41,665 bases of DNA, taken from positions 1 to 41,665 of the forward strand of contig DUGA01000090.1 in NCBI GenBank assembly GCA_013331615.1. The letters run 5' to 3'. The notes under the pieces are model-generated. The model had not been told where the DNA came from, did no database searches, and was given only the letters and a program-made list of their open reading frames with translations. Positions within the stretch are counted from its first letter, which is position 1. Every line of letters starts with the position of its first letter. The DNA is from Candidatus Woesearchaeota archaeon. Its GTDB lineage: Archaea; Nanobdellota; Nanobdellia; Woesearchaeales; UBA10200. Made by a program: the position numbers and the translations under genes. Positions 1 through 41,665 of this stretch are shown here, one piece after another.

Positions 1-754
1 CCATGCCACCTGTGTTTGGACCTTGGTCATCTTCAAATGCTCGCTTGTGATCTTGGACAGCTGGCATGCCGACAACAGTTTTGCCATCGCAGAAACACAT
101 CAAAGAGAATTCCTGTCCGATAAATTTCTCTTCAACAACAACTCTACTATCGTTGATTATGCATTCCTCTGCATAATTTACTCCATCTTGGACTGTATTT
201 AGATGATCGCCAGATACTTTTACGCCTTTGCCACCCATCAGACCATCTGCTTTTATTACAAAACCGTAATTATTACTAGCATCATTCTTGCAGTCATTCT
301 TGTTTCCATTCAAGCTTTTGATGAAATCATACAAGCCATTTTTTGTGGGAAATACTTTGAATAGAGGATTTCCTGGAATCTTGTATTTTGTCAGCAGATT
401 TCTGGTGAATGACTTTGAGGTCTCTAATTGCGCAAGAACTTTTTTTGGCCCTACACTTTTTACACCAATCTCTTCTAATGCATCTACAATCCCAAGCTCA
501 AGAGGATTCTCTGGGCCAATGACTGCAAAATTAATATTAGTTAGTGTGCAGTAGCTTTTAATCTCGTCAAAATCATCATATTTGCCTAGAACATAGCCAT
601 CAGCCAATTTTACAATCCCAGGATTCTTTGATTTCATGTATGCAAATAGTTTTATAGAATGTTTGCTGCGCTTGATTGCTTCAGCTATTGCGTGCTCTCT
701 GGCTCCGTTGCCGATCAAGAGGATGTTGAGTTCTTGGTTTTCTTTTTTATTCAT
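1..754 (-). CDS. purD: Phosphoribosylamine-glycine ligase, N-terminal part (runs off the window)
   Basis: GAR synthetase joins glycine to 5-phosphoribosylamine with ATP in cytosolic de novo purine synthesis. The ATG at 754 opens a frame that stays open to the window edge, giving about 251 codons; the C-terminal part is outside. The start has the family hallmark GNGAREHA (residues 14-21). Further on are ADGLMGGKGV, part of the ATP-grasp nucleotide site, and near the edge DDQGPNTGGM, the conserved PurD segment. A TATA-like element lies near 791-801 on this strand, giving a leader of about 20 nt. The product is certain from these motifs; completeness cannot be judged. Confidence 0.95.
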   Translation of the reverse strand, partial: MNKKENQELNILLIGNGAREHAIAEAIKRSKHSIKLFAYMKSKNPGIVKLADGYVLGKYDDFDEIKSYCTLTNINFAVIGPENPLELGIVDALEEIGVKSVGPKKVLAQLETSKSFTRNLLTKYKIPGNPLFKVFPTKNGLYDFIKSLNGNKNDCKNDASNNYGFVIKADGLMGGKGVKVSGDHLNTVQDGVNYAEECIINDSRVVVEEKFIGQEFSLMCFCDGKTVVGMPAVQDHKRAFEDDQGPNTGGM

Positions 755-803
755 TTTAGTTGCCTATAATCATGATAAGAAATAGTGCAAGTATTTATAA
801 CTT

Positions 804-1619
804 TTATTGTCCGCTTAGATTTTTTCCTCCAGAATTTTGATTATGCCGCCATTTTGCAGGATCATCAAATCCTAGAGGCTGATTTGCAGAATATGCTTGA
901 GTTATCAAAACTGCATATGCAGGATAGGATTTTATCTGATCAGGAGTTAAACTTACTGCTGCCAAACCAGCCTTTACCAAATCCACTTGCACCAATCTTA
1001 GATTATCAGGAGCTCCTGATTCTCCTAGTGTGTAAACAACTAAAAACCCTACTGGCCTTCCGTACATACCTGGTCCGGCATAAACTAAGCCAATGTTTGC
1101 TGCACTTTCGATTATCTTCTGTAGTTCTCGTTTAGCAAGAGCCCCATAATTTATATTTGAGTTTGGGCCAATGCCATATTGGTCATTCCCTTTTTTCCCT
1201 CTGTATTCAAATTCAGCAGTATCTATACCTCCAAGCCTTATGTTAATATATCTTGGAACATCAGCACTGCTTATATTATATCTTACAGTATCGCCATCAT
1301 GAACCAACAAACGTTGTTTTTCTAAGGGAAAGATCTTGTCTGAGCCACCTAATAAAGTCTCCAATGCCTTATCCTCTGACTCATCCAATCTCTTATTTGC
1401 ATCTTCAAGCTTTCTTGTTAAGTCTTCTTTTGATACCTTAAGAACTTCTAGATTATCAGATTTTTCTTTGATTTGCAATGCCAGCCTTTCATTCTCTTCT
1501 CTGGTTGGTGCATAAAACCCTATATAGAATAGAAATACACTAATTAAAGCACTTGAGCACAGGCTTCCTATGGTAAGTGCTATTTCTCGTTTAGAGATTC
1601 TGGCAACCTTGTCTACCAA
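804..1619 (-). CDS. Membrane-anchored staphylococcal-nuclease-like (thermonuclease) protein
   Basis: 271 residues with a single N-terminal TM segment (about 13-36), a coiled coil (about 41-85) and a C-terminal SNase fold (about 103-258). Catalytic residues of the family are recognisable: DGDT at 108-111, R128 with D133 and E136 in RLGGIDTAE, and R188 in YGRPVGF. The enzyme is therefore probably an active Ca-dependent nuclease held outside the membrane, for DNA/RNA scavenging or defence (inferred). The start is TTG at 1619, chosen because GAGGGTG lies about 8 nt upstream and no ATG precedes the TM segment. It is divergent from the peroxiredoxin gene. Confidence 0.8.
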   Translation of the reverse strand: MVDKVARISKREIALTIGSLCSSALISVFLFYIGFYAPTREENERLALQIKEKSDNLEVLKVSKEDLTRKLEDANKRLDESEDKALETLLGGSDKIFPLEKQRLLVHDGDTVRYNISSADVPRYINIRLGGIDTAEFEYRGKKGNDQYGIGPNSNINYGALAKRELQKIIESAANIGLVYAGPGMYGRPVGFLVVYTLGESGAPDNLRLVQVDLVKAGLAAVSLTPDQIKSYPAYAVLITQAYSANQPLGFDDPAKWRHNQNSGGKNLSGQ

Positions 1620-1752
1620 AACAACACCCTCTTTAAATGATAATAGGGTATAAATAGCTGCAAGTATAAAAATATTTTGCCTTTGCCTGAGCGAAAATAT
1701 TAAATACCAAATAGATAGATTAGTCTCATAAACTTAGAATGGGGTGGTTCAG

Positions 1753-2208
1753 ATGGCAAATATCGGTGAAAAAGCTCCGGATTTTACATTAGCTAATGAA
1801 GAAGGAAAAGAGGTTAAGTTTAGCTCTCTGTTTGGCAAACAAAAGATTCTGTTATATTTCTATCCATTGGACTGGAGCCCTGTGTGCAGTGTGCAGCATA
1901 AAGATTTTTGCGCAGAGTATGATAAATTTGAAGAAGCAGATGCGCAGATCGTTGCAGTAAGCACAGACCATAAGTTCAGCCATGCTGCGTTTAAGCTAAA
2001 TCTTGGTGCAAAATATATCTTATTATCTGATCCTGAGAAGAAAGCGATCAAGGCTTATGGTGTAGACTTTGAAGGTAAGCAACATAGCAAGAGAGCATAC
2101 TTTATAATTAACAAGCAAGGTATCGTAAGATGGAAGCATGTTGAAGAGAGCACTGGGAATAAGAGAAGCAATGATGAGTTGTTAGAAGCATTGAAGAATA
2201 TAAAGTAG
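1753..2208 (+). CDS. Peroxiredoxin (AhpC/TSA, BCP-like)
   Basis: A 151-residue thioredoxin-fold peroxidase that reduces peroxides with thiol reductants in the cytosol. The active-site segment YPLDWSPVC gives the peroxidatic Cys45, with Ser42 replacing the usual Thr; R114 is the likely active-site Arg. The only other Cys is C53, so a classic BCP resolving Cys five residues on is absent; the enzyme may be one-Cys or use C53. The ATG at 1753 is preferred over the in-frame GTG at 1744 because GGGGTGG at 1741-1747 then acts as the SD. A TATA-like ATATTAAATA lies at 1697-1706. Confidence 0.93.
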   Translation: MANIGEKAPDFTLANEEGKEVKFSSLFGKQKILLYFYPLDWSPVCSVQHKDFCAEYDKFEEADAQIVAVSTDHKFSHAAFKLNLGAKYILLSDPEKKAIKAYGVDFEGKQHSKRAYFIINKQGIVRWKHVEESTGNKRSNDELLEALKNIK

Positions 2209-2257
2209 CAGAATAAATAAAAAAGATATTAAATGAATAATAATTGAAAGCATTATC

Positions 2258-3736
2258 ATGAAAACACGCACAGAAAAAGATTGCCTAGGAAAGATTGAAG
2301 TTCCGTTGGAAGCATATTATGGCTCGTTTACAGTCAGAGCCGTGCAAAACTTTAAAATCTCTGGAAGGTTGGCTCATCCTCAATATATCAAAGCGCTTGC
2401 GACATTAAAAAAGTCATGCGCAGCTGCTAACTTAAAGCTTGGATTGCTGGATAAACAAGTCGGAGATGCAATTCTTTCAGCAGCAGATGTAATAATATCA
2501 GATGACTTTTCACAGTATGGAATCTCAGAAGAGCTTTTTCCTCTCGATGTATTCCAGGCAGGCGCAGGAACTCCATTTAACATGAATATGAATGAAGTGC
2601 TTGCAAATATTGCTATTGTTAAACTAGGGGGAAAGCAAGGAGATTATTCGTTAGTCCATCCAAATAACCACGTCAATATGTCGCAAAGCTCTAATGATGT
2701 GACACCAACAACAATAAGGTTGACAGCACTTGCATTATTAAAGAATCTCGAGCATGAAATAAATGCACTCTCACATTCATTTGCAAAAAAAGCACGCGAG
2801 TATAAGGATGTTGTTAAAGTAGGGATGACTCATCTTGAGGATGCTGTGCCGATAACATTTGGGCAGGTGTTTTATTCTTATGCGCATTCATTGGATGATG
2901 CTTTAAGAAGAGTATCAGCAGCAAAAGAATCTTTGCTTGAACTGGGTATCGGTGGAACTGCTATCGGCACAGGAATTACAACACATCCAGATTTTAAAAA
3001 AACTGTTGTTGAAGAGCTTACTAAAGAAACTGGATTCAAATTAAGAGTTTCTACTGATTCAATCCTGCTGACATGGAGCATGGCAGCGTTTATTGAAGTT
3101 AGTTCTGCATTAAAAAACCTTGCTCTTGAATTAAATAAGATCTCAAATGATCTAAGATTAATGAATTCTGGACCAGAGACAGGGTTTGCACAGATTGTGC
3201 TGCCTGAAGTCGAGCCAGGAAGCTCTATAATGCCAGGCAAGATAAATCCAAGCGTTGCTGAATGCCTGAACATGATTTGCTATCAAGCAATTGGAAATGA
3301 TCTTACTATAACTTTGGCATCTGAGAATGGACAGTTGGAACTTAATGTAATGACTCCAGTTATAGGGTATAATTTATTTTTTTCTATTGATATTCTGACA
3401 GCAGGAATGAAGATGCTTCGTGAATTTAACATTGAAGGACTGAAAGTAAATCAAGAAAGATGTAGAGAGTTGTTGGAAAGAAATCCAATCATCGCAACTG
3501 CATTGAATCCTTATCTTGGGTATGAAGTTGTTGCTGAGCTGATAAAAGAAGCGTGGAAAGAGAACAAACCGATTAGAGAGATTGTGCTAAAGCATAATCT
3601 TATCGAGCAGAAAGTCTTGAGCGAGCTTCTTGATGCAAAGAAACTTACACAACCGGGGATTGTAGATAAGAAATTAGCTGCAAGTGTGAAAGAAAGTGAT
3701 GCGTATAAGAATTATAGGAAGATGATTGGGAAGTAG
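2258..3736 (+). CDS. aspA: Aspartate ammonia-lyase / class II fumarase family enzyme, probably aspartase
   Basis: 492 residues of the aspartase/fumarase superfamily, which reversibly eliminates ammonia or water to give fumarate. Motifs in order: VPLEAYYG and RAVQNFKIS near the N-terminus, SSNDVTPT at 144-151, GMTHLEDAVP at 189-198, and the signature loop GSSIMPGKINP at 321-331 holding the catalytic Ser. AYYG and the C-terminal LNPYLGYE region resemble aspartase; PGK instead of PAK in the loop is more fumarase-like, so substrate is not fully settled. There is no SD; a TATA-like ATATTAAATG about 28 nt upstream suggests a leaderless message. Confidence 0.8.
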   Translation: MKTRTEKDCLGKIEVPLEAYYGSFTVRAVQNFKISGRLAHPQYIKALATLKKSCAAANLKLGLLDKQVGDAILSAADVIISDDFSQYGISEELFPLDVFQAGAGTPFNMNMNEVLANIAIVKLGGKQGDYSLVHPNNHVNMSQSSNDVTPTTIRLTALALLKNLEHEINALSHSFAKKAREYKDVVKVGMTHLEDAVPITFGQVFYSYAHSLDDALRRVSAAKESLLELGIGGTAIGTGITTHPDFKKTVVEELTKETGFKLRVSTDSILLTWSMAAFIEVSSALKNLALELNKISNDLRLMNSGPETGFAQIVLPEVEPGSSIMPGKINPSVAECLNMICYQAIGNDLTITLASENGQLELNVMTPVIGYNLFFSIDILTAGMKMLREFNIEGLKVNQERCRELLERNPIIATALNPYLGYEVVAELIKEAWKENKPIREIVLKHNLIEQKVLSELLDAKKLTQPGIVDKKLAASVKESDAYKNYRKMIGK

Positions 3737-3765
3737 AATTGAAATAAAGTGTATATCAAAATATC

Positions 3766-5088
3766 TCATCTATAGATTCTGAAATTCTGGACATTCATGC
3801 GTGTTTTCTTTCTCTTTGCTGCAATGCTGTGCTGTAAAACTGCAAGCGCGCATGCTGCAATGACTGCTAATATTGCTGCAGCTAAGAATGGTACTTGCGC
3901 AGAATAATTCTTCCATAATAATCCGCCAACCACATTTGCTGGGAAGATTGTCAATCCAATGATCATGTGATAGCTTCCAAATGCAGTGCCAGCTGCTTTC
4001 TTATCTGCCAAATCTGCAACAAATGCCCTAGAGACGCCATCAGTGAATCCTAGAACTATGCCGTAGAATGCAAATAATATCCAGAGCGTTGTAGTTGTTG
4101 CGTAAAAACCAAAGCCTAATGCAGTCAATGCAAACAAGAGGTAACCAGCAATTAAGACATTGTTTCTTCCAAGATAATCTGATATTTTTCCTGCTGGATA
4201 AGAAGATGCTGCGTAAAAAATGTTATAGACGAAATATAATAGAGGGATTAAGGCAACTGCAACGCCAATATTCTGCGCACGCAATAAGAAGAATGCATAG
4301 CTGAAGCTTGCAAGATTGAATAAAGCAGCGATTAACATGAACCTCTTTAAGTCTGGAGAAAATAGCTTAAATGTCTTTAAGAGGTTAAAGTGAGCAAGAG
4401 TTGAAGGTGTTTTTGGATTAGTTTTTTTATTTGCGGTGAGAGTATTTGTTTTTTTGATTTTATTTTTTATATTACCTTTTTTTCCTGCGCTTATCTCCTT
4501 GACAAATAAAGTCAGAATAATAACAGCAATAAATCCAGGTATAAATGAAAGCCAGAATATTGTCCTATAGCTAGATTCTGACGAGCCAAGATAATACAGC
4601 AAAATTGTTGCCAGTGCAACTCCGATGACTGCACCTATGCTGTCTAATGTTCTGTGTAATCCAAAATATTTGCCGCGCTCTTTCTTGTTGACAGATGCCA
4701 TAATTAAAGCATCTCTTGGAGTTGTCCTGATTCCTTTGCCGAATCTATCAAGCACACGAACGATTAAAACATGCGGCCAGATAGAAGCAACTGCTAGAAA
4801 TGGCTTTGAAAATGCCGATAATGCATACCCAATTATAGTCAAAGATTTCTTGTTTTCAAATCTATCAACCATAATGCCGGAAATGAATTTTAAGACTGCA
4901 GAAGTACCTTCAGCAAGGCCTTCAATAAAGCCAATGACTGCCATGTTTGCTTTTAGAACAAGAGAAAGAAAGAGAGGCATGACAGGAAATATCATCTCTG
5001 AGCTTATGTCTGTGAGTAAGCTTACAATACCTAGCCAGATTACATTTGCTGGGTTAGTTGACTTATTCTTTTTTTTATTTATTGCCAT
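3766..5088 (-). CDS. Major facilitator superfamily transporter
   Basis: A 440-residue polytopic membrane protein with about 12 hydrophobic helices. It carries the MFS loop motif between helices 2 and 3 (DRFENKK) and a second Arg-rich loop LDRFGKGIRTTPRDA, plus the early segment DISSEMIFPVMPLFL typical of a widespread but uncharacterised MFS group. Substrate unknown. The ATG at 5088 is used: the frame stays open upstream, but that extension would run through the antitoxin operator and into its gene. A TATA-like sequence near 5117 on this strand implies a leaderless transcript. Confidence 0.85.
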   Translation of the reverse strand: MAINKKKNKSTNPANVIWLGIVSLLTDISSEMIFPVMPLFLSLVLKANMAVIGFIEGLAEGTSAVLKFISGIMVDRFENKKSLTIIGYALSAFSKPFLAVASIWPHVLIVRVLDRFGKGIRTTPRDALIMASVNKKERGKYFGLHRTLDSIGAVIGVALATILLYYLGSSESSYRTIFWLSFIPGFIAVIILTLFVKEISAGKKGNIKNKIKKTNTLTANKKTNPKTPSTLAHFNLLKTFKLFSPDLKRFMLIAALFNLASFSYAFFLLRAQNIGVAVALIPLLYFVYNIFYAASSYPAGKISDYLGRNNVLIAGYLLFALTALGFGFYATTTTLWILFAFYGIVLGFTDGVSRAFVADLADKKAAGTAFGSYHMIIGLTIFPANVVGGLLWKNYSAQVPFLAAAILAVIAACALAVLQHSIAAKRKKTRMNVQNFRIYR

Positions 5089-5144
5089 AGAATAGAGTGA
5101 TTGATAATTAAGTATAAAAAAGTAACTGTTAAAAATCGCAAAGC

Positions 5145-5175
5145 TTAAATAGTTGGTAGTATACTTTAAGTATAC
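5145..5175 (+). promoter_or_regulatory. TATA box plus palindromic operator of the mazF operon
   Basis: TTAAATA at 5145-5151 is followed by a perfect inverted repeat: GTATACTT (5159-5166), one T, AAGTATAC (5168-5175). It ends one base before the antitoxin ATG at 5177. TATA spacing puts transcription start at about the ATG, so the palindrome would cover the start site. This fits autorepression by the antitoxin, as is usual for ribbon-helix-helix antitoxins. Confidence 0.7.
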
Positions 5176-5176
5176 C

Positions 5177-5392
5177 ATGTACACAACTACAATAAAGCTG
5201 CAAAAAGACACCAAAATGCAGCTTGATAAGATGAAAACACAGCGCGACACATATGATGACTTAATCAGAAGACTGGTCGCAAGAGAAAAGCAAAAGCACT
5301 TAAGAGATAATCTGATTAGCGCTTACAAGGAATTAGGAAAAGAAGAGCTTAATACATTCAAAGAATGGGAATCTGCTTCTACTGAGGTCTAA
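5177..5392 (+). CDS. Ribbon-helix-helix-type antitoxin
   Basis: A 71-residue protein. The N-terminal TTTIKLQKDTKMQLDKM followed by YDDLIRRLV reads as a beta-strand plus two helices, the pattern of archaeal RHH antitoxins that bind operator DNA. The acidic C-terminal tail would wrap the toxin. It ends 3 nt before the mazF start, the usual antitoxin-first order. The ATG at 5177 is chosen over an upstream in-frame TTG at 5153 because TATA spacing and the operator point to a leaderless message starting there. Confidence 0.8.
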   Translation: MYTTTIKLQKDTKMQLDKMKTQRDTYDDLIRRLVAREKQKHLRDNLISAYKELGKEELNTFKEWESASTEV

Positions 5393-5395
5393 GCG

Positions 5396-5746
5396 ATGAG
5401 TGATGTAAAAAGAGGTGACATCTGGCTGATCAATTTGGACCCTGCAATAGGTCATGAGATCAAGAAAGCCAGGCCTGGAGTTATCATACAGAATGATTAT
5501 GGAAATAAGTACAGCCAAATAACAATCATCGCACCGATAACTTCCCAAAAAATTGAGCAGGTATATCCATTTGAGGTTTTTCTTAAACAAGGGAAAGCAT
5601 TAGAAAAAGATTCTAAAGCATTGTTAAATCAGATAAGAGCAGTTGATAAGATAAGGCTTGTTAAGAAATTAGGAAGTGTTAATGAAGAAGAGCTCCATAA
5701 TATTGACGATGCACTGAAAATTAGCTTGGGGTTAACGGAAGTATAG
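5396..5746 (+). CDS. mazF: MazF/PemK-family endoribonuclease toxin
   Basis: 116 residues, a normal length for MazF toxins, which cleave mRNA at short specific sequences. Conserved features: RGDIWLINLDP near the N-terminus, KKARPGVII with the likely catalytic R26, IAPITS with T49 in the active site, and the C-terminal NQIRAVDKIRL strand. It forms an operon with the RHH antitoxin just upstream. It may act in dormancy, phage defence or maintenance of the region; the sequence does not distinguish these. Confidence 0.93.
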   Translation: MSDVKRGDIWLINLDPAIGHEIKKARPGVIIQNDYGNKYSQITIIAPITSQKIEQVYPFEVFLKQGKALEKDSKALLNQIRAVDKIRLVKKLGSVNEEELHNIDDALKISLGLTEV

Positions 5747-5844
5747 ATGATTCTGGCACACTTATTAATTTTATTTTTTCATAGCTACTAAAACGTGGTT
5801 AAAATATCACAAAATATTTAAATAAGCTATTATTCTCATATCTT

Positions 5845-7467
5845 ATGAGTGGACTAGGAGATTTATTGAGGAGCTTGAAAGACGCAGGACGGGTATTTGC
5901 AACAGGACTGCAGGTTCCAAAGCCTAGAGGGCCAATGGATCCTTTAGCTAAGCCAGATAGGCCTCGTGATGGTGTTGCTAATCCACTAATTTCTCTTGAA
6001 ACAGCTGTACAAGAATTCGAAACATACATCTCTCGTACTGGAGTCATTATAAACAAAGATGTATTGACCACTTTGAATCATAATGCTGCAGAAAGTGAAG
6101 CTAAATTTGGTCAAAATAAATATCTGCTTGAAAGTTATGTTAAAACACTTAAAGACAGAGGTTATGTAAATACATCGCAAGTAAGGGCTATTGGCGACTC
6201 AACTGGAATTATGAAAGAAATGGTCCCATATGAGTTTATTGCTCGAGTTCTTTGGAGAGCTGCAAATGAGAGACTAAGCCAAAGGTATAGTCCAGTGACA
6301 TCAGATGCTGAAGAAGCTAGAAAACAAATAGTATATGATGATGCTTCATTTACCAGTTGGCTTTTATCTACAATAGGCGCTAAAGAAAATGATATAGCAA
6401 GAGCAGTCTATGCAATTCAAACATCTAATAAGAATGCTTATATGGGTAGTGCGCCAGACTTATCATTAGAAGATTTTGTGGTTGTTGGTAAAGCATTACA
6501 CTATTCATTAGGCGGTCCACTACAAGTTACGCAAGGGTTAAAGGCAATATTGGATGATCTTCAAAATGATGCATCTTCTATCCTGGATCAATTGAATAGG
6601 ATAGGTGGCAAAGATGGTGTTATTGGATATGTTCTAGATAAATTGGATTTTGATGCAAATGAAATTGCACAAAGATTGTATGATGTTGGATATACAGATG
6701 GGGAAAAAATTGTGGCTGTTTTAGACAGACTTACTAAAGATGGTAGTCCTTTAGATTCTTCAAGACAAAGACTAGCAACTAAATCAATGTTAGGAATAGG
6801 TAAATATACAATTAATGAAATGGCTAGTGCTCTTGCTTCAGTAAACTCAGCTCAAAAGCCATTTGGATACAAGGATATAGCTTCATCTCTCAAAGAGCAT
6901 GGATGTGAATGCGATAATAATTTAGGTGCATTATTACATGTAGGCGCTGATAAAATAGAAGCTGTAAATATACTAACTCCATTATATCACCAAAGCGTAG
7001 CTGTAACAGCTCTATATGAATTTTTCTTAGAAGAATTAAAAACTGGAGAAGCAAGCACATCAGATACTCCTTCAGAAAAGATTCCAGGAATGCCAACTGT
7101 CCAAGAAACACTTGCTGCTAAAAAAGTTATTGAAGCATATAAGGCTGCAGCTTATACAGCAGGACAGATATTAGAGGCAATAGAGTCATGTGATGCTGTT
7201 ACTAGAGGATTAGAATTATATCATCATCCAGAAAAGTTAGTAAAGCTTCTCTCTGATTTAAGTGCAAAGCCTGAGGAAATGCCCACTATGCTTGCTAAAA
7301 CTAGGCTATTAGGCGCTAGTTATGCTACTTCAGAATCTAGGACATTAGTAGAAGCTTTTAGAGTGATAGGTGTTGATCCAGTTCAGGCTAGAGATTATGT
7401 AATGCAAATTGCACGAATAAGAGCAGATGCCTCACTTGCTGAGTTGACAGGAAAAGGCACTAAATAA
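5845..7467 (+). CDS. Orphan alpha-helical repeat protein
   Basis: 540 residues, no family recognised. After a Pro-rich stretch (about 24-45) the chain is almost entirely helical, with no TM segment or signal peptide. Between about 260 and 390 there are repeated units of the form helix-GY/G(I)-D-helix, for example ANEIAQRLYDVGYTDGEKI and FGYKDIASSLKEHG, suggesting a helical-repeat scaffold. TTTAAATA at 5817-5824 sits about 25 nt before the ATG, so the transcript is probably leaderless and monocistronic. Its length and intact frame indicate a real gene; function is unknown. Confidence 0.75.
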   Translation: MSGLGDLLRSLKDAGRVFATGLQVPKPRGPMDPLAKPDRPRDGVANPLISLETAVQEFETYISRTGVIINKDVLTTLNHNAAESEAKFGQNKYLLESYVKTLKDRGYVNTSQVRAIGDSTGIMKEMVPYEFIARVLWRAANERLSQRYSPVTSDAEEARKQIVYDDASFTSWLLSTIGAKENDIARAVYAIQTSNKNAYMGSAPDLSLEDFVVVGKALHYSLGGPLQVTQGLKAILDDLQNDASSILDQLNRIGGKDGVIGYVLDKLDFDANEIAQRLYDVGYTDGEKIVAVLDRLTKDGSPLDSSRQRLATKSMLGIGKYTINEMASALASVNSAQKPFGYKDIASSLKEHGCECDNNLGALLHVGADKIEAVNILTPLYHQSVAVTALYEFFLEELKTGEASTSDTPSEKIPGMPTVQETLAAKKVIEAYKAAAYTAGQILEAIESCDAVTRGLELYHHPEKLVKLLSDLSAKPEEMPTMLAKTRLLGASYATSESRTLVEAFRVIGVDPVQARDYVMQIARIRADASLAELTGKGTK

Positions 7468-7542
7468 TTCTTTAGAGTAGATTGAACTTAACTTTATTTT
7501 TTCTAACAATATTTATTTTATTCACTTAACTTTTTCACAACC

Positions 7543-7583
7543 TTTAAATATAAGCTAGTTTTCTTATTGCAAATAGTTTGCAA
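7543..7583 (+). promoter_or_regulatory. TATA box and TTGCAA-N5-TTGCAA operator of the cbtB operon
   Basis: TTTAAATATA at 7543-7552 is followed by a perfect inverted repeat TTGCAAA-TAG-TTTGCAA (7567-7583), which can also be read as two TTGCAA boxes separated by 5 nt. It is centred about 27 nt after the TATA box, that is on the expected start site, a repressor-type position. The same TTGCAA-N5-TTGCAA arrangement occurs upstream of lonB at 15532-15548. Confidence 0.55.
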
Positions 7584-7614
7584 ATATAATTTTATTGTAT
7601 GTGAGGGGATTTCA

Positions 7615-8742
7615 ATGAAGCAAAATAAGATTTTTTTAAGAGTTGGATTAAGCTTTCTATTTATTTTTATTGTTGCCACATTATTTCTAGCTAACTTATC
7701 TCTCGTATCTGCTGCCAACGAGTATAATCTTGTTTTCAAGACATCGCCAGAGAATGTTGTTGCGCACGACAATCCGTTTGTTGAAGTTCCTGAATCAAGC
7801 TATTTTACACTGACAGTTGAAGCTTATGATAAAGCAACTAATCAGTTAGCAAAAGATGTTAATGTTCAGTTAACAGTAACTCATGACAAAGACAGCTTAA
7901 CATTGCCTTCTGGATTTCCTTGGGTTGAAGGAACAACCTTGTTAGTGCAGGAAAGTTTTGCTGCAGACGGAAGATTAACAGTCGGCAAATTCCTATTTCC
8001 ATTAAGAGGAAACTATAAGATTCATGCAACTGCAATCTCCAAAGACGGAAAATCTGGGGAACTTGACACTTCTATCTATGCAAAACAACCTGTATTTCAA
8101 ATAAGAAACTGGGCACTATTCCATGGCGCAATTTTACTGGTCGGATTGATTGTCGGATTGGTATACGGCAAATCTTTGAGAAATCAGGGCAAAGCAAATT
8201 TATCAACATTTTTAACTGCTGTATTTTTAGTGAGTATTGTTGTGTTATCTATCCAATTTGTAGCTGCTCATGAAGGCGAAGAGCATGAGGAAGAGCCGCA
8301 CAAAATTGAGCTAATAGATAAACAAGTAGAAGTAAGAACAAATCCAGAGATTCCAGACATTGGAACACCAACACAGTTTAACTTTTTATTTAAGGATGAG
8401 ACTACCGGAAAATTACTGGATAATGTAAAAGTTCACTTCAAATATGAAAACCAAGAAGAGAAGTTTATGGTGATTGACACAGAATTTGTCTCAGAGACAG
8501 GAAACCCATCTCTTATTTACGGAATTTTTGACGGTGCACCGCATAAATTAACATTAGATGTTGAGCCAACAGAAAAAAGCAGCGTAAATTTTGAGCCAAT
8601 ACATAGAGAATATGAGACAATCATGGCAGAAGCGCATGATCCTCCAAGAACAACGCAGTTTGTAGCTTTGTTCATCATGATTATGGCTTGGCTGATTGGG
8701 TTGACAATTGGCGCAGTTTTAAAAAGGACAGTATACAGTTAA
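7615..8742 (+). CDS. Membrane protein with two extracytoplasmic YtkA/FixH-like beta-domains and a His/Glu-rich segment
   Basis: 375 residues from the ATG at 7615, preceded by GAGGGGAT at the right distance; an upstream TTG start would add a poor extension. Signal segment about 7-33 ending in SAA; beta-rich domain about 37-158; TM about 167-185; TM about 198-217; then AHEGEEHEEEPHK (218-230), a likely metal-binding patch at the outer membrane face; second beta-domain about 235-325, resembling YtkA-like domains (GTPTQFNF, LLDNVKVHF); C-terminal TM about 348-368. Both domains would lie outside. Co-transcribed with the cbtB-like gene 83 nt downstream. A role in metal capture is inferred. Confidence 0.65.
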   Translation: MKQNKIFLRVGLSFLFIFIVATLFLANLSLVSAANEYNLVFKTSPENVVAHDNPFVEVPESSYFTLTVEAYDKATNQLAKDVNVQLTVTHDKDSLTLPSGFPWVEGTTLLVQESFAADGRLTVGKFLFPLRGNYKIHATAISKDGKSGELDTSIYAKQPVFQIRNWALFHGAILLVGLIVGLVYGKSLRNQGKANLSTFLTAVFLVSIVVLSIQFVAAHEGEEHEEEPHKIELIDKQVEVRTNPEIPDIGTPTQFNFLFKDETTGKLLDNVKVHFKYENQEEKFMVIDTEFVSETGNPSLIYGIFDGAPHKLTLDVEPTEKSSVNFEPIHREYETIMAEAHDPPRTTQFVALFIMIMAWLIGLTIGAVLKRTVYS

Positions 8743-8825
8743 GAGAGATAAATTGAACTAAAGATGTAAATAAAAGTTGTATTTGTAAGAATGATTGTTA
8801 TAAAACAAGTTATAGGTGAGGAAAA

Positions 8826-9011
8826 ATGGTAAAAGACAAAGTAATAAATTTATTTGGATATAAGGTTCATGTATCTGCATTGACGCAGGTTGCAGTAATC
8901 AGCATTCTTGTAATAGTAGCTTTGTGGGCATTAGTATTTTCATTCATTCCTGCACTGCATGACCCAACACACTGGATAAGGCATAGCTTAGGGTTTGTTC
9001 CGTGCCATTAG
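8826..9011 (+). CDS. cbtB: CbtB-like small metal (cobalt?) transport subunit
   Basis: 61 residues with one TM helix (about 20-42) and the C-terminal signature HDPTHWIRHSLGFVPCH, which matches the H-D...RH..GF.PCH ending that defines the CbtB family of predicted cobalt transporters. The His and Cys residues presumably bind metal at the outer face. The start has a strong SD, GGTGAGGA, at 8815-8822. No CbtA partner is visible; the neighbour is instead the His-rich two-domain membrane protein. Metal specificity is not established. Confidence 0.7.
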   Translation: MVKDKVINLFGYKVHVSALTQVAVISILVIVALWALVFSFIPALHDPTHWIRHSLGFVPCH

Positions 9012-9076
9012 AAATAATAGAATATGAGGTTTAAAGTTAGGATTTTGCGTTATATTTTTATATTAAAATGATTAGT

Positions 9077-9346
9077 TTATATCAGCTTCTCTCCTGTTTC
9101 CTTATCAATCACATGGATGACATTAACTGGACAGGTTTTTGCACTCTCTAATAAGTTGTTTAATTCAGATTCATCTAACTCAACCTCTCTTGTCTGCAGA
9201 GAATTGTCTGAATTTTTAGTTGCTTCTGCCAGACTAGCCTTATTATCTTCATCCATGCTCCAAAACTCTGGAGCTACTGCTGCACATGCTGCTGCACCTA
9301 TGCAGTTTCCACGATCGTATTCAATCAGATATTTTCTTTTTGCCAT
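9077..9346 (-). CDS. Ferredoxin with CxxAxxC motif, probably [3Fe-4S]
   Basis: An 89-residue single-cluster ferredoxin. Cluster ligands are C15, C21 and C72 (before PVNVIH). The position of the usual second Cys is Ala18: CIGAAAC here, CIGCAAC in the paralogue at 29150-29404. Small ferredoxins lacking this Cys typically hold a [3Fe-4S] cluster. The ATG at 9346 is chosen over an upstream TTG. It carries an acidic insertion of about 5 residues before the last Cys compared with the paralogue. An electron carrier is certain; its partner enzyme is unknown. Confidence 0.88.
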   Translation of the reverse strand: MAKRKYLIEYDRGNCIGAAACAAVAPEFWSMDEDNKASLAEATKNSDNSLQTREVELDESELNNLLESAKTCPVNVIHVIDKETGEKLI

Positions 9347-9390
9347 TTTTTTTATAATCAAATGTTATTTATTTTATTAATATTAACTGT

Positions 9391-10317
9391 TTAATATACA
9401 ACCAATGGGCTGTTTTTATTATTTACGTCCAATAATACACGAACTTCTGGTTTTGCTGCATTGTAGATGCGCTCAATGTAATCATTAATTGATTCTATCT
9501 CCTTGAACAGCAATAATAAGTAAGAGACTGCAAGTATTGCAGTAAATTCTTTTTTTATCTCTGGCAAAAGCCTGTTGACTTCAGCCAAAGCAGCTTCTGG
9601 GGCAATGTCATCTCCATAGATAGCATTTATCCTTGCGACTTTTGCTATCAGCTCATCTTTTAATCTGTTTTTTTTGCTCTCGAATGAGATTGCTGTTTCA
9701 GTTAATTGCTGGAAAGATAAAATGTTGTGCTCGTGCAAGTCATGGAAATTTTTCAGGTTGAATTCCTGTAGATTATTGAATAAGCTTAACTGCTGGCTTA
9801 ACAAAGAGGTTATCTCATTAAACTTCATCCTTGCAAGGTTTACAAAATCAATGCTCTCCTGCAAACGCTCTTTGGAGTTTTTGTCAAAAAAGCCAAGAAC
9901 TTTTATCTTTAAGAGAAGAGTTATGTAAGTGTTCCTTGCACCTTCTGCAAGCTTTTTATATAATAACTGCTCATCTCCTACAAGCTGCTTTAATTTCAGA
10001 AGCTTATTGTTGAGCTCTTCCCTGCTTTCTTGCTTGGTTGGATCTAGCTTAGCATATTCTGCCTTTACTGATTCAATCTGTTCAAGCTTTTGTTTTTTTA
10101 GTTGCTCAATCCTCTGTCTTTGGACAATGCTGCCTTTTTCTATGGCTTCAATTGTCTGCAGAAAATTGTTTTGTTGCTGTAATTGTTGGTTAAGCTGCTG
10201 ATTTGTTTCCTGATTAGGTTGCTGATCTACTTTCTGAGCAGGTTGCTGACTTATTTTCTGGCCTTGCTGTTGAGCTGTTTCCTGATCAGGTTGCTTATTT
10301 GTCTGTTGTTCATCCAT
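9391..10317 (-). CDS. Gln-rich repeat and coiled-coil protein
   Basis: 308 residues, no family recognised. Residues 9-48 are five imperfect octapeptides of the type QPxQxxxQ (QPDQETAQ, QQGQKISQ, QPAQKVDQ, QPNQETNQ, QLNQQLQQ). Then follow long charged helices with heptad character (about 55-125 and 150-235). A short hydrophobic run FTAILAVSYLLLLF at about 263-276 may be a membrane-touching helix. There is no signal peptide. It lies between the acidic protein and the ferredoxin on the same strand, with 63 and 44 nt gaps, so could be co-transcribed. Function unknown; a structural or scaffold role is plausible. Confidence 0.65.
   Translation of the reverse strand: MDEQQTNKQPDQETAQQQGQKISQQPAQKVDQQPNQETNQQLNQQLQQQNNFLQTIEAIEKGSIVQRQRIEQLKKQKLEQIESVKAEYAKLDPTKQESREELNNKLLKLKQLVGDEQLLYKKLAEGARNTYITLLLKIKVLGFFDKNSKERLQESIDFVNLARMKFNEITSLLSQQLSLFNNLQEFNLKNFHDLHEHNILSFQQLTETAISFESKKNRLKDELIAKVARINAIYGDDIAPEAALAEVNRLLPEIKKEFTAILAVSYLLLLFKEIESINDYIERIYNAAKPEVRVLLDVNNKNSPLVVY
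10174..10293 (-). repeat. Five imperfect 24-bp tandem repeats coding for Gln-rich octapeptides
   Basis: In-frame 24-nt units encode residues 9-48 of the overlapping Gln-rich protein. The unit keeps the Q-P/Q/L start and the final Q while the middle varies. In-frame minisatellites of this kind can change copy number without breaking the gene. Confidence 0.7.
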
Positions 10318-10380
10318 GAGAAATAATATAATAGTGTTTGTATTTATAGTTTGCTGTCAAAGAATTATTTTAGTTAAGCT

Positions 10381-11361
10381 CTAGTGCGCTTCACCGCCAG
10401 AATCGCCAGGATCTCCACCTTCTCCGTGAGCGCCTGAATCATGATCACCATTACCGGAATCCTCTCCTTCATCGTGTGCATCATTAGGGCCATCTTCACA
10501 TTCATCACTATCATCATCTGCATCATCATTTCCATCATCATACTCATCGCTGCATTTCTTTCTTGCATATAAGATAAACTTGTTGTATTCAAATGTTATC
10601 GTATGGCCGACATGGGACTTGATCTTATTTATTATCGTTTCAATATCAACTCTTGCTGCTTCATAATGAGGCTTTGCTGCATTCAAGCTTGCAGTTATCT
10701 CATTGACATAATCATCTGTGACAGTATAACTTGCTTCTACACCCTCATTTGACATGTTTTCTGCAATAATATCAAATTTCTCGCTCTCTTCTAAAATATA
10801 TTTTACCAGATCAAGCTCTTCCTGAGAATAGAATGTTGCAACTAAAATACCATCATCATCTATCAGATCACAGAGGTTTTCATAAAAGTCAATCGCTTCT
10901 TGTGAGTATTTTGCAACAGGAAAATCTGGAATATAAACTGCATCATATACATCATCAAAATCATCATCTATAGTTGCAGTTGTTATGTCTGCTTCTTTGC
11001 CAAAAGACGAATAGAAATCTTCCAAGCTTCCTAAATTATCCGTTGTGACTTTATCATTTTTTGCAATGTATAATACAGCAACTTCACCTTCATCTGTTAT
11101 AGGGCTTGGATTATAGTTCCAAAGCAAATGCTCAAAAGCATCTCCTCTTGCATCTGTGACTGAAGGGTCATCATAGCTTGGAGCTGATGCTAAAGCCGTA
11201 GTAATAATAGGAGAAGTATAGGAAAAATTATAAGTAAATTGGTGATTTGCAGCTAAAATATTGCTAGTGGAGGTTAAACTATTTCCCTCAAATGAATTAT
11301 TGCCTCGATCTAATGTGTTAATGCCTAATCTGTCTGTCAAAGTATCTGTTGCCGTCATCAT
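10381..11361 (-). CDS. Orphan protein with Rossmann-like core and acidic His-containing tail
   Basis: 326 residues from the ATG at 11361; the frame stays open to a TTG at 11454, but a TATA-like stretch near 11389-11400 and the tandem ATG favour the later start. The middle (about 90-200) alternates strands and helices (VAVLYIAKN, DAVYIPDF, DGILVATFYS) like a degenerate Rossmann or methyltransferase fold, without a clear SAM motif. The last 55 residues are almost only Asp, Glu, Gly, Ser, Asn and His, with two Cys, resembling a metal-chelating tail. It lies 83 nt downstream of the feoB-overlapping Cys-rich gene, so an iron-handling role is possible but inferred. Confidence 0.6.
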   Translation of the reverse strand: MMTATDTLTDRLGINTLDRGNNSFEGNSLTSTSNILAANHQFTYNFSYTSPIITTALASAPSYDDPSVTDARGDAFEHLLWNYNPSPITDEGEVAVLYIAKNDKVTTDNLGSLEDFYSSFGKEADITTATIDDDFDDVYDAVYIPDFPVAKYSQEAIDFYENLCDLIDDDGILVATFYSQEELDLVKYILEESEKFDIIAENMSNEGVEASYTVTDDYVNEITASLNAAKPHYEAARVDIETIINKIKSHVGHTITFEYNKFILYARKKCSDEYDDGNDDADDDSDECEDGPNDAHDEGEDSGNGDHDSGAHGEGGDPGDSGGEAH

Positions 11362-11444
11362 TTTAGAAGAGTTAATGCAGCTTAATTTTAAAATATTGTC
11401 ATAATAATTTGTTGATAGTGTGTTTTTTTGGACACTGTTATTTG

Positions 11445-11612
11445 CTATGAACAACTTTCTTTATTATCTTTCTTTCCTTTAGCAAACATCTTCCAGCTGC
11501 ATTTGTTGCAGGTGCTGCAGTCTTCAAAGAACATAAGCGAATTGCACCTTGGGCAGACTAATTCATTACATGCTATTTTTGAATATCCACAGACTATGCA
11601 TCTAGATGCCAT
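11445..11612 (-). CDS. Small Cys-rich zinc-ribbon-like protein overlapping feoB
   Basis: 55 residues. Nine cysteines, eight of them in four groups: C5/C8, C15/C20, C23 and C32/C35/C38, with C54 near the end (CIVC, CPRC, CSTCNKC). This suggests one or two zinc-ribbon or Fe-S sites. Its ATG at 11612 lies inside the feoB 3' end, an 11-nt overlap in another frame, which implies translational coupling. Bacterial feo operons often end in small Cys-bearing accessories (FeoC, FeoB-associated Cys-rich protein); this one has no TM segment and no clear similarity to either. An iron-transport accessory role is inferred from position. Confidence 0.65.
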   Translation of the reverse strand: MASRCIVCGYSKIACNELVCPRCNSLMFFEDCSTCNKCSWKMFAKGKKDNKESCS

Positions 11613-13542
11613 TAAATAGCCCCCAAATCCTGAATATCATGCCGCCAACAAAGAATGCTGTTATTATTGTTCCTGCCCATATCAATGTAGCAATCTTAGA
11701 GCCGCGCTCTTTATAGAGTATCAATATTGCAGCAATGCAAGGAACAAATAAAGTAATTGAGACTAATGCAACCAAAAGCTGGATCTGTGTAAGTGCCATT
11801 CTGTAAAAGCCTGCAGCCCCAAAGTCTCTTCTTACAATGCCCATGATATAAGCTAATGCTGCCTTTTTTGGAAGACCCATCCATACAACTACAACCGGCT
11901 CTATAAGATTCTCCAAAAATTTAAGGATGCCAGTAAGCTGCAAAACTGAAATAAGAAATGCACCTATCAAAAACCATAACCCTGCTTCATACAAAAAATG
12001 TTTTGTGCGCACAAAAGTCTTCAGTATAATATTCCTTATCTGGGGAACCTGAAGTGAAGGCAAGCTTAATACTAATGAAGATGAATTACCAGGAATAAAT
12101 CTGTTCAAAACTGTGCCAAGGGCCACGAAAAATGAGACAATGATCATGACATAAGTAAGCGTGAAAAATCCTCCTGCAAATGCAATTAAAGCAGTGATCA
12201 CTGCAAGCTGCGCAGAACAAGGCACTGCAAAATTAAGCAATGCACTTGCGATTGTTTTCTCGCGTTTTGTGTTAAGCATCCTTGTGGTGATAGTTGCCAT
12301 GGTCACACAGCCAAACCCAAGAATAAGCGGAATTATTGCTTTTCCATTTAAGCCTAATCTTACAAGAAATTTGTCAATGAGAAAAGCTAATCTTGGAAGA
12401 TAGCCTGAGTCTTCCATCAGTGCAAGAAACAGATAAAAGCCGATGACAAGAGGAAGCAACAGCCCAAATACATATGCAACTGTCATGGTGAGAATGCCAA
12501 ATTCACCAGTTAAGATATTTGCAACTGCATCATTCAGCCAATTAGGTATGGAAAAAATATTGGCAATGGAATTGATAAGAAGATTTACTGATTTTTGCAC
12601 CAAAGGAACATAATAACCCTGCATAATTGTTTTTTCAGTGAAGTTTACAACTGTCTGCGCAACAAAAACGCCGATAGAGAGATACGCAAGATACAATACA
12701 CCTGCAAGAAAGAGAAATCCATAAACAGGATGAACCATAAATGATCCTAATCTTTTCTTAAAGCCGTCTTTTTTTGAGCCAGAAGCTTTTACTTTCTCTG
12801 TAATCTCATTTACGCGCCTTCTCCTCTCTGTGTAGATGATCTCAGGGGATAGGTCTGCAGGCAAAGAATATTTTTTCATTATATCTGTATCTCCTTCTAA
12901 TGCAAGCAGGAGCTCACGTCTTGTCTTGATTGCAGAAAACCCTGAATAATAGGCATTTGCAGTAGAGTAATTGAACGTATTAAAAGCACCAGATGTATTA
13001 AATTGGCAATAATTAAACAATGGCTTGGTTGATGCCTTAATAAGATTGAGGCTTTTCCTGAGCTCTGGAATTCCCTTATTTTTTATTGCAACTATCGGAA
13101 TTACTTTGACGCCAAGAAGATGTGAGAGCTTATCTAGGTCTATCTTAATTCCATGCCTCTCTACCTCATCCATAAAATTCAATGCAACAACTAATGGGAG
13201 GCCCATGTCAATAAGCTGCAAAGTCAAAAACAGCTCTCTCTCAAGATGCATTGCATTAACAACATTAAGTATCTTATCTGCTTTCAATACAATGTCTTTG
13301 GTTGTTTTTTCCTCAACATTAATGGAAGATAACCCATAAACACCTGGAGTGTCAACCACAGAATGCTCCTTATAATGCCCTTGAACAATGCTCAGTGTTG
13401 TGCCAGGATAATTTGAGACAAGAGTATAGATGCCTGTCAGAGAATGAAATACAACAGACTTTCCTGAATTAGGATTGCCTACAAGCACAATGTTTTTTTT
13501 CTTCAGCGCAAATTCTTTCTGTTCATCATGGCAGCTTGGCAT
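11602..13542 (-). CDS. feoB: Ferrous iron transporter FeoB
   Basis: 646 residues: N-terminal G-protein domain plus a polytopic membrane domain that imports Fe(II). G motifs visible: GNPNSGKS (22-29), NYPGTT (44-49), DTPG (64-67) and NFMD (122-125, for the usual NxxD). Membrane gate regions are present as GFGCVTMA and NFAVPCSAQLA, with conserved Cys. It is somewhat shorter than bacterial FeoB proteins. ATG at 13542 with GAGGGATG just upstream. It sits in a minus-strand run ftr1-feoA-feoB-Cys-rich protein, so co-expression in iron uptake is likely. Confidence 0.96.
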   Translation of the reverse strand: MPSCHDEQKEFALKKKNIVLVGNPNSGKSVVFHSLTGIYTLVSNYPGTTLSIVQGHYKEHSVVDTPGVYGLSSINVEEKTTKDIVLKADKILNVVNAMHLERELFLTLQLIDMGLPLVVALNFMDEVERHGIKIDLDKLSHLLGVKVIPIVAIKNKGIPELRKSLNLIKASTKPLFNYCQFNTSGAFNTFNYSTANAYYSGFSAIKTRRELLLALEGDTDIMKKYSLPADLSPEIIYTERRRRVNEITEKVKASGSKKDGFKKRLGSFMVHPVYGFLFLAGVLYLAYLSIGVFVAQTVVNFTEKTIMQGYYVPLVQKSVNLLINSIANIFSIPNWLNDAVANILTGEFGILTMTVAYVFGLLLPLVIGFYLFLALMEDSGYLPRLAFLIDKFLVRLGLNGKAIIPLILGFGCVTMATITTRMLNTKREKTIASALLNFAVPCSAQLAVITALIAFAGGFFTLTYVMIIVSFFVALGTVLNRFIPGNSSSLVLSLPSLQVPQIRNIILKTFVRTKHFLYEAGLWFLIGAFLISVLQLTGILKFLENLIEPVVVVWMGLPKKAALAYIMGIVRRDFGAAGFYRMALTQIQLLVALVSITLFVPCIAAILILYKERGSKIATLIWAGTIITAFFVGGMIFRIWGLFNGI

Positions 13543-13614
13543 TTACATCCCTCAATTACAATCAGCAATAATCCAACTGTTAAGTGATCTAAATGTCCAA
13601 TTGCTAACTGTTAT

Positions 13615-13839
13615 TCAATTGCTGTAATGCCTCACCTCGATCTGACTCAGGTTTTTGCTGCCTAGAGCAATCTCCTGTGATTTATGCTGCAATATGAAAG
13701 GGCCGTGTGAAACTTTATGGGAGATGGTAACAACATCGCCTTCCTGGATCCCTAACTTTAAGAGGTGGATCTTTAGAGATCTGTCTTTTATCTCGACAAG
13801 CTTTACTTTTTCTGATGATGTTGTGTCTGATAATAGCAT
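13615..13839 (-). CDS. feoA: FeoA, SH3-like Feo component
   Basis: A 74-residue protein with the compact SH3-like FeoA fold: the LLKLGIQEGDVVTISHKVSHGP core and the C-terminal QEIALGSKNLSQIEV strand pattern (family: G-L..G..I......GP.......ALR...A..I.V). FeoA is a cytosolic partner thought to regulate FeoB. It ends 72 nt before feoB on the same strand. Confidence 0.92.
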   Translation of the reverse strand: MLLSDTTSSEKVKLVEIKDRSLKIHLLKLGIQEGDVVTISHKVSHGPFILQHKSQEIALGSKNLSQIEVRHYSN

Positions 13840-13920
13840 TGTGATGGATGATAAAAGAGGTTATTTTATTGATATCTATTTTGAGATTGCTACTTAAAAA
13901 GCATCTTAGTATTTAATACT

Positions 13921-14775
13921 TTATTTCACGATCTCCTCTACTTTATCTATCTTTGGCCAGAGCCTATCAATGTTGCGCCATAAGAGGACAACTAACAAGA
14001 TATATGCAAGATAGGAAATTATTTCTAGCAAACTTGGATTTCCATTGTAGCCAAAAAGATCTTTTGCCAAGCCGCCTACTGCGCCTTTCTCATGGAATGC
14101 TGGAAAGCTTCCATCTGAGTTAACTACAGGGTTTAAGTTCCAGACTTCAAATGTTGCTGGCAATAATTTTGCCTCTTCAAATTCATGGATGCCGTGAGCA
14201 ACTAAACCTGCAGCAAATAAGATCAAGAACACACTGCTGATATTAAAGAATAATTTTAACTTCACTTTCTTTGCTGCAACAAATATGATATAGCCAAGTA
14301 TGCATGCAGCAATAACCCCACTTAATCCCCATAATAATAGATTATCTCCCCCTGAGAAGCTTGATGCACCTAAGAAGATAACTGTCTCAACACCTTCTCT
14401 AAAAACCGAGAGGAAAGTTACCAAAAATAGGCCAAACTGCTGCTGTGTATTAAGATGGCGCTGCACACGATGCTCTATCTCTTTAGCAACGTTTTTCTGC
14501 CGCAACATCCATAAGATCATGCTTGTCAATAAGACAGCAGCAAATAGCATAGTAATCCCTTCAAATATCTGCTCTGCTCTTCCTTCAAAACCGCCTGCCA
14601 AAAACTGAAACAAAACTGCTGCAATTATGCTTGCAACAACTGCACAAAAGACACCGTAATAAACAACATTATTGTATTTCTGCTGCTTTGTCCTGAAAAG
14701 ATATGCGAGAATTATTCCAACTATCAATGCTGCTTCCAATGTTTCCCTGAATGTTATGATAAAGCTGGATACCAT
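13921..14775 (-). CDS. FTR1/EfeU-family iron permease
   Basis: 284 residues, about seven TM helices. It has both iron-binding signature helices: RETLE at 10-14 and REGVE at 126-130. FTR1 proteins move iron across the membrane, in partnered systems after oxidation of Fe(II) to Fe(III). No EfeO, EfeB or multicopper oxidase partner is visible here; it is instead paired with feoA and feoB. AAGGTGGT precedes the ATG, and an iron-box-like palindrome lies about 60 nt upstream at 14833-14850. Confidence 0.95.
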   Translation of the reverse strand: MVSSFIITFRETLEAALIVGIILAYLFRTKQQKYNNVVYYGVFCAVVASIIAAVLFQFLAGGFEGRAEQIFEGITMLFAAVLLTSMILWMLRQKNVAKEIEHRVQRHLNTQQQFGLFLVTFLSVFREGVETVIFLGASSFSGGDNLLLWGLSGVIAACILGYIIFVAAKKVKLKLFFNISSVFLILFAAGLVAHGIHEFEEAKLLPATFEVWNLNPVVNSDGSFPAFHEKGAVGGLAKDLFGYNGNPSLLEIISYLAYILLVVLLWRNIDRLWPKIDKVEEIVK

Positions 14776-14832
14776 TTAAGACCACCTTGCTTTTTAGTTT
14801 TTATTATTTTTTATGACTAAATCACTTGATAT

Positions 14833-14871
14833 ACTTAACTATAGTTAAGTTTTTCTTTATTTATATTTAAA
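14833..14871 (-). promoter_or_regulatory. Promoter and iron-box-like palindrome upstream of the FTR1 operon
   Basis: On the minus strand a TATA region (TTTAAATATAAATA, about 14858-14871) is followed by ACTTAACTATAGTTAAGT at 14833-14850, a perfect 18-bp palindrome. The same core stands at the same relative place in front of sufB and sufD. The site overlaps the expected transcription start, fitting a repressor. The form resembles DtxR/MntR-class operators; the regulator itself is not identified. Confidence 0.75.
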
Positions 14872-14950
14872 TGTTTCTATCGTTGCAGTGAATTACCAAC
14901 AAAAGCTTTATTTATGAACCTATATATCTATTATATAAAAAGGCATAAAC

Positions 14951-15523
14951 GTGGCATCCTATATTAAACAATTTTTACATAACCCCATAACAACAGGATC
15001 TATTACGGAATCTTCTAAAGAGCTGGCACAACTAATAGTAAAAATTTCTAATATTAAAGATGCTAGTACAATAGTCGAGTTTGGGCCTGGTGCAGGCATT
15101 TTTACAAGAGAGATAATCAAAAACATTGATGAGAGTAAGACATTTTTTGCAATTGAGTTAAATAAGGATTTTATCAAGAAATTAAGAGAAAAACTGCCAG
15201 ATGCAATTGTTTACCATGACTCTGCAGTAAACATTAAAAAGTATTTGAGAATGCATGATTTAGAAAATTGTGATCTTATTATATCTGGCCTCCCTTGGGC
15301 ATCTTTCAATACGGCTGAACAGAAAAAGATTGTCAATAAAGCAGTTCAAGCATTAAGCCCTAACGGTGAATTTCTAACTTTTGGGTATTTACATGCGACT
15401 ATTCTCCCATCTGCACAAAGATTTAAAATGCATCTCGAAAAAGAATTTTTATCAGTTAAAAGGTCAGAGATTGTATGGAAGAATATACCGCCTGCATTTA
15501 TTTATCATTGCAAAAAAGAGTGA
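14951..15523 (+). CDS. Class I SAM-dependent methyltransferase (PmtA/KsgA-like)
   Basis: 190 residues. SAM-binding motif I is FGPGAG (44-49), followed by an acidic strand end AIELN (68-72). The substrate-side motif is SGLPWASF (112-119), in the place of the NPPY-like motif of KsgA, and close to the SGLPF-type motif of phospholipid N-methyltransferases (COG3963). Substrate is therefore uncertain: lipid headgroup or another amine. The start is GTG at 14951, about 26 nt after TATATATC (14921-14928), consistent with a leaderless message. Confidence 0.75.
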   Translation: MASYIKQFLHNPITTGSITESSKELAQLIVKISNIKDASTIVEFGPGAGIFTREIIKNIDESKTFFAIELNKDFIKKLREKLPDAIVYHDSAVNIKKYLRMHDLENCDLIISGLPWASFNTAEQKKIVNKAVQALSPNGEFLTFGYLHATILPSAQRFKMHLEKEFLSVKRSEIVWKNIPPAFIYHCKKE

Positions 15524-15531
15524 AATAGATA

Positions 15532-15565
15532 TTGCAAGTCATTTGCAACAGCAAATTTATAAATA
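15532..15565 (+). promoter_or_regulatory. lonB promoter with upstream TTGCAA-N5-TTGCAA motif
   Basis: TTTATAAATA at 15556-15565 lies about 28 nt before the lonB ATG (leaderless). Just upstream, two TTGCAA boxes at 15532-15537 and 15543-15548 are separated by 5 nt; a third TTGCAA is at 15508-15513. The same doublet overlaps the start site of the cbtB operon. Here it is upstream of TATA, an activator-type position. Confidence 0.5.
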
Positions 15566-15588
15566 AAGCTGTGTTTTATCACTAAGTT

Positions 15589-17559
15589 ATGGCTAAAGGA
15601 AGAGCAGTAAAAAATCAGAGAAAGACAGAAAGAAATAAAGCAGTAACTCGAAAAGATAAGACGACAAATAAGAGTAGTAATGTTAGCCTATCTAATTTAG
15701 TTTCTGTCAATAATAGTTATAATCTCAGCTTTGAAACTACACGCGACATACAAATACCTAAAGAGACTATCTGCCAAGTCATTGGTCAGGAAGCAGCAGT
15801 TGAAGTCATAAAGAAAGCTGCATCCCAAAAAAGGCACGTATTGTTGATAGGAGAGCCTGGAACAGGCAAAAGCATGCTTGGTGCAGCATTGGCTGAATTA
15901 TTGCCAAAAGAGAACTTAAAAGATGTATTAGCTTATCCAAACCCTAATGATGAGAACAATCCAAAGATTGTAAGCACAGAAGCAGGGAAAGGCCGCGAAA
16001 TAATAACAAAAGCAAAATCATCTGGCAAAGAATTCTTTAAGAACCAGAATTTCTTTCTAGTAATATTGTTGATCTTTTCATTAGTTGCGCCATGGTGGGT
16101 AAGAACGCATTATACTGTACAGTATGGAGCAACTGTAGGCGCAATCATGTTTGCAAGCTTTTCGATCGCAAGCATGTTATTTTTAGGCGCATTCTTTATC
16201 CTTCTAAAATTGGGGAACAAACAAGAGACAAAATCTCTTGCACCAAAATTATTGGTGGATAACTTTAACAAGCAGACTGCACCATTCTATGACGGCACAG
16301 GAGCACATGCAGGCGCATTATTGGGGGATATACTTCATGATCCCTATCAATCTGGAGGTTTAGGAACTCCTGCACATGAAAGAGTTATGTCTGGATTGAT
16401 ACATAAAGCAGACCAAGGTGTTCTTTTTATTGATGAGATAGGGACATTGAATAAAGTCAGTCAGCAAGAATTATTGACTGCATTGCAAGAAGGCAGATTC
16501 CCGATCACAGGCCAGAGCGAAATTTCTGCAGGAGCAATGGTAAGGACAGATGCTGTACCCTGCAACTTTGTCTTGATAGCTGCAGGAAATTTACAAACTA
16601 TAAAGCATATGCATCCTGCATTGAGATCAAGGATAAGAGGATATGGCTACGAAGTTTACATGAATGAATCAATGCCAGATACCATTGAGAATAGAGAGAA
16701 GCTGGCTGTTTTTGTTGCGCAGGAAGTTGCTAAAGACAATCAAAACACACAGAAGATCCCTCATTTCACAAAAGATGCTGTTGATGCAATAATAGATGAA
16801 TCAAGAAAGAGAGCAAATAAAAAAGGCCATCTTACATTAAGATTGAGAGACTTAGGCGGCATAATAAGAGCAGCAGGAGATATTGCTAAGCAGGAGAATG
16901 CAGAATTTGTTTTGCGCAAGCATATTGAGAAAGCTAGAGAAATAGCAAGGACATTAGAGCATCAGATAGCTGATAGATTAATAGAAGATAAAAAGGATTA
17001 TGAAGTTATACTTACTGCAGGCAAAAAAATTGGGAGAGTAAACTGCATCGCTGTAATAGGAAGCAAGGATGTATTTTCTGGAATAATTTTACCGATTGAA
17101 GCACAGGCTATCCCTTCTGTTGGGAACTCAACTATAACGCTTACTGGCAAAGTCAGCCAGGATGACAGGGAAAGCGCAAAGAATGTAATTGCTGTAGTGG
17201 AAAATTATTTTGGATTCAGGAAAAAATATAATTTTTATGTGCAGTTTTTGCAGACATTCAAGAGCAGCGAGATAGACAGTACAAGCGCAGGGATAACTGT
17301 TGCAATAATATCTGCATTAAAGCAGAAAGCTGTAAGGCAGGATACTGCTGTTATCGGAGCTGTCTCAGTAAGGGGAGAGATCTTGCCTGTCGCCGGAGTA
17401 AGCTCAAAAGTGCATGCTGCACTGGAAGCTGGAATTTCCAGAGTAATCGTTCCAAAGAATAATGTAAATGATATCCTGCTTGATCCTGCTGACAAAGAGA
17501 AGGTTGAGATAATTAAAGCCGAGAAGATAGAGGATGTGATTAGGGAGATGGTTGGATAA
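15589..17559 (+). CDS. lonB: Archaeal Lon protease, membrane-bound LonB type
   Basis: 656 residues. ATP-dependent AAA+ serine protease for protein quality control. Walker A GEPGTGKS at 88-95; two TM helices inserted in the AAA domain (about 154-170 and 182-207), the hallmark of archaeal LonB; Walker B LFIDEIG near 278-284. The C-terminal protease domain has the Ser-Lys dyad: DSTSAG with S566 and, about 40 residues on, VAGVSSK with K607. The basic N-terminal tail (1-30) is low complexity. Complete and apparently functional. Confidence 0.96.
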   Translation: MAKGRAVKNQRKTERNKAVTRKDKTTNKSSNVSLSNLVSVNNSYNLSFETTRDIQIPKETICQVIGQEAAVEVIKKAASQKRHVLLIGEPGTGKSMLGAALAELLPKENLKDVLAYPNPNDENNPKIVSTEAGKGREIITKAKSSGKEFFKNQNFFLVILLIFSLVAPWWVRTHYTVQYGATVGAIMFASFSIASMLFLGAFFILLKLGNKQETKSLAPKLLVDNFNKQTAPFYDGTGAHAGALLGDILHDPYQSGGLGTPAHERVMSGLIHKADQGVLFIDEIGTLNKVSQQELLTALQEGRFPITGQSEISAGAMVRTDAVPCNFVLIAAGNLQTIKHMHPALRSRIRGYGYEVYMNESMPDTIENREKLAVFVAQEVAKDNQNTQKIPHFTKDAVDAIIDESRKRANKKGHLTLRLRDLGGIIRAAGDIAKQENAEFVLRKHIEKAREIARTLEHQIADRLIEDKKDYEVILTAGKKIGRVNCIAVIGSKDVFSGIILPIEAQAIPSVGNSTITLTGKVSQDDRESAKNVIAVVENYFGFRKKYNFYVQFLQTFKSSEIDSTSAGITVAIISALKQKAVRQDTAVIGAVSVRGEILPVAGVSSKVHAALEAGISRVIVPKNNVNDILLDPADKEKVEIIKAEKIEDVIREMVG

Positions 17560-17629
17560 CAATTAGGAATTTATTATTAAGCATTAAGTTAGTATTTCTT
17601 ATTATCAATAAAACACAATTTATTTGACA

Positions 17630-18724
17630 CTAATACTTATTTATCTTACCCATGACTTTTGCAGCAAACTTTTTGTTTTTTAACAATAAACCAACAATCT
17701 CATAGAAATAGTTTCTGACAAACGGACAATGAGAGAATAATTGGTAGTAATAATCTTCTTTTTTCTTTATTGCAATCAATCGCTGGATTTCAGGGCAAGT
17801 ATATTTCGGATTAACTATCTGCTTTGCTGCTTCAATGCCAGTAAGAATTGACTGATAGATGCCTTCTGCTGTTAATGAAGATGAGAAACCAGCTGCATCG
17901 CCAATCAAATAGATGTTTCCTGATTTACCAAATCTGTGACCTAAGTAGCCATAGGTTATAGTGTGCGCTTGGAATTCTTTCTCCGCAAAATTGTATTTGC
18001 TATCAAATTTTTCTTTAAACCATTGCTGAAATTTTTCTCTCATCTTTGCAGCAGGATAATACTTTTGCATTTCTGGAGCAAGATCGCATCCAGAGCCGAT
18101 TGAAGTTGTATTTGTATAAGGGAATATCCAGCCATAACCATGGCCGAATTTATTTGCATCAATAAAAAGCTCTAGGTCTTTGAAAGAATTTGAGGAGATA
18201 GGTGCGGTATTTGGGACAATATACTGGTATGCCTGGTGAAAAGCGTGGCTCTTCAATCCCAAATATGCTCTTACAACAGAAGCAGAGCCATCTCCTCCAA
18301 TCAGATACCGAAAGCTAATTTTCTTATCATCATTCTCATGTTTGTCAAATATTTTGATGGAATTTTCAGTTATTTCTGTTACATTGCATTCCGTTTTGAT
18401 AACTGCTCCAGCTTTCTTTGCCTCTCCTGCAAGATAGCTTCCAAGGGCAACTCTGGATGTTGTGTAAAGGATCGGCTCATCATGCTCGATTACAGCAGAC
18501 TGTTTTGGTGTATGGATTATTATCCTTTTGAATTCTCTTTCCATTATGCTTTTAGGAATGCCAAATTTAAAATTTTTTAATGAAATGCCGCCTGCGCAGA
18601 CTTTCTTGCCTATGATCTTTCCGCGCTCGAGAACTATTACACTCTTTCCATTTTGCGCAAGAAACTCTGCTGCCTTCAGGCTTCCAGGACCTGCGCCAAC
18701 TATCGCTACGTCGTATGATTGCAT
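17630..18724 (-). CDS. Geranylgeranyl reductase family FAD-dependent protein
   Basis: 364 residues. N-terminal dinucleotide-binding motif VGAGPGSLKAA, then CAGG, the substrate-pocket segment GYGWIFPY, and the FAD-contacting LIGDAAGFSSSLTAEGI. These are the family landmarks of archaeal geranylgeranyl reductases, which saturate the isoprenoid chains of membrane ether lipids. Some family members act on other isoprenoids. TTTTTATAATAC on the minus strand lies about 27 nt before the ATG, giving a leaderless transcript. Divergent from the HTH regulator gene. Confidence 0.88.
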   Translation of the reverse strand: MQSYDVAIVGAGPGSLKAAEFLAQNGKSVIVLERGKIIGKKVCAGGISLKNFKFGIPKSIMEREFKRIIIHTPKQSAVIEHDEPILYTTSRVALGSYLAGEAKKAGAVIKTECNVTEITENSIKIFDKHENDDKKISFRYLIGGDGSASVVRAYLGLKSHAFHQAYQYIVPNTAPISSNSFKDLELFIDANKFGHGYGWIFPYTNTTSIGSGCDLAPEMQKYYPAAKMREKFQQWFKEKFDSKYNFAEKEFQAHTITYGYLGHRFGKSGNIYLIGDAAGFSSSLTAEGIYQSILTGIEAAKQIVNPKYTCPEIQRLIAIKKKEDYYYQLFSHCPFVRNYFYEIVGLLLKNKKFAAKVMGKINKY

Positions 18725-18788
18725 GATAAGTTAAGTAGAAAGAAGTATTATAAAAAGTTGACTGGTAAATTAACTTTATAATTTGTAA

Positions 18789-18812
18789 TGTCTATACATT
18801 GTCTATACAATG
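18789..18812. promoter_or_regulatory. Direct and inverted repeats between geranylgeranyl reductase and HTH regulator
   Basis: TGTCTATACA occurs twice, at 18789-18798 and 18800-18809, one helical turn apart. The second copy is part of an imperfect palindrome CATTGT-CTAT-ACAATG (18797-18812). The site lies upstream of the TATA boxes of both divergent genes (about 18746-18756 minus; 18853-18860 plus) and could be an operator of the adjacent regulator. Confidence 0.4.
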
Positions 18813-18883
18813 CTTTAGTTCTAAATAATTTAAAAAATATTTTGCCATAATATTTATATAGGTAAGAGTTTAGTGTCAATAAT

Positions 18884-19249
18884 ATGTCAACACAGATGCC
18901 TCAGGAGATAGAAGTTTGGTATGTATTGCCAGCTATAAGAAGAGAGTTAGCTAAATCAATGATAAAAGATTACAAGCTTTCACAAAAAGAGACTTCTAAA
19001 ATCTTGAATATCACAGAATCAGCTGTTTCGCAATATGTCAAATCAAAAAGAGCAAAAGAAGTTGAGTTTAAAGGAGATGCTTCTAAGAAGATAAAGGAAG
19101 CAGCTGGAAGAATAATTGCAGACAATAAATTGCTGATGAAAGAGATCTATGATTTATCTGGTGTTGTAAAAGTCAGCAAGCTACTGTGCGAGATACATAT
19201 GCAGCATGACAAATCTGTTGCAAAAGGCTGCGATATCTGCTTAAAGTAA
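18884..19249 (+). CDS. HTH transcriptional regulator with C-terminal Cys/His tail
   Basis: 121 residues. An N-terminal XRE-like helix-turn-helix (about 13-58: LPAIRRELAKSMI, KLSQKETSKILNITESAVSQY), the type seen in archaeal COG2522 regulators and on the N-terminus of ThiN proteins. The C-terminal end LLCEIHMQHDKSVAKGCDIC gives C102, H105, H108, C116 and C119, a possible zinc or Fe-S site that could sense metal or redox state. The TTTATATA at 18853-18860 fits leaderless expression. Its target genes are not known; it is a candidate, not more, for a metal-responsive regulator. Confidence 0.75.
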   Translation: MSTQMPQEIEVWYVLPAIRRELAKSMIKDYKLSQKETSKILNITESAVSQYVKSKRAKEVEFKGDASKKIKEAAGRIIADNKLLMKEIYDLSGVVKVSKLLCEIHMQHDKSVAKGCDICLK

Positions 19250-19306
19250 ATATAGAGCATAAAATTCTTATTGATTTGGTATTTGCATAATACTAGATAT
19301 TTACGA

Positions 19307-19495
19307 AGCAGCTGCCGCAGTTGGCACTAGCATTGATTATATAAAGAGTTGCTCCTCCTCTACGCTTAAAGACTAGATGTGAAACTGGAAAAGCATTGCG
19401 TGTTGTGTTAGTAAATTAGTAACTGGACTATATTGCCGTCGCAACATTAGCTATGTTAAAGTTGATTAGTGCCAACTAAATTGGCGGCAGCTGCT
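19307..19495. repeat. Long-range inverted repeat enclosing 137 nt: structured RNA or MITE-like element
   Basis: Left arm: AGCAGCTGCCGC (19307-19318) then AGTTGGCACTA (19319-19329). Right arm: TAGTGCCAACT (19467-19477), six extra bases, then GCGGCAGCTGCT (19484-19495). All 12 + 11 bases pair perfectly around one 6-nt bulge. The interior contains smaller hairpins, such as AACAT/ATGTT at 19443-19457. It fills the gap between two convergent genes and has no convincing coding frame. No tRNA, SRP or RNase P signature is visible, and no clear target-site duplication. Confidence 0.55.
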
Positions 19496-19506
19496 ATGCA
19501 CATACA

Positions 19507-21840
19507 TTATCCTAATTTAGGAGTATTGCTAGCTGTATCCTGTTTCGCAGAAATCGTTATCTGTTGTTTTGAGCTTAAAGCATTGCATCCAACATCATTG
19601 GTATATGCTTCAAATAAGTATTCGCCTACCTGAGTATCATCTGTTGTTCCTTCGACAAAATAAGCCCCTGTCTCTGAATCTGTGAACACTTCACCAGTGC
19701 CTAAATCTTGATTATTTTTTGTGGCTTTTAAAAAGAATGCCTTTCCTTTCATGACATTATCCTTTGAGTCATAGAGATAAATCTTATAAGTAATAGGGTC
19801 ACCTGAAACATATGATTGCTTATTAAATGCAAAGTATATCTTTGCTGCGCAGTTGACGGTAGTTGTTGGAGAAGTTGGTGTTGTTGAAGTAGGTGTAGAT
19901 GGTGTTGTAGTTGTAGGCGAACTTGGCGTTGTTGCAGGTGTAGTTGGACTAGAATCTAATTTTGCAGATACAGTGATCTGTTGTTTAGCAGTTACCTGAG
20001 GGCAGTCTTCTTCCTGCGAATAAACTGTATATTCATGCTCTCCTATCACTGATTGGATAACTTCACTTTCCTCATAATAAACACCATTCTCTTCAGAGGT
20101 TTGCTTTTCAGCTTTCTGGAGCTCACCGTTATTTTGAGAGAGTGTGATGCCAAATTTCTTGCCTTTCATCGCAACATTATTCGAGTCCATCAATGCAACT
20201 TTGACTGCTATCTTATCTCCCACAATATATGCATCTTTGTTAAATGCAAAATAAATCTTTGCAGGGCAGTTTCTTATTCCAGTTACAGGTCTGCACCTTG
20301 ACGCAGAAGGATTTTTGCTGACAGACACACAGGTATAACTTGGAAACTGAGCAGAATCATAGAACTTCCCATCCTGATTGTCACATATAGATTTAGATAA
20401 AGGTGATCCACAGCCACTACCACCAATCTCACAGCAGCCTTTAAGCTCAGGAGTTACAGTTGGGGCAGATGGAGTTTCCTGCCTTCTAGAAATGGTGAGA
20501 ACTGCGCTGTCAACAACATAATCGCAGCCATCTTCTTTGATATATGCTCTATAAACATACTCACCGACAGCATCATCTTCCAATGTAGAGCCAGTATTGT
20601 AAACACCTTTTTCATCTATCTTGTATGTCTGGACACCTAGATCCTTGCCGTCTTTTGTTGCAGTTACGTAAAATTCCTTGTTAGGCAATCTGTTGTAATT
20701 TTTATCTAATGCAATAACATCGATATTTATCGAATCTCCTACTCTATATTGTTCTTTATCAAATGTCAAGTCTATCTTTGAGGCGCAGTTTCTTACACCT
20801 GTTACAGGCCTGCATCTTGACATAGGAGGAGTATTCTCAACACGTACACAGGTATAGCTTGGATGAGTAACGCTGTCATAAAATGTGCCACCGTATTTTA
20901 CACATTGTGATTTGCTCAATGAAGAGCCGCATGCTCTTGGAGGCAATTCACAGCACCCTGTAGTCTCATCAGATGCAGTAGGGAAATGAACTGAGAAATG
21001 ATTTGTAGTACTAACATGTGGACATCCATCTTCGTTCACAACTGCAACATATTCATAAACTCCTGTATCACCGTCATTTAAGACTTTTTTAGCAGAGTAT
21101 ATGCCTAAAGCATCTGTTGCAAATGATTCATCAGCTAAAGCTTTACCATCTTGATATGCCATTGCACTAAATTTTTTGTAAGGCATAAAATTGCCCTGCT
21201 TGTCTGTAACCTTAAATGTAACTGCAAATGTATCTCCGACATAATATAAGTCTTTATCATAAGAGATAGAAATTTCAGCCGGGCAGTTTTCATGCTTTTT
21301 CTCGTCGCATTTTAAGCAACTGCAGCCATTGCCTGTGCATTCGCATACATTAACTATGCCATCATCTGTATATTCGCCAAATTTTTTCTGGCAGTAATTA
21401 TGTCCGCCTATTGTCTCGCCTGGGCATTTGCAAGGATTATTAGATGATGAACTTGAAGTTGGCTGAGCAACTGCAGTATCTCTTGTCTTGCCTTCAGTAC
21501 CGAACTTTCTTACGCATTCCATCAATTGGTTTTCCATATCAAAATAAGCTATGACACTTAAGCCTGTAGAAGCGTCTTTTATCTCTGCCTTGTAAAGCTC
21601 TTTGCCTGCCTTTAGCTCTTTGCCGCAAATTTTTTGTATGTTGGTAAATTCAGCTGTTGATTCTTCTGCAGAATAATGTGTCAAAGTAAAGTCTGCGTCA
21701 GGATATTCATCTAGAAATTTTCGTATTTCAGGATCTGCTTTAAAGAAGCCTGCAGGGTTCAAAACGCCTGCACAGCCAGCTATGACTAAAACAACTATTG
21801 CTAATAGTACAAGAACTGCTAGATTGCCTCTTTTTTGCAT
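19507..21840 (-). CDS. Secreted lipoprotein with four tandem Ig-like domains
   Basis: 777 residues. Signal segment ending in the lipobox-like VIAGC (Cys23). An N-terminal PepSY-like domain (about 34-115), a Ser linker, then a Cys-rich segment (about 137-183). Four related beta-sandwich repeats start with C(P/A)(A/S)KI near residues 186, 352, 525 and 664; each has a Y-x-x-GD motif in strand 2 and GxY/GEY near the end. A second Cys-rich module (GCCE...CGS.LSKS.C...SRCRPVTG) is present twice, before repeats 2 and 3. A Thr/Pro-rich stalk precedes repeat 4. Likely surface-anchored, for adhesion or binding; ligand unknown. Confidence 0.75.
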   Translation of the reverse strand: MQKRGNLAVLVLLAIVVLVIAGCAGVLNPAGFFKADPEIRKFLDEYPDADFTLTHYSAEESTAEFTNIQKICGKELKAGKELYKAEIKDASTGLSVIAYFDMENQLMECVRKFGTEGKTRDTAVAQPTSSSSSNNPCKCPGETIGGHNYCQKKFGEYTDDGIVNVCECTGNGCSCLKCDEKKHENCPAEISISYDKDLYYVGDTFAVTFKVTDKQGNFMPYKKFSAMAYQDGKALADESFATDALGIYSAKKVLNDGDTGVYEYVAVVNEDGCPHVSTTNHFSVHFPTASDETTGCCELPPRACGSSLSKSQCVKYGGTFYDSVTHPSYTCVRVENTPPMSRCRPVTGVRNCASKIDLTFDKEQYRVGDSINIDVIALDKNYNRLPNKEFYVTATKDGKDLGVQTYKIDEKGVYNTGSTLEDDAVGEYVYRAYIKEDGCDYVVDSAVLTISRRQETPSAPTVTPELKGCCEIGGSGCGSPLSKSICDNQDGKFYDSAQFPSYTCVSVSKNPSASRCRPVTGIRNCPAKIYFAFNKDAYIVGDKIAVKVALMDSNNVAMKGKKFGITLSQNNGELQKAEKQTSEENGVYYEESEVIQSVIGEHEYTVYSQEEDCPQVTAKQQITVSAKLDSSPTTPATTPSSPTTTTPSTPTSTTPTSPTTTVNCAAKIYFAFNKQSYVSGDPITYKIYLYDSKDNVMKGKAFFLKATKNNQDLGTGEVFTDSETGAYFVEGTTDDTQVGEYLFEAYTNDVGCNALSSKQQITISAKQDTASNTPKLG

Positions 21841-21917
21841 TTTCAGTTATATTATAAAGTGATAGTATTTAAAACTTTGTCAAAAGAGATTCTTAAAAAA
21901 ACAAAAAAATATTGTCC

Positions 21918-22958
21918 TTAACTGTATTTAATAGTATAATCTCCAGATCCCTTCTCTTTCTTCAGGCAGACAAACTGTGTGCTTGATGTAGTGTCCCAAG
22001 TGACGCTTTCTGGCAATCCTGTATCTGCATCGTTAATCTTAAAAGTAGATGCTTTCTTGTCTGTCTTTTTGTAATATGTAAGATCCCATGTCTTGTCTTT
22101 GCCGCCTTCGTCATGCAATGTGAAAGAGACATCAAGCTTTTCAGTAGGAGTTACAGTTACAGTTGTTCTTCCGGGAGTTGAAAGCTTATAGCAATCCATC
22201 ATGTCATTAAAGTTCAATAATCCAGGATATTCTTTGCCTGCTTCCAGCGAAATTGCTTTTGCTGGCTTTTCGCCTGCATCTTTTCCTGCACTGCCGTCAT
22301 TTTGTTTTTTTGTCTCAAGCTGTAAGGTATATGCACCTTTGCCTTTTACTGTCATGACTGAAAAATAATAAGTGTAACTATCTTGCTCTGTGCTCATCTG
22401 GCTCCAGAAACTTTCTTCTTTCCCTACAATGCCTGAGTTAAGCTTGAATTGTGGCTGTCCTGTCGGATTTCCAACATAATAATAAGTGTAGTCCCAGGTC
22501 TTGTCTTTGCCGCCTTCGTCATGGATAAGTATCTGTGGATCTAATTCACTGACTGGAGTTAATGTTAATTTGAACCAATCACCTGCTGCTACTTTGAATT
22601 TGTAGTTGTCCACATCATCGCTCTTGTCATCAAAATCATCGTTTCTTAAAAGCGCATTATCAGTGTATTCGCCTGGCAATAATTCAACTTGGCCGTCCTG
22701 AAATTTATCTGGCGAATCGCCTGGTGAATTGCCGTCGAGTTCCTTTACTGGTGGAGGAGTTGGCTGTGAGGCAGGTGGTGGAGAAGGCTCAATTGTCTGT
22801 CCATCTGATGGTTGCAGAGGATCTTGCTGTCCAGTATCTGATGGTGTTGATACTTGTCCTGAATCTGTACCAGAAGGACCAAATTGAGGGTCGCATCCTG
22901 CCAATAATAAAAGTGCTAAGATTGTTATAGAGAAACCCAATGCTTTTTTTAGGTTCAT
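21918..22958 (-). CDS. Secreted lipoprotein with two tandem PPC-like domains
   Basis: 346 residues from the ATG at 22958, preceded by GAGGTG. Signal segment with lipobox LLLAGC, then a Pro/Ser/Gln-rich stalk (about 25-90). Two related beta-domains follow, each with the shared segment LxIHDEGGKDKTWD or LHDEGGKDKTWD about 40-50 residues in, resembling bacterial pre-peptidase C-terminal domains. No enzyme domain is attached. It is on the same strand as the Ig-repeat lipoprotein, 77 nt upstream, and divergent from sufB. Probably a surface protein of unknown binding target. Confidence 0.7.
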   Translation of the reverse strand: MNLKKALGFSITILALLLLAGCDPQFGPSGTDSGQVSTPSDTGQQDPLQPSDGQTIEPSPPPASQPTPPPVKELDGNSPGDSPDKFQDGQVELLPGEYTDNALLRNDDFDDKSDDVDNYKFKVAAGDWFKLTLTPVSELDPQILIHDEGGKDKTWDYTYYYVGNPTGQPQFKLNSGIVGKEESFWSQMSTEQDSYTYYFSVMTVKGKGAYTLQLETKKQNDGSAGKDAGEKPAKAISLEAGKEYPGLLNFNDMMDCYKLSTPGRTTVTVTPTEKLDVSFTLHDEGGKDKTWDLTYYKKTDKKASTFKINDADTGLPESVTWDTTSSTQFVCLKKEKGSGDYTIKYS

Positions 22959-23091
22959 TTCCACACCTCGTTTTGGATATTGATAGATAGTATTGATAAT
23001 TATAAATATATGTTTGATTATTTATATTTGAGAAGGCATAAGAGATATATAAAGGTTTATGCAAAATATTTCTAAGATTATTTCCGCAATA

Positions 23092-23121
23092 TTTATATAG
23101 AAAACTTAACTATCGTTAATT
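23092..23121 (+). promoter_or_regulatory. sufB promoter with iron-box-like palindrome
   Basis: TTTATATA at 23092-23099, then ACTTAACTATCGTTAATT at 23104-23121. The palindrome is near-perfect (TTAACTA/TCGTTAA, one mismatch at the centre) and shares 15 of 18 positions with the site upstream of ftr1. It overlaps the expected transcription start; a leader of about 40 nt with GAGG follows before the ATG at 23160. Confidence 0.75.
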
Positions 23122-23159
23122 CTGAGAGTAGATTTAGTTAATTTACTCGCGAGGAAAAA

Positions 23160-24614
23160 ATGTCTGAAGCTGAAACTATCCAGATACAGGAAATTGATCC
23201 TGATGCAGCTGCAAAAAAAGAACTGCATGCCATAGATTCTGCCAGAGATAGATTTGACCATAAAAATAAAGAGGATTCTACCTTTAGAGCTGATTTTGGG
23301 CTTACTAAAGAGCTTGTTGAGATGATATCTAAAGATAAGAAAGAACCTGAATGGATGCTGCAGCACAGATTAAAATGTCTTGAGCTGTTCCATAAATTAC
23401 CTTGGCCTAGTTGGGGACCTTCGCTTAAAGGACTAGATATGAGCAAAATCTCATTCTATTTAATGCCAAATGCAAAACAAAATTCAAGAGACTGGAAAGA
23501 TGTGCCAGATGACATCAAGAAAACATTTGAAAGATTAGGCATACCTGAAGCAGAGAGAAAATCTCTCGGTGGTGTAGGGGCGCAGTATGAGAGTATGGTG
23601 GTCTATCACAACCTAAAGAAAGAATTAGCTGACCAGGGAGTCATCTTTGAAGATTGTGATTATGCATTAAAACATTATCCTGAGCTGATGAAGAAATATT
23701 TTATGAAATGTGTTCCTCCTGGATTGCATAAGTTTGCTGCACTGCATGGCGCAGTCTGGAGCGGCGGAACTTTCCTTTATATCCCAAAAGGAGTTAAAGT
23801 GGAGCTTCCATTGCAGGCATACTTCAGGATGAATGCTGAGAGTTTAGGGCAGTTTGAGCATACGTTAATTGTTGTTGAAGAAGGCGCGCAAATCCATTAT
23901 ATTGAAGGATGCTCTGCACCAAGATATGATTCTAGTTCATTGCATGCTGGCTGCGTTGAAGTGTTTGTTCATAAGAATGCAAGAGCAAGATATTCAAGTA
24001 TCGAGAACTGGAGCAGAAATACTTTTAATCTTAACACTAAGAGAGCAAATGTATATAATAATGCATATATGGAATGGGTAAATGGGAATTTAGGCAGCAA
24101 TGCGACAATGCTGTACCCTTGCTCGGTATTATTAGAAGAAGGAGCAAAGACAGATTATTTAGGAGTAGCGTTTGCAGGCAAAGGACAGAACCAGGATACT
24201 GGCTGCAAAGTTTATCATCTTGCAAAAAATACTAATTCAACAATCAAAGCAAAATCAATCAGCAAAGATGGCGGAATTACAACCTATCGGGGATTGCTGA
24301 TGGTTGCAAAAGGCGCTACTGGCAGCAAAGCAAAAGTTGTATGCGATGCATTGATGCTTGATAATATTTCAAAATCTGATACTGTGCCAACTACACAAAT
24401 TCATGAAAATAGAGTTGATATCGGCCATGAAGCGACTGTTGGCAAGATAGATCCTGAACAGATATTTTATCTGATGTCTCGCGGCATTTCTGAAGAACAA
24501 GCAACACAGATGGTAGTTGCTGGTTTTATTGAGCCGATTGTTAAAGAGCTTCCGCTTGAGTATGCTATTGAGCTTAATAGATTGATACAGCTTGAAATGG
24601 AAGGGATGGGGTAA
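23160..24614 (+). CDS. sufB: Fe-S cluster assembly scaffold SufB
   Basis: 484 residues, full length. SufB forms the SufBC2D complex, on which Fe-S clusters are built. Landmarks: WMLQHRLKCLELFHKLPWPSWGP near the N-terminus, the beta-helix core with QFEHTLIVVEEGA, and the C-terminal GHEATVGKIDPEQIFYLMSRGISEEQA (about 421-447) with the conserved His-Glu pair used at the SufB-SufD interface. First gene of the suf cluster, preceded by the iron-box-like site. Confidence 0.96.
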   Translation: MSEAETIQIQEIDPDAAAKKELHAIDSARDRFDHKNKEDSTFRADFGLTKELVEMISKDKKEPEWMLQHRLKCLELFHKLPWPSWGPSLKGLDMSKISFYLMPNAKQNSRDWKDVPDDIKKTFERLGIPEAERKSLGGVGAQYESMVVYHNLKKELADQGVIFEDCDYALKHYPELMKKYFMKCVPPGLHKFAALHGAVWSGGTFLYIPKGVKVELPLQAYFRMNAESLGQFEHTLIVVEEGAQIHYIEGCSAPRYDSSSLHAGCVEVFVHKNARARYSSIENWSRNTFNLNTKRANVYNNAYMEWVNGNLGSNATMLYPCSVLLEEGAKTDYLGVAFAGKGQNQDTGCKVYHLAKNTNSTIKAKSISKDGGITTYRGLLMVAKGATGSKAKVVCDALMLDNISKSDTVPTTQIHENRVDIGHEATVGKIDPEQIFYLMSRGISEEQATQMVVAGFIEPIVKELPLEYAIELNRLIQLEMEGMG

Positions 24615-24730
24615 AAGGTTCTTGATTTACTAAAGTATTACCCATACAATTTCTAGTTAGATGATATCTTTAGATAATAGACGATAAAAATAGGATAACC
24701 TTTAAAAAAAGACGAGCTTTAATCTTAAAA

Positions 24731-25072
24731 ATGGACGAGGCATCTCAACAGATAGGAGAAGGTAAAAGTGATTTGGAAATTGCACTAGAGATTGCAAAAG
24801 AAGAGTTCTTAGATAAGCTTGGAAAAGTTGTTTATTACATAACTAAAACTGGTTGACGAATCGGTTGACGCAAGAGTTGACGCAAATATTTTTAAAAAAA
24901 CTTCTGAAATATTAAAAAGTTAAGCGAGGTTTTCACATTAAGGCAGAGCATCGGCTATAGGTTAACTCTTAAACATAATGAGAAGAGCAAGGAAGAAGCG
25001 GAAAAGACTTTTAATGAGATAGTACAGCCGTTTTTTGAGGGAGTTGATGAGCTTGCAAAGAACATTGAATAG
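24731..25072 (+). pseudogene. Small gene split by two compensating frameshifts inside the suf cluster
   Basis: Three overlapping pieces read as one protein of about 113 residues. Piece 1: ATG 24731 to TGA 24856, 41 residues. Piece 2: +1 frame, 24843-24923, with VDES-VDAR-VDAN. Piece 3: back in frame 1, 24908-25072, with FTLRQSIGYRLTLKHNEKS and ending ELAKNIE. The shifts fall at A-runs (24845-24848 and 24914-24918). CCTTTAAAAA about 26 nt before the ATG gives it its own promoter. No family recognised; charged and helical. Either decayed or mis-assembled. The rest of the 552-nt gap between sufB and sufD holds only promoter sequence. Confidence 0.5.
24851..24886 (+). repeat. Three 12-bp direct repeats (GTTGACG core)
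   Basis: GGTTGACGAATC, GGTTGACGCAAG and AGTTGACGCAAA lie head to tail with 12-nt period. In one frame they encode VDES-VDAR-VDAN. They are within the frameshifted small gene. Confidence 0.75.
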
Positions 25073-25132
25073 AAGTAGTTAATACTTTATTTTCCTATTA
25101 CCACCTATTTCTCCTCTTATTTTTCCATTACA

Positions 25133-25163
25133 TTTATATATAAAAACTTAACTATAGTTAATT
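25133..25163 (+). promoter_or_regulatory. sufD promoter with iron-box-like palindrome
   Basis: TTTATATATA at 25133-25142, then ACTTAACTATAGTTAATT at 25146-25163, differing from the perfect ftr1 palindrome only near its last bases. The sequence from TATA through TTCTGA is nearly the same as at sufB. The ATG at 25167 comes 3 nt after the site, so the transcript is probably leaderless and the operator covers the start. Confidence 0.75.
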
Positions 25164-25166
25164 CTG

Positions 25167-26561
25167 ATGATAGCAAAAACTGAAACACTAAATACAGAAC
25201 TGAAAAAGACTGTACCAAGGAAAACATTCCCAAACATAACTGAAGACCTAATTAGAGATATTTCCAAAGCAAGAGATGAACCGAAATGGTTACTTGATAA
25301 AAGACTATCTGCATTAAAGCTGTTCAATGAATCAGCAATGCCTGATTTCAAGTATGGCATTACAGTCAAGATGAATGCTGTCGAATTGGATTACAATAAA
25401 CTTGAGGTAGATTCATTATTGCAGAAAAAGAGTATTGAGATTGAAAAGAAAAGATTGGAAGAATATGTCAAGCAAGGAATTATCATCCTAGACTTTTACG
25501 AAGCGCTCAAGCAAAAGAAGTATGAAGAGCTGATCAAGAAATATTTTATGACAGAATGCGTAAAAGCAAAAGACAAGATAGTCGCATTGCATGCAGCATT
25601 ATTTTCTCGCGGTTTGCTGATTTATATACCAAAAGGAAAGCAGATTAATGGCACAGTAGAAATTGATTTTGAGGTTGATAACTCATTAAATTTTGACAAT
25701 ATACTGGTTATAGGAGAGGAAAACTCTAAAGCAACCATAGTTGAGAATATTTTCGCAGCAGATAATAAAAGCAAAATAAATAATAAAGAGCATGCTAATA
25801 ATAAGAATATTGACAAGGACAATAATAATAATAATAATGAAACCCATAATTTATTACAATACAGAAGCTCAGTAGTTGAGATAATTGCAAACCCATCAAG
25901 CAATCTGATTTTCTGCAGTGTCCAGAATTTAAACAGAGAGACATTTAATTTCAGCTTTAAGACTGCAATCATCGAAAAAGATGCAGTATTCAACTGGGTT
26001 GATGCGTGTATGGGAAGCAAATTTTCTCATGCAGAGACAACTTCATTGATGAAAGGAGCTGGCTCAAGAACAAATAACTGGGGAATGTTTTTGGCAGATA
26101 AAGAGCAGCAGTTTGGCATCCATGCAAATACAATCCATTTTACACACAATACTATTTCAGATATGTTAACAAGAGGTATAATTGCAGACAAAGCAAAAAC
26201 CATATACCAAGGCCTGATCCATATACAGCAGCCTGCAGGGCAGAGCAATGGATATCAAAGGGCAGATGCAATATTGATGTCAGATACTGCAGAAGCAGAT
26301 GTTATCCCAATGCTTGAGATAGATAACAGCGATGTTCGCTGCACTCATGGCTCAACAGTTGGGCAGATAGATAAAGAGAAATTATTTTATCTGATGGCAC
26401 GTGGAATGGATGAGGAAACTGCAAGAAAAGAATTAATCAGAGGCTTTTATGAGCAGATGCTTGCAAGGATCAATATCAAAGAGTTAACTGGTATTTTGCG
26501 TGCAATCATCTATGAAAGATTAGGGATTGAGCAAGAGAGCATAATTAATATTGATAAATAA
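25167..26561 (+). CDS. sufD: SufD-like paralogue of SufB
   Basis: 464 residues of the SufB/SufD family. The N-terminal PKWLLDKRLSALKLFNES block parallels SufB, and the C-terminal CTHGSTVGQIDKEKLFYLMARGMDEETARKEL region keeps the conserved His of SufD proteins. It lacks the long SufB N-terminal insertions. An insert of about 30 residues rich in Asn and Lys (about 197-230) interrupts the beta-helix core and looks like a loop expansion. Partners with SufB and SufC. Identification as SufD rather than a second SufB rests on length and the C-terminus. Confidence 0.85.
   Translation: MIAKTETLNTELKKTVPRKTFPNITEDLIRDISKARDEPKWLLDKRLSALKLFNESAMPDFKYGITVKMNAVELDYNKLEVDSLLQKKSIEIEKKRLEEYVKQGIIILDFYEALKQKKYEELIKKYFMTECVKAKDKIVALHAALFSRGLLIYIPKGKQINGTVEIDFEVDNSLNFDNILVIGEENSKATIVENIFAADNKSKINNKEHANNKNIDKDNNNNNNETHNLLQYRSSVVEIIANPSSNLIFCSVQNLNRETFNFSFKTAIIEKDAVFNWVDACMGSKFSHAETTSLMKGAGSRTNNWGMFLADKEQQFGIHANTIHFTHNTISDMLTRGIIADKAKTIYQGLIHIQQPAGQSNGYQRADAILMSDTAEADVIPMLEIDNSDVRCTHGSTVGQIDKEKLFYLMARGMDEETARKELIRGFYEQMLARINIKELTGILRAIIYERLGIEQESIINIDK
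25821..25838 (+). repeat. AAT microsatellite inside sufD
   Basis: Six AAT units in a row encode consecutive Asn residues within the Asn/Lys-rich loop. Slippage here changes Asn number in-frame. Confidence 0.8.
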
Positions 26562-26594
26562 TTATTAATAGTTACAAGATGATAGTTGATAAAA

Positions 26595-27881
26595 ATGGCT
26601 GCATACAATGTTGATAAAATAAGAGAAGATTTCCAAATTCTGAATGTCAAGGTACATGGCAAGCCATTGGTTTATCTGGATAATGCTGCAACATCGCAGA
26701 AACCTAAACAAGTCATAGATGCAGAAAAAGAGTATTATGAGACAATAAACTCAAACATACATCGCGGAGTGCATAAGCTAAGCGAAGATGCAAGTGCAGG
26801 ATATGAAGAAGCGCATGAGAAGGTTGCTGATTTTATCGGCGCAAAAGAATTTGAAGAGATAATTTTTACAAGAAATGCAACTGAGTCATTGAATCTGTTG
26901 GCATATAGCTTGTGTAATTCTTTAAAAGAAGGCGATGAGATATTAATAACGCAGGCAGAGCATCATGCTAATTTTGTCCCTTGGCAGCAGCTTGCTAAAC
27001 AGAAGAGATTAAAACTAAAGTTTGCAAAGGTAAATCTAGATTCTAAAGATAAAGAGAATTTCGGAACATTGGATGTTTCACAATTTAATGAGCTTGTTAC
27101 TAGCAAAACAAAGATTGTTTCTGTTACGCAGATGGGAAATGTGCTTGGAACTACAAATGATGTTAGAGAGATTGGGAGAATAGTGCATGAGAATAATCCT
27201 TCTGCACTGTTTATTGTTGATGGCGCGCAGAGTGTTGCACATAGTAAAATAGACGTCAAAAAGCTTGATTGTGATTTTCTTACGTTTTCCGGACATAAGA
27301 TGCTTGCTCCTACAGGAATAGGCGTGCTTTACGGCAAAAAGAATCTGCTTGAGCAGATGAGACCATTCATGTACGGCGGAGATATGATCAGGAAAGTAAC
27401 ATTTGATGATACATCATATAATGATCTTCCTTGGAAGTTTGAAGCAGGCACACCAAATATTGCAGGAGGAATTACGCTAGGAACAGCGATAGATTATCTG
27501 CTGAAAGTTGGAATGGAGAATATTTTTGCGCATGAGCAAGAATTAACTGAATACGCATTAAAAAGATTAGCTGAATTTGATGATGTAACAATTTATGGGC
27601 CAAGTAAAATTGATAACAATAAGAATAACGAAAATAAAATATTAAATGATAGGACAGGAATAATCTCATTCAATATTGATAAAATACATGCGCATGATGT
27701 TGCAAGCATATTTGATCAGCATGGAATAGCAATCAGAGGAGGGCATCACTGTGCAATGCCATTGATGGGATTATTAGATGTTGCAGGAACTGCAAGGATC
27801 AGCTTTTACCTTTACAATAAGAAAGAGGAAGTTGATAAGGCAATTGATGCGATTGAGCATGTGAAGAAGATATTTGCGTAA
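26595..27881 (+). CDS. sufS: Cysteine desulfurase SufS
   Basis: 428 residues, PLP-dependent class V aminotransferase fold. Removes sulfur from cysteine and passes it on for Fe-S assembly. YLDNAATSQKP near the N-terminus, AEHHANFVPW, PLP-binding K235 in FSGHKML, and catalytic C386 in RGGHHCAMPLM, the SufS-type context. The ATG at 26595 is preferred over an upstream TTG at 26586. It starts 33 nt after sufD. Confidence 0.96.
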   Translation: MAAYNVDKIREDFQILNVKVHGKPLVYLDNAATSQKPKQVIDAEKEYYETINSNIHRGVHKLSEDASAGYEEAHEKVADFIGAKEFEEIIFTRNATESLNLLAYSLCNSLKEGDEILITQAEHHANFVPWQQLAKQKRLKLKFAKVNLDSKDKENFGTLDVSQFNELVTSKTKIVSVTQMGNVLGTTNDVREIGRIVHENNPSALFIVDGAQSVAHSKIDVKKLDCDFLTFSGHKMLAPTGIGVLYGKKNLLEQMRPFMYGGDMIRKVTFDDTSYNDLPWKFEAGTPNIAGGITLGTAIDYLLKVGMENIFAHEQELTEYALKRLAEFDDVTIYGPSKIDNNKNNENKILNDRTGIISFNIDKIHAHDVASIFDQHGIAIRGGHHCAMPLMGLLDVAGTARISFYLYNKKEEVDKAIDAIEHVKKIFA

Positions 27882-27939
27882 ATATTTAATGATTATAAAG
27901 CCAAAGAAGTGACTAATTTAGGGTATAGGTGAGATTAAG

Positions 27940-28356
27940 ATGGAATTTTTCGCAGAAGATATGTACAGGGAAAACATAATGGACCATTTTAAGAATCCAA
28001 GAAATCATGGAGTAGTTGAAAATCCAGATATTGGATTTGCAGACAATAACCCATTGTGCGGAGATGAGATTGGGATAACTGTTAAGCTGAACAAGGATAA
28101 AAACGAAAAGCCTACTATCGCTGAGATAAAATTCAACGGCAAAGGATGCGCAATCTCGCAAGCAAGCGCTTCAATGCTGACAGAGCAGGTTGTTGGGATG
28201 AGATTAGAGGATGTCAAAAAGATGAAGACTGATGAGGTGATAAAGAATCTTGGAATTCCTTTGCAGCCGATAAGAGTCAAGTGCGCAATATTAGGGTTTA
28301 AGGTGTTAGAAGCAGGAATATTTTTATATGAAGGCAAGAAAGTAAGTGGTAAATGA
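27940..28356 (+). CDS. sufU: IscU/SufU-type scaffold or sulfur-transfer protein
   Basis: 138 residues with the three conserved Cys: C40 in NPLCGDE (with D42), C70 in GKGCAISQASAS and C115 in RVKCAILGF. The gap between the second and third Cys is long (44 residues), as in SufU proteins that relay sulfur from SufS. TAGGTGAG at about 27926-27933 is the SD. It lies between sufS and sufC in the cluster. Confidence 0.93.
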   Translation: MEFFAEDMYRENIMDHFKNPRNHGVVENPDIGFADNNPLCGDEIGITVKLNKDKNEKPTIAEIKFNGKGCAISQASASMLTEQVVGMRLEDVKKMKTDEVIKNLGIPLQPIRVKCAILGFKVLEAGIFLYEGKKVSGK

Positions 28357-28369
28357 GAGTGAGGTAAAA

Positions 28370-29137
28370 ATGGCATTTTTAGAAATAAGAGAGCTGGAAG
28401 TCAGCGTGGAAGGGAAGAAGATATTGAACGGAATTTCATTAGATATAGATACAAACCAGGTAACAGCTTTGATGGGACCAAACGGCTCAGGCAAATCAAC
28501 ATTGGCTTATGCATTGATGGGACATCCTAAATATAAAATTGATTCTGGCAAGATATTGATCAATGGAGAAGATATAACTGAACTTGGACCAGATGAAAGG
28601 GCTAAAAGAGGATTGTTTTTAAGTTTCCAGCACCCTCAGGAAGTGCCTGGTGTGAGCGTTTCAAATTTTATAAGGACAGCATTGAATTCTGTTAAAGGAA
28701 AGCCAGTGCCTGTCCCAGAGTTCTTAAAATTATTAAGGGAAAATATGGCAATGCTGAAAATGGATCCTGCATTTGCATCTCGTTTCTTGAATGAAGGATT
28801 TTCTGGCGGAGAGAAAAAGAGAGCAGAGATTTTGCAGCTTGCAATTTTAGAGCCTAAGATCGCGGTTTTGGATGAGACAGATTCTGGCACAGATGTTGAT
28901 GCATTAAGGGTAATATCTGAAGGGATAAATAAAGTCCATGAAAAGACAAAAATGGGCATACTTGTAATCACACATTACAAAAGGATACTTAACTACCTGA
29001 AACCTGACAGAGTTATTATTATAGCAAAAGGAAAAGTTGTTATGGAAGGCAGCCATGAATTAGCTGATACCATCGAGACTAAAGGGTATAAGGCATTTGG
29101 GATCGAAGATTATGAAGAGGCGCAAGTTATAAAGTAG
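28370..29137 (+). CDS. sufC: ABC ATPase SufC
   Basis: 255 residues. Walker A GPNGSGKST (36-44), ABC signature FSGGEKKR (144-151), Walker B IAVLDETDSGTD (164-175), and the SufC-typical ending THYKRILNYLKPDRVI. The soluble ATPase drives the SufBCD complex. The ATG at 28370 has GAGTGAGG just upstream; an in-frame GTG start at 28346 would overlap sufU and is less likely. Confidence 0.96.
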   Translation: MAFLEIRELEVSVEGKKILNGISLDIDTNQVTALMGPNGSGKSTLAYALMGHPKYKIDSGKILINGEDITELGPDERAKRGLFLSFQHPQEVPGVSVSNFIRTALNSVKGKPVPVPEFLKLLRENMAMLKMDPAFASRFLNEGFSGGEKKRAEILQLAILEPKIAVLDETDSGTDVDALRVISEGINKVHEKTKMGILVITHYKRILNYLKPDRVIIIAKGKVVMEGSHELADTIETKGYKAFGIEDYEEAQVIK

Positions 29138-29149
29138 GATGTTGATAAT

Positions 29150-29404
29150 ATGAAAAAATTCGAAATCCAGCATGATAGGCCAAACTGCATAGGATGCGCA
29201 GCTTGTGCAGCTGTAGCTCCAGATTTCTGGGAAATGAATGAAGACGGCAAATCAGATATAAAGCAGGCAAAAGATAGGGAAGATGGCTGGCAGATAAGAG
29301 AGATAGAAGAGAAGGATTTTGCTGCAAATAAAGAAGCAGCAGATGCTTGCCCTGTTAACGTTATACATCTAGTAGATAAGGAGACAAAGGAGAAGATTAT
29401 ATAA
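29150..29404 (+). CDS. [4Fe-4S] ferredoxin
   Basis: 84 residues. Four cluster ligands: C13, C16, C19 and C67 (CIGCAAC and CPVNVI). Closest relative in the window is the ferredoxin at 9077-9346, which lacks the second of these Cys. It starts 12 nt after sufC, so is the last suf-cluster gene and may supply electrons for cluster assembly. Confidence 0.93.
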   Translation: MKKFEIQHDRPNCIGCAACAAVAPDFWEMNEDGKSDIKQAKDREDGWQIREIEEKDFAANKEAADACPVNVIHLVDKETKEKII

Positions 29405-29437
29405 TCCAAGTTAATAGATATAATATTTTTAATTAAT

Positions 29438-29974
29438 CTATCTCTTTAGGATCAATCTTTCTAGAAGTTTTTTTATTTCCTTATCAACAATCTTCTCTCT
29501 TGCGCTCTCAATGAACTCATCAAACTTTTTTTGTTTGTGAAGTTTTTGATATTCTAAAGCCTGAATCACTACCTCTAGTTTATCCAGCTGATGCAATATT
29601 TTGGAGACTTTTGTCTTGTTTTCTTCATATTCAAGCCAGAGCTTGTAGTAATAGTTTCCGTTCTCTATATTTGCAAATATCTTTTGCTGTGCTTTCTTCT
29701 CAAGCAGATGCTTTTTTTGTTTAGAAATATTTTGCTCTGGAACAATATCACCAACATAAGCTTCACCCAAATCATGGATAAGAGCCATCTCAATCAATCG
29801 CAATTTTTCGTTTTTAGAAATCTTCAGTTTATCTGCAATCGCCATCGCTAATACAGCAGTCCTATAGCTATGCTCAGCAACACTCTCAGGATTTTTTATT
29901 CCGCGAATAACCCAGCCTGCACGCTTTAGTGTCTTTAGTTTTCCTACATCGTTGAAAAATTTTAGGAGATTCAT
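29438..29974 (-). CDS. HD-domain hydrolase (YfbR/HDDC2-like 5'-nucleotidase)
   Basis: 178 residues. Metal ligands H35 (AEHSYR), H67-D68 (IHDLGE) and D131 (HQLDKLE) are in the order of the HDDC2/YfbR group, which removes phosphate from deoxynucleoside 5'-monophosphates. The N-terminal LKTLKRAGWVIRGI is also typical. Convergent with the suf cluster. Confidence 0.88.
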   Translation of the reverse strand: MNLLKFFNDVGKLKTLKRAGWVIRGIKNPESVAEHSYRTAVLAMAIADKLKISKNEKLRLIEMALIHDLGEAYVGDIVPEQNISKQKKHLLEKKAQQKIFANIENGNYYYKLWLEYEENKTKVSKILHQLDKLEVVIQALEYQKLHKQKKFDEFIESAREKIVDKEIKKLLERLILKR

Positions 29975-30040
29975 TTTGTAGGTGTTAGTTTAATCTATAA
30001 AAATAAACATTAGTTGAAATATTTTATGAGATAAAATATC

Positions 30041-30499
30041 TTAATACCTTTCAATACTGTTATCAACAAGCAAACTCCACGCATCTATGCCGCCGTCCAT
30101 GCTTTTTACATTCTTAAAACCTGACTGATGCAAAAATTTTGCTGCAGTCATGCTCCTGCCGCCATGATGGCAGTGAACAACTATCTCTTTGTCCTTGTAT
30201 TTTTCAAGCGTATCCATCTGGGAAGGGAGCTCTGTCAACGGAATCAATACTGTGCCATTTATGCTGGCAATCTCACGCTCATCTGGGTTGCGAACATCTA
30301 TAAAAAGAAAATCTTCTTTCTTTTCTATCTTTTTTATGACATCATTCACTGTTGTCTTCAGCTGCTTGATTTTTGTAGTGTCAAAAGGCTGGATAAGAAA
30401 CTTGCATTTTTCGCAGTAAACACGCAAGCCACGCTCTGTTGTTGGCTTTACTTCTTCCCTGCAGATAGGGCATTTCATGGAATCTAGTTGCGGAAACAT
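30041..30499 (-). CDS. Zinc-ribbon rhodanese-domain protein
   Basis: 152 residues. N-terminal zinc ribbon C10/C13/C29/C32 (CPIC, CEKC), then a rhodanese domain (about 45-150) with catalytic C110 in VVHCHHGGRS. Rhodaneses carry sulfane sulfur as a persulfide. The combination may deliver sulfur to an acceptor held by the ribbon (inferred). TTTATAAA near 30520-30528 on this strand supports the ATG at 30499; an ATG at 30478 is possible. Confidence 0.88.
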   Translation of the reverse strand: MFPQLDSMKCPICREEVKPTTERGLRVYCEKCKFLIQPFDTTKIKQLKTTVNDVIKKIEKKEDFLFIDVRNPDEREIASINGTVLIPLTELPSQMDTLEKYKDKEIVVHCHHGGRSMTAAKFLHQSGFKNVKSMDGGIDAWSLLVDNSIERY

Positions 30500-30654
30500 A
30501 GCATAAAAGAATTATTATGCTGTTTATAAAAGTAGCGGATTTTTGTCATTTGTATTTATCCAGAGATAGCTTTTTATATAACATTATTTTTATAAGAGTA
30601 GAAGTAATTGAATAATATAAGTGAGATTAATGATTTATTTATAGAAGAGGTGTT

Positions 30655-32193
30655 ATGATGGCAATCAATATTATAGTAAGTGGAAAAAGTATTCTTGAAA
30701 CAGATGCAGAAGCTGTCTATGTTGGTTTTTTTCAGACAGATGAAAAGGACCTGAAGGAATTGAAAGAGTTTGCAAAAAATGTTTCTAAATGTATCCCCTC
30801 GCAAGTTATTGCAAAAGTCAAGGAATTAATTGCTGCAAAGAAATTTGAAGGCAAGAAAAAGCAAATTTATCCAGTCTACTTATCAGACAAGAAATTAGTT
30901 GTTGCAGTTGGCTTAGGCAAGAAAGAAGAGTATAACAGCTATGTATTTAGACAGGTTGTTTCTTGTGTATCTAAAAATGCACGCGACAGAAAAGTGAAGA
31001 GCTATGCATTCTTCCTAGACAATAATTGGGTTAGAATGAATTTTGAAGCAACTGCACAGGCATTTGGAGAAAGCACTTTGCTGAGCTTGTATAAGTTTGA
31101 CAAACTAAAGACTAAAGATAAAAACGGAAATGGAAGTGGCAATGGAATCTTACAGACTGCAGAGCTGCTTATTGAAGATAAGAAGAATATTGATCCTGGA
31201 AAAAAAGCAATTCTTGTAGCGCAGCAGATTGCTGAATGCATCAATCATGCCCGCGATCTGATAAATCTGCCACCTAATATTGCAACACCTAAATATATTG
31301 CAAACGAGGCAAAAGAGCTAGTAAAAAAATACAAGTTAAAATTTACTGTACTAGGTAGAAAAGAGATTGAGAAGAATAACCTAAATCTGATAAAAGCAGT
31401 CTCTTCTGGAAGCAATGAAGAAGCCCAGTTTGTGATACTTGAATATAACGGAAGCAATAAAGCACCAATTTGCTTAGTAGGAAAAGGAATCACATATGAT
31501 TCTGGCGGATTGAATCTGAAACCTTATGTCGGAAGCTCTGCTTCGATGAGAAATATGAAAAGTGATATGGCAGGCGCTGCATCAATGATAGCTGTTATCG
31601 AGATAGCAGCAAGATTAAGATTGAGTGCGCATATAATTGCTTTGATGCCTTTATGCGAAAATATGCCAGACGGAAAATCATACAGATGTGATGATGTGAT
31701 CAAAGCATATAATGGAATAAATGTTGAAATAACAAATACTGATGCTGAAGGTAGACTAGTATTAGCAGATGCACTTGCGTATGCGCAAAAATATAAGCCT
31801 GCATGTTTGATTGATGCAGCTACTTTAACAGGCGCAGCATCTGTTGCTGTTGGTTATATGGGCGCTTGCGTGATGGGAAGCAAAGAGATAGTTGAGAAGT
31901 TGAAATTTGCAAGCAAAGATACAGATGAAAGAATTTGGGAGCTTCCGTTATGGGAAGAGTATGCTGAATTGCTTGACAGCAAGATCGGTGATCTAAAAAA
32001 TTCTAATGAAAGCTCTGGGCCTGGAACAATTATGGGCGGCATTTTTCTGAAAAATTTTGTGGAGAAAACACCATGGGCACATATTGATATCGCAGCAACT
32101 GCAACAACTGAGAAAGATGTGCATTACACAGAAAGCGGAGCGACTGGGTTTGGGATTAGATTGTTAGTTGAGTTTGTGAAGAAGTATAGATAG
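30655..32193 (+). CDS. pepA: Leucyl aminopeptidase (M17)
   Basis: 512 residues, full length, cytosolic metallo-exopeptidase that removes N-terminal residues from peptides. Metal and active-site motifs: GKGITYDSGGLNLKP, MKSDMAGAASM and NTDAEGRLVLADAL (about 361-374), the last being the M17 signature. GAGGTGT is directly upstream of a double ATG (30655 or 30658). Confidence 0.95.
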   Translation: MMAINIIVSGKSILETDAEAVYVGFFQTDEKDLKELKEFAKNVSKCIPSQVIAKVKELIAAKKFEGKKKQIYPVYLSDKKLVVAVGLGKKEEYNSYVFRQVVSCVSKNARDRKVKSYAFFLDNNWVRMNFEATAQAFGESTLLSLYKFDKLKTKDKNGNGSGNGILQTAELLIEDKKNIDPGKKAILVAQQIAECINHARDLINLPPNIATPKYIANEAKELVKKYKLKFTVLGRKEIEKNNLNLIKAVSSGSNEEAQFVILEYNGSNKAPICLVGKGITYDSGGLNLKPYVGSSASMRNMKSDMAGAASMIAVIEIAARLRLSAHIIALMPLCENMPDGKSYRCDDVIKAYNGINVEITNTDAEGRLVLADALAYAQKYKPACLIDAATLTGAASVAVGYMGACVMGSKEIVEKLKFASKDTDERIWELPLWEEYAELLDSKIGDLKNSNESSGPGTIMGGIFLKNFVEKTPWAHIDIAATATTEKDVHYTESGATGFGIRLLVEFVKKYR

Positions 32194-32208
32194 AAAAAAG
32201 GTGAGACC

Positions 32209-32418
32209 ATGAAAGTAAAGATGAATATTTTTTTAAATGCAATAGATGCATTTTTAATTGAGTATGGCAAAAGACACATGAGTTGCAGAGGAAGTTCTAG
32301 TTTGCTAACTGTAAGCACTGATATAAAACAAGTATTAAGATATATACAAAGCAAAGACCTTCCTAATGAAGAATTACATCTAGGTAATGTTTTTAATTTT
32401 AAAATAGAAGAAAGTTAA
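32209..32418 (+). CDS. Small hypothetical protein
   Basis: 69 residues, no family recognised. No TM segment; one Cys (C26). It starts 15 nt after pepA with a clear SD, AAGGTGAG, which is the main reason to believe it is real. Probably translated from the pepA transcript. Confidence 0.6.
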   Translation: MKVKMNIFLNAIDAFLIEYGKRHMSCRGSSSLLTVSTDIKQVLRYIQSKDLPNEELHLGNVFNFKIEES

Positions 32419-32438
32419 TAGAGATAGATTTTATTGTT

Positions 32439-32642
32439 ATGCAAACCAAATGCCCAAAATGTGGTAGTATAGAAATTAAGGTTGTCAAATATATAGGCAG
32501 CAATTGTGTTATCTGCTATAAATGCAAGTATGATGAAACTTCTGAGATGGATTTAACACCAGAATACAAGAGCAACCAGAAAGCTAAAGGGCAGTATTCT
32601 GTTTATAAGGTTGGCGGTGGGAAAAGAGCTGTTAAGAAATGA
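32439..32642 (+). CDS. Small zinc-ribbon protein
   Basis: 67 residues. C5/C8 (CPKC) and C26/C29 (CYKC, with C23 close by) form a zinc ribbon over the first 30 residues. A basic tail (KAKG, GGGKRAVKK) suggests nucleic acid binding. It follows the small hypothetical gene by 20 nt. Confidence 0.7.
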   Translation: MQTKCPKCGSIEIKVVKYIGSNCVICYKCKYDETSEMDLTPEYKSNQKAKGQYSVYKVGGGKRAVKK

Positions 32643-32681
32643 AATCTTTTGTTAAACGTTAGAATAATAGTTTATAATTTC

Positions 32682-34100
32682 TTATTTAACTTTTTTAACT
32701 ATGCCCTTCTCAGCATCAACTTCAACCAAGTCATTGTCTTTAAAGAATTGAGTGGCAACTTTTGTGTTGACGATGCACGGAACGCCTAATTCTCTGCTGA
32801 CGATTGCTGCGTGGCTTGTTATGCCACCTTCATTTGTGATTATAGCGCTTGCTTTCTGCATCGCTGGAACAAAGTCAGGATGTGTTGTGATTGCTACTAA
32901 AATATCGCCTTTCTGGACTTTTGAAAGGTCTTTTATACCGTAGATTATCTTTACCCTGCCAGTCGCATAGCCTTTTGATGCAACCACACCGGTTATTTCG
33001 GTTTTTTGCTCTGTGACTTCTAAATGTGCTTTTCTAAATTCATCTATCTTTATTATGTCAGATTCAACTGTTATTGCATTGTTTTTCCAATATATCAGGA
33101 AGCCAAGCTTTCTTTGATTGATCTTGTTTTTATCAATATTATAATTTTTATCTAATGGAGAGATAGCAGATATAATTTCTGAATTAGCCAGATAAGCCAA
33201 GTCTCTTCTTTTTACATTGCATCTAGATGCTATTTCATCAAATAGTTTATAGATGTAAAAAATTCCTTGCCTTCTGTATACATCTCTCATATCCTTGACA
33301 TAAGTAAGCTCTTGGATTTGTTTGAATAATAGTTGTTCTTTTGAGTCAAGGTTTGCAAGTTTTGCTGCCTGACTGAAGGATAACTGTTTAGATTGATTAC
33401 TTGCTGCATTTTGATTAGAAGTTAGAGCCAAATGCGCATAAAAATCTAATAATTCATTTTCTGCCCATGGATCATTCTGGATATCCAGACAAGACATCCA
33501 TGCATAATCTCTTAGTAATCTGGCAATAGTTTTTTCTGGCAACGTTTGATGCTTGAATTTTAATTCTGCTAGTTTATCCTGCAATGAGAGAATTCCGCTC
33601 TTTTCAGAGGGAGAAAATAGGGCTTTGAGTATCTTGTCATGGCTTTTATCACCATGCAGATTCTTTTTATCAAGCAATTGCTTGCCTTTCTCTGAGTAAA
33701 TGTTATTTAAAAGAAATCCCATCCATAAATAGGAGGAGTAGAGGTTTAGGATTTCGAGGTAATTGATGTATAATTTTAATAACTCTTTGTTTTTTAGTTT
33801 AGAGAGAGGTTTTTGCGCAATTTTTTTTGCAGCTGCAACATATTGCTTGCCGTACTTGTGAAAATTTGAGATCAATTTCTTTAATTTTAGTGGATTAGAA
33901 TATTCTTTGTCTAATGCTAGATGCAGAGCCTTCCATTCAGCTGGATCTGCGTAACATGCCTGGTTTTTTTCTTCAGGAATATAGCATTGAGTCAATAATA
34001 AAGCAGGAATATGCGCTTTAACTTCTTTTCCAATAGAGCACAGGCTAGCTTCAGTGTACTGCACAGAGTATTCGCGCGAAAAGAGCTTGGTGAGTGTCAT
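32682..34100 (-). CDS. PEP-utilizing-enzyme mobile-domain protein lacking ATP-grasp
   Basis: 472 residues. The last 90 hold a PEP-utilizing phosphohistidine domain: GVVASKGYATGRVKII, then GGITSHAAIVSRELGVPCIV with the phospho-accepting H430. The first 370 residues are helical, with FDEIASRCNVKRRDLAYL similar to the linker region of PEP synthase or rifampin-phosphotransferase-like proteins. No ATP-grasp or PEP-binding TIM barrel is present, so alone it cannot do the PEP synthase reaction. It may work with a separate ATP-grasp partner or be a degenerate regulator. Confidence 0.75.
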   Translation of the reverse strand: MTLTKLFSREYSVQYTEASLCSIGKEVKAHIPALLLTQCYIPEEKNQACYADPAEWKALHLALDKEYSNPLKLKKLISNFHKYGKQYVAAAKKIAQKPLSKLKNKELLKLYINYLEILNLYSSYLWMGFLLNNIYSEKGKQLLDKKNLHGDKSHDKILKALFSPSEKSGILSLQDKLAELKFKHQTLPEKTIARLLRDYAWMSCLDIQNDPWAENELLDFYAHLALTSNQNAASNQSKQLSFSQAAKLANLDSKEQLLFKQIQELTYVKDMRDVYRRQGIFYIYKLFDEIASRCNVKRRDLAYLANSEIISAISPLDKNYNIDKNKINQRKLGFLIYWKNNAITVESDIIKIDEFRKAHLEVTEQKTEITGVVASKGYATGRVKIIYGIKDLSKVQKGDILVAITTHPDFVPAMQKASAIITNEGGITSHAAIVSRELGVPCIVNTKVATQFFKDNDLVEVDAEKGIVKKVK

Positions 34101-34136
34101 AGTATTATAATATATTAAGCTGTTTTAATAAGATTT

Positions 34137-34283
34137 CTATTGCAAAAAGAGATAATATAAGATTATGACAAATATAGATACTACTAGCAAAAGTTTCAAA
34201 TAAGTATAAGCATCGCTAACAGATGAAATATTATGCGAGTTTTCATAAAACCTTTCTGCGTTTCTTTCGTGTAGTTCAATCAT
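34137..34283 (-). CDS. Small single-TM protein
   Basis: 48 residues, ATG at 34283. Charged N-terminus (MIELHERNAERFYENS) followed by one TM helix (about 29-47, LKLLLVVSIFVIILYYLFL) at the C-terminus. It is in the 289-nt gap between the PEP-domain gene and trmB, divergent from the latter. There is no strong SD. The amphipathic start and clean TM helix look protein-like, but the call rests on composition only. Confidence 0.45.
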   Translation of the reverse strand: MIELHERNAERFYENSHNISSVSDAYTYLKLLLVVSIFVIILYYLFLQ

Positions 34284-34333
34284 TTTAATCACGATAAAGA
34301 GGTAGCTATTGCTAGATATAAGCTTTACTACCC

Positions 34334-34367
34334 CCCTTTAAGGGTAAATAATAGGTAGATTTAAATA
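34334..34367 (+). promoter_or_regulatory. trmB promoter with CCCTT-T-AAGGG palindrome
   Basis: CCCTT (34334-34338), T, AAGGG (34340-34344) is a GC-rich palindrome that stands out in AT-rich sequence. TTTAAATA follows at 34360-34367, about 26 nt before the trmB ATG. It could be an operator for TrmB itself or serve the divergent small ORF. Confidence 0.45.
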
Positions 34368-34389
34368 GATGGATTGTGTTTAATAGTGC

Positions 34390-35145
34390 ATGGAGACTAA
34401 AATTTTGGAAGATATTGGTTTGACAAAAGGTGAGATAAAAGTATATCTTGCATTACTGGAATTAGGTTCAAGCACTGCTGGCCCAATAGTTAATAAATCA
34501 AGAGTATCGCCATCAAAGGTTTATGATATCTTGAGCAGATTGATTGAAAAAGGGATTGTAAGCTATATTGTTAAAGGCAAAGTCAAGTATTTTAATGCAG
34601 CTGCTCCTGAAAGGCTTCTCACATTTATTGGGAAGAGAAAAGAAGAGCTGAATGAAAATGAAGTAAAGATAAGAGAGATATTGCCGCAGTTAAAGCTAAA
34701 GCAATCAAAAAAAGAACAGAAGGCAGAGATATTTGAAGGCATCCGCGGCATAAAGACATTCTTTGATATGGTTTATAGCGAATGCCCGAATGGAGGATGT
34801 GTGTATGCAATAGGATATCCATTGCTTGCAAGTAAACTATTCAATGCATATTTCAGAGAGTTTCATCAGAAGAAATTGAAGTATAAGATCTGTGCAAAGA
34901 TAGCATACAATTATGATGCCTGGTTTGCAAAGAAAAGAGAGAAAAGGGAATTATGCGAGCAAAGATATTTACCAAAAGGAATTGCTACACCTGCATGGAT
35001 ATATTTCTTTGGAGATGTAGTTGGGATAATTACAGTCACAGAAGAGCAGAAGATTTGCTTTATGATAAAAAACAAAGAGGTTGCAGAAAGCTATCTGAAT
35101 TACTTTAATTTAATTTGGAAGCAGGCGATAAGGACAGGGAAATGA
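34390..35145 (+). CDS. TrmB-family transcriptional regulator
   Basis: 251 residues. N-terminal winged helix (about 5-75: LTKGEIKVYLALLELGSSTAGPI, SPSKVYDILSRLIEKGIV), a short coiled coil (about 80-105) and a C-terminal effector-like domain starting at AEIFEGIRGIKTFFDMV. This lacks the long sugar-binding domain of sugar-responsive TrmB proteins, as many short TrmB relatives do. Targets unknown. Leaderless. Confidence 0.9.
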   Translation: METKILEDIGLTKGEIKVYLALLELGSSTAGPIVNKSRVSPSKVYDILSRLIEKGIVSYIVKGKVKYFNAAAPERLLTFIGKRKEELNENEVKIREILPQLKLKQSKKEQKAEIFEGIRGIKTFFDMVYSECPNGGCVYAIGYPLLASKLFNAYFREFHQKKLKYKICAKIAYNYDAWFAKKREKRELCEQRYLPKGIATPAWIYFFGDVVGIITVTEEQKICFMIKNKEVAESYLNYFNLIWKQAIRTGK

Positions 35146-35198
35146 AGAAAATAAAAAAGAATACCATATTTAGATTAGAGAGATGGATTTCCCACAGA

Positions 35199-35717
35199 CT
35201 ATTTATTCCACTCATTTAGCACAACAATAGTTTCTGTTTCTCCAATGCTGTCCAATGACCTCACTTTTTCAATCAGGAACTGGTTTAATTCGTCTATGTC
35301 TTTGCAGACAACTTCAATCATGAAGTCATAGTGACCCATCAACCTTTTTACATTTACAACAAGGGGATGCCTGATAAACTGCTCTTCTATGATGCCAGTC
35401 TTGCCATGCACTGGCTTTTCTGAGCTCTTGTTTACTTTGACATAAATTATTGCTTTGACTTTCTTGCCAAGCATCTTGTAATCAATTTCAACGGTGTATT
35501 TTTTGATTATAGCAGCGACTTTTAATTTTCTGATCCTGTTAAGGACTGTTGTCTGAGGTATCAATGTTTTTTTTGAAATCTGATATGTTGATAAGCTTGC
35601 ATCTTCTTTGAGAAGCTCTAGTATCTGTTCGTCTTTATTATCGAGGATTTGATTTGGTAGGTTTATCATAGTACTCTTTCTACTAGAATTATTGCTAATA
35701 TAAGTGTTTTGTCTCAT
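35199..35717 (-). CDS. Lrp/AsnC-family transcriptional regulator
   Basis: 172 residues. HTH about 25-75 (LDNKDEQILELLKEDASLSTYQISKKT..PQTTVLNRIRKL), then a RAM effector domain (about 85-170) with the GHYDFMIEV segment. TTTATATATAA on the minus strand (35741-35751) is about 28 nt before the ATG at 35717, supporting that start over the ATG at 35669. Divergent from the homocysteine methyltransferase-like gene, which is a plausible target. Confidence 0.92.
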   Translation of the reverse strand: MRQNTYISNNSSRKSTMINLPNQILDNKDEQILELLKEDASLSTYQISKKTLIPQTTVLNRIRKLKVAAIIKKYTVEIDYKMLGKKVKAIIYVKVNKSSEKPVHGKTGIIEEQFIRHPLVVNVKRLMGHYDFMIEVVCKDIDELNQFLIEKVRSLDSIGETETIVVLNEWNK

Positions 35718-35864
35718 TATAATGACTTAGGTAAGTTGTTTTATATATAAATTTTGCTATTTTTGAAGCAAATGAGTGGGTTTTTAGGAGTTAATAATTA
35801 ATAGATACTCTGTTTATTGAGTTATATGGCAAAGAGAAGAATAAAGTAATCGGGGGAGAGGAAA

Positions 35865-36944
35865 ATGAACAACACATTATTAAGAAGAATCTTTGAAGAA
35901 GAGCCTGTTATCATGGGCAATGGATGCACAGGCGTCTATGTTGCAAAAAAAATCATCCCTGAAAAATTTAAAGGACAAGCCCTGACAGACAGGGAAGGTT
36001 CAGCAGATGGCTTTGAATGCAGGGCTCCTTACTGGTCATTTGAATTGAATATGTTTCCCCAAGGACAGATTGCAGTCAGACAGGCACATAAAGATTATCT
36101 GGATGCTACTACCGACCTTTTCTGGACAATTATGTCAATGAATGTTTTCAGGGGAAACAGAAGAATTCTCACAAATGGACATATTGCTAGCAGATTAGAA
36201 GAATTAAACAGGATAGCAGCGCACAATCTTGAGCATGTGGTACTAGAATCAGGAAGAAGGAATATTCTTAAAGTTGCAACAATTGGTCCAGGCGGAGATT
36301 GTTATGATGCATCCAGCTGCTCTTCACGAGAATCTGCTAGTAAAATGCATTATGATCAGCTTAAATGCCTTCAGCCATTTGCAGATTATTTTCAGTTTGA
36401 AACATTCCCAAGCGTCGAGGAATTAAAAGGAGCATTAGATGCATTAAGAAGAGTAAATGCAGAATACCAAAAACTAGGGCTTGAGCCAAAATTGGCAGCA
36501 ATAAATTTTGTGCTTAATAAAAATCAAGAGGATAAAGAAGATTATGGAAAAGTGCTTGATGGTTCGCATCCAGGAGCAGCGATTGAAGGCATCTTAAAAG
36601 AATACCAAGATTTAATTTTATATGCAGGCTTTAATTGCACTCCACAACATGCAGTAATTGAAGGGCTAAGAAAAGTCAGAACATATGATAAAAGGCTTTT
36701 GTCAATAATCAAAGATGTGCATATAAATCCGACTGATACAGATCCTAGCAAAAGGCATTCTATACATGGCATCGACTCAATTGCAAGTACAGAGCTTATC
36801 CAATTTTATGAAACATTGAGAGAAGAGTTTCCTGCTGTTAAGATACTCTGGGGTTGCTGCGGCGTACTGCCTGAGCAGATAAAAGCACTTCATGACCATT
36901 ATGCTGGAAAGGCAGAGTATAAAGGACGTGTTGCGTTGAAGTAA
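35865..36944 (+). CDS. Homocysteine S-methyltransferase-like protein
   Basis: 359 residues. Matches the TIM-barrel family (Pfam S-methyl_trans) at the zinc-Cys sites: C258 in FNCTP and C331/C332 in LWGCCGVLPEQI; the segment ATIGPGGDCYDA fits the family's GSIGP region. It has an unusually divergent N-terminal third. It probably transfers a methyl group to a thiol such as homocysteine. Preceded by a strong SD, GGGGGAGAGG, and divergent from the Lrp gene. Confidence 0.8.
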   Translation: MNNTLLRRIFEEEPVIMGNGCTGVYVAKKIIPEKFKGQALTDREGSADGFECRAPYWSFELNMFPQGQIAVRQAHKDYLDATTDLFWTIMSMNVFRGNRRILTNGHIASRLEELNRIAAHNLEHVVLESGRRNILKVATIGPGGDCYDASSCSSRESASKMHYDQLKCLQPFADYFQFETFPSVEELKGALDALRRVNAEYQKLGLEPKLAAINFVLNKNQEDKEDYGKVLDGSHPGAAIEGILKEYQDLILYAGFNCTPQHAVIEGLRKVRTYDKRLLSIIKDVHINPTDTDPSKRHSIHGIDSIASTELIQFYETLREEFPAVKILWGCCGVLPEQIKALHDHYAGKAEYKGRVALK

Positions 36945-37058
36945 ATTATAGAAAAGTTAGGTTTTTATTTTATGTTTATGATACACAAAACATCTAAACA
37001 AAAAATATTTCACAAATATTATAAGTAATCCTATATTATCTTCTTTTGTGATCCAAAA

Positions 37059-37640
37059 ATGGCACTGCTAGAATCCAATATGCAAGCATTGAAACTAGGA
37101 GAGAAAGCAAAAGAGTTTACTCTCTTAGGCACAGATGATAAGATGCATTCTTTGAATGATATTGCAGGCAAGGATGAAAATATTAACTTGACTAAGCCAA
37201 AAACCACAATAGTCATGTTCATGTGCAACCATTGCCCGTATGTGAAAGGCATCAACAATAGGATAAATAAGATAAGAGAGATGTTTACTCAAGAGGAGCT
37301 TGTTATCGTTGGCATAAACAGCAATAATGCAGCTAATTATCCAGATGATAGCTTTGAAAATATGAAATTGTTTCACAAGAAGTTCCATGTTGATTACTAT
37401 TTACTTGATGAAACGCAGGAAGTCGCTAGAGCATATCATGCAACATGCACTCCAGATATTTTCTTGTTTGATTCGGGATTAAAATTAGTTTATCACGGCA
37501 GGATTGACGACGGATACATTGATGAGAGCAAAGTTAAGCAGCATGATTTAGTAAATGCAATCAGAAAAACTATTTCTGGCGAGAAGATAGAATTTGCGCA
37601 AAAGGCTTCTATGGGATGCTCGATTAAGTGGAAAAACTAA
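37059..37640 (+). CDS. Thioredoxin-fold redoxin protein
   Basis: 193 residues. AhpC/TSA-like thioredoxin fold with a CNHC active site (C56, C59 in MFMCNHCPYVKG) and the family's conserved C-terminal MGCSIKWK (C187). No signal peptide, so cytosolic. Such proteins are common next to redox genes but their substrates are not established. Its 3' end overlaps the convergent MIP18 gene by 4 nt. Confidence 0.9.
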   Translation: MALLESNMQALKLGEKAKEFTLLGTDDKMHSLNDIAGKDENINLTKPKTTIVMFMCNHCPYVKGINNRINKIREMFTQEELVIVGINSNNAANYPDDSFENMKLFHKKFHVDYYLLDETQEVARAYHATCTPDIFLFDSGLKLVYHGRIDDGYIDESKVKQHDLVNAIRKTISGEKIEFAQKASMGCSIKWKN

Positions 37641-37999
37641 ACTCCTAACATCGCCCGTAACTCATCGCTAGGCTTCCAAGGCGGCTCAAAAACAACATTT
37701 AATTTAACATCTTTTACTCCAGGAATCGCTTTTAATTTACTTGTAATATCTTCAACCAACATTGGACCATAAGGGCAGCCTGGAAAAGTGAATGTCATGG
37801 TTATTTCTAAATTTGCAAAAGCAGTTAAATTATCAGCTGTATTGTTTTTCTCATCGGTTCCTTTGTGCTCTAAAGGAATAATCTTAATGTCGTAAATCAG
37901 CCCTAATGTCCAGACATCAATTAATAGCTCTGGGTCATAACACTGCTTTAGGGCTTCCTCAATTTGGGGTTTTGTTACTATTGAATTTTGTTTGGCCAT
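37637..37999 (-). CDS. MIP18/DUF59-family protein (SufT-like)
   Basis: 120 residues. The DUF59 fold: YDPELLIDVWTLGLIYDI near the N-terminus and TFPGCPYGP (C75) followed by VNVVFEPPW-type strand (KLNVVFEPPW). Members, including SufT and the domain in eukaryotic MIP18, assist Fe-S protein maturation. An acidic low-complexity insert (about 45-57) is unusual. It may extend the iron-sulfur set of the window. Confidence 0.9.
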   Translation of the reverse strand: MAKQNSIVTKPQIEEALKQCYDPELLIDVWTLGLIYDIKIIPLEHKGTDEKNNTADNLTAFANLEITMTFTFPGCPYGPMLVEDITSKLKAIPGVKDVKLNVVFEPPWKPSDELRAMLGV

Positions 38000-38141
38000 A
38001 ATTATACAATAGATTGATGCTTTAAAAAATTAACTAAACTTTTGGATTTTTTACTAATTTTTGACACAATATTTTTAAATTAAAAGATAACTCAGATTAA
38101 TACTAATATAGAAATAGAATTTTATAGAAAGGTATTTTTAA

Positions 38142-39440
38142 ATGAAACAAAAAATTATAGCGATTGGTCAAGGCGGTGGTCCGACTTCTGTGATTAATGA
38201 TGAAGTCGCAGGTGCTTTATATGAGGCTAAATTAGCAGGTGCAAGAGTTTATGCGCTCATGAATGGATTGGAAGGTTTATTGTATGCTGATGTTCCTGGA
38301 AATATCATTGATATAACAGACTGGGAACCTGCGCATGTCAGGGAAGCACCTGGCGCAATTTTGGGGACCACAAGAATAAAACTAAAAAAAGGCGACGACA
38401 AAGATGAAAAAGATAATGCAAAAATTACGAAAATCAGGGAAAATATTGAAAGATTAGGTATAGATAATTTAGCTTATTTTGGCGGAAATGATTCTGCAGA
38501 CATTTTACAGGCTTTGGGCATTGGAGTCCATGGCAGCAAGACAATTGATAATGATTTAGGCAACAATGGATTAGTTCACCATACCCCAGGATTTGCTTCT
38601 GCAGCTTGGTTTAATTCAATCGCTGTAAAAAATTTAGCTATTGATATTGGCTCTTACAGGGTTAGAGGCAGAAATGATAAAGGAGAGGAATGTTGGTTAG
38701 TTGCACCTGTAACAATCTACCAGGCAATGGGCAGAGATACAGGATGGCTTGCATTAGCAACAGGATTGGCAAGAGTTGACAGATATGGTAAAGTAGATCC
38801 AACAAAAGCGCCCGATATAATCTGGCCAAGAGAAGTCCCATTTGATCAAGAAAGATACCTAAGCACCTTAAGTGATATCCTTCAAAGACAAGGAAGAGCT
38901 GTTATTGTGATAGGAGAAGAACTTGTAAACACAGACGGAATACCTTTAGCAGAAGTGTATGGCAGAGACCAGACTGATGAGCATGGCCATGCCCAACATG
39001 GAAGAGCAGATTCATTCAATTATGCAAATCATCTTGGAGAGCTGGCAAAAAAAAGATTAAAAGTGAATGGTGTCAAAAAAGTTAAGGAAACACCTATTGC
39101 ACCGCAGCATATCCAGAGAAGTTATGTTAAATCGATAGTTGATTCTGAGGAAGCATTTGAGGTTGGAAGAGAAACAGTAAGAGCTATCTTAGATGGGAAT
39201 AGACAAGTATCTGTTGTATTACAAAAAGTTCCAGGAAGTACGTATTATCACATGGTAACTGCAAGAGTTCCACTTGAACAGATTGCCGGAAAGACAAGAT
39301 ATGTACCTCCTGAATTCATAGATGGTATCAGAGGACCAACAGAAGCATTTATCAGAGAATTTCTCCCAACCATAGGCGGGGCAAAGGCATTGCCACATTA
39401 TGAAAGATTAGATTTCAGCAAGGCTGTTTTGATCAACTAA
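38142..39440 (+). CDS. Phosphofructokinase, PPi-type signature
   Basis: 432 residues. PFK family: GQGGGPTSVINDEVAG at the N-terminus, FGGNDSAD (113-120), KTIDNDL (133-139, catalytic D136) and MGRDTGWLA (196-204). Asp117 and Lys133 sit at the positions that in PPi-dependent enzymes are Asp and Lys, where ATP-dependent enzymes have Gly and Gly. This predicts use of pyrophosphate and a reversible reaction between fructose 6-phosphate and the 1,6-bisphosphate. An acidic-basic insert (KKGDDKDEKDNAK) lies at 82-94. Confidence 0.88.
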   Translation: MKQKIIAIGQGGGPTSVINDEVAGALYEAKLAGARVYALMNGLEGLLYADVPGNIIDITDWEPAHVREAPGAILGTTRIKLKKGDDKDEKDNAKITKIRENIERLGIDNLAYFGGNDSADILQALGIGVHGSKTIDNDLGNNGLVHHTPGFASAAWFNSIAVKNLAIDIGSYRVRGRNDKGEECWLVAPVTIYQAMGRDTGWLALATGLARVDRYGKVDPTKAPDIIWPREVPFDQERYLSTLSDILQRQGRAVIVIGEELVNTDGIPLAEVYGRDQTDEHGHAQHGRADSFNYANHLGELAKKRLKVNGVKKVKETPIAPQHIQRSYVKSIVDSEEAFEVGRETVRAILDGNRQVSVVLQKVPGSTYYHMVTARVPLEQIAGKTRYVPPEFIDGIRGPTEAFIREFLPTIGGAKALPHYERLDFSKAVLIN

Positions 39441-39461
39441 AATCTAATTTTTTGTTATATT

Positions 39462-40199
39462 TTATTTTCCGCTTGTTGCTAACTTTTCATTCTTAGCATC
39501 TGGATTAAGCGCTTCATAGAATCTTAGATATTCTTGAGAGGAAAAGAATTCCTTCATTGCTGTTGTTCTGTCTTCCCTGCCATTAACAAACTGCCAAATA
39601 TCATTGATAAGCCTACGCATATAGCTGTATTTTGAGACAAAGCTATGAATGGAATCTAATTCATGCTTGGCATCTGATAGATTGCCTCCTGTTGCCAATA
39701 CATAAAATGCAGATGCTAGTGAAGATCTTTCAGCCCCAGATCTGCAATGCACTAGCTTGACAGTATGCTTATTTTGCTCTAATGCAGTAATATAAGCAAT
39801 ATAAACATCTGGCTTTGATGGATATTTTGAAGAAAAGCTGAATGCTTGTGCAGTTATCCCAAGTTTTTCGCATGCTTTAATTTCTTTATTATACCATGGT
39901 TCCTCTGGATGCTCGCCACGAAGTATAAGAACTGTTTCTATGCTGTATTTAGTTTTTAGATATCTTAAATCATCCTCATTTACTTGTGCGCTACGATAAA
40001 AGAAATTGTCAACTTCAGCAAGATTCAAGCCTGCGATCGGAAGGCGTTCGATAACAGGAACTAAAGGCGAGCATGATGTTTCTGTTGCAGCAACTGTTAA
40101 ACCTAATAACGCTGCTAAAAATCCTCTTCTATCAACTTGCATATCAACAAGTGAGTTGTTATTGCCTGCTCCAACTATTTGCTCTAGTTCTTCCCCCAT
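39462..40199 (-). CDS. Tat-exported dual-specificity-type phosphatase (lipoprotein)
   Basis: 245 residues. Tat signal DRRGFLAALLGL with R24-R25, followed by Cys43 in a lipobox-like context (TSC), so likely exported folded and lipid-anchored. The catalytic domain has the P-loop HCRSGAERS with C152 and R158 (HCxxGxxR), and an upstream D/E region. Acts on phosphate esters outside the membrane; substrate unknown. Convergent with the phosphofructokinase gene. Confidence 0.85.
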   Translation of the reverse strand: MGEELEQIVGAGNNNSLVDMQVDRRGFLAALLGLTVAATETSCSPLVPVIERLPIAGLNLAEVDNFFYRSAQVNEDDLRYLKTKYSIETVLILRGEHPEEPWYNKEIKACEKLGITAQAFSFSSKYPSKPDVYIAYITALEQNKHTVKLVHCRSGAERSSLASAFYVLATGGNLSDAKHELDSIHSFVSKYSYMRRLINDIWQFVNGREDRTTAMKEFFSSQEYLRFYEALNPDAKNEKLATSGK

Positions 40200-40264
40200 G
40201 ACTAAACAGTAATATGTGCTATTTAAATATTTACCGACGAATACCTAATCCATGTTTCTTGCCC

Positions 40265-40390
40265 AAAGATTTAAAAATAACAGATATTTTCTATACGAAA
40301 AGTGAGTGTGGGGTAACTAGTTACAATAGTCGATAGTCATTAATCACTATTTGACAAATATCGATAATTATTATTTAACCTATAGGTGAG
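40265..40390 (+). promoter_or_regulatory. pdxS promoter and inverted-repeat-rich leader
   Basis: ATTTAAAAATA near 40269-40279 is the only good TATA box, predicting a leader of about 95 nt. The leader contains the palindrome GTAACTAGTTAC (40313-40324) and a possible stem ATAGT/ACTAT (40333-40337 with 40346-40350). It ends with AGGTGAG at 40384-40390. This could be a repressor site or a regulatory RNA; no known riboswitch is recognised. Confidence 0.4.
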
Positions 40391-40395
40391 AAAAA

Positions 40396-41298
40396 ATCGA
40401 GCCAACAAATATCAAAGCAGAAGCGCACAAAGGAACATTCAAATTAAAAGCTGGCTTAGCAGAGATGCTGAAAGGCGGCGTGATAATGGATGTTGTGAAT
40501 GCACAGCAGGCAATAATTGCAGAAAAAGCAGGAGCTTGCGCAGTCATGGCTCTTGAAAGAGTTCCTTCTGACATTAGAAGAGACGGCGGAGTTGCAAGGA
40601 TGTCTGATCCAGGGATGATAAAAGAGATAATGCAAGCAGTAACTATTCCAGTGATGGCAAAAGTAAGAATTGGACATTTTGTCGAGGCGCAAGTTCTTGA
40701 AGCGATTGGCATTGATTATATTGATGAGAGTGAAGTTCTTACTCCGGCTGATGAACAGAATCATGTTGACAAAAATAAATTTAAAGTTCCTTTTGTGTGC
40801 GGAGCAACTAATTTAGGCGAAGCTTTGAGAAGAATAGGTGAAGGAGCTGCTATGATCAGGACAAAAGGTGAAGCAGGCACAGGAAATATTGTTGAAGCAG
40901 TTAGACATATAAGGACAATAAATGCTGATATAAGAAGATTAGTGAATCTGCCAGAAGAAGAGCTGATGAATGTTGCAAAAGAATTAAGGGCGCCATTTGA
41001 ATTAGTCAAGATTACTGCACAATTAGGAAGACTGCCTGTTGTGAATTTTGCAGCAGGAGGAATTGCAACTCCGGCAGATGCAGCGCTTTGTATGCAGTTA
41101 GGAGTTGACGGAGTGTTTGTCGGCTCTGGAATCTTTAAAAGCAAAGACCCAGAGAAGAGAGCAAAGGCAATCGTTGAAGCTACTACTCATTTTAGGAATG
41201 CAGAAATAATAGCTAAAGTTTCTGAAGGTTTGGGAGAAGCAATGCAGGGAATCGAGATAGAGAAACTGGAAGTTAAGATGGCGAATAGGGGATGGTAA
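40396..41298 (+). CDS. pdxS: Pyridoxal 5'-phosphate synthase subunit PdxS, apparent ATC start
   Basis: 300 residues if begun at ATC 40396. PdxS makes PLP from ribose 5-phosphate, glyceraldehyde 3-phosphate and ammonia. Catalytic residues by B. subtilis spacing: D32, K89 and K157 ([24 protein letters not shown]). The reading frame opens after a stop at 40387-40389 and has no ATG, GTG or TTG before 40465, which would cut into the conserved GLAEMLKGG strand. AGGTGAG at 40384-40390 is correctly placed for ATC 40396. Compare similar SD-to-ATG spacing at cbtB and sufU. No PdxT follows in the window. Confidence 0.9.
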
Positions 41299-41304
41299 TT
41301 CTAA

Positions 41305-41665
41305 TCAAGCAACTTTCGGTGTTAGTTTAGGGACAGGATACACTTTCTTAATGGCATTTGTTTGTAACAATTCTACTAATTCTTGTTTTGATAAAAAGCC
41401 CCCATGACCTAAACATAATGTATGGATTGAACTATCATTAATGATATCATGCAATGCCTTATCTAAATTTGTTTCCTGGAGTTTTGCGCCAGTAGTTAGA
41501 ATATCAGGATCGTTTGTTGCTGCATATTTTTGCCAATCTGGATCATTAAGATCAAACCTTGCAACTAAATGTTTTTTGCCATCTTTTAATGTTACTACAG
41601 ACACCAAATCACCTGCAAAACAATAGCCGCCTATGCTAAAAATGTAATGATGTGTATAATGCACA
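41305..41665 (-). CDS. C-terminal part of a possible metallo-beta-lactamase-fold hydrolase
   Basis: About 119 residues of an open frame that continues past the window edge; the true start is outside. GYCFAGDLVS resembles the metal-binding GD strand and HTLCLGHGG the late His motif of the MBL fold. The similarity is short, so the family is tentative. Convergent with pdxS, 6 nt apart. Confidence 0.5.
   Translation of the reverse strand, partial: VHYTHHYIFSIGGYCFAGDLVSVVTLKDGKKHLVARFDLNDPDWQKYAATNDPDILTTGAKLQETNLDKALHDIINDSSIHTLCLGHGGFLSKQELVELLQTNAIKKVYPVPKLTPKVA

Follow-up and report, generated by a model that had tools for sequence, protein, structure and literature searches.

A candidate XRE-like Fe-S repressor and its putative palindromic operator at iron-import and suf promoters of a Woesearchaeota archaeon

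Genes and promoters at the locus

The window, i.e., the whole stretch of 41,665 nucleotides of woesearchaeal DNA that was analysed, contains genes for iron import and for the assembly of iron-sulfur (Fe-S) clusters, together with three operator-like palindromes and a candidate regulator. The relevant features are:

11602..13542, minus strand: FeoB ferrous iron transporter (Pfam PF02421, E=1.9e-49; TIGR00437 above cut-off)
13655..13842, minus strand: FeoA, ends approximate (Pfam PF04023, E=5.6e-8)
13921..14775, minus strand: iron permease of the FTR1/EfeU family, 284 aa (Pfam PF03239, E=1e-48)
14833..14850, no strand assigned: perfect palindrome ACTTAACTATAGTTAAGT, operator-like, in the FTR1-feoA-feoB promoter, 59 nt 5' of the FTR1 ATG
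14862..14871, minus strand: putative TATA-like box TTTAAATATA of the FTR1 promoter, from the sequence
18884..19249, plus strand: candidate regulator, XRE-like helix-turn-helix (HTH) protein of 121 aa, between FTR1 and sufB (profile match E=2.4e-37)
19187..19240, plus strand: codons of its Cys3His motif (C102, H105, C116, C119), from conservation among about 99 homologues
23092-23099: TATA-like box TTTATATA of the sufB promoter, read from the sequence
23104..23121, no strand assigned: palindrome ACTTAACTATCGTTAATT of the sufB promoter, directly past the TATA box, 40 nt 5' of the ATG
23160..24614, plus strand: SufB (Pfam PF01458, SufBD core, E=2e-84)
25133-25142: TATA-like box TTTATATATA of the sufD promoter, read from the sequence
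25146..25163, no strand assigned: palindrome ACTTAACTATAGTTAATT of the sufD promoter, past the TATA box; ATG at 25167
25167..26561, plus strand: SufD (Pfam PF01458, SufBD core, E=3.4e-64)
26586..27881, plus strand: SufS cysteine desulfurase, a class-V aminotransferase (Pfam PF00266, E=3.5e-145)
27940..28356, plus strand: SufU (NifU_N, Pfam)
28346..29137, plus strand: SufC (NCBIfam TIGR01978, E=3.5e-99)

Pfam and NCBIfam confirm the genes that the initial annotation had named, the FTR1-feo iron-import genes, sufB and sufD; sufS is probably co-transcribed with sufD. The annotation had also pointed out three near-identical palindromes past TATA boxes. On rechecking, they proved to be exact in coordinates and sequence (ACTTAACTATMGTTAAKT at 14833-14850, 23104-23121 and 25146-25163). 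With up to 3 mismatches allowed, the window yields 7 strand-matches against 0.18 expected, a number attained by none of 100 dinucleotide shuffles; six of the seven are the three palindromes counted on both strands. All three are placed between the TATA-like box and the expected start site, a few bases past the box. From archaeal promoter anatomy, a protein bound there would be expected to obstruct TBP, TFB or RNA polymerase. The palindrome upstream of sufB is also present in another genome of the same genus, and that of the FTR1 promoter is conserved at FTR1 promoters of relatives.

The palindrome in the genome and in relatives

The genome assembly that holds the window comprises 1.54 Mb and is 64% complete. 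The pattern TTAACNATNGTTAA has 7 sites in it, its reversed control none. A fourth site, beyond the three described, lies upstream of the gene for a Ni superoxide dismutase, sodN (PF09055, 4e-42). The latter is followed by a signal-peptidase-like gene whose product weakly matches the NiSOD maturation protease. The fifth directly precedes the start codon of a cysteine-rich protein of 138 aa, which has only a weak DUF1636 match and might, at a guess, be a '[2Fe-2S] thioredoxin-like' protein. The sixth is located 115 nt 5' of a repeat lipoprotein gene. The seventh falls within the coding sequence of the proteasome alpha-subunit and is probably due to chance. Non-palindromic 18-mers with 3 mismatches occur elsewhere in the genome (C3, C4, C72, C78, C90, C94 and window 141); they were put down to chance.

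In related DPANN archaea, the site precedes FTR1, SufB, SufC, IscS, A-type carriers, superoxide dismutases, MsrBA and ferredoxins; the first genes seen beside palindromes were those for FTR1, SufB, NiSOD, Fe/Mn-SOD, MsrBA and fusions of DUF1858 with an A-type carrier. For an inventory of targets, the genes were read at 130 distinct sites in the examined loci, and 101 candidate target ORFs were tallied by Pfam, some of them not targets, since both flanks were taken where genes diverge. DUF1858 leads the tally with 12 entries, followed by Fe-S_biosyn (10), Fe/Mn-SOD (7), SufBD (6-7), FTR1 (6), radical SAM (4), DoxX (4) and Lrp-type regulators (2-3); NiSOD, TYW1, hemerythrin and 4Fe-4S ferredoxin appear twice each. 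Enrichment was here judged by the rarity of these families, not against ORFs at control-pattern sites. A shared iron/Fe-S regulon, as proposed at the outset together with a scan of the genome and its relatives, is strongly supported by these sequence comparisons: the same palindrome, the same gene classes and the same promoter position recur across genomes.

The FTR1 promoters deserve a separate look. Out of 30, 16 have a site within 300 nt that contains one mismatch or none; in regulator-positive genomes the count is 14 out of 23, plus one symmetric variant. The remaining 14 of the 30 have no such site, yet some of them have one farther upstream, a symmetric variant or an adjoining DtxR gene.

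A helix-turn-helix protein that accompanies the palindrome

The palindrome was sought in relatives, the adjoining genes were read, and an HTH gene that recurred there was used for a profile. In three relative genomes, a gene for an HTH protein of 117-119 aa adjoins the palindrome, directly followed by IscS in two of them. The profile built from these three proteins was run on 241 genomes of the order, which span about 88 family-level groups. It matches in 131 of them, almost always in a single copy, and in the genome under study it matches the window's own ORF at 18884-19249. A copy of this regulator with 93% identity is found in Ca. Woesearchaeota RIFCSPHIGHO2_02_FULL_37_9. The regulator had at first been considered to lie outside the window, which is probably wrong, as the best candidate is this protein.

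Evidence tying the protein to the palindrome comes from the sequences upstream of its gene. In the 150 nt preceding 99 homologues with a definable start, the exact motif TTAAC-N4-GTTAA is present in 58 cases (0.1 expected from shuffles), and with at most one mismatch in 75 (1.55 expected); several others display the symmetric variant TTCAC-N4-GTGAA. A second set, 80 loci from named genomes that are in part the same as the 99, contains 52 exact sites and 63 within one mismatch; the titles of the records mention Woese-, Pace-, Nano-, Aenigm- and Nanohalarchaeota. The spacer, which was left unconstrained in the search, reads NATN in 64 of 64 sites. The autoregulatory sites begin 0-7 nt past a TATA-like element in 39 of 67 cases, where about 4 are expected, and this position supports repression.

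The gene also keeps characteristic company. Fe-S assembly genes (SufB, IscS, SufU, SufC) are found within about 1.5 kb of 91 out of 110 homologues, nearly always on the same strand, and 70 of the 80 named loci have suf or isc genes within 3 kb. The arrangement as leading gene of an isc/suf operon, with an operator-like site upstream, holds in relatives but not in the window's own genus. There, the regulator gene stands alone, the upstream scan revealed no palindrome in its promoter, and sufB and sufD carry sites of their own. In this genus the link between protein and palindrome therefore rests on the relatives. At 64% completeness, the assembly may also have missed a further regulator.

Motif and protein also go together across genomes. 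The 131 genomes with the HTH protein contain 246 sites against 23 of the control pattern; in the 110 genomes without it the numbers are 30 and 24. The association of motif presence with the protein has an odds ratio of 20.6 (241 genomes, Fisher, p = 2.6e-24, a value made optimistic by the kinship of the genomes). That the palindromes are simply chance products of AT-rich sequence has a negligible probability: the genome is AT-rich and one of its seven sites lies in coding sequence, but the control pattern scores zero there and reaches 23 against 246 in the genomes with the protein. One might further imagine that the palindrome marks suf/isc promoters for another factor and that the HTH gene is a mere passenger, as it usually resides inside the suf/isc operon and hence shares the operon's promoter. 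This is improbable in view of genomes that have only one of the two: where the HTH protein is present without SufBD, 38 of 49 genomes retain the motif, versus 10 of 47 with SufBD and without the HTH protein. The split implies that the motif tracks the HTH protein, not SufBD as such. What the computations show is the regulon itself, how it is conserved and that motif and protein are linked.

The classical metal-dependent repressors fare differently. The initial annotation had likened the palindromes to operators of the DtxR/MntR class and had called for a hunt for DtxR/MntR or Fur genes. In the genome under study Fur was found, DtxR was not. DtxR is common in archaea, its genes adjoin FTR1 in some relatives, and iron-uptake targets would suit a DtxR/MntR-family repressor. 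Nevertheless, that such a protein binds the palindrome is very improbable: no PF02742 match was obtained in the genome under study or in two others of its genus (64-76% complete), and the 55 of 241 genomes with PF02742 display no link to the motif (OR 1.09, p 0.88). The sole PF01325 match in the genome is an HTH-nucleotidyltransferase protein, not DtxR. DtxR abuts FTR1 in the genomes G112, G010, G072 and G190, and also in G031 and G235; the promoter scan covered the first four, and their FTR1 promoters are devoid of the palindrome. This suggests that FTR1 can be controlled by DtxR instead and that the regulators have been swapped between relatives.

Bacterial Fur governs iron and suf genes, and the genome encodes a genuine homologue (C90:3875-4222; 102.7 bits). 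It is, however, just as poor a candidate for binding the palindrome. Among the 241 genomes Fur is not associated with the motif (OR 1.10, p 0.78), many motif-rich genomes, e.g., G011 and G028, are without Fur, and no palindrome was seen in the sequence upstream of fur itself.

The putative regulator, its mode of action and its bacterial counterparts

The 121-aa protein consists of two parts. An AlphaFold2 model built with 68 window- and locus-derived sequences is confident and all-helical (pLDDT 89, pTM 0.83). It comprises the HTH (~34-52; helices near residues 34-41 and 45-52), and C102, H105, C116 and C119 belong to a helical part at the C-terminus. The latter residues form the motif C102-x2-H105...C116-x2-C119, which is conserved in about 99 homologues: C102 in 100%, H105 in 88% (Cys in 10%), C116 in 99% and C119 in 98%. 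A Pfam scan of the window protein and two homologues yielded HTH_3/HTH_24 and no match to Rrf2; nor did the candidate match DeoR. The HTH_3 score (PF01381) of a homologue is 34.4 bits against a cut-off of 23, while the window protein, with 18.8 bits, stays below it. In the PDB, the window protein by itself had no match by sequence, and a fold search with the model found none at E <= 0.001. With the family profile, only the HTH part aligns, to the lambda-repressor-like chain 28tn. Such an HTH places the candidate near XRE/lambda-repressor-like proteins, from which it differs by its C-terminal helical Cys3His part, for which neither sequence nor fold search gave a confident PDB match. The family may resemble COG2522 as well as the HTH portion of ThiR.

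As a whole, we consider it quite probable that the XRE-like HTH protein is an Fe-S-sensing repressor that acts at TTAAC-NATN-GTTAA; direct binding, repression and the signal sensed are what we infer here. The motif (e.g., TTAACTATAGTTAA) would be the putative operator of the protein encoded at 18884-19249. A dimer would sit between TATA box and start site and thereby block transcription of FTR1-feo, sufB, sufD-S-U-C and sodN. The C-terminal Cys3His would hold a labile Fe-S cluster or, less likely, iron or zinc. Iron scarcity, a high demand for Fe-S clusters or destruction of the cluster by oxidants would relieve repression and raise the import of iron, the assembly of Fe-S clusters and superoxide defence jointly. 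The action would be like that of bacterial IscR or SufR, although the protein belongs to neither family.

The nature of the sensor invites another reading, which is possible yet rather unlikely: the HTH protein may bind the site but sense zinc, ferrous iron or redox state via Cys3His, or the cysteines may have a structural role only. The motif might bind zinc structurally. Indeed, C-x2-H...C-x2-C also suits zinc, His is replaced by Cys in a tenth of the homologues, and targets such as FTR1 and SOD would be in keeping with a sensor of iron or redox state. Among neighbours and targets, however, Fe-S assembly genes are the most frequent, as they are for the cluster-sensing IscR and SufR, and this favours the Fe-S cluster as the signal.

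Fe-S-sensing regulators of suf and isc genes, IscR, SufR and RisR, are already known; the candidate differs from them in its protein family, in its putative operator and in the domain of life to which its hosts belong. IscR, an Rrf2 protein of bacteria, binds its cluster by Cys92, Cys98, Cys104 and His107 (PMC8593673). The candidate shares with it the position as first gene of the isc/suf operon in most relatives, the predicted autoregulation, the Cys3His motif and a regulon of Fe-S assembly, iron and oxidative genes (PMC8593673). It differs in being archaeal and of another fold family, without a Pfam match to Rrf2, in the spacing C-x2-H...C-x2-C and in its palindrome TTAAC-NATN-GTTAA. The predicted ligands of the candidate are the same types of residues, in another spacing and on another fold. 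In one survey, 5 of 641 Rrf2 proteins were archaeal (PMC9973013). SufR of cyanobacteria and actinobacteria represses a suf operon and its own gene, as is predicted for the candidate, and combines, as the candidate does, an N-terminal HTH with C-terminal cysteines (PMC8593673). It is, however, of DeoR type and uses C-x12-C-x13-C-x14-C for a [4Fe-4S] cluster, while the candidate, of 121 aa, is XRE-like and carries Cys3His. RisR of Myxococcus, upstream of a suf operon, has a palindromic operator and senses Fe-S clusters (PMC9973013), much as is predicted for the candidate, but is an Rrf2 protein with the operator GAC-N7-GTC. DtxR/MntR regulons also have palindromic operators at iron-import promoters; the present motif is independent of DtxR, which was not found in the window's genus.

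The protein apparently represents an undescribed archaeal counterpart of bacterial IscR and SufR, a provisional judgement. In the open-access literature searched we found no paper on this regulator; regulators of Fe-S assembly are described there for bacteria, and no DPANN equivalent is named. We lean slightly towards a broader view: a family of XRE-type Fe-S-cluster repressors, characterised by Cys3His and TTAAC-NATN-GTTAA, may extend across DPANN phyla as their main regulator of Fe-S, iron and oxidative-stress genes, the solution of IscR and SufR having been reached independently on another fold.

What does this mean for these archaea? A specific protein, an exact putative operator and a list of targets are now paired and can be read in hundreds of genomes. 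The way in which the organisms adjust Fe-S assembly to iron and oxidants can thereby be addressed directly in vitro, and small HTH proteins that lack an annotation could be named, as a family, by their function. The findings also suggest that a Cys3His regulator leading isc/suf operons has evolved convergently.

Exact sites and a Fur-family gene in the organism's own genome

Two further exact copies of the palindrome, on other contigs of the genome (G000), and a Fur-family gene were located as follows (L, fetched locus; C, contig).

L415:1501-1514 (G000:C50:29523), exact site within the coding sequence of the proteasome alpha subunit
L005:1307-1320 (G000:C45), exact palindrome 115 nt 5' of a repeat-containing lipoprotein gene
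G000:C90:3875-4222 (L404, about 1488-1856), minus strand, Fur-family protein gene

The site inside the proteasome gene is probably a chance occurrence. In L005, a TYW1-like radical-SAM gene ends just short of the palindrome. As to Fur, a rival candidate for the regulator, the presence of this family protein does not follow the palindrome.

Genes behind the palindrome in the order

Among targets other than the XRE-like regulator's own gene, the top family in the order consists of fusion proteins that join DUF1858 to an A-type Fe-S carrier (HesB/IscA) domain, and it accounts for 10-12 of the 101 candidate ORFs.

L050:1883-2461, L039, L040, L275, L310, L314 and L322, DUF1858-HesB/IscA fusion
L004:918-1448, minus strand, Ni superoxide dismutase
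L004:579-884, minus strand, adjacent signal-peptidase-like gene

The dismutase of L004 sits behind a palindrome in a Woesearchaeota-type genome, and its neighbour weakly matches the NiSOD maturation protease. DoxX-family membrane protein genes repeatedly follow the palindrome immediately in several genomes (L295, L296, L300, L332). In relatives belonging to one family (L303, L315, L319), it directly precedes a gene for an Lrp/AsnC-type regulator; FTR1 lies near such regulators in L315 and L319.

FTR1 beside DtxR-type genes

In six related genomes (G112, G010, G072, G190, G031 and G235), the iron permease gene FTR1 is directly adjoined by DtxR-type genes. Because the palindrome is absent from the FTR1 promoter in all four of these cases that were scanned (G112, G010, G072 and G190), the genomic arrangement suggests that two regulators alternate in the control of FTR1.
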